This document shows positions 1 through 64,000 of a stretch of DNA of 64,000 nucleotides, piece after piece. The number at the start of each line of letters is the position of its first letter. The first letter of the stretch is position 1. The notes beneath the pieces were generated by a model. The model saw only the letters and a list, made by a program, of their open reading frames with translations. It was not told the origin of the DNA and did not search any database. Made by a program: the position numbers and the translations under genes. This DNA comes from an uncultured Desulfomonile sp. (lineage in GTDB: Bacteria > Desulfobacterota > Desulfomonilia > Desulfomonilales > Desulfomonilaceae): contig CAJBEZ010000037.1 in NCBI GenBank assembly GCA_903952205.1, forward strand, positions 248,001-312,000, read 5' to 3'.

Positions 1-661
1 GGCCAAATCAACGACTCATGGAATCTTAGCTGCTCTCGAAGAGACTGGCTGGGTGTTGAGAGATCCGATTACCCGTAAATACACCTGCGGTTTCACGACC
101 AAGAAGATAGCGGAGAACGCAGTAGTGAGAATATCCCTGGTGGAATTAGCCAGGCCATATCTCGAAAAACTTAGCGATTGCCTGGAGGAAGATATTTTTT
201 TGGGAATGTGCGGCGGATCTCACCTCCTGATTCTTGACCAGGTTGAGTCCGCCAGGGACATCAAGATTACCGCAAGGCCTGGTACACGTCTGTCACTTTA
301 TGCTGGAGCGGCGGGGAAAATCTTTTTAGCCTATCATGACCCGGATGATCTAAAGGAAATTTTTAAAAAGAACCCGATTCCTCAATTTACACCCCATTCA
401 ATAACGGATCCTCACCAATACCTCTCACAACTTCAAGAGATTAGAGAAAAAGGTATTGCGTGGGACAGTGAAGAATATTTGCTGAATGTGAACTGCGTCG
501 CAGCTCCAATTTTTCATGGCAAGAAAAATCGAAAACGGATGGTCGCCGGTTTCTGGTTAGTTGGTCTCGATCTGTTAGTATCCCCGGAGAAGATGGAACG
601 AGCAAAATCCATGGCCCTTGAGACGAGTGAAACAATTTCGCGAATACTTAGCCTAAAATAA
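1..661 (+). CDS. IclR-family transcriptional regulator, 5'-truncated by window edge
   Basis: The frame is open from base 2, so about 219 residues are visible and the start lies outside the window. The first residues (KSTTHGILAALEETGWV) look like the recognition half of the IclR winged helix, followed by the wing (RDPITRKYTCG). The rest is the IclR effector-binding domain, with the family-like stretch GTRLSLYAGAAGKIFLAY. IclR proteins are dimeric DNA-binding regulators that often control aromatic or carboxylic-acid catabolism. It might act on the catabolic locus to the right, but mobB, proA and an unknown gene intervene, so this is only a possibility. It is convergent with mobB, with a 28-bp gap and no obvious terminator. 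Confidence 0.85.
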   Translation, partial: AKSTTHGILAALEETGWVLRDPITRKYTCGFTTKKIAENAVVRISLVELARPYLEKLSDCLEEDIFLGMCGGSHLLILDQVESARDIKITARPGTRLSLYAGAAGKIFLAYHDPDDLKEIFKKNPIPQFTPHSITDPHQYLSQLQEIREKGIAWDSEEYLLNVNCVAAPIFHGKKNRKRMVAGFWLVGLDLLVSPEKMERAKSMALETSETISRILSLK

Positions 662-689
662 ACTATTAAGAGACAATCCTCACTGGTTT

Positions 690-1196
690 TTAATCTAAGT
701 TTTTCCCCAGGAATTTTTGTTCTATGAAAGTGGCCAGGAGGCTTGGGTCGTCAAGGTCAAAGACCGGAATTCCATTTGGAGCTTCCGTAGGGTCACCAGC
801 TATAGCAATGAGGTTGTCGTCGCCGGTACACAGCATGTCTCTGCGAAGAGAGCTTCTAAATACCTCTATCTTTGGTAAATTTTCCCTTTTGTAACCTTCT
901 GTTAAAATGAGATCTACGTTACTGATAAACTTTTCCCGCAACTCGTCCAAGGTATGATCATGGTCTGAGTCCACTACCATAGCTATTTTGGATGGTGACG
1001 AGATAAGGGTGAGGACTGCCCCTGCCTGTTTGTGGCGCCAGGAGTCCTTGCCTTCCCTGTCTATTTCAAATGAATGGGCGTCGTGTTTTATGGAACCAAT
1101 CCTGTAGCCTCGAAGAGTCAGTTCACGAATCAGTTTTTCCAATAAAGTAGTCTTGCCGGAATCTGATTTACCGACAACTGAGATCATGGGGATCAT
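690..1196 (-). CDS. mobB: MobB, molybdopterin-guanine dinucleotide biosynthesis adaptor
   Basis: 168 residues, the usual MobB size. A P-loop is at the N-terminus (GKSDSGKTT, residues 9-17), followed by the family stretches SIKHDAHSFEIDREGKDSW and LILTEGYKR. MobB is a GTP-binding helper of MobA in attaching nucleotide to molybdopterin, in the cytoplasm. No mobA is in the window. The two Mo hydroxylase gene sets at 23.9-31.8 kb would be natural clients if they use a dinucleotide cofactor, but the gene is far from them and oppositely oriented, so the link is only functional inference. An alternative start is three codons in. Confidence 0.9.
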   Translation of the reverse strand: MIPMISVVGKSDSGKTTLLEKLIRELTLRGYRIGSIKHDAHSFEIDREGKDSWRHKQAGAVLTLISSPSKIAMVVDSDHDHTLDELREKFISNVDLILTEGYKRENLPKIEVFRSSLRRDMLCTGDDNLIAIAGDPTEAPNGIPVFDLDDPSLLATFIEQKFLGKNLD

Positions 1197-1381
1197 AAAA
1201 AGGCCCTTTCACAGTCCTGAATTAGCGTCACTGATTTTAAACCGGCGCAGAAATATGCCGTATATCGGTTGATAAATCAATAACTAGGTGATAGTCATAA
1301 CCTTCTAGAAAACGAATGGTCTTAATAATGGTATCATCGAAGATTAACCCGGATCAAGCGAGAATGTAGTTGGAGAAAGCC

Positions 1382-2638
1382 ATGTCCATTAAAGAAGAAG
1401 TTTTTCAGTTGGCTAAAATCACTCACGAGGCGGCGGCGGACTCGGCGAGAATTTCTATGTCCCTCAAAACTTCAATATTGAATGATGTAGCCGCAAAGAT
1501 AAAATCTCACAAAGAAAATTTGCAAAAAGAAAATCTGAAAGATGTTCAGTCAGCAAAAAGCGTAGGGTTGTCTGAAGCTATGATAGATCGACTAACACTT
1601 TCGGATAAAGTAATCGCTCAAACGGTCGAGGGTCTCCAGGAGATCGCCGCATTTCCTGATCCGGTAGGAGAAATTACAGGAATGTGGGTGAGACCCAACG
1701 GCATGAGAGTCGGAAAAATGAGGATTCCTTTAGGTGTTGTCGGTATTATCTATGAATCCAGACCCAACGTGACAGCAGATGCTGCGGCGCTTTGTCTCAA
1801 AGCCGGGAACGCCGTGATTCTTCGAGGGGGATCTGAGGCTTATAATTCCAATTTAGCCATTGTAAACATATTTAAGGAAACTTTGAAAGAATCAGGAGTA
1901 AACCCGAATGTCTTGAATTTAATGCCGACCACTGATCGGGAGGCCATCACGCATTTATTGAAGCTTGAAGATTTTATAGATCTTATAATACCCAGAGGTG
2001 GTGAAGAGCTTATAAGGTTCGTTTCTCAAAATTCCAGAATTCCTGTTATCAAGCATTATAAAGGTGTGTGCCACCTTTACGTGGACGAATTCGCCGATCA
2101 GGAGATGGCGGTCAAGATAGCCCTAAACGCCAAGGCGCAAAGGCCTGGGGTTTGTAACTCGCTCGAAACAATGCTCGTTCATGAAGCAATAGCTTCGGAA
2201 TTTCTTCCAAGAGTGTCTGCTGAATTTAATAAAGCCGGAGTAGAACTAAGAGGATGTCAAGCCGGCAAAGCCATCGTGGAATGGATGGTTCCTGCCACAG
2301 AAGAAGACTGGTTCGCTGAGTATCTTGATCTGATTCTTGCGGTAAAGATTGTAAAAGACATGGATGAAGCAATAACGCATATAGCGCGATATGGGTCATT
2401 ACACACAGAGGCCATTGTGACCAAAGACTACGCCGCATCCCAACGATTTCTTAGAGAAGTCAATTCATCCACGGTAATCGTTAACGCCTCTACACGAATG
2501 AGCGATGGCTATGTTTTTGGACTCGGAGCGGAGATAGGAATAAGTACGACCAAAATACACGCTTACGGTCCGATGGGGGTCAAGGATTTGACGACGACCA
2601 AATTCATAGTTCTAGGGGACGGTCAAATAAGAGAATGA
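1382..2638 (+). CDS. proA: Gamma-glutamyl phosphate reductase (glutamate-5-semialdehyde dehydrogenase)
   Basis: Second step of proline synthesis: NADPH-dependent reduction of gamma-glutamyl phosphate to glutamate-5-semialdehyde. The 418-residue length is normal. The catalytic cysteine lies in RPGVCNSLET (Cys258); other family landmarks are GVVGIIYESRPNVTADA and the C-terminal FGLGAEIGISTTK. I chose ATG 1382 because GGAG lies 7 nt upstream; a TTG four codons earlier is also in frame but has no ribosome site. proB, the usual partner, is not in the window. Confidence 0.95.
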   Translation: MSIKEEVFQLAKITHEAAADSARISMSLKTSILNDVAAKIKSHKENLQKENLKDVQSAKSVGLSEAMIDRLTLSDKVIAQTVEGLQEIAAFPDPVGEITGMWVRPNGMRVGKMRIPLGVVGIIYESRPNVTADAAALCLKAGNAVILRGGSEAYNSNLAIVNIFKETLKESGVNPNVLNLMPTTDREAITHLLKLEDFIDLIIPRGGEELIRFVSQNSRIPVIKHYKGVCHLYVDEFADQEMAVKIALNAKAQRPGVCNSLETMLVHEAIASEFLPRVSAEFNKAGVELRGCQAGKAIVEWMVPATEEDWFAEYLDLILAVKIVKDMDEAITHIARYGSLHTEAIVTKDYAASQRFLREVNSSTVIVNASTRMSDGYVFGLGAEIGISTTKIHAYGPMGVKDLTTTKFIVLGDGQIRE

Positions 2639-2702
2639 TGTCTCAAAGTTGTTGTTAATGACAGATATGTGGCTATCAGTCTAATAAAATTGGGGTATTT
2701 AA

Positions 2703-3218
2703 TTGACAGAAATTCGAAACACCATTGATTTGATGATGGAACGAACCAGTGGAATGCGACTATCCGAGGAGGAAAAGCATCGCATCAAACGAGAAGAATT
2801 GGAAAAAAAAGCTCGTGGTTATGCCCTAAAATTGATCGACCCAAATGGACTGAATCAGTCGACCCTTTCGATTCTTGACCAGGATTCGCCCGAAGAAAGA
2901 TCAATTCTGGAACCTCTCGTGTGGAAAAATATTGTACAAGGAATCTCCAGTGAAGATGACATCAGGGTTGTTTTTGACAGATTCGATGATTGGCCCTTTT
3001 TCAATTCCAAAAGAAACAAAATAGAGAAACTACGTACAAAATTTAAAGATCAGGGTAAAAACAAGAACAAAGACAAAAAGAGTTTACTGGACCGTGAAAA
3101 AAGAAAGCTGGCGGACGCCGGAATATCCGGGTCCGCCGTTGTACCGAAGTTTTTAAAAAATATGGAAAGCGCAGCAATGGCGGAATTGATCGAAGAATTC
3201 AAGAAGACTCTCTTGTGA
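2703..3218 (+). CDS. Conserved-looking protein of unknown function, charged and helical
   Basis: 171 residues, not recognised. The apparent start is TTG with GGGG about 7 nt upstream. The protein is rich in Lys, Glu and Arg and predicted helical, with a very basic Lys/Asn run around residues 115-135 and no signal peptide or membrane segment. It follows proA in the same direction by 64 bp and is convergent with the binding-protein gene of the Liv-type transporter (8-bp gap). Codon use resembles the neighbours, so it is probably a real cytoplasmic protein. No function can be assigned. Confidence 0.6.
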   Translation: MTEIRNTIDLMMERTSGMRLSEEEKHRIKREELEKKARGYALKLIDPNGLNQSTLSILDQDSPEERSILEPLVWKNIVQGISSEDDIRVVFDRFDDWPFFNSKRNKIEKLRTKFKDQGKNKNKDKKSLLDREKRKLADAGISGSAVVPKFLKNMESAAMAELIEEFKKTLL

Positions 3219-3226
3219 AAACCAGT

Positions 3227-4390
3227 TTATTGCAGTAATTCCCATTTACCGTCTTTTACGCGTACCATTATCATCGAATCCGTGCCGAGTCCATTGTGGT
3301 CCTCTGGAGTCAGGTTGTAGATTCCACTTATTCCAACATAACCTTTTGTCTGTTCAATGGCGTCACGAAGTTTTTCAGGTTCAACGCCTGATTTCTTCAT
3401 GGCGTCGGCCACAACGTAAATGGCGTCCCACGCGTATCCAGAATGAGTATTAATTGGGAATTCTTTGTTAATTTTTTGGACATCATTATACAGATGAACA
3501 AAATCTTTAATCACCTTTTTTTGCGGATCACTGTCCGGCAACTGTTCCCATGCCATCAACTTTGTTGAAGGCATAACGCTGCCTTCAGCAGAGGCGCCTG
3601 CCAACTCCACATAATTGGGATCAGGTATGCCGTGACACTGAAACAGAGGTTCTTTGAGGCCCAGTTGCTTGACGTTCTTGGCCACAATGGCAGCGGCCGG
3701 ACCAATTGTCCAGCACACTATTGCATCGGGATTTGCAGATGACAGTTTGGACAACTGGGCGGTCATGTCGGTGTCTTTAGGATTGAAGGATTCATTGGCC
3801 ACTATAGTCAATCCGTATTTTGGAGCAAATTTTTCCAGCCAGCCTTTCCCATCCTTACCAAAACCGTCGGCAGCCGTCATTAGCGCTACTTTCTTGAGAT
3901 TCGCTTTCTGTAGATGGTCGTAAAGTTTTTCTACCGCTACGGAACTTCTCTGAGGTGATTTAAAGACCCATTTGTAAGTTCCAAGCGGTCCGCCACCCAT
4001 TATTACAGGGTCTCCTCCAACCGTCATGAAGGTTGGGACCCCAGCGTCTTCCACAAGTTTTTTAACGGCCATTCCCAGGTCGGTCCGGTCCGGTCCGATT
4101 ATTGCCGCAACCTTATCTACGTTAATAAATTTTTTTACAACCATAATGGCTTTGGTAGGGTCAGACTCGGTATCACCAAGTACCAGTTCTATGGGGCGAC
4201 CATTTATACCCCCTTCTTTGTTGATTTTTTCGACCACCATCTGTGTAACAAGTTTGGTCGGTGTTCCAATAGCCGCCGCTGGACCGGACAATGAGAATAT
4301 TGCCCCTATTTTTATCGGATCCACTGCATGCGCATTCCCAAGAAAAAGGATACAAATTAATATCCCCACCAAAACTTCGATCTTTTTCAT
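3227..4390 (-). CDS. Branched-chain-amino-acid-type ABC transporter substrate-binding protein
   Basis: 387 residues, Peripla_BP_6/LivK family. The signal peptide is at residues 1-22 (basic start, hydrophobic core, A-H-A cleavage region), and the mature start IKIGAIFSLSGPAAAIG is typical of the family. It binds a small ligand in the periplasm and delivers it to the LivHMGF membrane complex encoded upstream. Members of this family also carry aromatic acids and other carboxylates, so the ligand need not be an amino acid. Last gene of a leftward operon, separated from livF by 151 bp that contains a possible hairpin. A good Shine-Dalgarno (AGGAGG) precedes the ATG. Confidence 0.93.
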   Translation of the reverse strand: MKKIEVLVGILICILFLGNAHAVDPIKIGAIFSLSGPAAAIGTPTKLVTQMVVEKINKEGGINGRPIELVLGDTESDPTKAIMVVKKFINVDKVAAIIGPDRTDLGMAVKKLVEDAGVPTFMTVGGDPVIMGGGPLGTYKWVFKSPQRSSVAVEKLYDHLQKANLKKVALMTAADGFGKDGKGWLEKFAPKYGLTIVANESFNPKDTDMTAQLSKLSSANPDAIVCWTIGPAAAIVAKNVKQLGLKEPLFQCHGIPDPNYVELAGASAEGSVMPSTKLMAWEQLPDSDPQKKVIKDFVHLYNDVQKINKEFPINTHSGYAWDAIYVVADAMKKSGVEPEKLRDAIEQTKGYVGISGIYNLTPEDHNGLGTDSMIMVRVKDGKWELLQ

Positions 4391-4461
4391 GAACCCTCCT
4401 TTTTTAAAGTTAGAGTATCGGCCTTAAACCAAAGCCGAGGAGAAAAGAGTGAAATTTGGTT

Positions 4462-4508
4462 GAGGACAAATCCCTGTGAATCAAGGTTCACCCAGGCTTC
4501 TTGTCCTC
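4462..4508. repeat. Nested inverted repeat between livF and the binding-protein gene
   Basis: GAGGACAA (4462-4469) is the exact reverse complement of TTGTCCTC (4501-4508), and inside it GTGAA (4476-4480) pairs with TTCAC (4487-4491). In the leftward transcript this could fold as a branched stem in the only long gap of the operon. No T-run follows directly, so it looks more like an mRNA processing or stability element, or an imperfect attenuator, than a strong terminator. Confidence 0.4.
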
Positions 4509-4541
4509 CGCGCTTACCTGTTGGATTTATCAAAATCTCTT

Positions 4542-5282
4542 TTAACACGAAGAGTTGGGGGCTTCTAGATCTTTTCCCAAGTAAGCTCTTCGGACCCTAG
4601 CGTCTTTCATGAAAACTTTTGACGGTCCGCTAAACGTAACACTTCCCGTTTCAAGAAGGTAGGCCCGGTCAGAAAGATCCAAAGCCGCTATGGCGTTCTG
4701 TTCTACCAAGAGTATGGTCCTGCCTTCATTTCTCATCTCCTTTATAATGCCGAAAACCTCTTCAACAATTATTGGAGCTAAACCCAAAGACGGTTCATCC
4801 AGCATCAACAATTTTGGATCAGACATCAGTCCACGCGCAATAGCCACCATCTGCTGTTCACCGCCTGACAATGTCCCTGCCAGTTGTCTGCGTCTCGATT
4901 TCAAAACAGGGAATTTGCGTAACATATGTTCTAGTCTTTTGCTTAAACTTTCTCCTCGATTTTGCTCAGACCAAAGATAAGCACCCATTTCGAGGTTTTC
5001 TTGAACAGTCATGGATCCAAACAATTGGCGGTTTTCGGGACACTGAACGAGTCCATGTTTTACAAGCTTGTGAGCCGGAGCGCCGGAAATGTCCGCCCCT
5101 CCGAATGATATACGCCCTACCATATCGGTATGTAACCCCGAAATACAGTTGAGCAAAGTCGTTTTACCAGCTCCGTTGGCCCCGATAAGCGCGATAATTT
5201 CACCTGGGCCTACTTCCAATGAAACGCCCTTCAGGGCTTCATTGCCCCTGTAATAGGCGTGAACGTTTTCCACCTCCAACAT
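4542..5282 (-). CDS. livF: ABC transporter ATPase, LivF type
   Basis: 246 residues, with Walker A GANGAGKTT (about residues 34-42), signature LSGGEQQMVAIARGL and Walker B LLMLDEPSLGLAP. LivF is one of two cytoplasmic ATPases powering the branched-chain-type importer. The gene abuts the LivM-LivG fusion gene (stop of the upstream gene next to this ATG), so the two are translated as a unit. Substrate is undefined, as for the binding protein. Confidence 0.93.
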   Translation of the reverse strand: MLEVENVHAYYRGNEALKGVSLEVGPGEIIALIGANGAGKTTLLNCISGLHTDMVGRISFGGADISGAPAHKLVKHGLVQCPENRQLFGSMTVQENLEMGAYLWSEQNRGESLSKRLEHMLRKFPVLKSRRRQLAGTLSGGEQQMVAIARGLMSDPKLLMLDEPSLGLAPIIVEEVFGIIKEMRNEGRTILLVEQNAIAALDLSDRAYLLETGSVTFSGPSKVFMKDARVRRAYLGKDLEAPNSSC

Positions 5283-7115
5283 TTACAGAGAGCCTCCAAG
5301 ATATGCGGACAAAACCAACTCGTTTTTTTGAATCTGAATTGGTGTCCCTTCTGCTATCATCGTTCCATAGTTTAATACGACGACCTTGTCTGAAATGCTC
5401 ATGACAACATTAATATCATGTTCCACAAGTAGCACGGTAGTCCCTCTGGAACGGATTTTCATTATGAGTCCCGCTATCGTGATGGATTCAGCCCTGTTCA
5501 ACCCTGCGACAGGCTCATCAAGTAATATGAGTTCAGGTTCAGACACAATGGCTCGGGCCATTTCCAATCGCTTTTGCTCACCAAAAGATAGTTGGCAGGC
5601 GGGCAAATCGGCTTCCTTTTCTAATCCGAAAAAAGACAAGGCCTCCAGTGCCTTTTCACGAATCAGTTTCTCCTCTTTCCAGTAGGATGGAGGATGTAGC
5701 ATCGAAACGAAAAATTCATTGTGGGATATGGCGTGCGCTCCGACCATAACATTTTCCAGGACTGTTATGTTATCGAATATCTGAAGATTTTGAAAAGTTC
5801 TCGCCATACCCATTGCAGCTATCTGATATGGATACAGTCCGTTGATCCTATTGTTTCGAAAAATAATCGTGCCTAGGTTAGGTTTGTAAACTCCATAAAT
5901 TAGATTAATCGTTGTAGTTTTGCCCGCGCCGTTTGGACCTATCAAAGAGGTTATGGAGCCCTTTTGAACGTCAAACGTCAATGATGAAGCAGCTGCAATC
6001 CCTCCGAAGCTTTTAGAAATATTGTTTATTCCCAGAATAATATCATTTGACGCTTCAAGCCTTTTAGAAGAGCATGAGTCAGCAAGAGGGATTCCGGCAA
6101 CGCCATTAAAGCCAGGCTCATCTAAAAAATCATCAAGTCTTTTCTTATTCCTTTGCCCTTTCTCTTTTAGGTAAAAGTCCAATTTCTGCAAAATTCCTGG
6201 AATGAACCCTTCCGGGGTAAAAATGAGAATTACGACCAAGATGAAGCCGTAAAATATATCCTTATATTCATCGAGAGAACTTAAAAGATGAGGCAAAGAG
6301 GTTAGAAAAGCTGAGCCGAAGAGCCCTCCCCATATACTACCCATGCCACCCACTATTACCATTGTCACCAGTTCCACGGAAAAGAAAATATCGAAAGTCT
6401 TTGGACTTACAAACGACAAATAATGGGCGTAAAGACTTCCAGCTACGGAAGCGAATACAGCGCTGAGCACAAACATTTTTACTTTATACTTGCTGGCCGG
6501 AACCCCCATACAATTAGCCGCCGATTCTCCAGAATGAAGAGCTCTTAGCCCTCTTCCAACTCGAGACATAGAAAGGTTCAGCCCGAGGACAATTCCTATG
6601 AAAGCCATTGACCAGATCAAGCAGTACATCTTTATATCCGAATCAAAAACCCAGCTTCCAATGGCCAAAGGAGGAACCCCGGGGAAACCCGAAGGACCGC
6701 CCGTAACCGAATCGCACTGAACTATAATTATGTTTGCTATCAGATTAAACCCGAGAGTCGCCATGACCAAATAATGGCCATGAAGCTTAAGCGTTGGGGT
6801 TCCGATGATGAATGCTATGCTGCTGGTAACCAGGGCTGCGAGAACAAGGGCCAGCCATGGATTGAAACCGTAGGTCACGGTAAGAATTGCTGAAGTATAC
6901 GCTCCAATGCCGTAGAACGCAGCGTGCCCAAGTGAAACTTGTCCGGCATAACCAATCAACAGGGTTAGCCCCACCACAATTATCGTGTTGATACCAATGA
7001 TATTGGCAACATTTAGATAGTACGGGTTAGATAACGCTAGGGGAAAGAGAACAATAAAAACAGCTAGAATAGCCAAGCCGAGAAGTGATTTTACACCGGA
7101 TAGCCCGATCCGCAT
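5283..7115 (-). CDS. Fused ABC permease and ATPase (LivM-LivG)
   Basis: A single 610-residue ORF. Residues 1 to about 320 are a LivM-type permease with several hydrophobic spans and the family motif GYAGQVSLGHAAFYGIGAYT. A polar linker follows, then from about residue 355 a complete LivG ATPase with Walker A GPNGAGKTT, signature LSFGEQKRLEMARAI and Walker B LILLDEPVAGLN. The fusion tethers one ATPase to its membrane partner; such LivM-LivG fusions occur in several bacterial groups. It lies between livH and livF with no spacing on either side, so the operon encodes one complete importer. Confidence 0.93.
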   Translation of the reverse strand: MRIGLSGVKSLLGLAILAVFIVLFPLALSNPYYLNVANIIGINTIIVVGLTLLIGYAGQVSLGHAAFYGIGAYTSAILTVTYGFNPWLALVLAALVTSSIAFIIGTPTLKLHGHYLVMATLGFNLIANIIIVQCDSVTGGPSGFPGVPPLAIGSWVFDSDIKMYCLIWSMAFIGIVLGLNLSMSRVGRGLRALHSGESAANCMGVPASKYKVKMFVLSAVFASVAGSLYAHYLSFVSPKTFDIFFSVELVTMVIVGGMGSIWGGLFGSAFLTSLPHLLSSLDEYKDIFYGFILVVILIFTPEGFIPGILQKLDFYLKEKGQRNKKRLDDFLDEPGFNGVAGIPLADSCSSKRLEASNDIILGINNISKSFGGIAAASSLTFDVQKGSITSLIGPNGAGKTTTINLIYGVYKPNLGTIIFRNNRINGLYPYQIAAMGMARTFQNLQIFDNITVLENVMVGAHAISHNEFFVSMLHPPSYWKEEKLIREKALEALSFFGLEKEADLPACQLSFGEQKRLEMARAIVSEPELILLDEPVAGLNRAESITIAGLIMKIRSRGTTVLLVEHDINVVMSISDKVVVLNYGTMIAEGTPIQIQKNELVLSAYLGGSL

Positions 7116-8006
7116 CTAAAGTCGCTCCGTATCGCCACGGCCCAGTAGCCCGCTTGGTTTAATAAAAAGAACCAGCAGTAAGATACCGAATGCAATGACA
7201 TCCTTGTAGGTTGACGAAATGACGCCTGCCCCGACTGATTCCAACACGCCCAAGAGGAGTCCCCCAAGGACGGCCCCGAGACTATTCCCGTAACCGCCCA
7301 AGACCGCAGCGGCAAAACCCTTCAATCCCAACATAACGCCGATGTCAAATGAAAGGGTTGTTATAGGAACGATAATTATTCCTGCAATAGCTCCCAGCGC
7401 CCCACTTAACGCAAATGAAAGCAACACCATGGAATTGACATTGACCCCCATTAGTGACGCAGCCCTAGGGTTGCATGCGGTGGCCCTCATGGCTTTTCCC
7501 AGCCTGGTTCGACTGAAAAAGAAATGAAGACCTATTACCGAAATTAAAGTTATGCCAAAAATCCAAAGATTTTGTGGCATCAATGTGGCTCCGGCAAAGT
7601 TTATCGGTGTCTCTCCCGAAAAAGGGGGCAACCCCATCTGATTCTTTCCCCACAAGATCTTGAATACACCCCTCATGAAAATGGAAGCGCCGATGGTAAT
7701 AAATACAAGAATTACTATGCTACGCGATCTTGCCGGGCGAATGGCAACGCGTTCCAATAGAGCCCCGACGATCGTAACAGCTATGACAGATATTGGAAAT
7801 GCTATGATTAACGGAACCTTAAGACCCATTAGCAGCGTGAAAATGACGAGTCCCCCCAGAGATATGAAATCTCCCTGAGCAAAGTTTACTATGCCTGTCG
7901 CGTTATGAATAACGCAAAATCCCAAGGCGATTAACGCATAAATACTTCCGGTTGTTAAGCCGGCAACAATAAATTGAGCCAGGTGGTCCAACATTGGCCT
8001 CACCAA
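7116..8006 (-). CDS. livH: ABC transporter permease, LivH type
   Basis: 296 residues, hydrophobic throughout. The opening GLTTGSIYALIALGFCVI and the stretch GIVNFAQGDF are characteristic of LivH. It pairs with the LivM half of the adjacent fusion to form the inner-membrane channel. First gene of the leftward transporter operon; its promoter probably lies near 8172-8194, overlapping a palindromic operator, which implies a leader of about 160 nt. Confidence 0.93.
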   Translation of the reverse strand: MVRPMLDHLAQFIVAGLTTGSIYALIALGFCVIHNATGIVNFAQGDFISLGGLVIFTLLMGLKVPLIIAFPISVIAVTIVGALLERVAIRPARSRSIVILVFITIGASIFMRGVFKILWGKNQMGLPPFSGETPINFAGATLMPQNLWIFGITLISVIGLHFFFSRTRLGKAMRATACNPRAASLMGVNVNSMVLLSFALSGALGAIAGIIIVPITTLSFDIGVMLGLKGFAAAVLGGYGNSLGAVLGGLLLGVLESVGAGVISSTYKDVIAFGILLLVLFIKPSGLLGRGDTERL

Positions 8007-8423
8007 TTTCTAGCAAAAGGCGTAAATCAACAGTCAGCTAATGTTTGAAATCCTAAATTCTAACCGGAATAACTATCGTGATGCTTGTCATTGCTTCAAG
8101 CGCTATATCAAACAGCGGGATGAGAAAATTCTTGCCAGTGTCATATTTCTGGTGTCTTTGATGATGTATACAGTATACTGATCTCGGTCGTCAATTCATA
8201 ATGCGTTGATATCAACCATACTTGGCATAACTTGCTTTTCGCCATTTATTATAGATGACCCTAACGCGCTCCGCAGCTTCCTAACCGAAAAAGTGGACGG
8301 AGAATTCATCAATCCAGGATTGGGAAAAATGACGAAAAAACATCTAACGATAAATCACAGGTCCGACAATCCACACAATGTGGTGGGAGCGGAACGATTC
8401 TAGAATATAAAGGAGTAAGTCAC
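8007..8423. other. Divergent intergenic region between transporter and oxidoreductase genes
   Basis: 417 bp separate the leftward livH and the rightward oxidoreductase gene. Besides the palindrome and leftward promoter listed separately, a rightward promoter candidate is TTGGCA (8222-8227) with TATTAT (8247-8252), at a long 19-bp spacing. A 65-codon frame at 8206-8403 has no good ribosome site or recognisable product, and I do not consider it a gene. AGGAG (8411-8415) precedes the ATG at 8424. Confidence 0.6.
8166..8194 (-). promoter_or_regulatory. Palindromic operator and candidate leftward promoter of the transporter operon
   Basis: GTATAC-A-GTATAC at 8166-8178 is a 13-bp palindrome. On the minus strand TTGACG (8194-8189) and TATACA (8170-8165) form a -35/-10 pair with an 18-bp spacer, so the palindrome would cover the -10 of the livH promoter. 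The exact reverse complement of the 13-mer occurs at 11082-11094. GntR/FCD regulators often bind short palindromes containing GTATAC, and such a regulator is encoded at 15763-16470. Regulation of the divergent 8424 gene from the same site is possible. Confidence 0.6.
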
Positions 8424-9566
8424 ATGCGCGCATTTGTATTAGGAGGAGCCGGTGGTATGGGTCAGGGCGTTGCCCGGGACCTTATTAAACAACAACATGT
8501 CACGACCGTTGTTCTTGGAGATTTGTACCCGGATCCGGAACGATTGGCGCCGAAATTGCGCAAAAGCGAAAAAGTTAATCTGATAAAAATGGATGTGAAT
8601 AATCATGCAGCCATGGTGAGCGAATTCGAGAAAACTGATGTTGTGATTAACTGCGCCGGCCCTTTTTACAAGACTGCTGTTCCCGTCGCGAGGGCGGCTG
8701 TTGAGGCAAAAGTTAACTACATTGATATATGTGACGATTATGAAGGAACGGAGGTTCTTTTCAACTCTGAGATAGATGGAATCGCCAGAGAAGCGGGCAT
8801 TACAGTTCTCACCGGCATGGGCTCGGACCCCGGAACCAACAATGTCCTTGTGAAGTGGTATGCAGACCGGCTGGACAGGGTCGATGACATTTATCTCTAT
8901 TGGGTGGTGAGTATTGCCGAACTTGCAGGAGCCGCATGGGACCACAGCCTTCACATGACACTTGGGAAGATACCCCAATATCTGAATGGCGAACTGGTCC
9001 TTGTCGAGGGCGGCGAGGGAGAAGTCGACGCTGAGTTTCTGGAACCCCTTGGCGCCTGCCATGTACGCTATGTAGGCCATCCCCAGCCATTGACCATTCC
9101 AAAATACATCAAAGGCGTGAAGAATGTCATTATCAAAGGAGCTCTTATCCCTCGATGGGTGGACGAACTGATAAAGCAACAGAAAGATACCGGCTTTTTG
9201 GGGACACAATCCGTAGATGTGAACGGCGCCAAAGTTACGCCTTATGATCTTGCGCTGAAACTTTGGGAGACCATTCCTGAAGGTCGGGACAACGGACCTC
9301 AATCTTCAGGGCTCAAGGTGATTGTCAAAGGGCAAAGGCAGGGCGCCAATGTTACATACACAGCCGATATGGTTGGAAGGATGGCGCCGGGGACCGGCCT
9401 TCCCGCCTCCATTGCGGCGCTTATGATGGATAACGGCGCCGTAACCGAAAAGGGCGTGGTCGCCCCTGAAGGCTGCATCGATCCAGCGTCGTTTCTCGAC
9501 GAATTCTTGAAAAGAGGCGCAAAAATCCATCAGTCTGAAACCATTTCGTCGTTAGTTCACGTCTAG
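8424..9566 (+). CDS. Saccharopine dehydrogenase-like NAD(P)-dependent oxidoreductase
   Basis: 380 residues. The N-terminal Rossmann motif GGAGGMGQGVA (residues 8-18) and the stretch DVVINCAGPFYKTAVPVARAA are typical of the saccharopine dehydrogenase/lysine 6-dehydrogenase-like family; VLTGMGSDPGTNNVL is another family signature. Relatives catalyse NAD(P)-linked oxidation or reduction at a C-N centre, but many are uncharacterised. Good ribosome site (AGGAG). It is followed after 20 bp by a class III aminotransferase, so the pair probably interconverts an amino group and a carbonyl on one substrate. Operator placement suggests co-regulation with the CoA-transferase operon. The substrate is unknown. 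Confidence 0.8.
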   Translation: MRAFVLGGAGGMGQGVARDLIKQQHVTTVVLGDLYPDPERLAPKLRKSEKVNLIKMDVNNHAAMVSEFEKTDVVINCAGPFYKTAVPVARAAVEAKVNYIDICDDYEGTEVLFNSEIDGIAREAGITVLTGMGSDPGTNNVLVKWYADRLDRVDDIYLYWVVSIAELAGAAWDHSLHMTLGKIPQYLNGELVLVEGGEGEVDAEFLEPLGACHVRYVGHPQPLTIPKYIKGVKNVIIKGALIPRWVDELIKQQKDTGFLGTQSVDVNGAKVTPYDLALKLWETIPEGRDNGPQSSGLKVIVKGQRQGANVTYTADMVGRMAPGTGLPASIAALMMDNGAVTEKGVVAPEGCIDPASFLDEFLKRGAKIHQSETISSLVHV

Positions 9567-9586
9567 CGTGGAACAGGAGACTTCCC

Positions 9587-10834
9587 ATGAAAGAAATTAG
9601 CAAACTTAACATAACCAAGAGTCTAGAACTGTTTCAAGAGGCCACCGAGCTGATACCGGGGGGCGTTCTGGGCGCAAGAAAGCCGGTTGACTTTATCGAA
9701 GGAGAATATCCGATCTTCCTTGAAAGCGGAAAAGGTTGCCGTCTTACCGATGTTGATGGTAACGAGTTTATTGATTTTCTCTGCGGTTACGGTCCCATCA
9801 TCCTCGGTTACCGCGAAGAAGAGGTGGATGACGCAGTTTACAAGCAGATCAGAGAAAAAGGATTTTGTTTCACCCTCACGCAGAAATACCAGAATCTGTT
9901 AGCCAGAAAGTTGACTGAACTTGTGCCTTGTTCTGAGCTGAGTGTTTTCTTAAAAACAGGTTCTGACGCCACTACAGCGAGTATTCGTATTGCAAGAGCA
10001 TATACAAACAAACTGAAGGTTATGCGCTGCGGGTACCATGGTTGGCATGACTGGTGTGTTGAAATGAAAGGTGGGGTTCCTGCAAAGCTCTTTGAAGATG
10101 TCTTTGAATTTCAATACAATAACCTTGAACAGCTCTCCGATCTCATGGAAAAGCATGGAGACCACACTGCCGCCATCATCATGACGCCTTTCGGGCATCC
10201 AAACCATCAAGAAATGCAGATTCCCAGACCGGGGTTTCTTGAAGGGGTTAGAGAGATTGCCGACAGGTACGGCGCCGTATTAATCTATGACGAAATCCGT
10301 ACCGGTTTCAGGCTTTCAATGGGAGGAGCCCAGAAGCTATATGGGGTGACTCCGGACCTGAGTGTTCTAGGAAAGGCGATCGCCAACGGCTATCCCATCT
10401 CCGTTGTGACGGGAAAAAAGGATGTCATGATGGCGGCCGCTCACAAACTTTTCATTTCGTCAACCTTTTTTCCAAACAGCGATGCCTTTATTGCAGCCCT
10501 CAAGACCATAGAAATCCTTGAGCGGGACAATGTGCTGGAAAACATCTGGCAAAAAGGTGAAAGGTTCATGAAAGAGATCCAGTTATTGATTGAAAAACAT
10601 GACGTGGGAGCTGAACTGACCGGGGTGGCGCCCATGTTCTACATCACATTTAAAAAGGACGACACTGGCGCATACAAAGGCAAGCGCAGGGATTTCTACA
10701 CTCAGATGATCCGCAGGGGATTCTTTTTCTCTCCATACCATCATGCATATATCAGCTTCCGGCATACTGAAGAGGACTTGGAGCTGACTTTGGAGGCAAT
10801 AGACAACTCTTTGGCCACCATAAAACGAAAATAG
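9587..10834 (+). CDS. Class III PLP aminotransferase, glutamate-1-semialdehyde aminomutase-like
   Basis: 415 residues, fold-type I. Visible landmarks are GSDATTASIRIARAYT (cofactor phosphate region), YDEIRTGFR with Asp235, and the Schiff-base Lys263 in VLGKAIANGYP. It resembles GSA 2,1-aminomutase (HemL), but the genomic context is catabolic rather than haem-related, and members of this subgroup also include beta-amino-acid aminotransferases. It therefore probably moves an amino group of an imported or intermediate amine. Transcribed with the upstream saccharopine-dehydrogenase-like gene; its stop codon abuts a 100-bp inverted-repeat element. Confidence 0.85.
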   Translation: MKEISKLNITKSLELFQEATELIPGGVLGARKPVDFIEGEYPIFLESGKGCRLTDVDGNEFIDFLCGYGPIILGYREEEVDDAVYKQIREKGFCFTLTQKYQNLLARKLTELVPCSELSVFLKTGSDATTASIRIARAYTNKLKVMRCGYHGWHDWCVEMKGGVPAKLFEDVFEFQYNNLEQLSDLMEKHGDHTAAIIMTPFGHPNHQEMQIPRPGFLEGVREIADRYGAVLIYDEIRTGFRLSMGGAQKLYGVTPDLSVLGKAIANGYPISVVTGKKDVMMAAAHKLFISSTFFPNSDAFIAALKTIEILERDNVLENIWQKGERFMKEIQLLIEKHDVGAELTGVAPMFYITFKKDDTGAYKGKRRDFYTQMIRRGFFFSPYHHAYISFRHTEEDLELTLEAIDNSLATIKRK

Positions 10835-10933
10835 AATTCCCAGGTCAATTTGTATAAACGCTGCTTCGGAAACAGAAATATGATTTCCCGGATTCTCAAG
10901 GCTTTTCGAGAAACCTGAGAAGGCTGGGAATTC
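10834..10933. repeat. 100-bp element with perfect 10-bp terminal inverted repeats
   Basis: GAATTCCCAG (10834-10843) and CTGGGAATTC (10924-10933) are exact reverse complements. ATA occurs immediately outside both ends, as a 3-bp direct repeat. Inside are further short stems, for example TTCTC (10893-10897) with GAGAA (10908-10912). It sits directly at the aminotransferase stop codon; the G of TAG is its first base. It could be a tiny miniature-transposon relic or simply a large mRNA 3' stem. One copy only was noticed. Confidence 0.45.
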
Positions 10934-11190
10934 ATATCCACAGCGATGCTCTATCCCTATTGCGGTTGAATCAGTCTGCAAATCCACAATAAGGTTTTCT
11001 CTCTAAAATATCCAAAAAATGAGCAGAGGGATTACCGTACGAAAAAATGGTTGACAGCCAGTTCTTCCATGGCATACAGTTGTATACTGTATACACATGA
11101 TTTGCAGTGGACTGGCCAAAGTCACGGTCGGCGAGGCCCGAATTAGACCCTCCAAACATTGGCTCTGGCAGTTAAAATTAGGAGACAGCG
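10835..11190. other. Intergenic region with operator-promoter of the main catabolic operon
   Basis: 356 bp without a convincing gene on either strand. It contains the 100-bp inverted-repeat element at its left end and the TTGACA promoter with palindromic operator at 11051-11094. Reverse-strand frames here are antisense extensions with no ribosome site. The leader from the promoter to the ATG at 11191 is about 105 nt; TAGGAGA (11179-11185) is the ribosome site of the CoA-transferase. Confidence 0.6.
11051..11094 (+). promoter_or_regulatory. Promoter with overlapping palindromic operator for the CoA-transferase/Etf operon
   Basis: A perfect -35 TTGACA (11051-11056) is followed after 18 bp by TACAGT (11075-11080). 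The palindrome GTATAC-T-GTATAC (11082-11094) lies immediately downstream of the -10, where bound protein would block initiation. The 13-mer is the exact reverse complement of the one at 8166-8178. This layout suits repression by the GntR/FCD protein encoded inside the same operon at 15763, relieved by a pathway acid or CoA ester; an IclR protein is the alternative. Confidence 0.65.
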
Positions 11191-12378
11191 ATGAAAACCT
11201 TGAGAGATTTTAAAGTCCTTTCTCTAGAGCAAGCGATGGTAGTGCCATACTTGACTTATCGGTTGGCAATGGATGGCATGCAAATCATCCGTCTCGAAAA
11301 TCCAGCTCAGGGCGATCCTAATCGCATGGTGGGGGATAACGTTCTGAATGAAGCAGGCATGAACGCCTATTTTCTCTGCATTAACGCGGGGAAAAAGGCT
11401 ATCACACTCAACCTCTCCCAGCCCACCGGGCGGGAATTACTGCTGAAGCTCATCAAGGAATTGGATGTAGATATATTTGTTACCAATCAATTACCTCGGA
11501 ATTATAAAAAACTTGGTATTGATTATGAGATCCTCAAAGCCGCTAAAGAAGATATAATATGGATGGGTATTACCGGTTTTGGCCCAGATAGCGATGAAGG
11601 CGCTTATGATCCAGTTCTCCAGGCCCGATCGGGATTGATGGATCTCACCGGGGAGCCTGATATGGAACCTCAGGTTTTGGGCATTCCACTATCAGACCTT
11701 GGCACTAGCGAACACGCATACGGCTTGCTGATGAGAGCAATTTTCAATAGGTCAGTTACTGGCGAGGGCTGTAGGATTGACTTGTCTATGTTTGATTCTT
11801 CTGTTTCCTGGCTGGCTGTTCCGATAACTATGACGGCTTCCTTTGGAAAAAGTATTACTCGTTGTGGCAACACCCACGAATTTTTTGCTCCAGTTTCCGT
11901 TTATCAAACCAAGAACGGCTTTATTTATCTCGCAGTGGGAAATGACCGCCAATGGAAAGCAATGGTTTCAGCGGAACTGTTTAGTTCTCTCAATAAGCCG
12001 GAATATGAGAAAAACACGGGGCGTATCAAGAATGTTGCCAGTTTAAATGTCGCCTTGAATTCAATAACACGTGAACACACTTCAGAGGAGTTGATTGAAT
12101 TCTTCACAGGCGTCACTGTGCCCGTAAGCAAGATTAACTCTATCTCCGAGTTGATTTCCGAACCCTCTGTTCAAAGACGGTTACTGTCGACTCAAGATCC
12201 CAAAACAAAAATCAACGTCACTCTGACTCCACCGCCTTATATGACCTCTTTTCTCGAAGGCAATAATCGCCAAATGACATTTCCCCCACGTCTTGGAGAG
12301 CACAACAGAGAATTTTACGGACAGTTGAGGCTTTCAGACGAGGATTTGATTAAATTGAGAGAAGATGGAGTTATTTAA
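11191..12378 (+). CDS. Family III CoA-transferase (CaiB/BaiF type)
   Basis: 395 residues. The catalytic aspartate that forms the glutamyl/aspartyl-CoA intermediate is visible as Asp169 in GIPLSDLGTS, the same number as in formyl-CoA transferase. Enzymes of this family move CoA between carboxylic acids without ATP. In the anaerobic indoleacetate pathway a family III transferase (IaaL) activates aryl-succinates; the downstream mutase and dehydrogenase make the same role attractive here. First gene of the main catabolic operon, behind a promoter-operator, followed after 49 bp by etfB. Confidence 0.88.
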   Translation: MKTLRDFKVLSLEQAMVVPYLTYRLAMDGMQIIRLENPAQGDPNRMVGDNVLNEAGMNAYFLCINAGKKAITLNLSQPTGRELLLKLIKELDVDIFVTNQLPRNYKKLGIDYEILKAAKEDIIWMGITGFGPDSDEGAYDPVLQARSGLMDLTGEPDMEPQVLGIPLSDLGTSEHAYGLLMRAIFNRSVTGEGCRIDLSMFDSSVSWLAVPITMTASFGKSITRCGNTHEFFAPVSVYQTKNGFIYLAVGNDRQWKAMVSAELFSSLNKPEYEKNTGRIKNVASLNVALNSITREHTSEELIEFFTGVTVPVSKINSISELISEPSVQRRLLSTQDPKTKINVTLTPPPYMTSFLEGNNRQMTFPPRLGEHNREFYGQLRLSDEDLIKLREDGVI

Positions 12379-12427
12379 TCACAGAGGGAAATTCTCAAAA
12401 TAAAACTCGAGCCAGAGAGATGTCATC

Positions 12428-13219
12428 ATGAACATTGTAGTGTTAATTAAACAAGTCCCTGGCAATTCCGACGTAAAGCTTGACCCTAAAACGGGCAATC
12501 TTATACGTGAAGGTATTGATGCGATTATCAATCCCGACGATCTCCAGGCTCTTGAAACAGCAATTACTTTAAAGGAAACTCTAGGAGCCAAGGTTACTGT
12601 TTTGACTATGGGGCCACCCCAGGCAATTGACGCTCTTTCCGAAGCCATAGGAATGGGCGCCGATGGAGCTATTCTGCTTTCGGATCGGGCATTTGCCGGC
12701 GCGGACACTTGGGCTACCTCTTTTACCCTTGGAAAGGCAATCCAACGAATTGGGAAATTCGATCTGATATTGGCAGGCCGTCAAGCCATCGACGGAGACA
12801 CGGCGCAAGTGGGGCCCCAGGTGGCTGAGTGCTTGGATCTGCCTCAAGTGACTTACGTGTTTGATATCGAAACTGTTGAGAACGGCTACGTTCGGGTTAA
12901 ACGTCGGCTCGAAGATGGCTACGAGCGAATTCAATGCTCATTGCCGGCCCTTTTGACCATTATAGGCGGCCCGGTTAAGCCACGCTATCCGGAGGTGGCC
13001 AGTCTGCTTTCGGCTTGCCACGCAAAGGCGCCTATTCAGGTTTGGAATGCCGCCGACATTGGTGTTACTACTGCTGATGTAGGTATGAGTGGGTCTTTTA
13101 CACAGGTCGTCAAAACATTTGCCCCCAAGTTTGAACGGCACGGTGAATTACTGGAAGGCAGCGCAGTTGAAGTAGTTCACAATCTTATAGAACGATTAAA
13201 ACAAAATAAGCTTATTTGA
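12428..13219 (+). CDS. etfB: Electron transfer flavoprotein beta subunit
   Basis: 263 residues, typical EtfB: start MNIVVLIKQVPG and nucleotide-site region LAGRQAIDGDTAQVGP. Etf takes electrons from acyl-CoA dehydrogenases; with EtfA next door and an acyl-CoA dehydrogenase two genes on, it should serve that enzyme. The QAIDGDTAQVGP stretch is shared with electron-bifurcating Etfs, in which a second FAD replaces AMP, but this alone does not prove bifurcation. Confidence 0.93.
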   Translation: MNIVVLIKQVPGNSDVKLDPKTGNLIREGIDAIINPDDLQALETAITLKETLGAKVTVLTMGPPQAIDALSEAIGMGADGAILLSDRAFAGADTWATSFTLGKAIQRIGKFDLILAGRQAIDGDTAQVGPQVAECLDLPQVTYVFDIETVENGYVRVKRRLEDGYERIQCSLPALLTIIGGPVKPRYPEVASLLSACHAKAPIQVWNAADIGVTTADVGMSGSFTQVVKTFAPKFERHGELLEGSAVEVVHNLIERLKQNKLI

Positions 13220-13316
13220 AAGCGGTCCGCAAATTTTCTAGTAGGATAAGGCCTGCGTCTTCCAAAATGACGGGTAGTTAGTTTCTGGATTGGTGAAATT
13301 GACACATGAGGTGAGA

Positions 13317-14516
13317 ATGGCTGTCTGGGTTGAAATCGATCTTTGTGACGGATGTCGCCGTTGTAAGAGAGAGTGTCCGTATGACGCAATAGAGATTAAA
13401 GATGGTAAGGCGCAGATAGGAGATCGGTGTACTTGTTGTGGCGCGTGTTTGGAAGTGTGCCACCATAAAGCCATCCACACCGATATTCAACCAAAAACCA
13501 TACCGGATTTTAGTGAGTACAAGGGTATATGGGTATTCGCAGAACAGCGTGGAGGTAACCTCACCAGGGTGTCTGTAGAGCTTTTGGGCAAGGCCCAAGA
13601 ACTGGCCAAACAGTTAAACGAGGAGGTCTCGGCAGTTTTGATCGGCCACCACGTAGCCGATCTTGCAGATACTCTAATACAGTTTGGCGCAGACTTAGTG
13701 TATTTAGCCGATGGCGAAATCTTTGGCAACTACCGATCAGAGCCTTACTCATATGTGTTAGATGAACTCATCAAAGCTTACAAGCCCAGTATTCTGCTAA
13801 TGGGCGCCACCCATATAGGACGAGATCTTGCCCCAAGGGTCTCAAGACGAACAGGTTCTGGGCTGACGGCCGATTGTACTGAACTCTCGATTGATCGGGA
13901 GGAGGGCATTCTACTGCAAACCAGGCCAGCCTTTGGCGGTAATGTCATGGCCACTATAGCCAATCGCTTTTCCCGCCCACAAATGGCAACTGTTAGACCA
14001 GGAGTTATGGAAGTAGTCCCCACTCCTGGTAAAGAAGGTGTTGTAATTACACATGAATCCAAAGTAACTGAAGATCAGGTCAGGACTAAGATTTTGGAGT
14101 TTGTCAAAGAGGAATCCCCACATGTGGATCTGTCAAAAGCAAAGATAATTGTTGCTGGCGGTCGTGGCGTTAATGACTTGGAGGGCTTTGGGCTACTTCA
14201 CGAACTGGCCTCTGCGCTGGGAGCGGAAATAGCCGGCACTCGCGTTGCGGTGGAGGCTGGATGGATCTCTGCTGCGAACCAAGTTGGACAGACTGGTGTA
14301 ACAGTTCGGCCAGAGCTGTATGTTGCCTGCGGAGTGTCCGGAGCCATACAACATCGGGCCGGAATGATGGATTCCAGGTTTATTGTGGCGATAAACAAAG
14401 ATCCCTACGCTCCTATCTTTAAGGTAGCGGATTGGGGAATAGTTGGGGACTTGTTTGATGTAATTCCTGAATTGACGAAGGGGTTGAAAACCTCATGCGA
14501 GGTTATGTGCGATTAG
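13317..14516 (+). CDS. etfA: Electron transfer flavoprotein alpha subunit with N-terminal 2[4Fe-4S] ferredoxin domain
   Basis: About 399 residues from ATG 13317 (GAGGTGA just upstream); an earlier in-frame TTG at 13290 lacks a ribosome site. The first roughly 60 residues carry two cluster motifs, CDGCRRCKRECP and CTCCGACLEVC. The rest is EtfA, ending in the FAD domain with QVGQTGVTV, GVSGAIQH and AINKDPYAPIF. Ferredoxin-EtfA fusions are known from anaerobes, for example the Etf of the caffeyl-CoA reductase complex, where the extra clusters link FAD to a ferredoxin-level donor or acceptor. Here it would pass electrons from the acyl-CoA dehydrogenase to a low-potential or membrane carrier. Confidence 0.93.
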   Translation: MAVWVEIDLCDGCRRCKRECPYDAIEIKDGKAQIGDRCTCCGACLEVCHHKAIHTDIQPKTIPDFSEYKGIWVFAEQRGGNLTRVSVELLGKAQELAKQLNEEVSAVLIGHHVADLADTLIQFGADLVYLADGEIFGNYRSEPYSYVLDELIKAYKPSILLMGATHIGRDLAPRVSRRTGSGLTADCTELSIDREEGILLQTRPAFGGNVMATIANRFSRPQMATVRPGVMEVVPTPGKEGVVITHESKVTEDQVRTKILEFVKEESPHVDLSKAKIIVAGGRGVNDLEGFGLLHELASALGAEIAGTRVAVEAGWISAANQVGQTGVTVRPELYVACGVSGAIQHRAGMMDSRFIVAINKDPYAPIFKVADWGIVGDLFDVIPELTKGLKTSCEVMCD

Positions 14517-14552
14517 CCGGCAATATATGCCCTGCGTGGAAGGTTCCATGAA

Positions 14553-15686
14553 ATGATTAGATCAAATCCTGAAGAACTGATTCGAAAGAATATAGCCAGA
14601 TTTGTCGACAATGAAATTATTCCGATTGCCCAGGAATTGGACAACAAAGGTGAATTCCCTCGAGACATTTTTAAAAAGTTATCCAAAATGGGGATCTTCG
14701 GCATTCGTTATCCTCGTCACAGAGGCGGCTCAGGTGGGAATACGACTTTATTCTGCATAATCTGTGAAGAAATTAGCAGAGGATTGTTGAGTGTGGCGTC
14801 AATTGTCGCTATGCAAAGTTTGATGGGCACAAATTTTCTTTTCCATTACGGAACCGGGGAGATGTTTGAGGAATTCTTTTTACCGGCAATGCGGGGAGAG
14901 AAAATAGGCTGTTTTTGTATGACCGAACCCGATGCGGGTTCCGATTTGGGGGCGATAACGACAAGAGCCACTGAGGTTGACGATGGGTATCTGATAAACG
15001 GGATGAAAACCTGGGTCACCGACGGGCCTGAAGCCAGTTTTTACACGGTCATGTGTCAGACCGATCCGAGTAAGAGGCTCCGAGGGATTGGATATTTCTT
15101 TATTCCCCGTAATCTTCCCGGTGTTTCGCTCAGTTCGCGATTCCAGTGTTTGGGAACTCGCACAACACCGATTTGTGAAGTGGCCTTCAAAGATGTTTTC
15201 ATTCCAAAGGAATATCGGTTAACCCCTGAAGGGGAGGGCCTAAATGCGTTTCTTAAAATCATCGCCGAGATTCGGGCTATGACAGCCGCCTTGGCTCTTG
15301 GGTTGCAGCGCGCCGCAATGGCCGATTCCATCAAGTACGCTAATGAACGGATGGCTTCTGGTAAACCTATCGGGAAATTTCAACTTGTTCAGTCCAAGAT
15401 TGCAAACATGGCCACTAATTTAGAGGCTTCCAAATTAATGACCTACAGGGCCACCGCCATGATAGACGAGGGTAAGGAAGCATTGAAAGAAGCGACCATG
15501 GCAAAATATTTCGCCACTGAATCGGCTTGTAGCGCCTCCGACGAGTGCACACGTATTTTCGCTGGTTATGGCTATTCTATGGAATACACCGCTCAACGTT
15601 ATTTCCGTGATGCGCGATTTTTGCTCAACGGTGGTGGTACCCACGAAGTGTTACAGTGTAACATCGCGCGTTGGGTTGGAATTTGA
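14553..15686 (+). CDS. Acyl-CoA dehydrogenase, candidate aryl-malonyl/succinyl-CoA oxidising enzyme
   Basis: 377 residues, FAD-dependent acyl-CoA dehydrogenase family. Landmarks: CFCMTEPDAGSD (flavin site), GMKTWVTDG, and the C-terminal FAGYGYSMEYTAQRYFRDA. The usual catalytic Glu of the EGT motif is replaced by glycine (Gly361 in NGGGTHEV). Glu239, in AEIRA, aligns with the helix-G base used by isovaleryl-CoA and long-chain dehydrogenases, so the base has probably moved there. Next to a B12 mutase and Etf, it is the candidate for oxidising a branched or aryl-substituted malonyl-CoA, as IaaF (benzylmalonyl-CoA dehydrogenase) does in auxin degradation. Confidence 0.9.
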   Translation: MIRSNPEELIRKNIARFVDNEIIPIAQELDNKGEFPRDIFKKLSKMGIFGIRYPRHRGGSGGNTTLFCIICEEISRGLLSVASIVAMQSLMGTNFLFHYGTGEMFEEFFLPAMRGEKIGCFCMTEPDAGSDLGAITTRATEVDDGYLINGMKTWVTDGPEASFYTVMCQTDPSKRLRGIGYFFIPRNLPGVSLSSRFQCLGTRTTPICEVAFKDVFIPKEYRLTPEGEGLNAFLKIIAEIRAMTAALALGLQRAAMADSIKYANERMASGKPIGKFQLVQSKIANMATNLEASKLMTYRATAMIDEGKEALKEATMAKYFATESACSASDECTRIFAGYGYSMEYTAQRYFRDARFLLNGGGTHEVLQCNIARWVGI

Positions 15687-15762
15687 TTCCAAATCGTATT
15701 CTCATACTTAATGCGTCCCTTTGGCATTGCCGATTAATACCTTTGATCCAAGGGACCGAAAG

Positions 15763-16470
15763 ATGTTTGACAAGATGGACCAGTTAGCAAATGCTTTACA
15801 GCCATTGGAGGAAAGAAGATCCTCAGGCCAAATTATTTTCGAGCGTTTATGGCAGGCCATTACCTGTGGGGATATACCGAATGGCAGCCGAATAATCGAG
15901 AATGAAATTGCTTCACGAATGGGAGTGAGCCGCACCCCTGTTCGTGAAGCAATTCACAAACTTGAAGGAGAAGGCCTTTTAATAAGGCGTGCGCAGGGAG
16001 GTTACGCTGTTACCGGATTAGTCAGGGAAGATATTCAGGATTCTTTTGAAATAAGATCAGTCCTGGAGGGGTATGCGGCGAGACTTGCGACTATTGAGCA
16101 TTCTTCTGAGGATTTGAAGCGTCTGTCGGATAAAATTGTTGACTTTGAAAAACGTCTTGATGCCGGTGATCTGGATGCGTTGCCTGAAATTAACACAGAA
16201 TTTCACGACACGCTTTATTCGTTGAGTGGTAATCGCCGATTAATCAAAATTATCAGCGACTTTAAAAATCAATTTCTTCGTTTTAGAAAGATAATTCTCA
16301 AGGACCGGGTATTGGCGCGGGTTAGTCACCAGGACCACCTAGAAATGTTAGTTATGATGCGTGAGCGGCGCGCCGAAGATGTGGAAAAGGTGGTGCGGGG
16401 GCACATTTTGAGAGGTATGAAGGCAGTCCTTGATCAATATGACCAACACCAATTTGATCCATTGACCTAA
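15763..16470 (+). CDS. GntR-family (FCD subfamily) transcriptional regulator
   Basis: About 235 residues. The N-terminal winged helix shows SRIIENEIASRMGVSRTPVR, a very typical GntR recognition region, followed by an all-helical FCD ligand domain with metal-site-like histidines (EFHDTLYSLSGN, VSHQDHLEML). Start is uncertain: in-frame TTG 15721, ATG 15763 and ATG 15775; I favour 15763 because of the upstream AAGGGA. FCD regulators sense small organic acids or CoA-pathway intermediates and usually repress their own operon. It sits inside the catabolic operon and is the leading candidate for binding the two GTATAC-N-GTATAC operators. Confidence 0.88.
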   Translation: MFDKMDQLANALQPLEERRSSGQIIFERLWQAITCGDIPNGSRIIENEIASRMGVSRTPVREAIHKLEGEGLLIRRAQGGYAVTGLVREDIQDSFEIRSVLEGYAARLATIEHSSEDLKRLSDKIVDFEKRLDAGDLDALPEINTEFHDTLYSLSGNRRLIKIISDFKNQFLRFRKIILKDRVLARVSHQDHLEMLVMMRERRAEDVEKVVRGHILRGMKAVLDQYDQHQFDPLT

Positions 16471-16496
16471 ATTCTGGTGAATGGAAGGGATGTGTT

Positions 16497-16892
16497 ATGG
16501 AATACAAAAAAAGAATTCGGGTCCTAATAGCCAAACCAGGGCTGGATGGCCACGATCGAGGAGCCAAAGTAATCGCGCTAGCCTTACGAGACGCCGGCAT
16601 GGAAGTTTTGTATTCAGGGCTTCATCAAAGTATTGATCAGATAGTTTCCACGGCGGTTCAGGAATCGGTTGATGTCATAGGTTTGAGCGTGATGACCGGG
16701 GCTCATCTATCGATTTCCAAACGATTGATGCAAACGTTACACGACAAAAAATTGTCCGACATTTTTGTGGTAGTTGGTGGCGTTATCCCCCAAAACGATA
16801 TTTCTAAACTTCAGGAAATCGGTGTTAAAGGGGTTTTCCCCGGAGGGACTCGGTTCGAAGTTATAGTTGATTCCATTCGGGCTTTGTTTTAA
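16497..16892 (+). CDS. B12-binding small subunit of a methylmalonyl-CoA mutase-family enzyme
   Basis: 131 residues, a stand-alone cobalamin-binding domain. The DxHxxG motif is seen as DGHDRG (residues 17-22); His19 would be the lower cobalt ligand. Later landmarks are GLSVMTGAH and the glycine-rich VVVGGVIPQ and FPGGTRF. It pairs with the large subunit 11 bp downstream to form an adenosylcobalamin-dependent acyl-CoA mutase. The split small/large arrangement is shared with isobutyryl-CoA, 2-hydroxyisobutyryl-CoA and the proposed aryl-succinyl-CoA mutases. Confidence 0.93.
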   Translation: MEYKKRIRVLIAKPGLDGHDRGAKVIALALRDAGMEVLYSGLHQSIDQIVSTAVQESVDVIGLSVMTGAHLSISKRLMQTLHDKKLSDIFVVVGGVIPQNDISKLQEIGVKGVFPGGTRFEVIVDSIRALF

Positions 16893-16903
16893 CGGAGGGA
16901 CCG

Positions 16904-18532
16904 ATGGGTGTCGCAAAATATATAAAAAACCAGGCAGATGGCGTTGAAAAGGTAATTTACCAATCCGGAATCGAAGTAAAACCGAGCTATGGTCCAAAAG
17001 ATTTGGAGGCCATCGGTTTCGACTATGATGAGGATTTAGGGGACCCCGGACAATACCCGTTTACTCGTAGCATTCACCCCTTGGGTTATCGCTCCAGAGC
17101 ATGGACTACACGCCAATATACAGGGTTTGGGACGCCTCAGGACACAAATGAGCGTTTCAAATACATGATAGCTAATGGGCAGAATGGCCTGAATGTGGCT
17201 TTCGACTTACCTACCCAGATGGGTTATGACTCCGATAGCCCACAATCTGAGGGCGAAGTGGGACGGGTTGGTATGGCGGTCGATTCTTTGCAGGACTTTG
17301 AGATCGCCTTTAAGGACATACAGTTCGACAGGATCGGATCAGGCCTGACTATAAATGCAGTGGCCAGTATAATGCTGGCAATGTATCAGGCCACCGCCGA
17401 GAAGTTCGGCTATTCTAAGGAAACAATCAGCGCAACACCTCAAAACGACATACTGAAAGAGATGATCGGAAGAGGCGCATGGATTTTCCCGGTGGAGCCT
17501 AGTGTGAGACTGGTTTGCGACACCATTGAGTACTCAGTCAAGGAACTTCCAAGATGTAATCCAGTGAGCATTTGCGGTTATCACATTCGTGAATCGGGGG
17601 CTACGCCAAGTCAGGAAGTCGGTTTCGCGTTTGAGATAGCCAAGACATATATTGATAATCTTGTAGGTCGCGGTCTTTCGCCGGATGATTTTGTGGGCCG
17701 GTTTTCTTTCAACCTGAATGTCTTCGGTAACCTGTGGGAACAAATCGCTAAATTCCGTGCAGCTCGTAAGCTTTGGGCAAGACTGCTGAAGGAAGAATAC
17801 GGGGTGACTAACAGGAAAAACCAGTTTTTACGAGGCCTTTTTGGGGGCGGCGGTAGCGGATTGACCAAAGAACAGCCTGAAAACAATATCATCCGTGGCG
17901 CCTACTATGGGCTGGCGGCTGCGCTCAGTGGAGCTCAAACTACGGCGCTATGCTCTTTTGATGAAGCCTTCACGATACCAACCCCGAGGGCCGCTCTACT
18001 GTCGCTACGCACACTTGAGATTCTGATGGAGGAAGTGGGGTTACGAGACACCGTTGACCCACTTGCGGGGTCTTACTTTGTAGAAACCATCACCAAGGAG
18101 ATGGAAGGCAAGATTAAGGAAGAAATGCTGCGTGTCCAGAAGACAGGGGGTATGACAAAAGCAATTTCCTCAGGGTACATCCAGCGTGAGGTGGCCAGGC
18201 AAGCCTATGATTTCGAAAAAAGTCTCCAGAATGGTGAAATCATTAAAGTAGGTGTAAACAAATATGCCGAAGGTGATCAACCCGATGTTGAACTCCACGA
18301 ATACGACGATTCCTGGGTTAATACGCAGATTTCCAGACTGAAAGAGTTGCGACGAACGCGTGACAACCGTGAGGTTAATCGCTCATTAAAATCTCTTCAG
18401 AAAACAGCTAAATCGGGAAATAACGTTATGCCCGACCTAGTCGATTGTTGCCGGGCTTACGCGACGGTTGGTGAAATGACTGGTGTATTCCGGGATGTTT
18501 TTGGCGAGTGGGATGAACCTTGTTTATTCTAG
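16904..18532 (+). CDS. Large subunit of B12-dependent acyl-CoA mutase, methylmalonyl-CoA mutase-like active site
   Basis: 542 residues, the substrate-binding TIM-barrel subunit. Two specificity residues can be read: Tyr72 in TTRQYTG aligns with Tyr89 of methylmalonyl-CoA mutase (Phe in isobutyryl-, Ile in 2-hydroxyisobutyryl-CoA mutase), and Arg190 in MIGRGAW aligns with Arg207, which binds the substrate carboxylate (Gln in those others). The His of GYHIRESG is also kept. The enzyme should therefore act on a carboxyl-bearing, succinyl/malonyl-type CoA ester. The barrel is otherwise divergent (FGGGGSGL, ALSGAQTTALCSF), so a larger substrate such as (2-aminophenyl)succinyl-CoA is plausible. No MeaB-type chaperone gene is nearby. 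Confidence 0.9.
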   Translation: MGVAKYIKNQADGVEKVIYQSGIEVKPSYGPKDLEAIGFDYDEDLGDPGQYPFTRSIHPLGYRSRAWTTRQYTGFGTPQDTNERFKYMIANGQNGLNVAFDLPTQMGYDSDSPQSEGEVGRVGMAVDSLQDFEIAFKDIQFDRIGSGLTINAVASIMLAMYQATAEKFGYSKETISATPQNDILKEMIGRGAWIFPVEPSVRLVCDTIEYSVKELPRCNPVSICGYHIRESGATPSQEVGFAFEIAKTYIDNLVGRGLSPDDFVGRFSFNLNVFGNLWEQIAKFRAARKLWARLLKEEYGVTNRKNQFLRGLFGGGGSGLTKEQPENNIIRGAYYGLAAALSGAQTTALCSFDEAFTIPTPRAALLSLRTLEILMEEVGLRDTVDPLAGSYFVETITKEMEGKIKEEMLRVQKTGGMTKAISSGYIQREVARQAYDFEKSLQNGEIIKVGVNKYAEGDQPDVELHEYDDSWVNTQISRLKELRRTRDNREVNRSLKSLQKTAKSGNNVMPDLVDCCRAYATVGEMTGVFRDVFGEWDEPCLF

Positions 18533-18625
18533 TTTGCGCTTTCGGGTGATTTTTGTTTGAAGCAAACAGTTAAGATTTTGATTTGGGGCTTAATTCACTG
18601 AGTTTAGGTCAACATTGGAGAACTC

Positions 18626-20713
18626 ATGAAAAATAGATCATATCGGCTGGGCTGTGACATCGGAGGTACATTTACTGATTTTGTGCTTGCGGACGATGAA
18701 ACAGGAACGTTTTCCATATACAAATGTTTGACCACGCCGGCTGATCCTTCAGATGCCGTAGAGACAGGAATAAAGGCGCTGGAGAGCCAAGCTCCAGGAT
18801 TCATGGCCGAATTGGCGGAGATCATCCACGGCACCACTTTGGTTATCAATGCAATAATTGAGAGAAAAGGCGCCCGTACGGGATTGATAACCACCAAAGG
18901 ATTCAGAGACGTTCTGGAGCTTGGCCGTGAAATTCGCTATGACGCCTATGACATTTTCTCCGAATACCCGGAGCCGCTTGTCCCCAGAGCATTGCGAACG
19001 GAAGTGTTTGAAAGAATAACCAGCGATGGCCGTGTGATTCAATCTCTGGACCAAAATGAAGTCAAATTTGTTATTCGCTCTCTCATGGACGCTGGTATTG
19101 AATCGCTGGCGATCTGTTTGATTAATTCATATGAAAATCCGGAACATGAAGCGAAGATTAAAACATTGGCGGAAGAGTTAGCTCCAGGCTTGTCTGTTTC
19201 AGCGTCTTATGAAGTTTTACCCCAAATTAGAGAGTATGAACGAACTTCCACTACCGTCACGAACGCATACGTGAAGCCTATCACTGTCAAGTATCTGCAC
19301 AAACTTTCCACCCGTCTGCAATCACTGGGTTTCAACGGTAAGCTGTTTATCATGCTTTCTAGTGGAGGGATTACCACAGCCTCTACCGCTGGGGAATTCC
19401 CGGTGCGGATTATCGAATCAGGCCCAACGGCGGCCGTGATCGCTTCTCAACACTACGGCCGTATGTTTGGAATCAAAGACATTTTTTGTTTCGATATGGG
19501 CGGGACCACCGCCAAATCATGTCTTATTCAAAAAGGAGAGGCCGGGTTGGTTTCGACTTTTGAAGTTGGACGTGTTCAGCGTTTCAAAAAGGGCAGCGGA
19601 CTGCCAATTCAAGTTCCCGTGGTCGATTTGATGGAGATTGGCGCTGGAGGGGGCAGCATTGCGCGCATCAGCAAAATGGGTCTTTTACAGGTGGGTCCTG
19701 AGAGCGCTGGGGCCGCCCCCGGACCAGCCTGCTACGCACTGGGCGGTGAAGACCCTACGGTGACGGACGCTGATTTAACACTAGGTTATTTGGATCCGAA
19801 CTATTTTCTGGGTGGCGCCATGCCGTTGGATTTGAATGCCGCTCATCGGGCAATTGATGGAAAAGTCGCCAAACCGCTAAACGCGACTTTGATCGAAGCG
19901 GCGTTTGGCATCCATGATTTGATTAACGAGACCATGGCGGCTGCGGCTAAAACCCATATAGCTGAAAAGGGAGGCAACCCTAACAATGTTACGCTGACCG
20001 CCTTTGGTGGAGCAGGCCCGGTACACGCCTACGGATTAGCGAGAAAAATCGGAGCGCCTCGAATAATAGTACCGCCATTGGCAGGCGTTGGTTCGGCTTT
20101 AGGTTTTTTCACAGCTCCGGTGGCGTTCGATCTTGTACGAAGCCATCGGGTTGGATTGGATGAAGCGGATTTCCAAGGCATTGAAAAGCTTTTTACAGAT
20201 TTGGAAGAGGAGGCTTCAGCAATTCTAAAACAAAGCGGTGATGTGGATGGTATTAAGTTTACTCGCTCTACTGACATGCGGTTTCTGGGACAGGGGGCTG
20301 AAACGAACCTGCAGATTCCCAACAAGGCTTTCAATGACTGGCGAAAAAATGAAATTCGTCACTTTTTTGATGAGAGCTATAAACGGCTTTATGGCCGTAC
20401 TTACCCAGACACACAAGTGGAGTTCATATCTTTTAGAGTACGCGCCAGTCTTCCGCAACATCCTTTCCAAATCCCTCGCATAGCCCCCACAGAAGGGACG
20501 CTTCAAGATTGTGTTAAAGGAAATCGCACGGCTTTTTCTTTAATCCAAAAGCAATTCATTACCTTTACAGTCTTTGATAGGTCCAAATTATTCCCCGGGG
20601 CCGGGATCAAAGGTCCAGCCATTATTGAAGAAAGAGAATCAACGATTGTGTTGGGTGAGGACGCCAACGCGGAAGTCGATGACTACGGTTTCGTTTGGAT
20701 AACATTTGTGTGA
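18626..20713 (+). CDS. hyuA: Hydantoinase/oxoprolinase family subunit A (ATP-dependent)
   Basis: 695 residues, full length. The N-terminal nucleotide motif CDIGGTFTDFVLAD and a second phosphate motif FDMGGTTAKSCL define the actin-like HyuA/oxoprolinase fold; EIGAGGGSIAR and GGAGPVHAYGLA are further signatures. With HyuB it couples ATP hydrolysis to opening a cyclic amide; other relatives are acetone and acetophenone carboxylase subunits. With a Mo hydroxylase and a B12 mutase alongside, ring opening of a lactam such as 2-oxoindoleacetate is the best-fitting role. GGAG precedes the ATG. Confidence 0.9.
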   Translation: MKNRSYRLGCDIGGTFTDFVLADDETGTFSIYKCLTTPADPSDAVETGIKALESQAPGFMAELAEIIHGTTLVINAIIERKGARTGLITTKGFRDVLELGREIRYDAYDIFSEYPEPLVPRALRTEVFERITSDGRVIQSLDQNEVKFVIRSLMDAGIESLAICLINSYENPEHEAKIKTLAEELAPGLSVSASYEVLPQIREYERTSTTVTNAYVKPITVKYLHKLSTRLQSLGFNGKLFIMLSSGGITTASTAGEFPVRIIESGPTAAVIASQHYGRMFGIKDIFCFDMGGTTAKSCLIQKGEAGLVSTFEVGRVQRFKKGSGLPIQVPVVDLMEIGAGGGSIARISKMGLLQVGPESAGAAPGPACYALGGEDPTVTDADLTLGYLDPNYFLGGAMPLDLNAAHRAIDGKVAKPLNATLIEAAFGIHDLINETMAAAAKTHIAEKGGNPNNVTLTAFGGAGPVHAYGLARKIGAPRIIVPPLAGVGSALGFFTAPVAFDLVRSHRVGLDEADFQGIEKLFTDLEEEASAILKQSGDVDGIKFTRSTDMRFLGQGAETNLQIPNKAFNDWRKNEIRHFFDESYKRLYGRTYPDTQVEFISFRVRASLPQHPFQIPRIAPTEGTLQDCVKGNRTAFSLIQKQFITFTVFDRSKLFPGAGIKGPAIIEERESTIVLGEDANAEVDDYGFVWITFV

Positions 20714-20728
20714 CTTGGAGAAATTAAC

Positions 20729-22453
20729 ATGCGGGAAAAGTTCGATCCGATTACACTTGAAATTCTCTGGCGCCGACTAATATCAATTGTAGATGAAGCT
20801 GACGCCTCAGTGGCGCGCACGGCCTTCTCCAGTCTTCTGCGAGATGCTCACGATTACACATGCATGTTCACTGATAGGCAGGGCAGGGAGCTTGTGCAAG
20901 GCACTCTTTGCACTCCTGGAATGGCTGGCGCTATGGCACTGGGGGTAAAGAAAATTGTCCACTCTTTTAGATATGCTGAATATAAACCAGGCGATGTACT
21001 AATTGTTAATGATCCATGGTTGCTGGCAGGGCATTTGAATGATGTGTGCGTGCTAAGTCCCATATTTTACCAAGAGCGAATTGTAGCTTTCACCGCATGC
21101 GTTTTTCACCACTCCGATATTGGAGGCCGTGTCGCTTCTGATAACCGAGAAGTTTATGAAGAGGGCCTTTTTATACCACCCCTGAAACTTTATGAAGCTG
21201 GAACCCTGAATGAATCTGTGTTGAATCTGATCCGCTGGAATGTGCGGACTCCAGAGCAGGTCATTGGCGATATTCGATCACAGGTGGCGTCCAATCATGT
21301 TTGCGCGGAAAAAGTTGTAGAGATGCTCTCTGATGAAGGGCTTGATGACCTGGAAGATCTTGCCGAGGAAATAATTTGCCGAACCGAAACAAGTATGCGA
21401 AGAGCTATCGAAAAAATCCCCAACGGTCAGTATTGTTATCAAGGCCTTATAGAAGGGGCCGGGAAACGGGACGACATAAGCGTTAATCTGGCTGTCAATG
21501 TCATCGACAGTGACATTCTGGTAGATTTTGACGGCACTTCTCCGCAGGTCAATTGGGGCGTAAATGTAGTATACAATTTTACTTACGCATATGTGTTCAT
21601 GGCTCTAAAAAGCGCGTTCGATCCCGATATTCCCATTAACGAAGGCGCTGCGCGACCAATTAAAATGGTGGCTCCGGATGGCTGCGTAGTGAACTGCAGT
21701 TTTCCCGCAGCAGTAGCAGCCCGAATGCAGGTTGGTCATTTCATGACAGAAATGGTCTTTCGAGCGCTTGCTCCGGCGGTCCCTGATCGCATAATCGCAG
21801 GGAGTGGAGGGACTCCCGCTCAAACCAACATTTTTTACGGTCGGGATCGCAATGGCAAACCATGGCACACCATGATCATACGAGGGGGAGGAATGGGGGC
21901 CGGTAAGTCAATGGACGGACACCATTGCGCTATTTTCCCTGCCAACGGAGCCAACACTCCAGTGGAAATACTGGAAAGCGATACACCACTAGTAGTTGAA
22001 GAACGATCCTTGCTTCCCGATTCTGGCGGTCCAGGTAAAAAACGCGGCGGGTTAGGCCGAAAAATGGTCATCCGTGTGCCGAATGACCAGTCAACACCTC
22101 TGTATCCGGTGACGATCGCGGTTCAAGCGGGCCGGTTCAAATATCCCCCGGAGGGACTTTTTGAAGGCGGCCAAGGATCCAAGGCCCTTTTTTTAAGGAA
22201 TGGAGAATCAGCGGACCCTAGTGGCCTGACATTTGCCGAACCTGGTGACCGGGTTGAGTTCTTTAGCGCAGGTGGAGGAGGTTACGGTTCTCCCTTGGAC
22301 CGTGATCCTCAAGAAGTTGTTCAGGATGTTCTAAACGGATATGTGAGCCTGGAAAGGGCTTATGAAGATTATGGCGTAGTCATTTTGCGGGACACCCTTA
22401 AATTGGATGAATCGGCGACTGCTGATCGCCGTAAAGGACGTCAGTTAAGGTGA
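20729..22453 (+). CDS. hyuB: Hydantoinase/oxoprolinase family subunit B
   Basis: 574 residues, HyuB type. Landmarks are FDPITLEILWRRL at the start, GDVLIVNDPWLLAGHLND in the core and LPDSGGPGKKRGGLG near the C-terminus. It forms the hydrolytic half of the ATP-dependent enzyme with HyuA, 15 bp upstream. The small third subunit of acetone carboxylase is absent from this locus, which favours hydrolysis of a cyclic amide over ketone carboxylation. Confidence 0.9.
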   Translation: MREKFDPITLEILWRRLISIVDEADASVARTAFSSLLRDAHDYTCMFTDRQGRELVQGTLCTPGMAGAMALGVKKIVHSFRYAEYKPGDVLIVNDPWLLAGHLNDVCVLSPIFYQERIVAFTACVFHHSDIGGRVASDNREVYEEGLFIPPLKLYEAGTLNESVLNLIRWNVRTPEQVIGDIRSQVASNHVCAEKVVEMLSDEGLDDLEDLAEEIICRTETSMRRAIEKIPNGQYCYQGLIEGAGKRDDISVNLAVNVIDSDILVDFDGTSPQVNWGVNVVYNFTYAYVFMALKSAFDPDIPINEGAARPIKMVAPDGCVVNCSFPAAVAARMQVGHFMTEMVFRALAPAVPDRIIAGSGGTPAQTNIFYGRDRNGKPWHTMIIRGGGMGAGKSMDGHHCAIFPANGANTPVEILESDTPLVVEERSLLPDSGGPGKKRGGLGRKMVIRVPNDQSTPLYPVTIAVQAGRFKYPPEGLFEGGQGSKALFLRNGESADPSGLTFAEPGDRVEFFSAGGGGYGSPLDRDPQEVVQDVLNGYVSLERAYEDYGVVILRDTLKLDESATADRRKGRQLR

Positions 22454-22540
22454 CTTGAGGGAAGGAACTCCTGATTCCGGATACGTAATGATAATTTTAA
22501 GATAAAAATGTGACGATTCAATTTCCCGAGGTGATTCTTA

Positions 22541-23833
22541 ATGCCCAAAACCTTTATGCCGTCTTTTGCAAATATTTCAGAATTGCAGAGCCACCAACTG
22601 GAATGTCTCAAATGGACAGTGCGGCACGCCTACTCAGGTTCAGAACATTATAGAGGCGCAATGGAACAGGTGGGTCTGAAGCCCGAGGATATTCAATCCC
22701 TGAATGATATTGAGAAATTACCACTCACAACGGCAGACGATTTGAAATCGGGGTACCCTTTTCCGCTCTTGTCAGTGCCCTTATCCGATGTAGTCCGCAT
22801 TCACGCATCCTCCGGCACCACTGGTAAACGTAAAATCCTCACTTATACACAAAATGATCTGGAAGACTGGGCCAATTTTTTTGCCAGGTGCTATGAAATG
22901 GCCGAACTTACAGTAGAAGATCGAGTTCAAATTGCAGTGGGTTATGGCGTGTGGACTGCAGGGGTAGGTTTCCAGTTGGGATGCGAGCGTTTTGGCGCTA
23001 TGGCTGTACCTGTGGGGCCTGGAAATGTCGACATGCAATGTGAATTTTTGGTCGACCTGCAGTCAACGGTTTTGTGTTGCACTGCGTCCATGGGACTTCT
23101 CATGGCCGAGGAAGTGAACCGCAGAGGCCTCAGCGATAAAATCGCCCTCAAAAAAATGATTTTTGGGTCTGAGCGGAGCAGCGACGCCATGCGACAACGA
23201 ATTGGGGATTTGCTAGGTTTAGAACATATGTTCGATATTCCAGGAATGACCGAATTGTATGGTCCGGGAACCGGACTAGACTGCACGCGACATGAAGGTA
23301 TTCACTATTGGGCCGATTACTACATCTTGGAGATCCTTGACCCGGATACCCTAAAACCTGTTCCTCCAGGCGAAATAGGTGAAATGGTCGTTACAACTCT
23401 GAAAAAAGAGGCGGTTCCATTGATTCGCTACCGCACGCGCGATCTTACTCGCTTGATCGAACATCCATGCTCTTGCGGTAATATTCTGCCACTTCACGAT
23501 CGAATCCTGGGACGCTCCGATGACATGATCATTTTTCGAGCAGTAAATATTTATCCCGGTCAAATTGATTCAGCGCTTTCAAAAATTGATGACATAGGTT
23601 CTGAATACCAGATTATAATTGATCGCGGTGATGATGGCCGAGATTACATGACTTTACGTGTGGAGAGTCACGAGAGCGCTGAAAAAGATAAACAAGCGGA
23701 AATCAAGCGTAAAGTCGAAGCTGCCATAAAAAAGGCTCTCTTGGTGAGTTGTAATGCCGAAGTCAATAATCATGGCTCCATGCCCCGTTCTGAAAGAAAA
23801 TCCAAGCGCGTTTTTGACAACCGTCCTTCGTAG
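22541..23833 (+). CDS. Phenylacetate-CoA ligase-like (PaaK family) AMP-forming ligase
   Basis: 430 residues, the normal PaaK length. The adenylate phosphate loop HASSGTTGKRK, the motif GMTELYGPG and the zinc-finger-like CSCG of PaaK enzymes can be seen. It converts an aryl-acetic-type acid, ATP and CoA to the acyl-CoA. In the auxin pathway the corresponding ligase (IaaB) makes indoleacetyl-CoA. It lies between hyuB and the Mo hydroxylase genes in the same direction, with GAGGTG upstream of the ATG. Confidence 0.9.
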   Translation: MPKTFMPSFANISELQSHQLECLKWTVRHAYSGSEHYRGAMEQVGLKPEDIQSLNDIEKLPLTTADDLKSGYPFPLLSVPLSDVVRIHASSGTTGKRKILTYTQNDLEDWANFFARCYEMAELTVEDRVQIAVGYGVWTAGVGFQLGCERFGAMAVPVGPGNVDMQCEFLVDLQSTVLCCTASMGLLMAEEVNRRGLSDKIALKKMIFGSERSSDAMRQRIGDLLGLEHMFDIPGMTELYGPGTGLDCTRHEGIHYWADYYILEILDPDTLKPVPPGEIGEMVVTTLKKEAVPLIRYRTRDLTRLIEHPCSCGNILPLHDRILGRSDDMIIFRAVNIYPGQIDSALSKIDDIGSEYQIIIDRGDDGRDYMTLRVESHESAEKDKQAEIKRKVEAAIKKALLVSCNAEVNNHGSMPRSERKSKRVFDNRPS

Positions 23834-23906
23834 AAATTTCTATCTCTGATTTGTGTCGAGCGCATGTTCGCCTGTCTTAGCTTAAAACCATTTAGGCGAG
23901 GTAATG

Positions 23907-24794
23907 ATGAAAAAATTTAAATATCTAATCCCCAAAACGCTTGATGAAGCCGTTTCATTGCATCAGTCTCACGGGGGTTCAGCCATGTACGTGGCCGGAG
24001 GAACGGACGTAATAGTCAAAATCACGTCTGGTAAACTCGCTCCCGATTATCTGATCTCTTTAAAACATATCGATGGGCAATCTCAACTCGAGTTGAATAC
24101 GGAAACCGGCGTGTTTTGCATAGGTGGCTTGGTCACTCACCGCACACTGGAGATGTCATCGGTTATAAGACTACAATACCCCATCATACATGACGCCGTT
24201 CAGCGAATAGGATCAACACAAATTAGGAATGTCGCCACAATTGGTGGCAACCTTGTCAACGCAGTTCCGTCTGCAGACGGCGCTATACCGCTGATTGCGC
24301 TGGACGCTCGCTTAAATATTTACGGAAGCACAGGGGAACGCAGTGTCGATCTGATTCATTTTTTTCAAGGTCCAGGTCAAACGGTCCTAGATAGGGGAGA
24401 AATTGTCACCAAAATTATTGTTCCCAAACAATCCAAGCGAACTGGCGCAGCATACCAGAAATTTGGGCGTAGAGCCGCCATGGAACTTCCTTTAATTGGA
24501 GTAGGCGTTCTGATTATTCTCGAAGAAGGTTCAAATCGATGCGCCAAGGCCAGGATAGCCTTGGGCGTAGCCGCCCCGACACCAATTCGGACTTTGAGCG
24601 CTGAACGATACCTAGTTGGAAGGGAAATTACTGAAGATACTTTGAATGAGGCCGGAAAACTGGCAGCGGAGGAATCTCGAGTTCGAGACAGTGTTCGAGG
24701 TTTGGCTTGGTATCGGCGTGAAATGGTAGCGGTTCTGGTTCAACGTATGGGCATGAAATGTTTGCAGAGGATCAAAGAATCAGAAGGCCGTTAA
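23907..24794 (+). CDS. Mo hydroxylase FAD subunit (first set, CoxM/XdhB type)
   Basis: 295 residues. FAD-binding motifs typical of the xanthine-oxidase family medium subunit: YVAGGTDVIVKI near the start and QIRNVATIGGNLVNAVPSAD in the middle. It lacks the cysteine-rich [4Fe-4S] insertion found in the second set. It carries electrons from the Mo/2Fe-2S subunits to an acceptor. I chose the second of two adjacent ATGs (23907) because GAGGT sits at a better distance. The subunit order M-S-L is classical for this family. Confidence 0.9.
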   Translation: MKKFKYLIPKTLDEAVSLHQSHGGSAMYVAGGTDVIVKITSGKLAPDYLISLKHIDGQSQLELNTETGVFCIGGLVTHRTLEMSSVIRLQYPIIHDAVQRIGSTQIRNVATIGGNLVNAVPSADGAIPLIALDARLNIYGSTGERSVDLIHFFQGPGQTVLDRGEIVTKIIVPKQSKRTGAAYQKFGRRAAMELPLIGVGVLIILEEGSNRCAKARIALGVAAPTPIRTLSAERYLVGREITEDTLNEAGKLAAEESRVRDSVRGLAWYRREMVAVLVQRMGMKCLQRIKESEGR

Positions 24795-24963
24795 AACAGT
24801 CGAATACAGTAAGTGATTTAAGGTAAAGGCTGTTAGCCGAAGCTGGATATAGAGTTTAAAATGCTTTGGTAATAACCTTTTACTATGTGCCCAGATTCAA
24901 GTCTTCCGACAATCCGGTTAATGTGATTCAGACGGGAGTTTTTAAAACATTGGAGGCTTTTGT

Positions 24964-25476
24964 ATGTCCAGAGAGATAAAACTTATGTTGAACGGCAATC
25001 AAATATTTGTAGCGATAGAAGATAACTGGACTCTCTTATACCTATTGCGTGAAAAACTTGGTTTGACGGGAGTAAAGGAAGGCTGCGGCCAAGGCGAATG
25101 TGGCGCCTGCACGGTTATTGTGGACGGTCTGGCGGTAAATTCGTGCATTTACTTTGCTGTAGAGGTTGATGGAAAGGACGTTCTGACTATAGAGGGGCTA
25201 GCTGCCGCCGATGGAACATTGCATCCTCTACAGAAATCATTTGTTGAAAACGGAGGCATTCAGTGTGGCTTCTGCACCCCGGGGATGATTCTGTCTGCAA
25301 AGGCCCTGTTAGACGAAAACCCTCAGGCCACTGAGGCGGACATCAAACAGGCGCTAGCTGGAAATCTATGCCGTTGCACTGGGTATGTTCAGATTGTCGA
25401 ATCAGTCGAGGCTGTGGTCGATAAAAGTTCTGAAGACATAAATGTAGTGGTCCGAGAAACCGGGGAGTCGGGTTAA
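24964..25476 (+). CDS. Mo hydroxylase 2x[2Fe-2S] subunit (first set, CoxS type)
   Basis: 170 residues. The plant-type ferredoxin cluster motif is CGQGECGACTV and the second, helical cluster domain shows CGFCTPGM and CRCTGY. It relays electrons from the Mo site to FAD. It is separated from the FAD subunit gene by 169 bp with no gene in it and lies 139 bp before the likely start of the Mo subunit. Confidence 0.92.
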   Translation: MSREIKLMLNGNQIFVAIEDNWTLLYLLREKLGLTGVKEGCGQGECGACTVIVDGLAVNSCIYFAVEVDGKDVLTIEGLAAADGTLHPLQKSFVENGGIQCGFCTPGMILSAKALLDENPQATEADIKQALAGNLCRCTGYVQIVESVEAVVDKSSEDINVVVRETGESG

Positions 25477-25615
25477 CTCCAATGACTCGAATGGCCATGT
25501 TCAAAAAGATTTTCGGTAAATTAGAGCCACAACTCGTAGCTGAGCCAACAAACATCTCTTGCAAACTGTGTTATATGTGACCGACGACCAGGAAAGGAAG
25601 GGTAATAAAGAGATC

Positions 25616-27928
25616 ATGGAAGAATTCACGGTGATTGGGAAAAGGATCTCAAAAGTTGACGCCGTAGATAAGGCCACAGGTCGTGCCCTATATATTCAGG
25701 ATTTTAAACTTCCTGGAATGCTATATGGAAAGATCCTTTATAGCAAATACCCGCACGCTCGCATTATAAGGGTCAACACTGAAAAGGCCAAAGCCTTACC
25801 AGGCGTCATAACGGTGTTAACAGGTGAAGATATTCCTCCTGTTCGCCTTGGTGTTTACAAGGACAACCCTCCCCTGAAGGCCGGGAAAGTAAGGTCTTAC
25901 AGGGATGAAGTGGCCGCGGTCGCGGCCACGGACCTGGAAACCGCCAGAGAAGCCATTAATCTAATTGAGGTAACTTATGAAGCCGTTCCAGCAATTTTTG
26001 ACCCTGAAGAAGCCCTAAAACCTGAAGCGCCCCTGGTCCACGAAAATCACAAGACCAACCTTCTAAAGATGCCTTGGAATCTTCATTATGGAGATGTAGA
26101 GGCAGCCAAAATTGAAGCGGCTTTTAACGTTGAGGAGCGTTTCTCTACCACTTGGGTTACTCACTGCTGTATGGGAACAAGTGGAGCGATTGCTGATTTT
26201 GATCATGCGGACAATTTAACAGTATATACTAACACACAAATACCTTCTCTAGCCCAAAAGGATTTCCAGGAGACGTTGAAGGTCCTAGGTTTTAAAGACA
26301 AGCGAGTGAGAGTCATTAAACCATGTATTGGTGGGGGGTTTGGTAGCAAACTGGATACCTACGCGTATGAACACGTGGCCATTCTTCTTGCCTGGCGCTC
26401 GCGTCGTCCAGTCAAAATAGTGTTTGAACGTGAAGAAGAATTTTGTGCGACGTCCCCACGTCAACCAACCGTTACATATATTTCCATGGGGTGCGACAAA
26501 GAAGGCAAACTGCTCTACCGTGATATGTCAATGGTTCTGGATAATGGAGCATATACATCATGGGGAGCGACCACTCCATCGGTCATGATGATGCCGATCA
26601 CATCTCTCTACCGGGTGCCAAATGTCCGCTATAACGCTAAATGTGTGTATACCAACAACACATATTCACAAGCTATGCGTGGCTATGGCAACCCTCAAGC
26701 TACCTTTGCCATCGAGAGCGCTATGGATATGCTTGCCGAAGCTGCGGGGATTGATCGTGTTGAATTTAGACGGATAAATTCAAACCAGCCGGGTGATGTG
26801 ACACCCCAAGGTCTAAAAATAACAACCTGCGGACTTCCAGAATGTATAGAAGCGGTCTCAAGAGACCTCGAATTCGGTAGACCCAGGGAAAAAGGCGTTG
26901 GTGTTGGTTTAGCGTCGTTGATACATGTTGGTGGTGGCGCCAGAATTTATAAATCCGATGGTTGTGGCACTATCATCAAGATGGATGATTACGGTAAAGT
27001 CGATGTGTTCACAGGCGCTTCGGATATGGGCCAGGGAGCTGATACAATAATAGCCCAGATTGTAGCTGAAGAACTCGGGGTGAAAGTGGAAGATGTTCAT
27101 GTCTTCCATCAAGATACTGACATCTGCCCTTGGGATGTAGGGGCCCACGCCAGTCGCACTACTTTTGTAGCCGGCAATTCAGCCCTAGGAGCAGCCAGGA
27201 AAATACGACATCGTCTTTTGAATATGGCGTCTGAGACCACGGGGATCGACGAAGACAAACTGACCCTAAAAAATAGAGCGTTTTTTGCAGACGGCAAACA
27301 GGTGTTGCCAATTGGAAAACTCTTGCGAGGTTCCCATTTTAAGCCTAGAGGCGAAATGATGATGGCCGACAATTTTTATGATCCCCCCAACGAAAATATG
27401 GGCCGTGATTTTAGTGGGAACATGTCTGCAACTTATTCATTTGGCACACATGGCGTTAGGGTAAAAGTGGATGAGGCGACCGGCAAAGTCGAAATTCTTG
27501 ATTACATCGCCGCTCATGATGTTGGTCGGGCCATCAATCCCATGTTGCTCGACGGCCAAGTCCATGGCGGTGTTCTGATGGGAGTAGGTTATGCTCTAAC
27601 CGAACAGGTTATATTAGAGAACGGGCGAAACATGAACCCCGATTTTCGGGACTATAAGATCTTGACCGCAATGGATGCGATTCACTCGAAGGCAGTTGTC
27701 ATAGAAACCGTTGACGAACAGGGCCCGTTTGGCGCAAAGGGCATTGGCGAGCCTGGATGTGTTCCGACAGCCCCTGCAATAGCTAACGCCATCTATGACG
27801 CCATCGGCGTTAGGATCAAGGACCTCCCTATAACCCCGGAAAAGGTTCTTGCAGCCATCAAAAAGAAAAATGGCGCCGTTAGCTGTGGAATTGACGCGTT
27901 CACCCAAAAAGAACAGCCATGTGAATGA
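25616..27928 (+). CDS. Mo hydroxylase molybdopterin-binding subunit (first set, CoxL/XdhA type)
   Basis: About 770 residues from ATG 25616; an in-frame TTG at 25559 is the only upstream alternative. Cofactor landmarks: IGGGFGSKLDTYAYEH, AMRGYGNPQATFAIE, DMGQGADT, and the catalytic-glutamate motif GAKGIGEPG near the C-terminus, all intact. Enzymes of this family hydroxylate electron-poor carbons with water as oxygen source, often next to the N of a heterocycle. It is therefore the best candidate for the first attack (for example C2 of the indole ring). A selenium-dependent variant is possible because of the YqeB-type gene at 31918. Confidence 0.92.
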   Translation: MEEFTVIGKRISKVDAVDKATGRALYIQDFKLPGMLYGKILYSKYPHARIIRVNTEKAKALPGVITVLTGEDIPPVRLGVYKDNPPLKAGKVRSYRDEVAAVAATDLETAREAINLIEVTYEAVPAIFDPEEALKPEAPLVHENHKTNLLKMPWNLHYGDVEAAKIEAAFNVEERFSTTWVTHCCMGTSGAIADFDHADNLTVYTNTQIPSLAQKDFQETLKVLGFKDKRVRVIKPCIGGGFGSKLDTYAYEHVAILLAWRSRRPVKIVFEREEEFCATSPRQPTVTYISMGCDKEGKLLYRDMSMVLDNGAYTSWGATTPSVMMMPITSLYRVPNVRYNAKCVYTNNTYSQAMRGYGNPQATFAIESAMDMLAEAAGIDRVEFRRINSNQPGDVTPQGLKITTCGLPECIEAVSRDLEFGRPREKGVGVGLASLIHVGGGARIYKSDGCGTIIKMDDYGKVDVFTGASDMGQGADTIIAQIVAEELGVKVEDVHVFHQDTDICPWDVGAHASRTTFVAGNSALGAARKIRHRLLNMASETTGIDEDKLTLKNRAFFADGKQVLPIGKLLRGSHFKPRGEMMMADNFYDPPNENMGRDFSGNMSATYSFGTHGVRVKVDEATGKVEILDYIAAHDVGRAINPMLLDGQVHGGVLMGVGYALTEQVILENGRNMNPDFRDYKILTAMDAIHSKAVVIETVDEQGPFGAKGIGEPGCVPTAPAIANAIYDAIGVRIKDLPITPEKVLAAIKKKNGAVSCGIDAFTQKEQPCE

Positions 27929-27958
27929 AAGCGTGAGAGGACCATTTCGGAGGATAGT

Positions 27959-28987
27959 ATGCGCTTACCACCTTTTGCTTATGAGCGACCTCGGGACCTA
28001 TATGAGGCTCTGGAACTTTTGAACACCTTTGGCAAGGACTGCAGAGTTCTCGCTGGAGGAACAGATCTTTTGGTTCGAATGAAACAGGGTCTTGCTACGC
28101 CGTCACGTTTGATCAGTCTCAAGGATTTGCCGGAACTGGCTACGATCAATGAGTCGGATGGTTTCCTCAATATAGGAACTGCGGTCAAGCTGGCGGATAT
28201 TTTGGCTTACGAGCCGATTCAGTATCGCTGGCCTGGGCTCCTTGAAGCTGTTAAGTCAGTTGGAGCGCCTTCGATACAACATTTTTCCGGAACCATCGGG
28301 GGAAATCTGTGCCAGGATAACCGGTGCCAATTTTATAATCAGTCAAAGTTCTTTAGGCAGGCGAGACAAACCTGCAACAAAGCAGGTGGCAACACATGCT
28401 TCGCCTGGAAAGGCGGATCGGATAAATGTCATTCAATCTGTCAATCAGACTCCGCCCCAATACTAATTGCCATGGATGCGAGGATAACAATTAAGTCAAA
28501 GAATGAATCTAGAACGATACCTCTTGAGGAATTGTATTCTTCTGTCGGAGAAAGACCATTAACTCTTGCCGATGATGAAATGCTAACTGAAATTCACGTG
28601 CCAGGACCGGTTCCCGGCGCAGGGTGCGCGTTTGAAAAACTAACTTACCGCTCCTCCATTGATTATGCGGTGGTTTCCGCCGGGGCCTATGTGCAAACGG
28701 ACGGTAGTAAGACGGTAAATGCCCGGCTTATAATTGGAGCTGTTGCCAGGGGTCCTCTTGCAATAGCCGCAGTCGAAAAAACACTTAAAGACAGAACCGC
28801 AGGTGATGAAGAGGCTATAGACCAAGCGGGCAGGGAGGCCATGAATGCCGCGGAGGCTTTTATTGCAAACAACATAACCCAGCCGGTCGAATACAGGACC
28901 CAAATGGTCTCGGTGATAACGAAACGGGCACTAAGTCGGGCTACCAAGAGGGCGCTTTCTCACACAGACGTGTCGGAGGCAAAATGA
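27959..28987 (+). CDS. FAD and [4Fe-4S] subunit of a 4-hydroxybenzoyl-CoA reductase-type enzyme (second set, beta)
   Basis: 342 residues. FAD motifs VLAGGTDLLVRM and SGTIGGNL are present. Between them and the C-terminal domain is a cysteine-rich insertion with Cys118, 123, 139, 147, 157 and 161. Cys123, 139, 147 and 157 match the spacing of the [4Fe-4S] ligands of 4-hydroxybenzoyl-CoA reductase beta subunit, a feature almost unique to that subfamily; it lets the enzyme run as a reductase driven by ferredoxin. Strong GGAGG ribosome site; overlaps the next gene by 4 bp (ATGA). Confidence 0.9.
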   Translation: MRLPPFAYERPRDLYEALELLNTFGKDCRVLAGGTDLLVRMKQGLATPSRLISLKDLPELATINESDGFLNIGTAVKLADILAYEPIQYRWPGLLEAVKSVGAPSIQHFSGTIGGNLCQDNRCQFYNQSKFFRQARQTCNKAGGNTCFAWKGGSDKCHSICQSDSAPILIAMDARITIKSKNESRTIPLEELYSSVGERPLTLADDEMLTEIHVPGPVPGAGCAFEKLTYRSSIDYAVVSAGAYVQTDGSKTVNARLIIGAVARGPLAIAAVEKTLKDRTAGDEEAIDQAGREAMNAAEAFIANNITQPVEYRTQMVSVITKRALSRATKRALSHTDVSEAK

Positions 28988-29463
28988 ACAAACAGTCATT
29001 AGAAATAATAATTAATGGGGAAAAATATTCCCTAGCGGTTGAACCAAATCGTACGCTTTTGGAAATGCTAAGGGACGATCTTGAACTAACCGGCGCTAAA
29101 GAAGGTTGTGGAGAAGGGGTTTGCGGTTCTTGCACTGTCCTTATGGACGGGAAGCCCGTCCGTTCCTGCCTGACTCTAGCGTTGGAGGCTTCCGGGTCAC
29201 ACGTTACAACTGTAGAAGGACTAGCTCAACATGGTGAACTTGATCCTCTGCAGCAGTCATTTATTGACCATGGCGCCGTTCAGTGCGGGTTTTGTACGTC
29301 CGGTATGCTGATGGGCGCAAAAGGGCTTTTACTGGAAAATCCACATGCTGGGGCAAAAGAAATTCGAAATTCGCTTAGCGGTCATATTTGCCGATGCACG
29401 GGATATACAAAGATTGTAGAGGCTGTGGAATCCGTGGTGGAAAGTTCAAAGGAAAAGAGGTAG
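28984..29463 (+). CDS. 2x[2Fe-2S] subunit of the second Mo enzyme (gamma)
   Basis: 159 residues, with cluster motifs CGEGVCGSCTV, CGFCTSGM and CRCTGY. Translationally coupled to the FAD/[4Fe-4S] subunit by an ATGA overlap and followed after 6 bp by the Mo subunit. The order beta-gamma-alpha in one tight unit indicates a three-subunit enzyme distinct from the first set. It shuttles electrons between FAD/[4Fe-4S] and Mo. Confidence 0.92.
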   Translation: MNKQSLEIIINGEKYSLAVEPNRTLLEMLRDDLELTGAKEGCGEGVCGSCTVLMDGKPVRSCLTLALEASGSHVTTVEGLAQHGELDPLQQSFIDHGAVQCGFCTSGMLMGAKGLLLENPHAGAKEIRNSLSGHICRCTGYTKIVEAVESVVESSKEKR

Positions 29464-29469
29464 GGCCCA

Positions 29470-31812
29470 ATGTCTAACTATGCCTTAGTCGGAAAGAACA
29501 TGCCACGAGTGGATAGCAAAGCCAAGGTCACCGGTCAAGCTTTGTTTACAGCGGATCTCAAGTTTCCCAAAATGTTGGTGGGAAAGATCCTCCGAAGCCC
29601 CCATCCTCATGCTCGAATTGTTGACATAGACATATCGGCGGCTCTCAATATTCCGGGGGTTAAAGCGATAGTTACCGGACACGACACTATACAGAGAAAA
29701 TGGGGAGTTTTTGGCTATACTCAGGATCAGCTATTCCTTCCCGCAGATAAAGTACGATTTATTGGTGAAGAGATAGCGGCCGTGGCGGCCATCGATGAGG
29801 ATACGGCCCAACAGGCCATAGATTGTATTCGTGTAGAATACGAAGTTCTTGACGCCGTTTTCGACATTATGGAATCGCTAGCGCCGGATGCGCCTCTCCT
29901 GCACGAAGATTTTCCTCACAACATCAACGTCCATGTTCCCATAAATGTGGGCGATGTTGAAAAGGGTCTTGCTGAATCCTATTACGTTCGGGAGGATACT
30001 TTCACGGCGGTTGAGGATTCTTATTTTCAGGGTGAGCCATATGCCGTAGTCGCTCGGTTCGACATGGACAACAACCTGGAAATTTGGATGCCAAACGCTG
30101 GGCCGCATATGAAAGCCAAACCTCTTTCCAACGCCTTAGGCATACCGTTAAACAAGGTACGAGTGCGAAAAATTACCATTGGTGGCGCTTTTGGGGGACG
30201 AAGCGAGATTGCGCCTGCCGATCTTATCTGTGCGCTACTTGCGCGTAAATCGTCCAGACCCGTGAAGATAGTGTATACCCGAGAGGAGAACTCAATAGCG
30301 ACTCGTCAGGGTCATGCGCTGATCACTACCATCAAAACCGGGGTTGGCCAAGATGGCAGGGTCATTGCTCGGGATATAACCTGTTATATGGATGGGGGAG
30401 CCTATAGCTCAACCGGGCCGATCGCCGTGAGCGTTCCTTTTTTGTGCATGGAACAAGCTTACAAAATGGAACACGTGCGCTATAACGGTTACCGCGTTTA
30501 CACCAACAAGCCCCCAAGAGGTATGATCAGAATTCATGGAAGGGCCTTCGCTTGTGGTGTCGACACTCAGTTGGACATGATTGGAGATCATTTGGGGATA
30601 GATCCGGTGACAATGAGACTGGTTAACGCCAGGGAGGCCGGGGAGTTCACCAACACAAAATCTCATGTGGCAAGTTGCGCCATGAAGGATACCATCACCA
30701 AGGCCTCAGATCGAGCAGGCTGGAAAGAAAAATGGGGCAAACTTCCACCATTACGCGGCATCGGTATTGGCTGTAATTCGGTTCAGACTGGATTTCCCAT
30801 GGGAATCCGCGGGGGATCGCAGGCCACAATTAAACTAAATGAGGATGGCGGGGCTACGGTCATTTCTGGTGTGGTGGATAACGGCCAGGGGAACGACAAC
30901 ATGCTTGTCCAGATTACGGCCGAAGAACTGGGTATTCGGCCAGAAGACGTACAGCTGGTTACTGCGGACACTGAAGTGACGTCATCGGACCCAGGAGCTT
31001 ATTCTCAGGTCTCTACTTTTATTGGTGGTCATGCGGTAAAAAACGCCGCCGAAAACGTTAGAAAACAGCTTTTTGATGCTGCGTCCAAAGTTTTGAAGGT
31101 TGACCCCGATGATTTGATGGCTCGAGATCGTATGATTTGTGTAAAAGGCTCACCAACGGAGACAGGCATACCACTAAAAAAAGTAATTAGAATGATCCTT
31201 GCCAGTGGGAAATCGGTCAGCGGGCAAGGGGAATACTGGCCCAAAGTGGACCCCAAAAGGGAGTGGGTCAAGAATCCTTTTGGACAAATGTGCGGAGCTT
31301 TTTCTTTCGGGACTACGGTTGCGGAAGTTGAGGTAGATTCGGAAACCGGCAAGGTAAAAGTTATCGAAGTTACTGTAGCCCAGGACGTGGGTTTTGCTTT
31401 GAACCCCCTTGTGATAGAGGGTCAATTTCAGGGTTCTGTTGCAATGGGTGGACAGGGCGGAATATTAACCGAGGGGCACGTTTGGGACAAAGGATCAGTT
31501 TTGAATCCTACACAACTCGAATACAAGGTCCCCTTGGCCTGTGATATGCCAAAAATCAACACTATCATAGTTGAATCCAATGATCCTGAAGGACCTTACG
31601 GGACCAAAGAGTCGGGAATGTCCATCGCCATGTCGGCTGCTCAGGCGTATGCGGCTGCGGTTAGCAACGCAATCGGGGTTTACATGACCGATTTTCCTCT
31701 AACTCCGGACAAGGTCCTGGGGGCTTTGCAAAACAAGATGGAACTGGAGACCCCAAATCAGAATGAAGATGTAATGGAAAAGACTCTTGAATTGGTTGTG
31801 CCGGCGGTTTAG
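29470..31812 (+). CDS. Molybdopterin subunit of the second Mo enzyme (alpha), missing the usual catalytic Glu
   Basis: 780 residues, xanthine-oxidase family Mo subunit. IGGAFGGRSEI and VDNGQGNDN fit the cofactor site. Two canonical sites are altered. The RGYG-type motif reads RGMIRIHGR, and the C-terminal motif reads GTKESGM where the family has GAKxxGE, so the catalytic glutamate position is Met717 (codon at 31618-31620). The gene is otherwise intact and co-translated with its partner subunits, so it is not simply decaying. It may bind substrate or catalyse in a non-standard way, or reduce rather than hydroxylate. Confidence 0.88.
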   Translation: MSNYALVGKNMPRVDSKAKVTGQALFTADLKFPKMLVGKILRSPHPHARIVDIDISAALNIPGVKAIVTGHDTIQRKWGVFGYTQDQLFLPADKVRFIGEEIAAVAAIDEDTAQQAIDCIRVEYEVLDAVFDIMESLAPDAPLLHEDFPHNINVHVPINVGDVEKGLAESYYVREDTFTAVEDSYFQGEPYAVVARFDMDNNLEIWMPNAGPHMKAKPLSNALGIPLNKVRVRKITIGGAFGGRSEIAPADLICALLARKSSRPVKIVYTREENSIATRQGHALITTIKTGVGQDGRVIARDITCYMDGGAYSSTGPIAVSVPFLCMEQAYKMEHVRYNGYRVYTNKPPRGMIRIHGRAFACGVDTQLDMIGDHLGIDPVTMRLVNAREAGEFTNTKSHVASCAMKDTITKASDRAGWKEKWGKLPPLRGIGIGCNSVQTGFPMGIRGGSQATIKLNEDGGATVISGVVDNGQGNDNMLVQITAEELGIRPEDVQLVTADTEVTSSDPGAYSQVSTFIGGHAVKNAAENVRKQLFDAASKVLKVDPDDLMARDRMICVKGSPTETGIPLKKVIRMILASGKSVSGQGEYWPKVDPKREWVKNPFGQMCGAFSFGTTVAEVEVDSETGKVKVIEVTVAQDVGFALNPLVIEGQFQGSVAMGGQGGILTEGHVWDKGSVLNPTQLEYKVPLACDMPKINTIIVESNDPEGPYGTKESGMSIAMSAAQAYAAAVSNAIGVYMTDFPLTPDKVLGALQNKMELETPNQNEDVMEKTLELVVPAV

Positions 31813-31917
31813 TTCCGTGATGTCCACACAATATTTTGTGCTCAAATCAAAAATGATGAATTTGCGTGGATGCTTGCTCTAGTTGTACCAGACAGGTTGG
31901 ATTGACAAAGTAATACG

Positions 31918-32772
31918 ATGGTGGTTATGAACGAGACACATACAATACCTATGATGCTCTCTGACCTGAAAATACTGATTCGTGGAGCCGGAGAAATGGC
32001 GACGGGTAGTGCCTGTCGGCTTTATCATTGTGGCTTTTCAAGGATGCTTTTGACTGAGATCGAGAAACCCCTTGCTGTTAGACGCTCAGTCAGTCTATGC
32101 GAGGCTGTGTATGAAAAAAGCTGGATAGTCGAAGACGTAAGAGCGGAACTCATAAATAGTGCCGAAGAAACCCAGGGGCTTTGGGAAAAGAAAACAATAC
32201 CAGTCCTGGTCGATCCTGCCCTTTCTTGCCTGAATGTTTTTAGGCCCGATGTCCTGATTGACGCCATACTTGCCAAGAAAAACCTTGGGACTTCGATGGA
32301 AAGCGCTCCCTTGGTAATTGCCATGGGTCCAGGTTTTTGGGCCGGCAAGGATGCTCATTACGTGATAGAGACTGCTAGAGGCCACCAATTGGGCAGGCTA
32401 ATTTCAGCCGGCTGCTCTTCTCCCAACACGGGAATACCCGGTGAAATTGGCGGACATTCAGTTTTTAGAGTTGTCAGGTCGCCAACGGAAGGGATTTTCC
32501 TATCAAGTTTGTCCATAGGTGTGTCTGTTAAAGAAGGGCAGATCATTGGCAATGTTTCTGGTAAACCTGCAAAAGCTGGGTTGGACGGCGTATTAAGGGG
32601 ATTGATCAAACCCGGGAGCTATGTGACACCAAATCTGAAAATAGGAGACGTCGATCCGCGCGGCGATCCATCCTATTGCATGACAATTTCAGAAAAAGCT
32701 AGAGCTATTGGCGGAACGGTACTGGAGGCTATACTTAGGACCTATAACTCGACCTATTCCCTAAGTAGCTAG
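31918..32772 (+). CDS. YqeB/EF2563-type accessory protein of selenium-dependent Mo hydroxylases
   Basis: 284 residues. The opening IRGAGEMATGSACRLYHCGF and TEIEKPLAVRRSVSLCEAVY are the signature of the EF2563/YqeB family, found with selenium-dependent molybdenum hydroxylases (nicotinate dehydrogenase, purine hydroxylase type). Later stretches are IAMGPGFWAGKDAHYVIET and VSVKEGQIIG. It is thought to help mature or insert the labile-selenium Mo cofactor. As last gene of the catabolic run it suggests that one of the two upstream Mo enzymes carries such a centre. Start uncertain: ATG 31918 or 31927 (the latter has GGTGG upstream). Confidence 0.82.
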   Translation: MVVMNETHTIPMMLSDLKILIRGAGEMATGSACRLYHCGFSRMLLTEIEKPLAVRRSVSLCEAVYEKSWIVEDVRAELINSAEETQGLWEKKTIPVLVDPALSCLNVFRPDVLIDAILAKKNLGTSMESAPLVIAMGPGFWAGKDAHYVIETARGHQLGRLISAGCSSPNTGIPGEIGGHSVFRVVRSPTEGIFLSSLSIGVSVKEGQIIGNVSGKPAKAGLDGVLRGLIKPGSYVTPNLKIGDVDPRGDPSYCMTISEKARAIGGTVLEAILRTYNSTYSLSS

Positions 32773-32843
32773 GCTAGAATGATTGAAGTCAAAGAGCCAT
32801 TGATGGTGAGTTGATCATTTCCAATCCTATAGGTGAGCTAGTT

Positions 32844-34328
32844 TCAATTGCCTTTGAAGATTACGTTGGGACTTATAAATACCAACAATTCATCGGTCTC
32901 TTTGGCATTCGATCTGTTGCTGAACAGCATCCCCAATAAGGGTATATTCATAAGACCCGGCCAGCCTTCTCTTCGACCTATGACCGTTTCTCGGATTATG
33001 CCTCCAATTACGCAGGTTTCCCCGTTTGCAACTGTCATTGTGGTGTGAGCTTCTCTCGCAAGATAAAGCTCCCCGGTGGTTGGAAAAGGATTTGGTTCAT
33101 TGTCTGTGACGGTAATCACCATTCTTATTCTGCCATCCGGCAAGATTTTGGGAGTCACCTGAAGTTTGAGATCCACGGAGACGAGTTGAGAGTTGGTTCC
33201 CCATTGAGGAGAGGATGTTTGAACGTTCAGCACCGATCCACTCTTGATTACGGCGTTTCTGCCGTTGGAAACCTGAATACTGGGCCGAGCTACTGTCTTG
33301 GCCTGCCCCTGGGCCTCTCCTATTTGAAGTCTGAAATCAAGCTCAGTAATATACTGATTGGCCAAGAGTCCAAATTGCAACCCGAGCCCCATGACGTCTC
33401 CAAGATTTGCAACAGACGCCGGTAGATTTACTGCTAGTCTGGATGGAATTTCACTCGAAGTAATGGTTCTGGAAACTGGCTGCTGCACCCCCTTCAGAAA
33501 GATAGTTTGTTTAAGATTTGCCCCTGTGGCTGTGTTTGCAGGAGCCCCGGCCTGATTTCCAGTAATTCCCCAATAGCTTGACCGATCAGTTTTTACTCCA
33601 CCGAACTGATTATTTCTTCCCCCCCAAAGAATTCCCATTCCTCTGCTCCAATCACTGTTCGCCCTTACGATCCTGCTCTCGATGCGAACCTGTGACTCGG
33701 AACGATCCAAAGACGCTATGACCTTTTTGATGGCCCCAATTCTGCCACTTGCGTCCCTTACAAAAATTAGGGAGCTGTGGTCATCAGGCCAGAATAGGGT
33801 TTCTTTACGGTATAAATTGTCTTTTTTCTCGGTTGAGGACAAATCGGCCTCCAAGTCGAGATTCTTGTAAGAATCGGGATTGGTTGTGCTCCCATCCGAA
33901 GGAGGCCGCCCTATTGTTTGTTTGTAATTCCTTTTGCGCATTGTTATCGAGCTGGAATTTGCGACCTTGGACGCATCTTCAAAAGAATTCTCAGCGTAAT
34001 CGGCCTCACTGGAAATTTTTGCAGAACTAAGATTGTTTTGTCGGCCTGATTCCGCTGATTGTATTTGAGAGCATTCCTGGTTAAAAAGGCATCTCAACAC
34101 TCGTGTAATTTCGGAAGGAAGTCCATGTTTGACCTTGAAGGTTTCATAGGAAAGACAGGGCGCTTTCTTTCCCTCTTCAAAATATTCGCCAAGTTTAGGC
34201 TTTTCAGGCTTGTTCTGAGAAGAATTAGCGACAATGGGTTGGCTGACGTCTGTTTTATAGGCCTCTGAGGGATTGGGGTATCCTATAACTAGACTTGCAA
34301 AGAAGGCTCTGAATAAGAATTGAAACAT
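32844..34328 (-). CDS. Secretin-family outer-membrane protein
   Basis: 494 residues, with an N-terminal signal-like segment (residues 1-23). The C-terminal 200 residues are a secretin domain, ending in the typical stretch PGLMNIPLLGMLFSNRS then DELLVFISPNVI. A middle region (about residues 195-215) resembles a secretin N-domain. Secretins form the ring-shaped outer-membrane pore for type II secretion, type IV pili or related systems. No other secretion genes adjoin it; the nearest possible partner is the prepilin peptidase at 41.2 kb. System type cannot be decided. Confidence 0.82.
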   Translation of the reverse strand: MFQFLFRAFFASLVIGYPNPSEAYKTDVSQPIVANSSQNKPEKPKLGEYFEEGKKAPCLSYETFKVKHGLPSEITRVLRCLFNQECSQIQSAESGRQNNLSSAKISSEADYAENSFEDASKVANSSSITMRKRNYKQTIGRPPSDGSTTNPDSYKNLDLEADLSSTEKKDNLYRKETLFWPDDHSSLIFVRDASGRIGAIKKVIASLDRSESQVRIESRIVRANSDWSRGMGILWGGRNNQFGGVKTDRSSYWGITGNQAGAPANTATGANLKQTIFLKGVQQPVSRTITSSEIPSRLAVNLPASVANLGDVMGLGLQFGLLANQYITELDFRLQIGEAQGQAKTVARPSIQVSNGRNAVIKSGSVLNVQTSSPQWGTNSQLVSVDLKLQVTPKILPDGRIRMVITVTDNEPNPFPTTGELYLAREAHTTMTVANGETCVIGGIIRETVIGRREGWPGLMNIPLLGMLFSNRSNAKETDELLVFISPNVIFKGN

Positions 34329-34666
34329 TTGCCGGGCATCCTGCTAATAAGAAGCCGAATTTCGTTTCGGTGTCTGATGGCCCCCCCAAAATACCAATCG
34401 ATAGCTGGGCCGGATTTAAAACACAATGATAATGAAAACAGTGAAGATCTCTAGCCAGATTCTTCAAAGGGAACACAGCCTTTTTCAAGCTATTCCCTGC
34501 ATCAGTCCATAAAAAAGTCTATATAAAGGCTGTTATGACTGTTTTCTAATAAAAAGGTTTAACATAAAAAATTGTGCGCCGCAACAATAAAAACCATTTA
34601 GAAAATTTATTTTTTCTGACGAGGCTTTTTTCTTCTAAAAAATTAGATCGCGAATATAATACTTCT
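34329..34666. other. AT-rich intergenic region upstream of the secretin gene
   Basis: Between the secretin gene and a possible 28-codon ORF. It is strongly AT-rich from about 34500 (many A and T runs) and holds a C7 tract at 34381-34387. The secretin promoter (leftward) should lie here; I could not single out a convincing -35/-10 pair. No RNA gene or long ORF is seen. Confidence 0.5.
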
Positions 34667-34753
34667 ATGGAAACATATTTTCTAACAAAAATAGTCACCA
34701 TTGGCGCATTGATAGTTGCCGTAGCCCTTTATTACTACCTCTATGAATGTTAA
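34667..34753 (+). CDS. Possible 28-residue single-span membrane peptide
   Basis: A short ORF that would encode a 28-residue peptide with one hydrophobic span (TIGALIVAVALYYYLY) and a C-terminal Cys. A perfect TATAAT (34655-34660) lies only 7 bp before the ATG, so a transcript would be nearly leaderless; there is no clear -35 or Shine-Dalgarno. It may be a genuine small protein or chance. Confidence 0.25.
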   Translation: METYFLTKIVTIGALIVAVALYYYLYEC

Positions 34754-34791
34754 TCGGTAAATGGTTCCAGTTCTTGCCGGGTTTGCCTGAA

Positions 34792-35091
34792 TCAGAAGGT
34801 TCTTAACATGTAGCTCAGATCAGATTCAGGGTTGAGCGGGTTGCGCATAGACTGTTGATAGTCATCCCAACGGTTCTTTCGGTCCCAGCGCCATGACTGA
34901 TAGGGGTCAGGCATCATGCGAAAGTAGTAGGGAGTAACGGGTTTAGCCTGCTTGGTTGGGGCCGGTGGATAGTATCCAGGGGGGGCGTAGTAGTATGGAT
35001 AATAATAAGAATAGTATTGAGCGAAAGCCTGATAGCTTATGGCAAAAACGCAGGCGCAAACGGCGGCAAGGATTAAAACAGTTTTGTTCAT
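34792..35091 (-). CDS. Small exported Tyr/Pro-rich protein of unknown function
   Basis: 99 residues, with a clear signal peptide ending ISYQAFA (about residues 1-24). The mature protein begins with a Tyr-rich stretch (QYYSYYYPYYYAPPGYYPP), followed by a Trp/Arg/Asp-rich region. Such compositions occur in small exported or cell-surface proteins of unknown role. It sits alone between an AT-rich gap and the tRNA-Leu gene. Codon pattern and signal peptide support a real gene; function unknown. Confidence 0.65.
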   Translation of the reverse strand: MNKTVLILAAVCACVFAISYQAFAQYYSYYYPYYYAPPGYYPPAPTKQAKPVTPYYFRMMPDPYQSWRWDRKNRWDDYQQSMRNPLNPESDLSYMLRTF

Positions 35092-35134
35092 TCTTCAGGC
35101 CTCATTTTTGTTCAAACATTTCATACAAGGTTTA

Positions 35135-35220
35135 TGGTGCGAGAGGGGGGACTCGAACCCCCATGGGTTACCCCGCCGGATCCTAAGTCCGGTGCGTCTG
35201 CCAAATTCCGCCACTCTCGC
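35135..35220 (-). tRNA. tRNA-Leu (anticodon UAG), 3' CCA encoded
   Basis: Read on the minus strand from 35220: acceptor GCGAGAG pairs with CTCTCGC, D-arm region GGCGGAATTTGGCAGACGC, anticodon stem-loop CCGGACTTAGGATCCGG with anticodon TAG, a long class II variable arm (CGGGGTAACCCATG), T-arm GGGGGTTCGAGTCCCCC, then ACCA. The long variable arm and the anticodon assign leucine, decoding CUA and probably other CUN codons. Confidence 0.97.
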
Positions 35221-35352
35221 TCTAAATGGTATCACAACTTATTTTCAGCCCTTATTATATACTTAATTTCGGTTCAGCGCAAACATAACAACATAACGGC
35301 GCCTTTTCTACGCAAACCCCGCGATCGTATTGGGCGACATTACAACAGATTG

Positions 35353-37941
35353 TCAATTTTTAGCAGCGGAAGAAGACGCGTCATGAATTGGGGTTTTCTC
35401 AAGGATGTTTGAAAAAGTTGTTCTCAGGTTATTTTTACCAGTGATTACATCGACATGTTTTAAACCATCTGTTTCGATAGTTATTGCGCCATCTCTTCCA
35501 GTCCAGAACACTTTTGCTCCTGTTGCGTTTAAGCGGTCTATGACTTCCTGCGCCGCAAGGCCTTGCTGCGCAGGGTAATCCGCTGATATTACAGCTATCT
35601 TAGGTCTAATTTCAGATAAGATTTCTTTCGATGTCGCACTCGTTTTTCCTCCGTGGTGGGGTACCTTCAACACGGTGGAGGCGAGTTTTACCTGAGGCCC
35701 CAGGATTTCCGTTTCACCCTGTTCTTCTAAATCTCCAGTGAACAGGATAGAAAAATTCTTATAAACTACATTAGTAACCACGGATTCATCATTAGTTTTA
35801 TGTTTGGACGAGTGGTTTCGAATGCTTTGAGGATGAAGAAAATTTATCGACACTGGCCCAATCGAAAATTTTTTTGTCGATGAATTGGCTGGGTACACAG
35901 GAATCTCTCGCTTGTCTGCAATAGCCTGTAATTCCGTTACAATTCGGTTTGAGTTGTGAGGATCGTTCATAAAAAGATATTTCGGTTTAAAGTTACTGAT
36001 TGTAGTGGGAGTTCCCCCGATATGGTCAGCGTCAGGATGACTTATCATGATTGCGTCAAGCCTGCTAACGGCTTGCCATAACAAGAATGGAACGATAATT
36101 GATTGACCACAATCGAAATACGGGGTCCGTGGTCCAGTGTCAACGAGAAAACCTGTCGCTCCGGGTGGTCGAACATACGCTGCGTCACCATTGCCCACAT
36201 TCAGAAAAACTACTGTAAGTTTTTCAGAATGATTCTGGATAGTTTGCCCGATCAACAGAGAAGCGATGAGTACTAACCAACTTGAAGCGACGATTAATCC
36301 ACTATGTCTCCTCGGTCTCAAAAGGTAATAGAAGGTAACTACTGTAGTAGCGCATGAAATCAACAACCCTGAGTATCCCAGATTTGGCGATTGAACCGTT
36401 GAAAAAGGTAAATTCTCTATGAAAACAGCAATCTTGATGACCACCCATATAAAAAAATCCGCTGGGACCATAAGAATTCGTCCAATTGCCGGAAGGATGG
36501 TTCCTACTAAGGCGGATACGAGCCCAAAAGAAAGGCCCAGAGTCAGAGGGATGTCTGCGGCTAAATTAGCGGGTAAGGAATAGATTGGAATGCGATGAAA
36601 GAGATGAATGATGAGAGGTGTTATGGCAATGGTCGCCGCTAGCGAACACATGATCAATGCCAAGATAGGACGCGCCATGTAATAAAATGGCTGAAGAGCC
36701 CTGTTTATGTATTCATCAGTTTCTGGTCGCAAACCAGACCGCTTTGCGGAAAGGGAGACCAGGTGAGTATAGGTTGAACTCCGAATGATCAGTAAAATTC
36801 CGGTTACAGCAGCAAAGGAGAGTTGAAAACTAGGTGTGAAAATTGCCAGTGGATAAAAAAGAAGAATTGCGAGCGCAGCCACCGCCAGACTGTTCACAGG
36901 ATCCCATCTGCGCTCCGAAATGACAGCTACAGCGAGGATGGCGCCAACCATGCCAGCTCTCATTGCGGGAGCCTTCAGGCCTACCAGCAGGCAATAGATT
37001 ATAATAATCGGAACACAACAAAGAGCGGCCATTTTTTGCAGGGGTACCCACAATAAAATGAGTGGACACAATCTTAGTGCGGATTTGACAATTAAGAATG
37101 TCATTGCCGCAACTATGGTCACGTGCGAGCCCGAGGCTGAAAGCATGTGAATGAGACCACTTCGGGAGAACGCCCGATTCATCTCACTGTCAATTTCAGC
37201 GCGATCCCCGAGTATTATTCCCTTGTGGATTGCCTTGACAGACATTGCTTCCTGCACGTTAAAGAAGGCGCACGAATTTTCTTCGATGAAATTGGACATA
37301 GCCTGGCGAAAATTTGAGAGTAAAGCCGAAGGTGAGACCGCAGGACCTGACTTCAGGACAGCCACAGTGTCCTGTCCTTTGGCGCTTGCCAGCCATGATA
37401 TTCCCTCACTCTTGCAGTCGATTTCCCAGTCGTATTCTCCGGGATTTCCTCGATTTACGGGAGTTTTGACGCTTGACCGGAAAGAGATTCTGTCTCCTGG
37501 GGCAAGGAGAGCGGAGTTATCCCTGAGATTAAAACGTCCATAACCTGGTAGAGACGCTTTGTCTTCGACTATTACGCCGGACCGAAGTAACATGGTTCTG
37601 TGGGAGGGGCCGCTGGAGACGATGCGCGCTACCGTGGCCTGTATGAGAATTTTGTTTGGTAACAATTCGCACCGAGAGATCTCAGAGTGTGGACTGGCGG
37701 ATAAAAACAAACCAATAAACGTAAACACTAGAAAAAGACAGGCGCAGACCAGGACATGACGCTTTAAGACCACGGACACTATTGAGAAGGCCAGTACAAG
37801 TAACATCAAGGAAATTCTTAAATAATTGGAGGACTCAAGACTTTGAGCTCCGACAATTATGCCGGTCGCAATACCGATTACCGCAATGCACGAGGGCCTA
37901 TTTCCTAATGATTCCCCTATTGATCGATGTTCTTGACACAT
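35353..37941 (-). CDS. comEC: ComEC/Rec2-type DNA uptake channel protein
   Basis: 862 residues. Several N-terminal hydrophobic spans, a central Competence domain (GLIHMLSASGSHVTIVAA region, multiple spans), and a C-terminal metallo-beta-lactamase-like domain with ISHPDADHIGG near residue 632 and VPHHGGKTS. ComEC carries single-stranded DNA across the inner membrane during transformation. Many bacteria keep it without proven competence. A DprA-like protein and a prepilin peptidase lie a few kb to the right. Confidence 0.92.
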   Translation of the reverse strand: MCQEHRSIGESLGNRPSCIAVIGIATGIIVGAQSLESSNYLRISLMLLVLAFSIVSVVLKRHVLVCACLFLVFTFIGLFLSASPHSEISRCELLPNKILIQATVARIVSSGPSHRTMLLRSGVIVEDKASLPGYGRFNLRDNSALLAPGDRISFRSSVKTPVNRGNPGEYDWEIDCKSEGISWLASAKGQDTVAVLKSGPAVSPSALLSNFRQAMSNFIEENSCAFFNVQEAMSVKAIHKGIILGDRAEIDSEMNRAFSRSGLIHMLSASGSHVTIVAAMTFLIVKSALRLCPLILLWVPLQKMAALCCVPIIIIYCLLVGLKAPAMRAGMVGAILAVAVISERRWDPVNSLAVAALAILLFYPLAIFTPSFQLSFAAVTGILLIIRSSTYTHLVSLSAKRSGLRPETDEYINRALQPFYYMARPILALIMCSLAATIAITPLIIHLFHRIPIYSLPANLAADIPLTLGLSFGLVSALVGTILPAIGRILMVPADFFIWVVIKIAVFIENLPFSTVQSPNLGYSGLLISCATTVVTFYYLLRPRRHSGLIVASSWLVLIASLLIGQTIQNHSEKLTVVFLNVGNGDAAYVRPPGATGFLVDTGPRTPYFDCGQSIIVPFLLWQAVSRLDAIMISHPDADHIGGTPTTISNFKPKYLFMNDPHNSNRIVTELQAIADKREIPVYPANSSTKKFSIGPVSINFLHPQSIRNHSSKHKTNDESVVTNVVYKNFSILFTGDLEEQGETEILGPQVKLASTVLKVPHHGGKTSATSKEILSEIRPKIAVISADYPAQQGLAAQEVIDRLNATGAKVFWTGRDGAITIETDGLKHVDVITGKNNLRTTFSNILEKTPIHDASSSAAKN

Positions 37942-38231
37942 TTCTTTTATTCTAAGGAGAGCGAAACCAGTCTTAAATTAAAAAATGAAAAATACTTTAA
38001 GCGTTATTGAAAATTTTTCCCCGATCTGTTCGCGGACTTTGAATAAATCCTTGATCAGAATACTATGTGATGATAATCGAAATGTAACGATTTGGCACGG
38101 AGAAATTACGGGTTGCCATGGAACTCGTTGAACTCCATCGTAGGTCATCAACTTTAATGGGTCTTTCTGTCACTATTCGGTCTGAACAGCAAGACACCAA
38201 TTTCGAATATATTTTGTAGGTTTTTAAAGTC

Positions 38232-38981
38232 GTGGAATCTTTTGGATCATACCTGAAAACAATTCGAGAAGAACAGGGTAAGAGTCTGGAAGATATCTCC
38301 GAGAGAACTAAAATAGCCGTTACCAATTTGGATTTTCTTGAAAATGATCGTTATGATCTTTTACCGCCTCTGGTATTTGTGAAAGGTTTCTTGAAATCTT
38401 ACGCAAGACATTTAGGACTTGATCCCGAAGAGACGGTCGGGCGTCTTGATAATTTTCTTGGCCAAACTCAGCCTCCTGATCGCCTTGAAGACGAGCCTTC
38501 AACCAATGAGAACGATAAATCCTATGGCTTGGCCTTCGTTCAAAACATTTGGTTTACTAGGATTCTAACGGCCGCGGGCTTTATAGCCCTGCTCATTTTG
38601 ATAATGACTGGTGTGAGCAGAGTTTTTCTTGACGATGCGCCAAAGAATTCTAAGACTGCCGGCAAGCAAGTATTTTCTACCGGCGCGCAGACAAGCCGTG
38701 CTGAGAAATCACAACCTTCACTAACGGCTATTCAACCCCCGCACGCTGGAAAAAAAGTGTTGGAGATAAAAGCCCTAGCCAACGCTTGGGTTCGTGTGGA
38801 GCCTGATAGCGGCCCAGCCGAGGAAATGATGATGGCTCCAGGTGATATCCAGGTTTTTACCGCAAAAGATAGTTTTAGAGTTATAACAGGAAACGCAGGG
38901 GGGATAAGAATGAGATTTGACGGGAGAGTCATGCCTGTATTAGGGAAATCTAATCAGACACTGGCCTTGACTCTTCCGTGA
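38232..38981 (+). CDS. RodZ-like protein: HTH, one membrane span, DUF4115
   Basis: 249 residues with a GTG start. Residues 1-75 are a Xre/HTH_25 helix-turn-helix (SFGSYLKTIREEQGKSLEDI), 108-128 a membrane span, and 173-249 a periplasmic DUF4115 domain (LEIKALANAWVRVEPD, then LSF-like beta strands). This three-part layout is that of RodZ, which links the MreB cytoskeleton to the cell envelope and rod shape. It is divergent from comEC across a 290-bp gap in which I saw no convincing gene. Good match for RodZ family; cell-shape role is inferred. Confidence 0.82.
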   Translation: MESFGSYLKTIREEQGKSLEDISERTKIAVTNLDFLENDRYDLLPPLVFVKGFLKSYARHLGLDPEETVGRLDNFLGQTQPPDRLEDEPSTNENDKSYGLAFVQNIWFTRILTAAGFIALLILIMTGVSRVFLDDAPKNSKTAGKQVFSTGAQTSRAEKSQPSLTAIQPPHAGKKVLEIKALANAWVRVEPDSGPAEEMMMAPGDIQVFTAKDSFRVITGNAGGIRMRFDGRVMPVLGKSNQTLALTLP

Positions 38982-39016
38982 TAAAGATTTAAGTCATTGA
39001 TCAGTCAGGAGTGTTG

Positions 39017-39355
39017 ATGTCCCAGAACGAAATAAAACTACTCTTAGTTGTGCCGATAAGTAGTCATGATGACTTACAGTTTGTGGTGGAAGCTGAAGAA
39101 TGGCACACAGTGCAGGACATTTTCAAGAAAACAGGAACTTCTTTCCTAAGGGATTGGAACGGCAACTACGTGTTGGACCTTGATGAAATTCCTTGGAAGG
39201 CGTCCGCTGAAGAACTTAACTCTCTTCAAATAGTTGAGGGAAGAGTTATCGCGGTCATAGGATCCGAATACAAAATATCCCAGAGCACAAATTTGTACAA
39301 GGACAAAAATTCGGTTTATGCGCTAGAAAACGACGTGAAAGACCTTTTCAGCTAA
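39017..39355 (+). CDS. Hypothetical protein, 112 residues
   Basis: Not recognised. Start ATG 39017 follows AGGAG at a good distance; GTG 39011 is also in frame but overlaps that site. The sequence is mixed alpha/beta, acidic, without signal peptide or membrane span, and ends with a helical, charged tail. It follows the RodZ-like gene by 35 bp in the same direction, probably in one transcript. No function assignable. Confidence 0.6.
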   Translation: MSQNEIKLLLVVPISSHDDLQFVVEAEEWHTVQDIFKKTGTSFLRDWNGNYVLDLDEIPWKASAEELNSLQIVEGRVIAVIGSEYKISQSTNLYKDKNSVYALENDVKDLFS

Positions 39356-39428
39356 AGGCCTGTTCCCTTTGTGCCGGATTGTGACCACTGGGAATGCTGT
39401 TGTCCCTGAATAAGCTCTCCTCCCAAGA

Positions 39429-39620
39429 ATGGTAGCGTTAGAGACCGTGAGACGAAACAGACCCAGATTAAGGCAAAAGAAAAGGCTGGCCGCCATCAAA
39501 AGGCGGCGAAGAGTGAGCGAAGCGTTTCGTTACTTTTGTGAAACTTCAGAAGAAGCAATTAATTCCAGGGCCTGCCAAAAGTTTTCCCTTCGGACGCCAT
39601 CGGAAAATTCTGGTAACTAG
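39429..39620 (+). CDS. Doubtful 63-residue basic ORF
   Basis: Its first 30 residues are very basic (RRNRPRLRQKKRLAAIKRRRR), reminiscent of nucleic-acid-binding tails, and the rest is ordinary. It lies in a 300-bp gap with otherwise nothing recognisable and has no clear ribosome site. It could be a small gene or chance; included because the gap would otherwise be empty. Confidence 0.3.
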   Translation: MVALETVRRNRPRLRQKKRLAAIKRRRRVSEAFRYFCETSEEAINSRACQKFSLRTPSENSGN

Positions 39621-39655
39621 TTTAATACATGTCATTAACGGGATGGTCAGAATAA

Positions 39656-41230
39656 TTGAGTAAGAGGCCCCATTTAGCCGCCCTTTACTCAGTGGCTCTC
39701 CTAAGCCAAATCGGCAAATTGGATCACCTTAAAACTTCCAGCATTGTTCAATCCGTCTGTGTTGATTGTCAATCAGTTGCGGATGTTCCAGAACGTTTAA
39801 TTTCTCTAATTCCAACAGTTTCAGGTTTTGAAGGAAATTTGCCATGTCTGAGAAACCCAAGGGGCTTAGAAGCCGGGTTGGTTAAGGCAGAGCAATGGTT
39901 TGCGAGTGGAGTGAGGGTTTGTCTCACGAGGCAAAATCAAAAGTTACAATCGATTACTGATTGTTGCGGGGTGGTGTTTACCTTTGGGGATATTGGAATT
40001 CTGGAAAATACTCTGGCCATGATAGTTAATTCGCGCGTAAGCAGAAAAATTTGTTCGGATACCCCTTGGGTTGTAAAAACTATTGGGCTTGCCGATTACG
40101 CAACCAAGAATAAGTGGACCCTTGTTTCGAGTTGCGGATCTATTCCTTATCTTCTCGTAAGTTGGCTGGCCAAGGGAAGATCGGCCGTAATCGTTCTCGA
40201 TTCGACTCTTCCGTTCATGGGCAGCCGAAGAATTCGAGAGAATTTCACCCAAGAATTTATGAATATTTTCGATATTGAAAGAACCTTGTTTATATCCCAG
40301 TTTGGAATGGGAGTATTGCCCAATGCCGGCCGGAGAATGATGAACAGGGACGCAATGGCCGTATCAATTGCTGATGTACTGCTGCCATGTGAGGTCAGGC
40401 CTGAGGGCAACATGGCACAGTTGATCATGTCCGCGCGGGCCAAAGGGAAAATCATATTTCATAATGAAAATTCCGAAACCATATCAAATAGCTGCAAAAC
40501 GAATGACGCATCTTTGTCCTGGGCTTCACGAAAAATACGTTTCGATAAATCGGCCGACTTCTTTCCGAAGAGCGCTCATCCGGAAAATCCTTTTGCAGAT
40601 TACTTCTTCCATTATACCAGGGCATGTTTTGGACCCTGGCCCGGACAGTCATGGGCTGACTATCTACATGAACTGACTGTCAATGATGTGGGTTCGCAAC
40701 ATGAGGCTGTGGATGCATTAAGAAGGATCTTAAAAGAAAAAAGAATCAGGGCGAGCGGAACATGGATAAGGGGAGCCTATCGAGTGGTATCATTTACAGA
40801 AAGGCCACCAGAAGAGTTTGATATCATTTGCAAGTGGCGCAGGGGACTGATGAGGAAAACATTTGAGCCCTATGGAATAGCGGTGAAAAGGAGCGTATTG
40901 ATTAAAAAGGGAGTGAGAAAGGTCAGTTACGGATCAGAAGAACTCTTCAAAAACATGACCGATGAAATTAAACCGTACTTCCAGAAAGCCTCAAGTTCTT
41001 GCGCTGAATGGTCCAGAGAAAAAGAGTGGAGGCTCATAGGGGACCTCAAGTTCAATAATCTTCATCAATCAGACTGGTTCGCGATGGTACCAAGCCTCAT
41101 TGATCTGGATCATCTGGTCAGGACCTTTGAGGCGGAAGAATTTCGTATCCTTGTATTTGGAAACGCTGTGGTTGAACAAGCTGGTAACCAGTCACAGTCA
41201 CATACAAACAAGTTTGTAACCATCTCATGA
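39656..41230 (+). CDS. DprA/SLOG-like Rossmann protein fused to a DUF2971-like C-terminal domain
   Basis: 524 residues, no close family known to me. Residues about 100-275 follow the order of the DprA/SMF Rossmann fold: KNKWTLVSSCGSIPYL, AVIVLDSTLPFMG, LFISQFGMGVLP, MMNRDAMAVSIADVLLP and GNMAQLIMSARAKGKIIF parallel the DprA segments around SGGA, VLGxGLD, SEFPPG, NRIIAGLS and SGxLxTAxxAxxxGR. Residues about 345-500 (VVSFTERPPEEF, YGIAVKRSVLIKKGVRKV, EKEWRLIGDLKF) resemble DUF2971-type proteins. The gene overlaps the prepilin peptidase gene by 4 bp. DNA processing in competence, or a nucleotide-sensing defence role, are both possible. TTG start, weak ribosome site. Confidence 0.6.
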   Translation: MSKRPHLAALYSVALLSQIGKLDHLKTSSIVQSVCVDCQSVADVPERLISLIPTVSGFEGNLPCLRNPRGLEAGLVKAEQWFASGVRVCLTRQNQKLQSITDCCGVVFTFGDIGILENTLAMIVNSRVSRKICSDTPWVVKTIGLADYATKNKWTLVSSCGSIPYLLVSWLAKGRSAVIVLDSTLPFMGSRRIRENFTQEFMNIFDIERTLFISQFGMGVLPNAGRRMMNRDAMAVSIADVLLPCEVRPEGNMAQLIMSARAKGKIIFHNENSETISNSCKTNDASLSWASRKIRFDKSADFFPKSAHPENPFADYFFHYTRACFGPWPGQSWADYLHELTVNDVGSQHEAVDALRRILKEKRIRASGTWIRGAYRVVSFTERPPEEFDIICKWRRGLMRKTFEPYGIAVKRSVLIKKGVRKVSYGSEELFKNMTDEIKPYFQKASSSCAEWSREKEWRLIGDLKFNNLHQSDWFAMVPSLIDLDHLVRTFEAEEFRILVFGNAVVEQAGNQSQSHTNKFVTIS

Positions 41231-42003
41231 ATATTAGCTGGGAAATCATCTGTTACCCTTTGATTTTTCTCGCTGGGTTTTCATTGGGGCGCTTGGTAAA
41301 TATTGTGCTCCAATATTTTGTGGATAAGATCGGCCCGAACCATCTTCAAACTACGCGTTCGAGTTTGATAGGCTCCACGAATTCAACTCTAATGAGTCGG
41401 TCAAGAAAGGAAAGATTGGAAACCCACAAGTGGGGAGAACTCGTTACAGAACTTGTTTCAGCAGTTGGAGCTGTATTGCTGTTTATCAAATTCGGTGTAA
41501 GTCTCAATTTTTTCGCTGTTATCATTTTTTGCGCATGTCTACTGGCGGTATCCAGAATCGACATGCAGGCTATGATAATACCGGATGCGATCACATTAAG
41601 CGGCACAATAATCGGCTTTATTTTATCGTCATTGAATTATGACCCATATATGGACTGGAAATCATCCCTGGCGGGCATCCTGATTGGGGTTGGGATGTTA
41701 TATGTTCCTGCATACATTTTCCGGCTTATGAAAGGAACAGATGGACTTGGGGGAGGAGATATCAAGCTAATTGGAATGGTTGGGTCGTTTATAGGCGCGC
41801 AAGGAGTCTTGTTTACGATATTCTTGGCTTCTCTGACTGGCTATTTCTTCGGACTAGCCCGGGCAATTTGCCGCAAGATTCCATCTAACGCTGTAATACC
41901 TTTTGGGCCTTTCATCTCCTCTTCTGCGATTTTTTACGTTTTTTTTGGCAAGATAATTATCAACAATATTTTTGAAATTCTCTATTTTTTTTTCGAATCC
42001 TAA
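41227..42003 (+). CDS. Prepilin peptidase (A24 family), lacking the CxxC methylase motifs
   Basis: 258 residues, multi-span. The two catalytic aspartates of type IV prepilin peptidases are in DMQAMIIPD and GLGGGDIKLIG. The N-terminal domain is degenerate: no zinc CxxC pairs, so the N-methylation half is probably lost or altered. It would process type IV pilin-like leader peptides in the inner membrane. It is translationally coupled to the DprA-like gene (ATGA overlap), an unusual pairing. Its stop codon overlaps the Pho-box-like repeat of the pst operon. Confidence 0.85.
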   Translation: MNISWEIICYPLIFLAGFSLGRLVNIVLQYFVDKIGPNHLQTTRSSLIGSTNSTLMSRSRKERLETHKWGELVTELVSAVGAVLLFIKFGVSLNFFAVIIFCACLLAVSRIDMQAMIIPDAITLSGTIIGFILSSLNYDPYMDWKSSLAGILIGVGMLYVPAYIFRLMKGTDGLGGGDIKLIGMVGSFIGAQGVLFTIFLASLTGYFFGLARAICRKIPSNAVIPFGPFISSSAIFYVFFGKIIINNIFEILYFFFES

Positions 42004-42040
42004 CAATTTGCTAACAATCGTGAATGACAATAAAGATAAT
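42000..42040 (+). promoter_or_regulatory. Pho-box-like direct repeat and promoter of the pst operon
   Basis: CTAACAAT occurs twice, at 42000-42007 and 42011-42018, with an 11-bp period (7-bp repeat plus 4-bp spacer), the geometry of PhoB/PhoP boxes. The second copy sits where a -35 would be, and GATAAT (42035-42040) is the -10, 17 bp after TAACAA. This is how PhoB-type activators replace a poor -35. It implies phosphate-starvation control of pstSCAB-phoU. The repeat sequence differs from the E. coli CTGTCAT consensus. Confidence 0.6.
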
Positions 42041-42087
42041 GGGCCCTAAATCCCAATTAACAAATTGAAGTGAATTGGAGGATTGAA

Positions 42088-43056
42088 GTGTTCTCAAGAA
42101 TTTGTTCGTTAGTTATGTGCGTTACATTAGTTATGTGTTCGTTGGCGCTGGCGGTGGAATTGGATCCTAAACTACCTGCATATCAGAAAGTGAGCGGAGT
42201 TTCAGGTGACCTGAAATCTGTCGGCTCAGACACCCTCAACAATCTCATGACCTTCTGGGCTGAAGGGTTTAGATCGGCTTATCCTGGTGTGAAGATTTCC
42301 ATAGAGGGTAAAGGCTCATCTACGGCTCCGCCCGCACTGATCGAAGGCGCGGCGCAATTTGGTCCAATGTCCAGGGAAATCAAATCCAAAGAAGTAACGG
42401 ATTTTGAGAAGAAATTTGGTTACAAACCCTCTGTAGCCAGAACGGCTGTAGACGCTCTCGCAGTTTTTGTCAACAAAGACAACCCTATCAAATGCCTAAC
42501 CATGCAGCAACTCGACGGAATATTCTCCAAGACTTATAAGAGTGGCGGTAAAGACATACCAACCTGGGGAGACCTAGGGTTGACCGGCGAATGGGCCAAC
42601 AAACCCATTTCGATCTATGGACGAAACTCAGCGAGCGGCACCTACGGGTTCTTTAAAGAAGTAGCCCTTTTTAAAGGAGACTACAAAGACTCTGTCAAGG
42701 AACAGCCGGGATCTTCGGCGGTTGTTCAGGCTATTGCGAAGGACAAGTATGCGATAGGCTATTCGGGTGTGGGCTACAAAACCCCGGATGTCAGAATTGT
42801 TCCACTGGCTTCCAAAGAAGGGGCCACCTGTTATGACGCAAACGCCGAAAATGCTTATACCGGTTCCTATCCTCTTGCACGATTCCTTTACGTCTATTTC
42901 AACAAGAAACCAAATGAACCGTTGAATCCTGTAATGGCCGAATTCATCAAATATGTCTTCTCAAAAGAGGGCCAGACAATAGTTATCAAGGACGGTTTTT
43001 ATCCGGTTTCCAGTGCGATTGCTAATGAAGATTTTGCGAAAATAGGTCTTAAATAG
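42088..43056 (+). CDS. pstS: Phosphate ABC transporter substrate-binding protein
   Basis: About 322 residues from GTG 42088, preceded by GGAGGA at 5 nt; an upstream in-frame GTG at 42070 would put the ribosome site inside the gene. Signal peptide of about 22 residues. PstS phosphate-site landmarks: VGSDTLNNLM, GKGSSTAPPALIEG, GRNSASGTYGFFKE and PGSSAVVQAIAKD. It captures phosphate in the periplasm for PstCAB, the genes for which follow in order. Confidence 0.95.
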   Translation: MFSRICSLVMCVTLVMCSLALAVELDPKLPAYQKVSGVSGDLKSVGSDTLNNLMTFWAEGFRSAYPGVKISIEGKGSSTAPPALIEGAAQFGPMSREIKSKEVTDFEKKFGYKPSVARTAVDALAVFVNKDNPIKCLTMQQLDGIFSKTYKSGGKDIPTWGDLGLTGEWANKPISIYGRNSASGTYGFFKEVALFKGDYKDSVKEQPGSSAVVQAIAKDKYAIGYSGVGYKTPDVRIVPLASKEGATCYDANAENAYTGSYPLARFLYVYFNKKPNEPLNPVMAEFIKYVFSKEGQTIVIKDGFYPVSSAIANEDFAKIGLK

Positions 43057-43190
43057 GCGAAAGATTGCTTTAATTATGATATTTATGAGGGGTGACATCG
43101 ATGACCGAGATGTCATTCCTCTATCTGTTTTATGAGGAGTTGCATAACTACTCCGATCATTAATACGAAACATGACCAAAAGGTGTCAGT

Positions 43191-45779
43191 ATGGGAAACC
43201 CTGGCGCGCGTAGCCGGAAGAAAACCCGAAAATGGGTCCTTATAGCCGATAAAATAGCGGACAAAGCCATTACTATAGGTGGCGTTCTGGTTATAGCGGC
43301 TGTAATGACTATGACCGTCTATCTGATTTATGTAGTTGTGCCGTTATTTAAAGGAGGAGAGGTTCTTTCAGTCAAACAATATAATGAGCCAATTGACCCT
43401 TCGGACATAGTTAATTTGACTCTTGATGAACACGGAGCACTTGCGGTCGCTGTTTCGAAAACAGGGAAAGTGGACATTTGGCATGCGGGAACCGGGACTC
43501 CATTAAAGAGTCTTTATTTTGATTTTGGCGCCAAACATCTTACATCCGTTGGTAAGACCATCGATAACAATAGTATCGCGTTTGGTTTTTCTGATGGGAC
43601 TTTGAGACTGGCAGAGATTGTGTTCAGAAATGACATAATTTCCGAGGATAGCGCGCCCCAAGGTCTCAGTGGACTTGATGATCAGGATAAGACCGACGGT
43701 GACACAATCTTCTCAAAAATCCCGGGTAAGGGTTTGAGAAAAGTTGACGTTGAATTGAACCTGCAGCCCGAGATAAGAGTTTCGGAATCCGGGCGGCCAA
43801 TAGTGGCCTTAGGTTATCGTTTAGTTGAATTCGGAGACAGGCCAAAGAGTTATCTCGCCGTGGCCGATTCTTCCGGAGAGACTCATTTCATATCTACTGA
43901 AACGAAGTCCAACATGCTGACGGGGGCTAAGACCACCGAAGTCAACAAATCTGCGTTACCGTTGCCCGGCAAAAAAGTGGAATTCAAGTTTGCCGTCATA
44001 AATGATATGGGCGACCAAATAATGCTCGCTGATAAACAGGGGCGGGTCTTTCGATATGATGTGAGAAACGAGTCTGAACCCAAGCTCGCAGAGGTTCTAG
44101 ACCTGCTTCCTGCTGACCGTGAGCTTACGGTATTCGACACGCTGCTTGGAGGAAGATCCATAGTTGTGGGAGACTCCCTGGGAGGTTTGTCAATATATTT
44201 TCTAATCAGGAGAGACGACGCCCAATCAACCGATGGCCTCACCATGGTTCGCACAAGGGAATTCGCTCCCCTGGATTCCTCTGTCACAGGGTTTAGCGCA
44301 AGCCAGAATGGAAAATCCTTTGCCACTCTTGATTCTAATGGGTCCATCTGGCTGATACACGGTATCAGTCAGAAAATACTTTTGAAATTGGGTGGTACGA
44401 CTATATTTGCGAGGAAAATAGCTCTTTCCCCTCGTCTTGAAAGTCTGGTGGCAATAGGTAATGATGGCCATGTTGGTTTCTGGAAACTATCCGTTCCCCA
44501 TCCTGAAATCTCTTGGCGAACACTATTTGGAAAGGTTTGGTACGAAGGCTACCCCAGTCCTTCTTTTACATGGCAGTCCACAGGAGCTACCGATGCCTTC
44601 GAACCTAAGTTATCTCTCGTTCCTCTTATTTTCGGAACACTGAAGGCAACCTTTTATTCACTTTTGTTCGCAGCCCCGCTCGCTCTGCTGGCGGCTATAT
44701 ACACGTCGGAATTTGTGCCAAAAAACGTCCATGGCAAAATAAAGCCTATAATGGAAATAATGGCTTCACTTCCGTCCGTAGTGCTTGGATTTGTGGCGGC
44801 TCTAGTGTTGGCTCCAATCGTGGAGTCATGGATAGGGGCTGTAATACTTGCCTTTGTTGTGGCGCCGATGAGTTTGGTAGCCTCAGCCTACTTATGGCAG
44901 TTGATCCCCGTGCGTGTCACACTCAGGCTCGAAGGCCTCCCCAAATTGATTTTAATGGGTTTGGCCGTGTGTCTTGGGTTAAGCGCCGCTTATTTTTTAG
45001 GACCGGAATTTGAGAAACTATTTTTTAATGGGGATCTGAAGACCTGGTTAAACACGAATCAGGGAAGCAGTCAGCCTTTGCTGTTTCTGTTGGCCCTGCC
45101 TGTCGCCGGTGTGGGGCTGACCTACGCCATATCCAGGACAATAGGCACGAGACTAAATATCTGGCTTAGATCATTCAGAGATCCTTACGGTCCGCTTCTG
45201 GACATGCTTCGTTGGCTGGCGGTTGTCCTGGCTACAATAGTTATATCCTATTTGAGTTCTTTCCTGCTGTCCTGGTTGGGGCTGGATCCCAGGGGATCGA
45301 TCTTCGGGACCTATATCCAGCGCAATACTCTGGTGGTAGGTTTTGCAATGGGGTTTGCCGTAATACCGATTATTTATACGTTGGCCGAGGACGCTCTGGC
45401 AGCGGTTCCTGACCAACTGAGGTCAGCCAGTCTCGGATGTGGCGCTACCAACTGGCAGACTGCGATGTGGGTTGTATTGCCAACAGCCATAAGCGGAGTA
45501 TTTTCCGCCATAATGATAGGAATGGGGCGAGCTGTCGGGGAGACAATGATTGTGGTGATGGCGACAGGTAACACACCTGTGCTGGATCTGAACATATTCA
45601 GTGGCTTACGGGCTTTGTCGGCCAATATTGCCGTCGAACTCCCAGAGGCTCCAAAAGACGGAACATTGTATCGCACCCTCTTTATGACCGGTCTTGTGCT
45701 TTTTGCAATGACTTTCTTTATCAACACTTTGGCTGAAATAGTTAGGCAGCGTTTCCGCAAGAAAGCGCTTAAACTTTAG
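43191..45779 (+). CDS. pstC: Phosphate ABC transporter permease PstC, long form with extra periplasmic domain
   Basis: 862 residues, over twice the size of E. coli PstC. One N-terminal span, then about 420 residues of beta-rich sequence resembling WD-like repeats (for example GALAVAVSKTGKVDIWHAG, SFATLDSNGSIWLIHG). From about residue 476 it is a PstC permease, with EIMASLPSVVLGFVAALV and GMGRAVGETMIVVMATG. The long form is known in several proteobacteria; the extra domain may sense or present substrate at the periplasmic face. A large gene placed canonically between pstS and pstA. Confidence 0.93.
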   Translation: MGNPGARSRKKTRKWVLIADKIADKAITIGGVLVIAAVMTMTVYLIYVVVPLFKGGEVLSVKQYNEPIDPSDIVNLTLDEHGALAVAVSKTGKVDIWHAGTGTPLKSLYFDFGAKHLTSVGKTIDNNSIAFGFSDGTLRLAEIVFRNDIISEDSAPQGLSGLDDQDKTDGDTIFSKIPGKGLRKVDVELNLQPEIRVSESGRPIVALGYRLVEFGDRPKSYLAVADSSGETHFISTETKSNMLTGAKTTEVNKSALPLPGKKVEFKFAVINDMGDQIMLADKQGRVFRYDVRNESEPKLAEVLDLLPADRELTVFDTLLGGRSIVVGDSLGGLSIYFLIRRDDAQSTDGLTMVRTREFAPLDSSVTGFSASQNGKSFATLDSNGSIWLIHGISQKILLKLGGTTIFARKIALSPRLESLVAIGNDGHVGFWKLSVPHPEISWRTLFGKVWYEGYPSPSFTWQSTGATDAFEPKLSLVPLIFGTLKATFYSLLFAAPLALLAAIYTSEFVPKNVHGKIKPIMEIMASLPSVVLGFVAALVLAPIVESWIGAVILAFVVAPMSLVASAYLWQLIPVRVTLRLEGLPKLILMGLAVCLGLSAAYFLGPEFEKLFFNGDLKTWLNTNQGSSQPLLFLLALPVAGVGLTYAISRTIGTRLNIWLRSFRDPYGPLLDMLRWLAVVLATIVISYLSSFLLSWLGLDPRGSIFGTYIQRNTLVVGFAMGFAVIPIIYTLAEDALAAVPDQLRSASLGCGATNWQTAMWVVLPTAISGVFSAIMIGMGRAVGETMIVVMATGNTPVLDLNIFSGLRALSANIAVELPEAPKDGTLYRTLFMTGLVLFAMTFFINTLAEIVRQRFRKKALKL

Positions 45780-45788
45780 GACTGATCC

Positions 45789-47501
45789 GTGAACAAAGAC
45801 AACAATCGACCAAACGAAAACCGAAAACGCTCCACTGATTTTAAGGCTAGAGGTGAGCCGGCCTTATGGTTACTGGGAGGAACATTGACCATAGGTCTCT
45901 TGATGATTTTTGGTTTTCTCACTCTCATAATTTATAATGGGTTGTCAACTTTCTATCCCAGACCTATTGAAGTATTGCGACTGGCGGATGGATCGAAAAT
46001 TGCCGGAGAGTTTATCAGGTCGGAAAAGTTCAAACCTGAACCGGACAAAATTGCTTCACTTCCTGAAGCCGCTAAAAAGGAACTGGCGGACAATAAAGGC
46101 TATTTAAAGAGACTGCTTTTCAAGACAGGCAATTTTGATCTTTATCATGAAGACTACAAATGGGCGCCGGACTTCGAAATAGTTGAACGCTCGCGACCGG
46201 AAGACATGATTTATGTGAAGAGAATTGAGTGGGGGCCGTTCATTGGTAAGATAGTTTCCCTGGATATGGATGGAACCACCGTGGGGGTTTCAAATTTGTC
46301 TTTGGCCGAACTTAAAGAGGCGCATCGAGAAGCCGAAAAACGTCGGCGCAGGATTCAGGAAATAGAGCGTGGGCAACTTGCGGCCGTCAATTATTATATG
46401 GACAGGAACCGCCTTGCCTTGAGAAAAGTCGAATTGAAGCAAGGCAAAGAAAGCCAAGCTTACGTTAATGCTTCGGAGAATTTTAAAACCGAACAGGAAA
46501 AGCTCGAGAAAAGATACAACGAATTATCCAATGAAGCTGCTTCCCTAAGACAGGTCGATTCCAAATATACCATCACTCTGGTGGATGTAGCGGGCAAGGA
46601 AAAAACCAATAAGATTTCGGATATCGTCGAATTCTACCCGACTAACCAGCTCTCTTTAGGACAAAAAATTAAAATCTATTTGGCCGGATGGTCGGAGTTT
46701 TTGACTGAGGAACCAAGGGAGGCAAACACAGAAGGGGGTGTGCTGCCAGCCATTTTTGGAACTTTCTGCATGACAGTTCTGATGTCCATTTTCGTTGCGC
46801 CATTTGGGGTGGTGGCAGCCCTGTATTTGCGAGAATATGCGAAGCAGGGGCAGTTGGTGTCGGTCATAAGGATATGCGTCAATAACCTTGCGGGTGTGCC
46901 ATCAATCGTTTATGGGGTCTTTGGCCTCGGATTTTTTGCCTATGTTTTCGGGGTGAGCATCGACGAGTTGTTTTTTCCGGAAAGGTTTCCTAATCCGACT
47001 TTTGGAACGGGTGGTATACTTTGGGCTTCTCTGACGCTCGCCCTTTTGACTGTGCCAGTGGTTATAGTAGCCACAGAAGAGTCCCTGGCCGCTGTTCCTC
47101 AATCCATGCGGGAGGGCTCACTGGCTTGCGGCGCATCCAAATGGCAGACCATAAAACGTATCGTATTGCCGAGGGCAATGCCTGGGGTCATGACGGGACT
47201 AATCCTTGCCATGGCGAGAGGGGCTGGTGAGGTAGCTCCACTAATGCTTGTGGGTGTTGTTAAGATGGCGCCTGAACTGCCTATTGACTCGTTTTATCCC
47301 TACGTCCATCTGGAACGGAGTTTTATGCATCTTGGATTCCACATTTTTGACCTGGCTTTTCAGTCTCGAAATTCTGAAGCAGCTATACCCATGGTCTTTG
47401 TGACGACTTTATTATTGATTACCCTGGTTTTTGTAATGAACATCGTTTCGATCATTGTCAGAAACCGTTTGAAGAGAAAATTCTTCGCTGGGCATTTCTA
47501 G
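45789..47501 (+). CDS. pstA: Phosphate ABC transporter permease PstA, long form
   Basis: 570 residues. An N-terminal span, then about 250 residues containing a coiled coil ([17 protein letters not shown] region), then from about residue 317 the permease domain with [19 protein letters not shown] and [16 protein letters not shown]. It partners the long PstC; both carry matching N-terminal extensions, suggesting the two extra domains contact each other. It starts 9 bp after pstC. Confidence 0.93.
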
Positions 47502-47511
47502 GAGATATTGG

Positions 47512-48324
47512 ATGATGTCTAAATCCGAAGCGCTTGACGCGACAGTGTATCATGAAAGGAGGGGAGCCCAGGGAAGACTGCTCGAAATCGAGAACTTCAA
47601 TTTGTGGTACGTAAAGAGTCAGGCTCTATTCAACATCAACATGTCGATAGAACGGGGCCTGGTCACTGCGCTGATTGGCCCCTCCGGTTGTGGGAAGTCT
47701 ACTTTGTTGAGGTCCGTCAACCGTATGAATGATTTGATAGATGGCCTTAGCATCAAGGGGAAGATCATTCTCGACGGAGATGACATTTACAATCCCGGAT
47801 TAGACGTCATAGCGCTTAGAAAAACAATGGGAATGGTTTTTCAGAAACCTAACCCTTTTCCAATGACAATCCTGGAAAACGTGGCTTATCCAATGCGAGT
47901 CGATGGTGTGAGAGACAGAACCATTATTGAACAGTCCGTGGAGCGAGCCCTGAAAAACTCAGCTTTGTGGGACGAGGTAAAAGACAGATTGAAAGAAAAT
48001 GCGCTAGGCTTGTCCGGAGGCCAGCAACAACGTCTGTGTATTGCCAGGGCGATAGTCGGGGAACCTGAAGTGCTTTTAATGGATGAACCATGTTCCGCTC
48101 TTGATCCAGTCGCAACCGCAAAGATAGAAGACTTAATTGATGAACTAAAGGGCGACTATTCAATTGTAATAGTGACTCATAACATGCAGCAGGCTGCCAG
48201 GGTTTCCGACAACACGGCATTCATGTATCTTGGGAAACTCATCGAATACGGGGAGACTACAGCAATGTTTACAAGACCAAAAGTGAACAAGACCATGGAC
48301 TACGTTACAGGTCGTTTTGGTTAA
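47512..48324 (+). CDS. pstB: Phosphate ABC transporter ATP-binding protein
   Basis: 270 residues. Walker [10 protein letters not shown], signature [15 protein letters not shown], Walker [14 protein letters not shown], and the PstB-specific [19 protein letters not shown]. It powers phosphate uptake through PstCA. Two adjacent ATGs (47512, 47515) are possible starts behind GGAG. Confidence 0.97.
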
Positions 48325-48485
48325 ATTTAATTAGTAGCGGTCTATGAATTGTGGGATCCGACTGAATTTGTGAGAGGCAATTGCGTTTTTCAAAACAAGT
48401 TGTGAACAATTCCAGACTAATGAGCATGTCCGGAGACTGTTTTGACGAATTCTCTTGATCTGCTTTTAATCTCGGGGAAAAGAAA

Positions 48486-49157
48486 ATGGTTCGCAGACCT
48501 AGAGTAAGACTTCAACGAAAAATTGAGAAACTTAAAAACGATCTTCTCGCTATGGCCGCTACGGTTAAGGAAAGACTGACAATGTCTATCCAGGCTATTC
48601 GGGATCGAGACAGGGAACTTGCGACTACCGTCATCGACGGGGATTCCGAAATCAATCGCAGTGAATTGGAGATTGAGGAAGGTTGCCTGGAAGTCTTGGC
48701 CCTACACCAGCCCGTGGCCATGGATTTGCGACTAATAACAGGGGTTTTCAAGATCGTCAACCAACTCGAACGCATTGGTGATTTAGCCGTGAATATCGCC
48801 GAGACAGCAATTTTAATGGCCTCTGAAGAACCGTTGGACGTGCCATCAGAATATTTCGTTATGGCCGAAAAGACCCAGGCCATGCTGAGCAAGGCTCTGG
48901 CGGCATTCACAAAAATGGACGAGGAAATGGCTGTCGAGATCCTCTCGGATGACGACGAAGTCGACATGATGAAGCATAAATTGCACAGCAACCTTGAAGA
49001 GCGACTCACGCAAGAAATAGAAAGGCGCCGAGTCTTAATTCATCTGTTTCTGGTTTCGCGTCATCTCGAACGGATAGCGGACCATGCCACGAATATAGCG
49101 GAGGATGTCATATACATGGTAACTGGTGAGTTGGTCGGCTATGATTACAACCCATAG
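48486..49157 (+). CDS. phoU: PhoU, phosphate-signalling regulator
   Basis: 223 residues, all-helical with two PhoU repeats. The family signatures EEGCLEVLALHQPVAMDLR and HLERIADHATNIAEDVIYM (DxxNxxE-type metal sites) are clear. PhoU dampens the phosphate-starvation two-component system and the Pst transporter. It closes the pst operon, 161 bp after pstB. No phoBR genes are in the window. Confidence 0.95.
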   Translation: MVRRPRVRLQRKIEKLKNDLLAMAATVKERLTMSIQAIRDRDRELATTVIDGDSEINRSELEIEEGCLEVLALHQPVAMDLRLITGVFKIVNQLERIGDLAVNIAETAILMASEEPLDVPSEYFVMAEKTQAMLSKALAAFTKMDEEMAVEILSDDDEVDMMKHKLHSNLEERLTQEIERRRVLIHLFLVSRHLERIADHATNIAEDVIYMVTGELVGYDYNP

Positions 49158-49302
49158 TTTCCAGTCTATTGGAACGCAAAAAGCCAAGCCATGATCTTCT
49201 GATTTGAGGGAATTTTAGAAGACCATGTTAAGGCAGTGGAAGAACGCGTTTACACAAAATCCCTCACATGCCAACAGGTTTCGCCACGAATCTCATCCAG
49301 AA

Positions 49303-49851
49303 TCATTTCTTTATTTCTTCCCACGCTGCGTCGACAGCGCGGTCGACCTTGTTACCGGTTTTTTGCATCGTATCCCAGACCACATCCCACTGGGATTTGA
49401 CGGATGACGCCATGTAGCCTATCTGATCCTGAGCGTATTTTACCTGATTCTCGCCAACTCTACCGAACGATGTCCACTGCTTGTCAAGCGTCTCTGCGGC
49501 CTGGTCTACGCAAAGATCGAAGGTTTCTTTACTGACCGTTCCCAGAGCGGCGAGGCGATTTTTCAGTTCATTAAAAAACGCGTCCCAATCGAGGCCCTTC
49601 TCCTGAATCAGGAGGTCCCAGGACTGCTTAATCTTATCAGCCGCCCTGTCTATGTCATCCACCGCCATCTTGCCGGACTGTTTCATGGTTCGGGACACTT
49701 GATCAACCGCGGTGTAAAATTCTTCCCGTGAAGCTCCCCAACTCTTTGTAAGGAAAGCCCTCGCCTCACCCAACATAAATACGCCGATGGTACCAAGATT
49801 GTCGGTGAGTTCGACAACTGCTTCGCGCACTCCCTGATCGTTTTTGTTCAT
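49303..49851 (-). CDS. Hypothetical all-helical protein, 182 residues
   Basis: Not recognised. Strong ribosome site (AAAGGAG). The sequence is amphipathic-helical throughout with internal repetition of a pattern like DxVxxTxKQSxxxxxDDIDRAADKIKQSWD, recurring as DQAAETLDKQWT and DKAVDAAWEEIKK-like segments, so it may form a helical bundle or coiled-coil. No signal peptide or membrane span. Convergent with phoU, divergent from a DUF433 antitoxin gene. Confidence 0.65.
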   Translation of the reverse strand: MNKNDQGVREAVVELTDNLGTIGVFMLGEARAFLTKSWGASREEFYTAVDQVSRTMKQSGKMAVDDIDRAADKIKQSWDLLIQEKGLDWDAFFNELKNRLAALGTVSKETFDLCVDQAAETLDKQWTSFGRVGENQVKYAQDQIGYMASSVKSQWDVVWDTMQKTGNKVDRAVDAAWEEIKK

Positions 49852-50020
49852 AGCTACTCCTTTATTTTATTAATTAGAGTCAAGTTAGAATATTAATGTT
49901 TCCGCGGTTAAAGACTTTTGAGCGCTATTGTTCGGACTGATTGAAAACAGTTCTCCTATAAAATTAAAAACTGTCCCTAAAAGACGCCGCTGTTGTTCAA
50001 TACGAATAGGAGATAAAGCG

Positions 50021-50269
50021 ATGACAGAGCAAGAACTGCTCGAACGCATTGTGTTGAATCCCAAAGTGATGATGGGAAAACCGGTGATCAAGGGAACGCG
50101 TCTGACGGTAGAATATATACTAAATCTACTAGCTCACGGCGCTACAACTGCCGAGATTCTTGAAGAATACAAAGGACTCGTTCAGGAAGATATTCAGGCA
50201 TGTCTGCTGTTTGCGACAAACTCGTTGGCAAGCACGTCTTTCATGCCGTTGTTAGCGGAATCAGCATAA
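50021..50269 (+). CDS. DUF433 antitoxin-like protein
   Basis: 82 residues from ATG 50021 behind AGGAG. The sequence PKVMMGKPVIKGTRLTVEYIL is the hallmark of DUF433, a small DNA-binding family usually encoded immediately before a PIN-like DUF5615 toxin. The next ORF starts directly after the stop and carries only the beginning of such a toxin, so this looks like the surviving half of a toxin-antitoxin pair. A short inverted repeat (ACAGTT...AACTGT, about 49948-49975) upstream could be its operator. Confidence 0.85.
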   Translation: MTEQELLERIVLNPKVMMGKPVIKGTRLTVEYILNLLAHGATTAEILEEYKGLVQEDIQACLLFATNSLASTSFMPLLAESA

Positions 50270-50356
50270 ATGCGTTTCCTTGTGGACAACTACTTACACA
50301 AATTATCTGATAGGCTCACTCTGATTCGTCCAGAAGCGTTTTCCGCAAGAGTATAA
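50270..50356 (+). pseudogene. Remnant of DUF5615 PIN-like toxin
   Basis: The ATG follows the antitoxin stop with no gap. The first residues MRFLVDNYL match the start of DUF5615/PIN-like toxins, including the first catalytic Asp, but the frame ends after 28 residues, whereas such toxins have about 110. The remainder overlaps the 3' end of the opposite-strand gene at 50316 and has no toxin similarity. It is therefore a truncation, probably inactive. Confidence 0.65.
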
Positions 50357-50846
50357 ACTCTTGCACGAAGCTTTCATCAAAGTCCTTGACAATTTCTTCG
50401 CAGCAACTCTGGAGCTTTTCTGGAGGTCCCATCTTGATTTGATGCTCAAAGACGGAGCACAAGCCATCCAGGAGATCTGATATCATTTCCGCTTCGCTCT
50501 CGTCCAGCCCCTCAGATAAATCCCCCTTGAGCGATGGGAACAGTCCCGCAATAAAATATGAAATGGTATAGCCGACGCTGTTGTCAACTATGCCGATTGC
50601 GCTAATCCAGTAATGAGCTTCGTGATCTGTAATTGTTACTCCTTCCAGAGATTTCAGATAGTTTTTAAGGTAACCCTCGATTTTCTTTTTAGCGGCGCTT
50701 TTCCCGGTCACGCTCAATTTTATTCTAACCGAAGCCGGGAGTTCCGAAGGCTCAGTTAAAATTGGAAACTGCAACAGGTCGTCCACAGACTCCTGGGATG
50801 ATATTTTGTCAACACGCTTGCTGATGAGTCGATCACGTTTTTTCAT
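50316..50846 (-). CDS. Hypothetical protein, 176 residues
   Basis: Not recognised. I take ATG 50846 as start because AGGGGAAG lies just upstream; an ATG seven codons earlier would place that site inside the gene. Residues 1-25 are basic; the middle contains a possible short hydrophobic stretch (GYTISYFIAGLFPSLKG), and the C-terminal half is acidic and helical with three cysteines. No signal peptide. Its 3' end overlaps the toxin remnant, consistent with a junction created by deletion or insertion. Function unknown. Confidence 0.6.
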   Translation of the reverse strand: MKKRDRLISKRVDKISSQESVDDLLQFPILTEPSELPASVRIKLSVTGKSAAKKKIEGYLKNYLKSLEGVTITDHEAHYWISAIGIVDNSVGYTISYFIAGLFPSLKGDLSEGLDESEAEMISDLLDGLCSVFEHQIKMGPPEKLQSCCEEIVKDFDESFVQEFILLRKTLLDESE

Positions 50847-51009
50847 CGCTTCCCCTTGAACAGACAAACCTCATAACCTTCATGTTTAAGAAAGTAATAG
50901 CACTGTGGTGTCACCTGTTTCAACTGTAATCTCGATTCGCATTCCTGCTCCTCTAATTTGCTGTATACCAGAAATCCAGGCTGGATTACCGGCTTTCATG
51001 TAACTGAGA

Positions 51010-53049
51010 TTATGCGTCAATTATTCTTTTTCCCATCATGCCGTCCAGAATCTGCATTAAATTACGCTTTGCCTTATGTTTTCCCCTGATTCCAGCAATG
51101 AGGGTGTTCCACTCGTCAACGCGCCCAGTCTTCTCATATACATCCCGCATCTGTCTCAATTACATAGCCGCTACTTCATAAGCCGATGTTTTCACAAGGT
51201 TGATCTGATTCTCCGCTAATTTCCACCATATTTTCAATGATTCATCAGGGTGTGAATTCTTGACCGCCTCGGCGACCTGGGTGTCAAAGGAACTGCCAAG
51301 GTATGGAGTTTTCTTGGCTATCGCATACCATCGTAAGACCTCATGGGAATCCTTCTCATAAATTGATATTGCGATTAAAGGGCTAACATCGGGGAACTGT
51401 TGATACCTTGAAGCCTTATGCTCTATTGATATTTCGGGATTTGGAAGTGGCCACAACTTTATGTCTCGGCAGACTGCCTTATCCTTCCCATTTTTGGCCT
51501 TAACATCAGGTCTGACGCCTGTCTGCAGGAACGTCATGGCAGTTCCTTTGACTATCGGCCATGCGTGGACTGCTTCCGCTGCTTTCTCGAGGTTCTTGTA
51601 GGATTCCAACGATGGGTGGTTAAAGAATTCCATCGCCCGGTAAGCTGCAACCATGGAAAGCTCCTTGTCTTCTTCAGCCATTTTCCGCAATTTGTCTTCA
51701 AGCTGCCATGCGATTCCAGGGGCTTTGTCTATAGTGAGTTGGAAGCCCTCAACCGCAGTAGCTTTAGCTTCGACCCTCATGCCCGCTTCAAGCAGACGCT
51801 CAATGAGAAGAACATAACACTGGGTAATGGGGGCTTCACGTTTAAGTAAAGGAACTATCTCCTGTTTCCTCCCGGACAGTTCCAGGGCCGTGATTGCCCA
51901 ATCCACGATATGCCGACGCTTATAGTCTCCATGAAAGGTTTCGCTTTTGTTCGATACTGGTAAATTCCCGAGCCGGTTTAACAGGGTATTTGCCACCTCG
52001 CTCCAGGCATTATCGTCATATTGATTATCATCAAAATAATCTTTCGGGTCATCCAGTATCCCAAATTCATCTTCCAGAAAAGTCTCGATCATCCACAAAA
52101 TCTGTTCGGGAGAAGCTAGTGTCGATTTCTCCAACGCCCCAAAGATTACTTTCATGCATTCCGCAATCTGCTCGCCGGTTTCCCCTTCATCGTCCGATGA
52201 TTCCATTTGTTCATTGCCAAGATCCCAAAGGTCCTTGCCCAATTCAAGGACTTCATCGGCATGACCTGAACTCAGCAGCGACTCCAACCGGGTACGTATG
52301 TGAGAATAGTCGGGAATGTTGCCTTCCCCTGACCAGTGGTTCTGCCAGGCGGGTTCAGAAGACAATTGTTCTATTTCGGCACGGATTGATCTTACAATTT
52401 TGTGGGCTCTGCCGCTTTTCAGGTCTTCTTTTTCTTCAATCCGGTTCGCGATATCGGGATACTCTTCAATAAGATTGACAATGAATTCCAGCAATTGATC
52501 TTTGGTCATGTTTTCAAGCGTCCGGCGTGCCAGTGCTATTCTATTGTTGCCTCTCGTACGAACCGGACGAACTATGGTCTCGTCAAGATCTCCCTGTTCT
52601 TCAGATAGTCCGGGTGTTTCCTCGAATTATGGATCAATTTCATCCTCATCTTCATCATCCGAATACAAATCTGATATTCGGGGGTTCTTTTTGTCCCCGA
52701 TCACTTGAAGTCGTCGGTCACTCAACGAAGCTTCGGGGACATCCTGTTTTGCTTTTAGGGAGTCAAGATAGGCCAGAACCAGGGCGACGCAGTGTTTACA
52801 GGGGGTCCATGGATTTGGGCATGAGCAAATCCCGGACAGTTTTCCAGAGGAGTCCATGCCAACCATGGTCGCGTAAGGTTCTGTGCCGTCGACCCACGCA
52901 AGAATCCCTCTGTCCTTTGTCATGTTCAGTTCTCTAACCTGATTCTTGTAGGAATTCCCACGCGAAAGAGTTTTTGTTCCGGCCCAAATAGTTAAATCGT
53001 CCCATGTAAGCCGCTCAAAGCGTGATTCATTATTATCCACGACAAACAT
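51010..53049 (-). pseudogene. SWIM zinc-finger protein gene, interrupted by two in-frame TAA codons
   Basis: One continuous frame of 680 codons with two internal stops: TAA at 52629-52627 (codon 141) and TAA at 51162-51160 (codon 630). The N-terminal part has the SWIM zinc motif CSCPNPWTPCKH; after the first stop the frame stays open (39 codons, then the helical repeat part beginning MTKDQLLEFIVNLIEE). After the second it continues LRQMRDVYEKTGRVDEWNTL to a final TAA at 51012, the normal end of this family. Full SWIM proteins of this type are about 600-700 residues. Three pieces of one gene, not three genes. A GTG at 53040 fits the AAAGGAG site better than the ATG at 53049. Confidence 0.85.
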
Positions 53050-53223
53050 CTCCTTTTACCCGATGACAGCGCCACCATGACACATATTACTCTGGTTCAA
53101 TTTTACCTCGAAGACGCTGGGACAGTGATGACGTCCACCTTAAATGAGCGTATATCTAGAGGACAGGAAATGTCAAACCGGTCAGCTCCATAAAAACTGA
53201 GATGATGCTAAGGGCTAGTAAAT

Positions 53224-53580
53224 ATGAATGATTCATTACTTGAAAGAGACAAATTGAGTGACGAGGAATGGGAAAAGATATGTCGAAAGTGCGCAAAGTG
53301 CTGTTACGAGAAAATAGACATCGGGGATGGGCAAATCATTTACACGGATGTACCATGTGAGTATCTGGACACAGTCACAAGAATGTGCAAGATTTATGGT
53401 AAGCGCCATGAAATTGAACCGGACTGCATAAAATTGACGGAAAACTTTATTCGTCAAATAAACTGGATGCCCAGTAGTTGCGCTTACGTAGAGTATCTGA
53501 AACAGAAAGACACTCTACAGACGGTAAGGGCGGTTGAAAGCCCAAAGAAACGGAAACGGAGCAAGACAAGGAGAAAGTGA
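53224..53580 (+). CDS. YkgJ-family cysteine-cluster protein
   Basis: 118 residues with a CxxCxxCC motif (CRKCAKCCYEK, about residues 20-30) and further cysteines (PCEYLDTVTRMCKIYGKR, PDC, SSC) typical of the YkgJ/UPF0153 family, thought to bind zinc or iron. A basic tail of Lys/Arg ends the protein. It overlaps the hypB start by one base (TGATG), so the two are co-translated; a metal-handling link with HypB is possible but unproven. Confidence 0.85.
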   Translation: MNDSLLERDKLSDEEWEKICRKCAKCCYEKIDIGDGQIIYTDVPCEYLDTVTRMCKIYGKRHEIEPDCIKLTENFIRQINWMPSSCAYVEYLKQKDTLQTVRAVESPKKRKRSKTRRK

Positions 53581-54254
53581 TGTCCGTAAAGACAATTAAC
53601 GTTAACAAAGATATTCTGGGAGTCAATGAGTCTTTAGCTTTGAATCTTCGAAAAGTATTTGAGAGTAACAAAACGTTCGTAATAAACTTGATGGCCGCCC
53701 CAGGCGCCGGGAAAACATCCACAATCCTGAAGCTGATTGAAGACTTGTCTGGAAAATTCAGTATCGGAGTCATAGAGGGTGATATAGCCTCTGATGTGGA
53801 TTCCAGGAAAATTCAGGAAAAAAATATCGACGTTGTCCAAATTAACACAGACGGAGCATGCCACCTCGACGCCAACATGATTACCGCAGCGTGTTCCGGT
53901 CTTGGAATAGAAGGCAAAGACCTTATCATCATAGAGAACGTGGGTAACCTGGTCTGTCCTGCGGAGTTCAATCTCGGGGAAAACCTGAAAGTCATGATAC
54001 TTTCAGTCCCTGAAGGACATGACAAGCCTCTTAAATACCCTTTGATGTTCACTGAATCTCAAGCGTTGCTCATCAACAAGGTGGACTTGGCGCCGTACAC
54101 AGACTTTGATATGGAACAGTTTCAGAAAACTGTTAAAGCCATGAATCCCTCCATAGAAATGTTCCCTGTTTCAGCAAAAACGGGTGAAGGATTTGAACAA
54201 CTCGCCACGTGGATCGGTGAGCGGATCCAGGCATTCAAGAAAACACAGGGTTAA
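53580..54254 (+). CDS. hypB: HypB, hydrogenase nickel-incorporation GTPase
   Basis: 224 residues from ATG 53580 (AAGGAG 6 nt upstream). SIMIBI-class GTPase: P-loop APGAGKTS, EGDIASDVDSRKI, metal-site CHLDA, NVGNLVCPA and the guanine motif NKVD. HypB inserts nickel into [NiFe] hydrogenase with HypA. The His-rich or CxxCGC N-terminus of some HypBs is absent. Other hyp genes and hydrogenase genes are not in the window, so the gene is isolated here. Confidence 0.95.
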   Translation: MSVKTINVNKDILGVNESLALNLRKVFESNKTFVINLMAAPGAGKTSTILKLIEDLSGKFSIGVIEGDIASDVDSRKIQEKNIDVVQINTDGACHLDANMITAACSGLGIEGKDLIIIENVGNLVCPAEFNLGENLKVMILSVPEGHDKPLKYPLMFTESQALLINKVDLAPYTDFDMEQFQKTVKAMNPSIEMFPVSAKTGEGFEQLATWIGERIQAFKKTQG

Positions 54255-54259
54255 TTCTT

Positions 54260-55069
54260 ATGAACTTTGGCAAGTGTTCGGCAGTAATTCTTTTAGCAAT
54301 TTTGGGCGCTACTGCGACTGAATATCGTTTTCCTCCCGTGGCTTCTTGCGATGAACTACCGAACGCCGTGGTAGCCCGTGAAATAGTCCAGGAAGGTAAC
54401 AGGGCAATTATTGAGGCTTTTCTCAAATTTGAACTGGAAGAGGTCAACCGAAACGTTACCGAAAAGCTTATTGACCGACATCCATCTCTGGTTTTTTTCA
54501 TAAAACAGGTTGATCGAGGACCACTCAAAAACTTGCTGTTTCTTGAAGAGCAAGTTCACAAGCTACAGGATGCGCAGAAAAACATAGAGTCGTTGCCGTA
54601 TTCAATAGCCTTTTCGTCGGCTGAAAAAAAGAAGATCATGGGTTTACGCCCCGTAGCCGACAAGATAATTTCCTATGGCATGCCGCTGATGAAACGTGAT
54701 TTCTACAGGGTCATTCAGGCGTCAAAACATCTGGCGGAACAGAAAAGGAAACACCCGATTGAGTTGATGCGTGATCCTTCATTCAGAGACGCTGTCTACA
54801 GATACTGTGAGCCAACAGCGAAAGAACTGAATGAGGCGATGGGCGAACTTTCTGAGGGCGAGTTAATATGTATGAAACTCGGGTTTGTTCTCGAGCAGGT
54901 AACAGTAACCAATTTATGGTTGATGTTGAATGATAACAAACTCCCCGCAGAGTCCGACTACATGCTGTTTCGCAAAAAGAGAAGCGAGAATTTCGAAAAA
55001 CGTCTAAAAAGGATTTACGGAACATCTGACAATTCAAAGAACGTAGGTCCTAAGAATAACTCCAAATAG
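54260..55069 (+). CDS. Hypothetical exported protein, 269 residues
   Basis: Not recognised. The N-terminus (MNFGKCSAVILLAILGATA) looks like a signal peptide. The mature protein is helical and charged, with no known motif that I can see. It begins 5 bp after hypB and is followed by an ABC ATPase gene after 47 bp, so it could belong with the ABC module. Codon use is like its neighbours; the gene is probably real. Confidence 0.6.
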   Translation: MNFGKCSAVILLAILGATATEYRFPPVASCDELPNAVVAREIVQEGNRAIIEAFLKFELEEVNRNVTEKLIDRHPSLVFFIKQVDRGPLKNLLFLEEQVHKLQDAQKNIESLPYSIAFSSAEKKKIMGLRPVADKIISYGMPLMKRDFYRVIQASKHLAEQKRKHPIELMRDPSFRDAVYRYCEPTAKELNEAMGELSEGELICMKLGFVLEQVTVTNLWLMLNDNKLPAESDYMLFRKKRSENFEKRLKRIYGTSDNSKNVGPKNNSK

Positions 55070-55116
55070 CTGGATTTGCATGAGATATAAAACAGGAGTA
55101 TTTTGGGCAGAGATAA

Positions 55117-55800
55117 ATGGATCCTTTGATAAGATTGGTCGATGTAAAAAAATGTTATTCCAGTGGTCCCACATGTGAAATCTTTCCTCTTGCAGGTGTG
55201 AGCCTGGATATGTTTCAGGGTGATAGGGTTATATTACTTGGGAAAAGCGGTTCAGGTAAAAGCACCTTTCTGAACATAGTTGGAGGAGTAGATTCTCCAA
55301 CCGAAGGCAGGGTTTTTTTCGACGGGCGAGAGATTACAAGGATGTCCAGTCAAGATATGGCCTATTTCAGACGAAAGGAAGTGGGTTTCATTTTTCAATC
55401 TTTCAACCTATTCCCCACTCTTACTGTAGGCGAGAATGTCACCCTTCCTCTAGATCTCCTGGGAATCAGAGATTACTCACGGGCTCATGAACTTCTGAAC
55501 GAAACAGGCCTAAATGGTTACTGGAAGAAATTTCCCGAGGCGCTTTCCGGCGGTGAGCAGCAACGTGTGGCCATTGCGCGGGCCCTGGTGAAGGGGCCAA
55601 GATTGATACTGGCTGATGAACCCACAGGAAACCTTGATCAGGAGACAGGCAACGGAATTTTGAACTTGATAGACAAAATATGTCGTGAATCGGATGCAAC
55701 CTTGATTATGGTAACTCACAGCCCGGATGCTCTATGGATGGCTCCGAGACGTTATCGACTCAAATCCGGCGTGTTACTGGAAGAGCATTATACCAACTGA
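55117..55800 (+). CDS. ABC transporter ATP-binding protein (LolD/MacB type)
   Basis: 227 residues. Walker [10 protein letters not shown], signature [15 protein letters not shown], Walker [13 protein letters not shown], typical of the LolD/MacB class that drives mechanotransmission pumps with FtsX-type permeases. The next gene is exactly such a permease, so together they form a module for lipoprotein sorting or efflux across the envelope. Confidence 0.9.
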
Positions 55801-55946
55801 CTTTTGAGCCGGGAAACGCTGGAGTCCGTTTCTGCGATTGTAATGGGGAACAACAGCGCAAAGCGGCATCCAATGAACTATTTTCAAGGTTTTTGGGACT
55901 GAATTGATAGGATCCTAAAGAACCAGGTCATTCTTAAGCCTCTACC

Positions 55947-58472
55947 ATGACAATTCGAACGCTTTTGCAATTTAACTTCAAGTATTACAGGAGGCATACG
56001 CTACTTGCCCTGCTGTGCCTGACGGGCATCTCTCTGGGCGTGGGCATTGTCGTCGCTGTAGAATTGATCAACGATTCAGCTCTTTCATCTTTTGAGTCAT
56101 CAGTGGATTTTTTATCAGGCCGTGCCACTAATTCAATCATCTCAACCTTCGGCAGAATAGATGAAAAGCATTTCCAGGAGATCTGGACGAACAGGAGAGT
56201 TACAGCGGCTAGTCCTATAGTGGACGTTATAGCCAACACTCTGGAAACAGACTCAGAGCCGATTCGTTTCCTGGGGGTGGACCCTTTTCTGGATGCCCCT
56301 TTTCGCGGATGGACCCCACAATTGTCAGGCAAGGATGACTTGGCCGCTTTCTTTGCAGGCGATCCGCCAGGGGCTTTTTTGTCCAGTGATTTGATGAAAC
56401 GTTTCAACCTGAAGGTGGGCGAGTCCTTAACCGCTCTTGACGCGGGTCTGGAGAAAAAGATACGCATTTTGGGGCCATTGACTGAAGACTCTTCTGGAGG
56501 TCTTGGTGAGAATATTGCCGTCATGGACATTTCCTCGGCGCAAGAGGTGTTCGGCCGCATCGGCAGACTCGATCGAATAGACCTGCTAGTTGAAGGATCA
56601 GTTTCTGATGCGTTCCCGGCCTTACCTCCCGGCTTAAAGATTACCGACGCAAACTCAAGAAAATCAACCCTGACGGCTATGCTCTATTCCTTTCAGCTCA
56701 ATCTTGCCGCAATGAGCTTAATAGCCTTATTTGTGGGTGTGTTTCTGATATACAATTTTTCCATGTTTTCGGTCCTGTCGAGACGACAGGACATGTCGTT
56801 ACTGCTGACGTTGGGTTGTGACAGTCGCAGCCTGGTTTTGGCGTTCATGATTGAGTCAGTTGTTCTTGGAGCGCTTGGCAGTCTCGCCGGTGTAATATTC
56901 GGATACTCCATTGCAGCCTACAGCGTGGGCAAGGTTTCTTCCACGATCAGTCAACTATACTTTTTGGTAAATAACCTGAACGTCGGTTTGTCATTGAGAA
57001 TCCTTGGCATTGGGGTCGCTGTTGGGTTTGTGGCCACTGCTGTGGGTGTCACTCTGCCGGCCCTAGAGGTTGCTGTTACGCCGCCGGTGCTTGGTCTGAA
57101 GAGACAGAGCATAGAAGATAGGACTAAGAGCGCTAGAGCGTACCTTTTTATGGGCGGCGCGGCTTTTTTCATTTTTTCCTGTTTGTCTGTGTGGGCTTCA
57201 AGAAATTCAATTTTCTGGGGATTTGCGTCAGCCTTCGGGATGACCACCGCATTCGCTCTTTTCACGCCCGGTCTTTTGAGTCCTTTCACCCACTATCTGG
57301 GAGTAGTTTTTAAGAAATCCCACAGGTTGCTCGACGCATTCCTTGCAGCGAGGAACATAGGGGCCTCACTCAGCCGTACAAGTATAGCCGTAGCAGCCCT
57401 TGCGGTAGCTCTTTCTATGACCATAGGCGTTGACACGATGATTTTCAGTTTCAGGACTTCTGTGTATTCATGGCTTGAAGACGCTCTGAAAGGAGACTTG
57501 TACATATCTCCTGATACTACCAAATGGGACCATCCTCTCCCGGAAACGCTTATAAAGAAGGTGGAAGCTGATCCCAGGCTCGATTCCATAGAACGATATC
57601 TGGCGCTTGATGTCTATCTGCAGGGAAGACCGGTTAAACTAAGAGTCATAGAGCCTGAGATACTTGAAAAAAAGGCCAGGTTTAAATTTGTGGGTGGAGA
57701 AGAAAGCCACAAAGCCTGGAGCCAAATAATAAAGGGGGGAGTGTTCATCTCCGAGCCCCTTGCATTCAAATTTAATCTTAAAGTTGGTGATTTCCTAACC
57801 CTGGATTCTCCTGACGGACCCAAGAATTTCCCGGTAGTTGCGATAACCAGGGACTACTCATCAGACCAGGGGACGATACAGATGGACCGGAGCGTTTACA
57901 TAAGTATATGGAAAGATGACAGGGTTCAGTCTATAGCCCTGTTTCTGAAACCGGGAGCTTCTATTGAGGATGTCAGAAAATCTGTTGCGGCCCTTTTCAA
58001 AGGTTTGGAAAGAACTATTGTTTCCAACCATGAAATGAGAGAGCGAGTTCTGTCGATTTTCGACAAGACATTCGCTCCAACAGCAACTTTGAAAGGAGTT
58101 TCTCTACTTGTTGCCTTGCTGGGTATTGCAACAGCCATGATGGCGATATTGCTGGAACGTTCGAAAGAAATTCGAGTCTTGGGCTACCTCGGGCTGACTC
58201 CTACGGAGATAGGTAAAATGAACGTCTATCAGGGGCTTATCATGGGAGTTGCTTCCTTTCTGATAGCCGCCATGTGTGGTCTTTTACTTACTTATATTAT
58301 AGTCTATGCCATAAATTACAGGTCGTTCGGATGGACTATAGATATAAGCGTCAACAAGTGGATTTTTGTTGAGACCTTGGGATTGACTATGGCGGCCTGT
58401 TTCGTCTCGTCATTATATCCTTCGTTCAAGCTTATGAGAGCCTCTTCCGCCGCTTCGATCAAGGAGGAATAG
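55947..58472 (+). CDS. FtsX-type ABC permease
   Basis: 841 residues, with two FtsX/MacB-PCD repeats: an N-terminal span, a periplasmic domain, a block of spans at about residues 250-370, a second N-terminal-like span near 490, another periplasmic domain and final spans at about 720-835. This duplicated layout is that of large FtsX permeases. It pairs with the ATPase 146 bp upstream. The outward cargo is unknown. Confidence 0.88.
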   Translation: MTIRTLLQFNFKYYRRHTLLALLCLTGISLGVGIVVAVELINDSALSSFESSVDFLSGRATNSIISTFGRIDEKHFQEIWTNRRVTAASPIVDVIANTLETDSEPIRFLGVDPFLDAPFRGWTPQLSGKDDLAAFFAGDPPGAFLSSDLMKRFNLKVGESLTALDAGLEKKIRILGPLTEDSSGGLGENIAVMDISSAQEVFGRIGRLDRIDLLVEGSVSDAFPALPPGLKITDANSRKSTLTAMLYSFQLNLAAMSLIALFVGVFLIYNFSMFSVLSRRQDMSLLLTLGCDSRSLVLAFMIESVVLGALGSLAGVIFGYSIAAYSVGKVSSTISQLYFLVNNLNVGLSLRILGIGVAVGFVATAVGVTLPALEVAVTPPVLGLKRQSIEDRTKSARAYLFMGGAAFFIFSCLSVWASRNSIFWGFASAFGMTTAFALFTPGLLSPFTHYLGVVFKKSHRLLDAFLAARNIGASLSRTSIAVAALAVALSMTIGVDTMIFSFRTSVYSWLEDALKGDLYISPDTTKWDHPLPETLIKKVEADPRLDSIERYLALDVYLQGRPVKLRVIEPEILEKKARFKFVGGEESHKAWSQIIKGGVFISEPLAFKFNLKVGDFLTLDSPDGPKNFPVVAITRDYSSDQGTIQMDRSVYISIWKDDRVQSIALFLKPGASIEDVRKSVAALFKGLERTIVSNHEMRERVLSIFDKTFAPTATLKGVSLLVALLGIATAMMAILLERSKEIRVLGYLGLTPTEIGKMNVYQGLIMGVASFLIAAMCGLLLTYIIVYAINYRSFGWTIDISVNKWIFVETLGLTMAACFVSSLYPSFKLMRASSAASIKEE

Positions 58473-58543
58473 GTCTTTGGCCAAAGAAGGGCGCCTTTTA
58501 CGTTTGTTAGAGGGCCTTAGAGATATACCAAAAAGGGGTAAAT

Positions 58544-58762
58544 ATGAATAAGTCAGAAATCCTGAAAGCCCTTGAATGGGTCGACCAAACCGCTCGTGAT
58601 GGAGACGCCTTACGGCTGGTTAAGGCGAAGAAGGCGCTGGAAAGCGCGTTGTCGGAAGCGCGGACAGCGGAAGGCTCCGACCAGGCTTACAAAGTGGCTC
58701 AGGAAAGCTTTGTTCGCAAACATGGGAGGGAACCTCTAGAAGAACTCGAGATTGATGGCTGA
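58544..58762 (+). CDS. Hypothetical protein, 72 residues
   Basis: Not recognised. Good ribosome site (AAGGGG, about 5 nt before the ATG). Charged and helical, with no signal or membrane span. Codon use matches the region. It follows the FtsX permease by 71 bp in the same direction and faces an acyltransferase gene. Probably a real small gene. Confidence 0.55.
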   Translation: MNKSEILKALEWVDQTARDGDALRLVKAKKALESALSEARTAEGSDQAYKVAQESFVRKHGREPLEELEIDG

Positions 58763-58831
58763 AAAGCATTCCGAAAGCAAGAGCCTGGCGTAATGTCTGA
58801 GACATTTGAATCGAGTGACATCGACCAGGGT

Positions 58832-59578
58832 CTATCTGTCTTTGAACGGGTTATAATCCGTGTCAAGGTTGGATTCGATGGCTTTTCGCGTCTGTTCCAT
58901 AAGCATAGGTACGTCATTTTCGGTCAATCCCTCTGTTATTATGGGTTTTGCGATGGTGACCGTCATATGTCCCGGGCGGAAAGCGATTTTCTTTTTGGGC
59001 AGGATTCGGAATGCCCCATTCGTAGTAACTGGTAAGATTGGAAGCCCGGTTTGAACGGCCACCATGAATGGTCCTTTCTTAAACGGAAGAAGTTTCCCAT
59101 CGGGAGTTCTAGTGCCTTCAGGATAGATAAGCATGCACCAGCCGTTTGAAAGTTTGTGCCTGGCCTTTTTGAGGCTTTCTATGGAGGCTTCCCTGTTCGA
59201 TCTATCTAAAGCTATTGCGCCTGTTGCTCCAAGAGCCCACCCAAAGATTGGGATTCGCAGAAGTTCTTTTTTAATGACCCAGCGAAAACGGACTGGAAGA
59301 TTCAAAACCAGGGCCAAAATGTCAGCATTGCCCTGATGATTCGGAGTGACAACGTATGATTGTCCCGGCTCAACATTCTCCGCTCCGTGAAGTGAATACT
59401 TATAGCCCATTGAGAATGATACGGCCCATGCCCACCACCGCATCATGACATAAGTTGGAACACCGGAAGAGGTCAGCAGGCTCGCCAGAATGATCGGGAA
59501 CGCAAGAATACCAGTAGCAATTACGAGGGTTACCACAGCGAACAAGAAACGAACCATATACCGGATTTGTGACCACAT
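58832..59578 (-). CDS. plsC: 1-acyl-sn-glycerol-3-phosphate acyltransferase (PlsC family)
   Basis: 248 residues. An N-terminal hydrophobic segment anchors it; acyltransferase block I is NHQGNAD (H-x4-D) and block III is YPEGTRTPDG. PlsC transfers an acyl chain to lysophosphatidate in phospholipid synthesis at the inner membrane. The gene is alone on the minus strand between two export modules. Confidence 0.92.
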   Translation of the reverse strand: MWSQIRYMVRFLFAVVTLVIATGILAFPIILASLLTSSGVPTYVMMRWWAWAVSFSMGYKYSLHGAENVEPGQSYVVTPNHQGNADILALVLNLPVRFRWVIKKELLRIPIFGWALGATGAIALDRSNREASIESLKKARHKLSNGWCMLIYPEGTRTPDGKLLPFKKGPFMVAVQTGLPILPVTTNGAFRILPKKKIAFRPGHMTVTIAKPIITEGLTENDVPMLMEQTRKAIESNLDTDYNPFKDR

Positions 59579-59762
59579 GGTTATAGCTGATTCCTTTGAC
59601 GGAGTAATCGTTTAAAGTTTGTATCACGACTATGAATCATTGAGAATATATATCGTTAGCCGATGAGGGCTTGATGGTCCACATCGTTTGACCTGCGGGA
59701 TGGGAACATCCTCGTGAAACGCTGAAAAGCTTTCTATCCGGCAAGTCTGGACATTCAATAAT

Positions 59763-60986
59763 ATGTCTTCTGATCTACTTACAAAACTAAGAATCGGTTC
59801 TGGATCAAAGAATGCGACAAATGGCCCGCTATCAAAGTCCAGAATAATTTTGCTCTCAGGCCTGTTCATAACGCTGGCCGCCATTGCCGGATACACAATA
59901 TGGATTTACTGGTTGAGGCCGCCTCTCAAAGTTCACGTGGTAAAAGCCTCAATGACATTCCCTTCGCGTGCGCTTACAATGCTTAACGCCAGTGGTTATG
60001 TGGTCGCGCAAAGAAAGGCGGCCGTTTCATCCAAGGCAACTGGTCGTATTGAGCGACTTTATGTTGAAGAAGGCAAATCTGTAAAAAAAGGCGACATTGT
60101 GGCGGAACTGGAAAACGACGACCTCGAAGCCACCCTGGCGGAAGCCAGGGCTGGACTGAAGGTAGCCAGTGCGGACCTTAATAACGCGGACGCTGAATTG
60201 GAAGACGCCACCCTCAATTACAACCGCCAGAAATCTCTTAAAGAATCAGGAGCGGTTTCTGAGCAGGCCCTTGATTCGTCGGAAGCCCGTTTTAAGAAAG
60301 CCTCAGCCGCCGTTAGATCGTCAAAATTTCGGGTAGATAAAGCGGAGGCATCGGTAAAAGTAGCCGAAGTGAATTTGGAACAGTCTTTTATCCGAGCGCC
60401 TTTTGACGGTGTAGTCCTAACCAAGAGCGCAGAGGAAGGGGAGGTTGTTGCGCCATTGGGAGCTTCCCTAAACGCGAAGGCGTCTGTTGTTTCTATGGCT
60501 GATATGAATTCTTTGATGGTTGAGGTGGATGTCTCTGAATCCAGTCTGGAGAAGGTTAAGGTGGGCGCTCCGGCGGAAATTCGTCTGGACGCTCTGCCAA
60601 ACGACAGATTCAGCGGCCTGGTTCACATGATCGTTCCTACCGCTGACCGATCCAAGGCGACAGTCCTGACGAAAGTAAAGTTTAACAGTATCAACGAGAA
60701 AGTACTCCCGGAAATGAGCGCCAAGGTAGCTTTTCTGTCCAGGCATTTGGATGAAAATGAAAATATATCTTTCCTGGGAATTCCAACGGGGTCTATAGAC
60801 AATAGGGCCAATCCCCCTTTTGTGTTTAAAGTTCACGAAAACAGGGCAGTCATGACTTCGGTAAAGATTGGACGTGTATGGGGAGAAACAACAGAAGTCC
60901 TTGACGGTTTGAAGGATGGAGATCTCATAGTAATTAATCCCGGCCCACGACTAAACGACGGACAAAGAATCAACATCAAGGAGTAG
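59763..60986 (+). CDS. Membrane-fusion/efflux adaptor (HlyD/MacA type)
   Basis: 407 residues. One N-terminal span (about residues 28-50), then lipoyl-like half (ATGRIERLYVEEGKSVKKGDIVAEL), a coiled coil (ARAGLKVASADLNNADAELE onward), the second lipoyl half (IRAPFDGVVLTKSAEEGEVV) and beta-barrel. It links an inner-membrane ABC pump to the periplasm or outer membrane. The next gene is an ATPase (11 bp away); no permease follows, so the pump partner must be elsewhere, conceivably the FtsX permease at 55947. Confidence 0.9.
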   Translation: MSSDLLTKLRIGSGSKNATNGPLSKSRIILLSGLFITLAAIAGYTIWIYWLRPPLKVHVVKASMTFPSRALTMLNASGYVVAQRKAAVSSKATGRIERLYVEEGKSVKKGDIVAELENDDLEATLAEARAGLKVASADLNNADAELEDATLNYNRQKSLKESGAVSEQALDSSEARFKKASAAVRSSKFRVDKAEASVKVAEVNLEQSFIRAPFDGVVLTKSAEEGEVVAPLGASLNAKASVVSMADMNSLMVEVDVSESSLEKVKVGAPAEIRLDALPNDRFSGLVHMIVPTADRSKATVLTKVKFNSINEKVLPEMSAKVAFLSRHLDENENISFLGIPTGSIDNRANPPFVFKVHENRAVMTSVKIGRVWGETTEVLDGLKDGDLIVINPGPRLNDGQRINIKE

Positions 60987-60997
60987 TTGCATTTCCT

Positions 60998-61696
60998 GTG
61001 ACACAATCTGTTCTGGTAACAATTGAAAACCTGTCGAAATCCTACATACGCGGAACGCAGGAAATCAAAGTGTTGAACAATGTAAGCCTAACCGTCAGGC
61101 GCAGTGAGTTTCTATCTCTAATGGGCCCTTCAGGCTCAGGGAAAACTACCCTGTTGAATCTTATTGCGGGAATTGACCGTCCGAACAGCGGCAGAATTGT
61201 AGTTGGCGATACGAACATTGTGACATTAAGTGAGGCGGAACTTAGCAAATGGAGAGCCTCCAATGTTGGATTCATATTCCAGTTTTACAATCTAATTCCT
61301 GTTCTTGACGCATTGGAAAATGTTGAGCTACCGTTGTTGCTGACATCCCTTTCTAAGTCTGAGCGCCGTAATCACGCGACAGCGGCATTGGAGGCTGTTG
61401 GTCTGTCTGATCGCCTGGATCACTATCCAGGAGAGCTTTCCGGGGGGCAGCAGCAGCGGGTAGCCATAGCTCGGGCAATTGTAACGGATCCCCTTCTGAT
61501 CGTAGCAGACGAACCAACCGGGGACCTCGACAAGAAATCAGCCACTGATGTTCTGGATTTGCTGGGACAACTCAATGGTGAATTTGAAAAGACAATAATA
61601 ATGGTAACGCACGATCCAAGAGCGGCCAGAAAATCAGAAACAGTCCTGTTCCTTGACAAAGGCGTCCTAACGGACTCGATGAAAAACGGCTTTTAG
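60998..61696 (+). CDS. ABC transporter ATP-binding protein (MacB/LolD type)
   Basis: 232 residues, GTG start. Walker [10 protein letters not shown], signature [15 protein letters not shown], Walker [13 protein letters not shown], characteristic of ATPases that pair with MacB-type permeases and MacA-type adaptors. Encoded right after the adaptor. Its 3' end overlaps the convergent nitroreductase gene by 4 bp. Confidence 0.9.
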
Positions 61697-62349
61697 AACC
61701 CAATCCAGCGCACCGACTCATTAAGACTGGCTCTTTCGGACCTGAACCGGTTAATAGGCGCATGCGGATCCGGGTATCCCATAGCCACGGAAATAACTAG
61801 TTTCTTGGCTTCAGGAACGTTCAGGGCATCCTTGATCTCATCTTCATAAGATGTGACGAGTCCTATTGGACAGGTCCCAATCCCATGGGCGTGAGCGGTT
61901 AGCGCCAGATAGCCAAGAAAGATCCCAATATCGGTCATCCTTTCAGAAGGGAAACTTTCGTCTATAAAGATAAGCATCACCGTAGGCGCTCCATAAAAAT
62001 TGAGACTACCCGTGTTCACAAACGTTTTGAAATCCAAACCCATTTCCTCTACAAGAGGCGTCATGCCTTCGGCCGCCATTCTAGCCCTATCTATGAAAAT
62101 TTCCGGGATTTTTCCAGCAGCTCCTGGGCCACAGGTAATCTGGCGCTCCTTGAAGCTTTTTAATAACTTTCGGGAAAGTCTTTCTCTCTCCTTATCCGAC
62201 AAACAGTGTATCTCCCATGGCTGCATGTTTATTGCTGAGGGGGCGTTGGCCGCGTCCGTCAGGACTTTTTCCAGGGTTGATTTATCGAGCGGTCTGCCAT
62301 CAAAACTTCTGACGCTTCGGCGTTGTCTTACCGTCTCAAGTAGATCCAT
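61693..62349 (-). CDS. Nitroreductase-family FMN protein
   Basis: 218 residues. The N-terminal RRSVRSFDGRPLDKS and the nearby PSAINMQPWEI are typical of FMN-dependent nitroreductases; later GIGTCPIGLVTSY and AMGYPDPHAPIN match the FMN-binding part. It reduces nitro groups, quinones or flavins with NAD(P)H; the real substrate is unknown. It stands alone on the minus strand. Confidence 0.9.
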   Translation of the reverse strand: MDLLETVRQRRSVRSFDGRPLDKSTLEKVLTDAANAPSAINMQPWEIHCLSDKERERLSRKLLKSFKERQITCGPGAAGKIPEIFIDRARMAAEGMTPLVEEMGLDFKTFVNTGSLNFYGAPTVMLIFIDESFPSERMTDIGIFLGYLALTAHAHGIGTCPIGLVTSYEDEIKDALNVPEAKKLVISVAMGYPDPHAPINRFRSERASLNESVRWIGF

Positions 62350-62528
62350 GTCAAATCACTCCAATATAAATTTATGTGGCTGCCTTATAAGCCAACGAGT
62401 CAGCCGGCTTGCCCAATCGAATCAAAATGAGTATAAATCGTTAAACTTATCTAAAAGCCATTATGCAAGTATAAAATCCAGCATAAAGAATGATAACACT
62501 AAAGGCGTATTTAGGAGCAACCATTCCA

Positions 62529-63752
62529 GTGAAAAGAAATCTCTTTTGGATCTTGGGATCGATGACGCTCATTGTTGTGTCAGTGACAACATTGACTTGG
62601 GCCGATGATTTCGTCGATGTATTCAGAGCGGGCCAGCAGGCTGAAGATTCAGGTTCCATGGACCAGGCCCTAGCTTATTACTCGGATGCCGTCAAGATGG
62701 CTCCGCAGTCAGCTCGAGCATGGGCCAAAAGGGGGGAGGCCTATCTCAAAAAGGGGGAGCCAAGATTGGCTATCAAGGACCTGACTCACGCTATCAAGCT
62801 TGACCCTGCTTACGCTCCTGCGTTTGTACGTCTTGGCTTCGCATACAATGCGGTGAATGAATACGCAAGAGCAGTCGAAGCCCTGGACGCGGCCATAAGA
62901 TTAGAGCCCACTTCATCTGAGGCTTTAAACACAAGAGGGTTCGCTTTTAATGGACTTAACGATTACGATAGGGCCATTAAAGATTTCGACGGCGCCATAG
63001 CGCTGAACTCAAGTGACGCCAGATACTATAACAACAGGGGATTTGCTCGAAACGGCAAGAACCGTTTCGAGCAGGCGATTCAGGATTTCGATAAAGCTAT
63101 AGAACTCGATGCTTCCAACGCCATGGTCTACAACAACCGGGGGGTGGCTCTTATGAGACTCAAGAAATTCGACATGGCCCTGGATGATTTCAACAAAGCG
63201 ATAGAAATGAATTCCAGGTTTGCTTCAGCTTACCACAATCGTGGGATGGCCTTTAGCGGAAAAGGTAGACATGAAAAGGCGATTGAAGAATTCAGCAAAG
63301 TCATCGAGATGAATCCTAATTCCCCCGTTCTGTACAAGGATAGGGGAACGGCCTATGCCAGGCTTGGGGAATACGAACTCGCAAAAAAGGATTTCGAGAA
63401 ATCTGTCGAATTTGACAAACGATTCGCTCCAGGTTATTCGGCTTTGGGATTATTGATGGCCACGGCCGAGGACGATAGAATTCGAAACCCTGTTCTGGCA
63501 AAGAAATTCGCCGAAAAGGCCGTGTCCTTGGGAGACGCTACCACCCCAGAGTTGACCAGGAATCTGGCGGAGGTCCTGAAAGGAATACATGAAGACGCCG
63601 CCGCAATCCTGACTTTACGCAAAGCCATCGCAATGGATCCATCGAACAGGGAATTCCTGGAATTGCTTGAGGAATGGGACAAAGCTTCCCCGACAGCCGT
63701 TGCGAGCAGGGTTCATCAAACCCGCGCAAGGGTGTTTATGAACCTATGGTGA
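62529..63752 (+). CDS. Exported TPR-repeat protein
   Basis: About 407 residues from GTG 62529, which gives a clean signal peptide (KRNLFWILG then hydrophobic, ending TTLTWA); ATG 62490 is the longer alternative with a poorer start. The mature protein has at least eight consecutive tetratricopeptide repeats of the canonical 34-residue type (AYYSDAVKMAPQ, AIKLDPA, AIRLEPT and so on), and two weaker ones at the end. TPR arrays act as protein-protein scaffolds in the periplasm or envelope. Partner unknown. Confidence 0.85.
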   Translation: MKRNLFWILGSMTLIVVSVTTLTWADDFVDVFRAGQQAEDSGSMDQALAYYSDAVKMAPQSARAWAKRGEAYLKKGEPRLAIKDLTHAIKLDPAYAPAFVRLGFAYNAVNEYARAVEALDAAIRLEPTSSEALNTRGFAFNGLNDYDRAIKDFDGAIALNSSDARYYNNRGFARNGKNRFEQAIQDFDKAIELDASNAMVYNNRGVALMRLKKFDMALDDFNKAIEMNSRFASAYHNRGMAFSGKGRHEKAIEEFSKVIEMNPNSPVLYKDRGTAYARLGEYELAKKDFEKSVEFDKRFAPGYSALGLLMATAEDDRIRNPVLAKKFAEKAVSLGDATTPELTRNLAEVLKGIHEDAAAILTLRKAIAMDPSNREFLELLEEWDKASPTAVASRVHQTRARVFMNLW

Positions 63753-63783
63753 CGCAAGGGTGTTCAATTTAAGAGAGGAAACT

Positions 63784-64000
63784 TTGACAGAACCCAACGA
63801 CCGTATTTCAGAATACTTGAACTTGCGAATAGACTTTGGAGGAATCGCATCCGGTCCAAGGAGAGAAACCACCAGGTCAAGGATCGCCAAAGCTTTTGAG
63901 AGTCTCCCCGGAGAGATAGTGGATCTCTTCCTAAACGGGACAAGGAATCTGCAAATCAAGCTTATACCTGACCCGATTCTGCCTTTTGGAATGAAAACAA
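63784..64000 (+). CDS. Hypothetical protein, 3'-truncated by window edge
   Basis: A frame open from TTG 63784 (AGAGAGGA upstream) to the window end, at least 72 residues. The visible part is not recognised: it reads like a small alpha/beta domain with no signal peptide. It follows the TPR gene by 31 bp, so the two may be co-transcribed. No function can be proposed from the fragment. Confidence 0.5.
   Translation, partial: MTEPNDRISEYLNLRIDFGGIASGPRRETTRSRIAKAFESLPGEIVDLFLNGTRNLQIKLIPDPILPFGMKT

Follow-up and report, generated by a model that had tools for sequence, protein, structure and literature searches.

The molybdenum subunit encoded at positions 29470 to 31812 of the window, by which we mean the whole stretch of 64,000 nucleotides analysed here, lacks the glutamate that is catalytic in the xanthine-oxidase family, and it shares this loss with an entire clade of orthologues. 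We term this subunit Mo2. The conserved clade without the glutamate is almost certainly tied to anaerobic indole metabolism. Because the enzyme is wired like a reductase and sited among genes for anaerobic auxin breakdown, its role is probably an undescribed reduction in the oxygen-free breakdown of auxin.

An intact three-subunit enzyme without the catalytic glutamate

Mo2 is encoded by an uninterrupted open reading frame of 780 amino acids. It carries the Pfam domain Ald_Xan_dh_C together with both MoCoBD domains, and its AlphaFold2 model (pLDDT 91.3, pTM 0.90) has the fold of the xanthine-oxidase family, with 1RM6 as the nearest structure (TM 0.92). Within this family it is related to 4-hydroxybenzoyl-CoA reductase (HCR), whose alpha subunit in 1RM6 is also the closest solved structure by sequence (E 2e-137). 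The HCR equivalog model TIGR03194 scores Mo2 at 652.6 bits, below its cut-off of 994.55. The enzyme and the positions discussed below are the following.

27959 to 28987, forward strand: FAD subunit (FAD2) with an HCR-type [4Fe-4S] insert; full-length match to TIGR03195, below cut-off
28984 to 29463, forward strand: [2Fe-2S] subunit (FeS2) with Fer2 and Fer2_2 domains
29470 to 31812, forward strand: Mo2, with MoCoBD_1, MoCoBD_2 and Ald_Xan_dh_C domains; top PDB match 1RM6 alpha
30529 to 30549, forward strand: altered loop R354-I-H-G-R-A-F360, which is RGxGxPQ in most relatives
31618 to 31620, forward strand: ATG codon of Met717, at the position of HCR Glu726 and first residue of the predicted helix 717-735

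The genes for FAD2 and FeS2 share a 4-base overlap and Mo2 starts 6 bases past the end of FeS2, in agreement with the initial annotation, which had described three intact and tightly coupled subunits. A HMMER alignment that is free of gaps around the motif places GTKESGM of Mo2 under GAKEASE of 1RM6, so that Met717 falls on HCR Glu726 and the catalytic glutamate of the C-terminal GxKxxGE motif is absent. The loss read from the codon at 31618-31620 is thus confirmed, both by the alignment with HCR and by the homologues described below. In hydroxylases of the family this glutamate activates the Mo-OH group (PMC10420851, PMC4726530).

We considered whether Glu714 of the KESG stretch is a displaced catalytic residue, which the initial annotation had named as a finding that would overturn its claim. 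Glu714 aligns with the first glutamate of KEASE in HCR and is invariant in the clade, and HCR as well as many glutamate-bearing paralogues (KEAGE, KEVGE) have both residues. Since HCR carries this glutamate in addition to Glu726, Glu714 is ruled out as a stand-in. A base error at the Met717 codon was likewise rejected, because the same residue class is found in closely related genomes that were assembled independently.

The loss is old and maintained in a whole clade

Orthologues were taken from two collections, namely 16 loci from a search for relatives (the gene of the window and 15 others, 56-90% identical) and 80 named loci from representative genomes in GTDB; the genomes compared are mostly metagenome-assembled. 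Some genomes sit in both collections, and the counts given here are aligned rows rather than independent genomes. Across about 80 orthologues from Desulfobacterota, Chloroflexota and other genomes, methionine or leucine occupies the site wherever it is readable and glutamate occurs in none: 72 of the 83 clade rows have Met and 11 have Leu. The homologue search suggested earlier therefore shows a change common to the whole clade. Among 79 paralogue rows the catalytic site is Glu in 74, with two Gln, two gaps and a single Met, the latter being a clade member that the filter had missed.

A maximum-likelihood tree of 55 thinned sequences separates the clade from all others by a single branch, 0.57 long and with support of 100/100; a leucine group branches early and the methionine group is nested. 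Comparison of Mo2 with orthologues that are 82-90% identical gave pN/pS values of 0.09-0.13, with synonymous sites near saturation. From the clade-wide Met or Leu, the fully supported branch and these pN/pS values it follows that the loss of the glutamate is old, fixed and maintained in the clade under strong purifying selection. The earlier judgement that the gene is unlikely to be junk is borne out by the conservation across the clade and a pN/pS of about 0.1, and decay to a pseudogene was rejected on the same value and the occurrence in independent genomes.

Two HCR-like sequences outside the clade, L140 (G075) and L144 (G221), carry Gln at the position of the catalytic Glu and group together in the tree; by their sequences this is apparently a second, independent loss.

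Further changes around the active site are specific to the clade. Position 355, the glycine of RGFG or RGYG elsewhere, is Thr, Val, Ile, Cys or Met throughout, the PQ pair after the loop has become [Ala/Gly/Ser]-Phe with Arg358 invariant, and residues 513-514, elsewhere an SR pair, are [Gln/Met]-[Val/Cys/Ala/Ile]. The initial annotation had noted a change from RGYG to RGMIRIHGR. This stands for Gly355 and extends to the PQ and SR pairs, whereas Arg354 and the histidine are not unusual: His356 is invariant in the clade but is also the residue of HCR at this position (RGHG). HCR Tyr326, which we take to line the HCR pocket, aligns with Val322 of Mo2.

In the leucine group (L108, L109, L110, L112, L114-L117 and others) a cysteine follows directly after the loop arginine, as RCHGR or GCHGR, and six rows of the group also lack the loop arginine. 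This cysteine presumably corresponds to the copper-binding Cys388 of CO dehydrogenase.

Mo2 lies in an anaerobic indoleacetate cluster

Judged by their predicted products, the window genes around Mo2 are an anaerobic indoleacetate (iaa) cluster:

8424 to 9566, forward strand: saccharopine-dehydrogenase-like (SDH-like) reductase, repeatedly found beside Mo2
9587 to 10834, forward strand: HemL-like class III aminotransferase, repeatedly found beside Mo2
11191 to 12378, forward strand: family III CoA-transferase, IaaL-like role
12428 to 14516, forward strand: EtfB and EtfA
14553 to 15686, forward strand: acyl-CoA dehydrogenase with GGG motif (LLNGGGTHE), IaaF-like
16497 to 16892, forward strand: B12-binding mutase small subunit, IaaH-like
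16904 to 18532, forward strand: B12 mutase large subunit, IaaG-like; Tyr and Arg of methylmalonyl-CoA mutase kept
18626 to 20713, forward strand: ATP-dependent lactamase subunit of HyuA/CapA type; top model caprolactamase alpha at 554 bits, below cut-off
20729 to 22453, forward strand: ATP-dependent lactamase subunit of HyuB/CapB type; top model caprolactamase beta, below cut-off
22541 to 23833, forward strand: PaaK-type CoA ligase, IaaB-like role
23904 to 24794, forward strand: FAD subunit of the first Mo enzyme (FAD1), without a 4Fe-4S insert
24964 to 25476, forward strand: [2Fe-2S] subunit of the first Mo enzyme
25559 to 27928, forward strand: Mo1, catalytic glutamate kept (GAKGIGE)
31918 to 32772, forward strand: YqeB, (selenium-dependent) Mo hydroxylase maturation; TIGR03309 at 341.6 bits, cut-off 220

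The mutase large subunit has RQY and GRGAWIFP where 2-hydroxyisobutyryl-CoA mutase has RQI and AQKEYIYP, and the neighbour loci likewise keep the Tyr and Arg. We take this Tyr and Arg (Ile and Gln in 2-hydroxyisobutyryl-CoA mutase) to be what is expected for a dicarboxylyl-CoA substrate. The GGG that replaces YEG is diagnostic of IaaF (PMC8360864); it is present in the window gene and in 30 of 30 IaaF-like loci checked from the phylum. A 2-oxoindoleacetyl-CoA lactamase has been predicted for the iaa pathway (PMC5214803), in line with the HyuA/B caprolactamase match, and an ETF is present in iaa operons of strict anaerobes and sulfate reducers (PMC8360864). The lactamase, CoA ligase, CoA-transferase and ETF are assigned by family match only, and no iaa equivalog model matched. 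A CoA ligase that adjoins Mo2 in Desulfomonile-like genomes fell into no specific family and names no substrate, and a look for iaa genes on plasmids as a source of Aromatoleum homologues yielded nothing useful.

Mo1-type subunits also occur in iaa-like operons of genomes in which Mo2 was not found. Mo1 is the probable indoleacetyl-CoA hydroxylase, and because of this distribution it would fit the hydroxylation of the indole, with Mo2 acting in a later, separate step. In one locus (L094, G046) the glutamate-bearing and the glutamate-less large subunits abut directly, and neither a FAD nor an FeS gene separates them. About 3-5 kb to the left of the window, at G000:C37:242934-245231, the genome encodes a third HCR-like enzyme that has kept the glutamate.

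The association with indole degradation extends across the phylum

Presence was called, at the thresholds used, in a set of 297 genomes from the phylum. Of these, 41 have Mo2, 48 an IaaF-like protein, 41 Mo1 and 26 the SDH-like reductase. Mo2 occurs together with IaaF in 31 of its 41 genomes (expected 6.6, p 2.3e-21), with Mo1 again in 31 of the 41 (p 7.9e-25), and in 23 of the 26 genomes with the SDH-like reductase (p 3.6e-20); these p-values ignore shared ancestry and therefore overstate independence. The link between Mo2 and IaaF is strong, yet not obligatory, since at these thresholds Mo2 was not detected in 17 of 48 IaaF genomes and IaaF not in 10 of 41 Mo2 genomes. Co-occurrence with the ring-cleavage hydrolase TIGR03200 (33 of 41 Mo2 genomes, expected 10.9, p 5e-15, with the same reservation) does not separate the models of Mo2 function discussed below; TIGR03200 marks the benzoyl-CoA pathway in general.

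A recurring operon joins Mo2 to a VOC protein resembling methylmalonyl-CoA epimerase, the SDH-like reductase and the HemL-like aminotransferase, also where no iaa genes are nearby. At one locus (L209, 14871-19895) the genes after the Mo2 module encode TrpB2, a class I aminotransferase and IorA, of which IorA scores above its cut-off, and this gene set suggests an entry from indole or tryptophan to indoleacetyl-CoA. In the window the epimerase-like protein is present as a remnant only, upstream of the SDH-like gene: a stretch of 22 residues at 8251-8316 on the forward strand matches the C-terminus of the protein found beside Mo2 elsewhere (64%).

The wiring of FAD2 points to a reductive enzyme

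Cys123, 139, 147 and 157 of FAD2 align with Cys122, 138, 146 and 155 of the beta subunit of HCR (1RM6_B). All four cysteines are kept in 66 of 66 clade FAD2 sequences, as in HCR, while FAD1 of the neighbouring Mo1 enzyme has none of them. For HCR, the title of Unciuleac 2004 (cited in PMC10420851) speaks of an additional [4Fe-4S] cluster and an inverted electron flow. It is chiefly these predicted [4Fe-4S] ligands that favour a reductive role and speak against a dead scaffold. From the conserved cysteines and the iaa gene context we infer, with some confidence, that the Mo2 enzyme works reductively on an aryl-CoA. A chemistry other than hydroxylation, as the initial annotation predicted, is likely. 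Its step from the missing glutamate to reductive dehydroxylation does not hold: HCR is a known reductive dehydroxylase and keeps Glu726, so loss of the glutamate by itself predicts no such reaction.

The iaa pathway runs to 2-aminocinnamoyl-CoA and onward by beta-oxidation (PMC8360864). The expected product would be 2-aminobenzoyl-CoA, the amino group of which would have to go before or during degradation of the ring, and a low-potential Mo enzyme of HCR type encoded in the same clusters is a natural candidate for this step. It may be, though we say so with reserve, that the clade fills the gap that follows 2-aminobenzoyl-CoA when auxin and indoles are degraded anaerobically, whether it cleaves the C-N bond reductively or reduces the ring in a Birch-type reaction. 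Our tentative prediction is the former, namely that Mo2-FAD2-FeS2 is an active, HCR-derived enzyme that reductively deaminates 2-aminobenzoyl-CoA in anaerobic indoleacetate or indole degradation. Electrons would enter through the additional [4Fe-4S] cluster of FAD2 and pass via two [2Fe-2S] clusters to the molybdenum, where the substrate, most likely 2-aminobenzoyl-CoA, would lose its amino group as ammonia to give benzoyl-CoA. Without equivalents of Glu726 and Tyr326 the pocket near the molybdenum would be apolar, and the Mo-OH would not be activated for hydroxylation. Protonation would have to come from elsewhere, with the invariant His356 as one candidate. In Desulfatiglans anilini, HCR-like proteins are already suspected to deaminate 4-aminobenzoyl-CoA reductively (putative reductase, loci 03875/03876; PMC7500099); we liken them to Mo2 by description only, and there the amino group is para, versus ortho in the substrate proposed here. 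Three observations speak against deamination by Mo2. HCR retains its glutamate for a related reductive reaction, which leaves the loss unexplained, the Glu-bearing HCR-like paralogue left of the window could do the deamination instead, and the SDH-like and HemL-like genes beside Mo2 would be superfluous.

Because plain deamination leaves these module genes and the VOC gene unexplained, a second reading is kept alive, although we consider it unlikely. In a Birch-type reaction Mo2 could partly reduce the ring of 2-aminobenzoyl-CoA, or of an aryl-CoA like it, and leave the nitrogen in place, and the HemL-like and SDH-like enzymes would then remove the nitrogen from an alicyclic beta-aminoacyl-CoA. 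To our knowledge ring reduction is without precedent in the xanthine-oxidase family. The SDH-like gene, present alongside Mo2 in nearly all genomes that have it, is missing at the threshold used from 18 of the 41 Mo2 genomes, and the substrates assigned to both module enzymes are putative. The reductive wiring of FAD2 suits ring reduction too, as does the recurrent order in which the epimerase-like, SDH-like and HemL-like genes come after FAD2, FeS2 and Mo2, even away from iaa genes. In addition, the HemL-like enzyme Kat is a beta-aminoacyl-CoA transaminase (PMC3149608).

It is improbable that Mo2 adds another oxidative hydroxylation to the indole pathway, by a mechanism independent of the glutamate. 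Fold and family are those of hydroxylases and the gene adjoins Mo1 and YqeB, but the glutamate is what activates Mo-OH in these enzymes (PMC10420851, PMC4726530), the extra [4Fe-4S] ligands are conserved, and Mo1-type genes already provide a hydroxylase in these operons. Still less probable is a subunit that is catalytically dead at the molybdenum and serves Mo1 as a scaffold or electron-transfer partner. Loss of both the glutamate and the SR pair, the position next to Mo1 and the abutting large subunits in L094 would suit such a partner; against it, the clade conserves the [4Fe-4S] ligands, Mo1 is missing from several genomes with Mo2, and in most loci Mo2 is accompanied by FAD and FeS subunits of its own. 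The non-catalytic role that the initial annotation had considered is thus possible, yet disfavoured by the complete cofactor wiring. A non-redox hydratase or isomerase is very improbable given the conserved redox chain, and the analogy on which it leaned was dropped, as the hydratase role once proposed for the xanthine-oxidase-like MhyADH was withdrawn in favour of an alcohol dehydrogenase (PMC4052635).

Relation to known enzymes and pathways

The known enzyme nearest to that of Mo2 is HCR (HcrABC of Thauera aromatica, 1RM6), which it resembles in sequence (36% identity), fold (TM 0.92), three-subunit composition, the [4Fe-4S] insert of the FAD subunit and the RxHG loop. The Mo2 enzyme differs in Met717 for Glu726, Val322 for Tyr326, the replaced Gly355 and the lost SR pair, and also in its gene context and in its TIGR03194 score of 652.6 against the cut-off of 994.55. 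The context genes match the roles of IaaB, IaaL, IaaF, IaaGH, the lactamase and the ETF in the iaa pathway known from Aromatoleum aromaticum and from sulfate reducers (PMC8360864, PMC5214803), and the literature found describes no glutamate-less enzyme of HCR type among its members (PMC8360864, PMC5214803). A second reductive member of the family is the urolithin C dehydroxylase Ucdh of Enterocloster bolteae, which is nearest to HCR (PMC12771579). It acts on a phenol; we set it beside Mo2 by description, and found no statement on its glutamate (PMC12771579).

HCR and Ucdh are two kinds of reductive member, and the clade without the glutamate suggests that there is a third. As a large natural group that lacks a supposedly essential residue and keeps its redox centres, it tests how far the chemistry of the xanthine-oxidase family can shift. 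If the substrate is 2-aminobenzoyl-CoA, the clade would supply an enzyme that removes an amino group reductively from an aromatic ring, a reaction postulated for anilines since 1991 (Schnell and Schink, as cited in PMC7500099) and for which we found no isolated enzyme in the literature. The same reading, if true, would correct the automatic annotation of clade genes as xanthine dehydrogenase or HCR.

Two further observations concern the genome. SelD is encoded at G000:C10:29947-30867, with an in-frame TGA in its match, and together with YqeB beside Mo2 this makes a selenium-dependent maturation of the Mo hydroxylase possible. Some 9 kb further left of the third HCR-like enzyme lie genes that, judged by eye, resemble UbiD/UbiX and phenylphosphate-synthase-type proteins.
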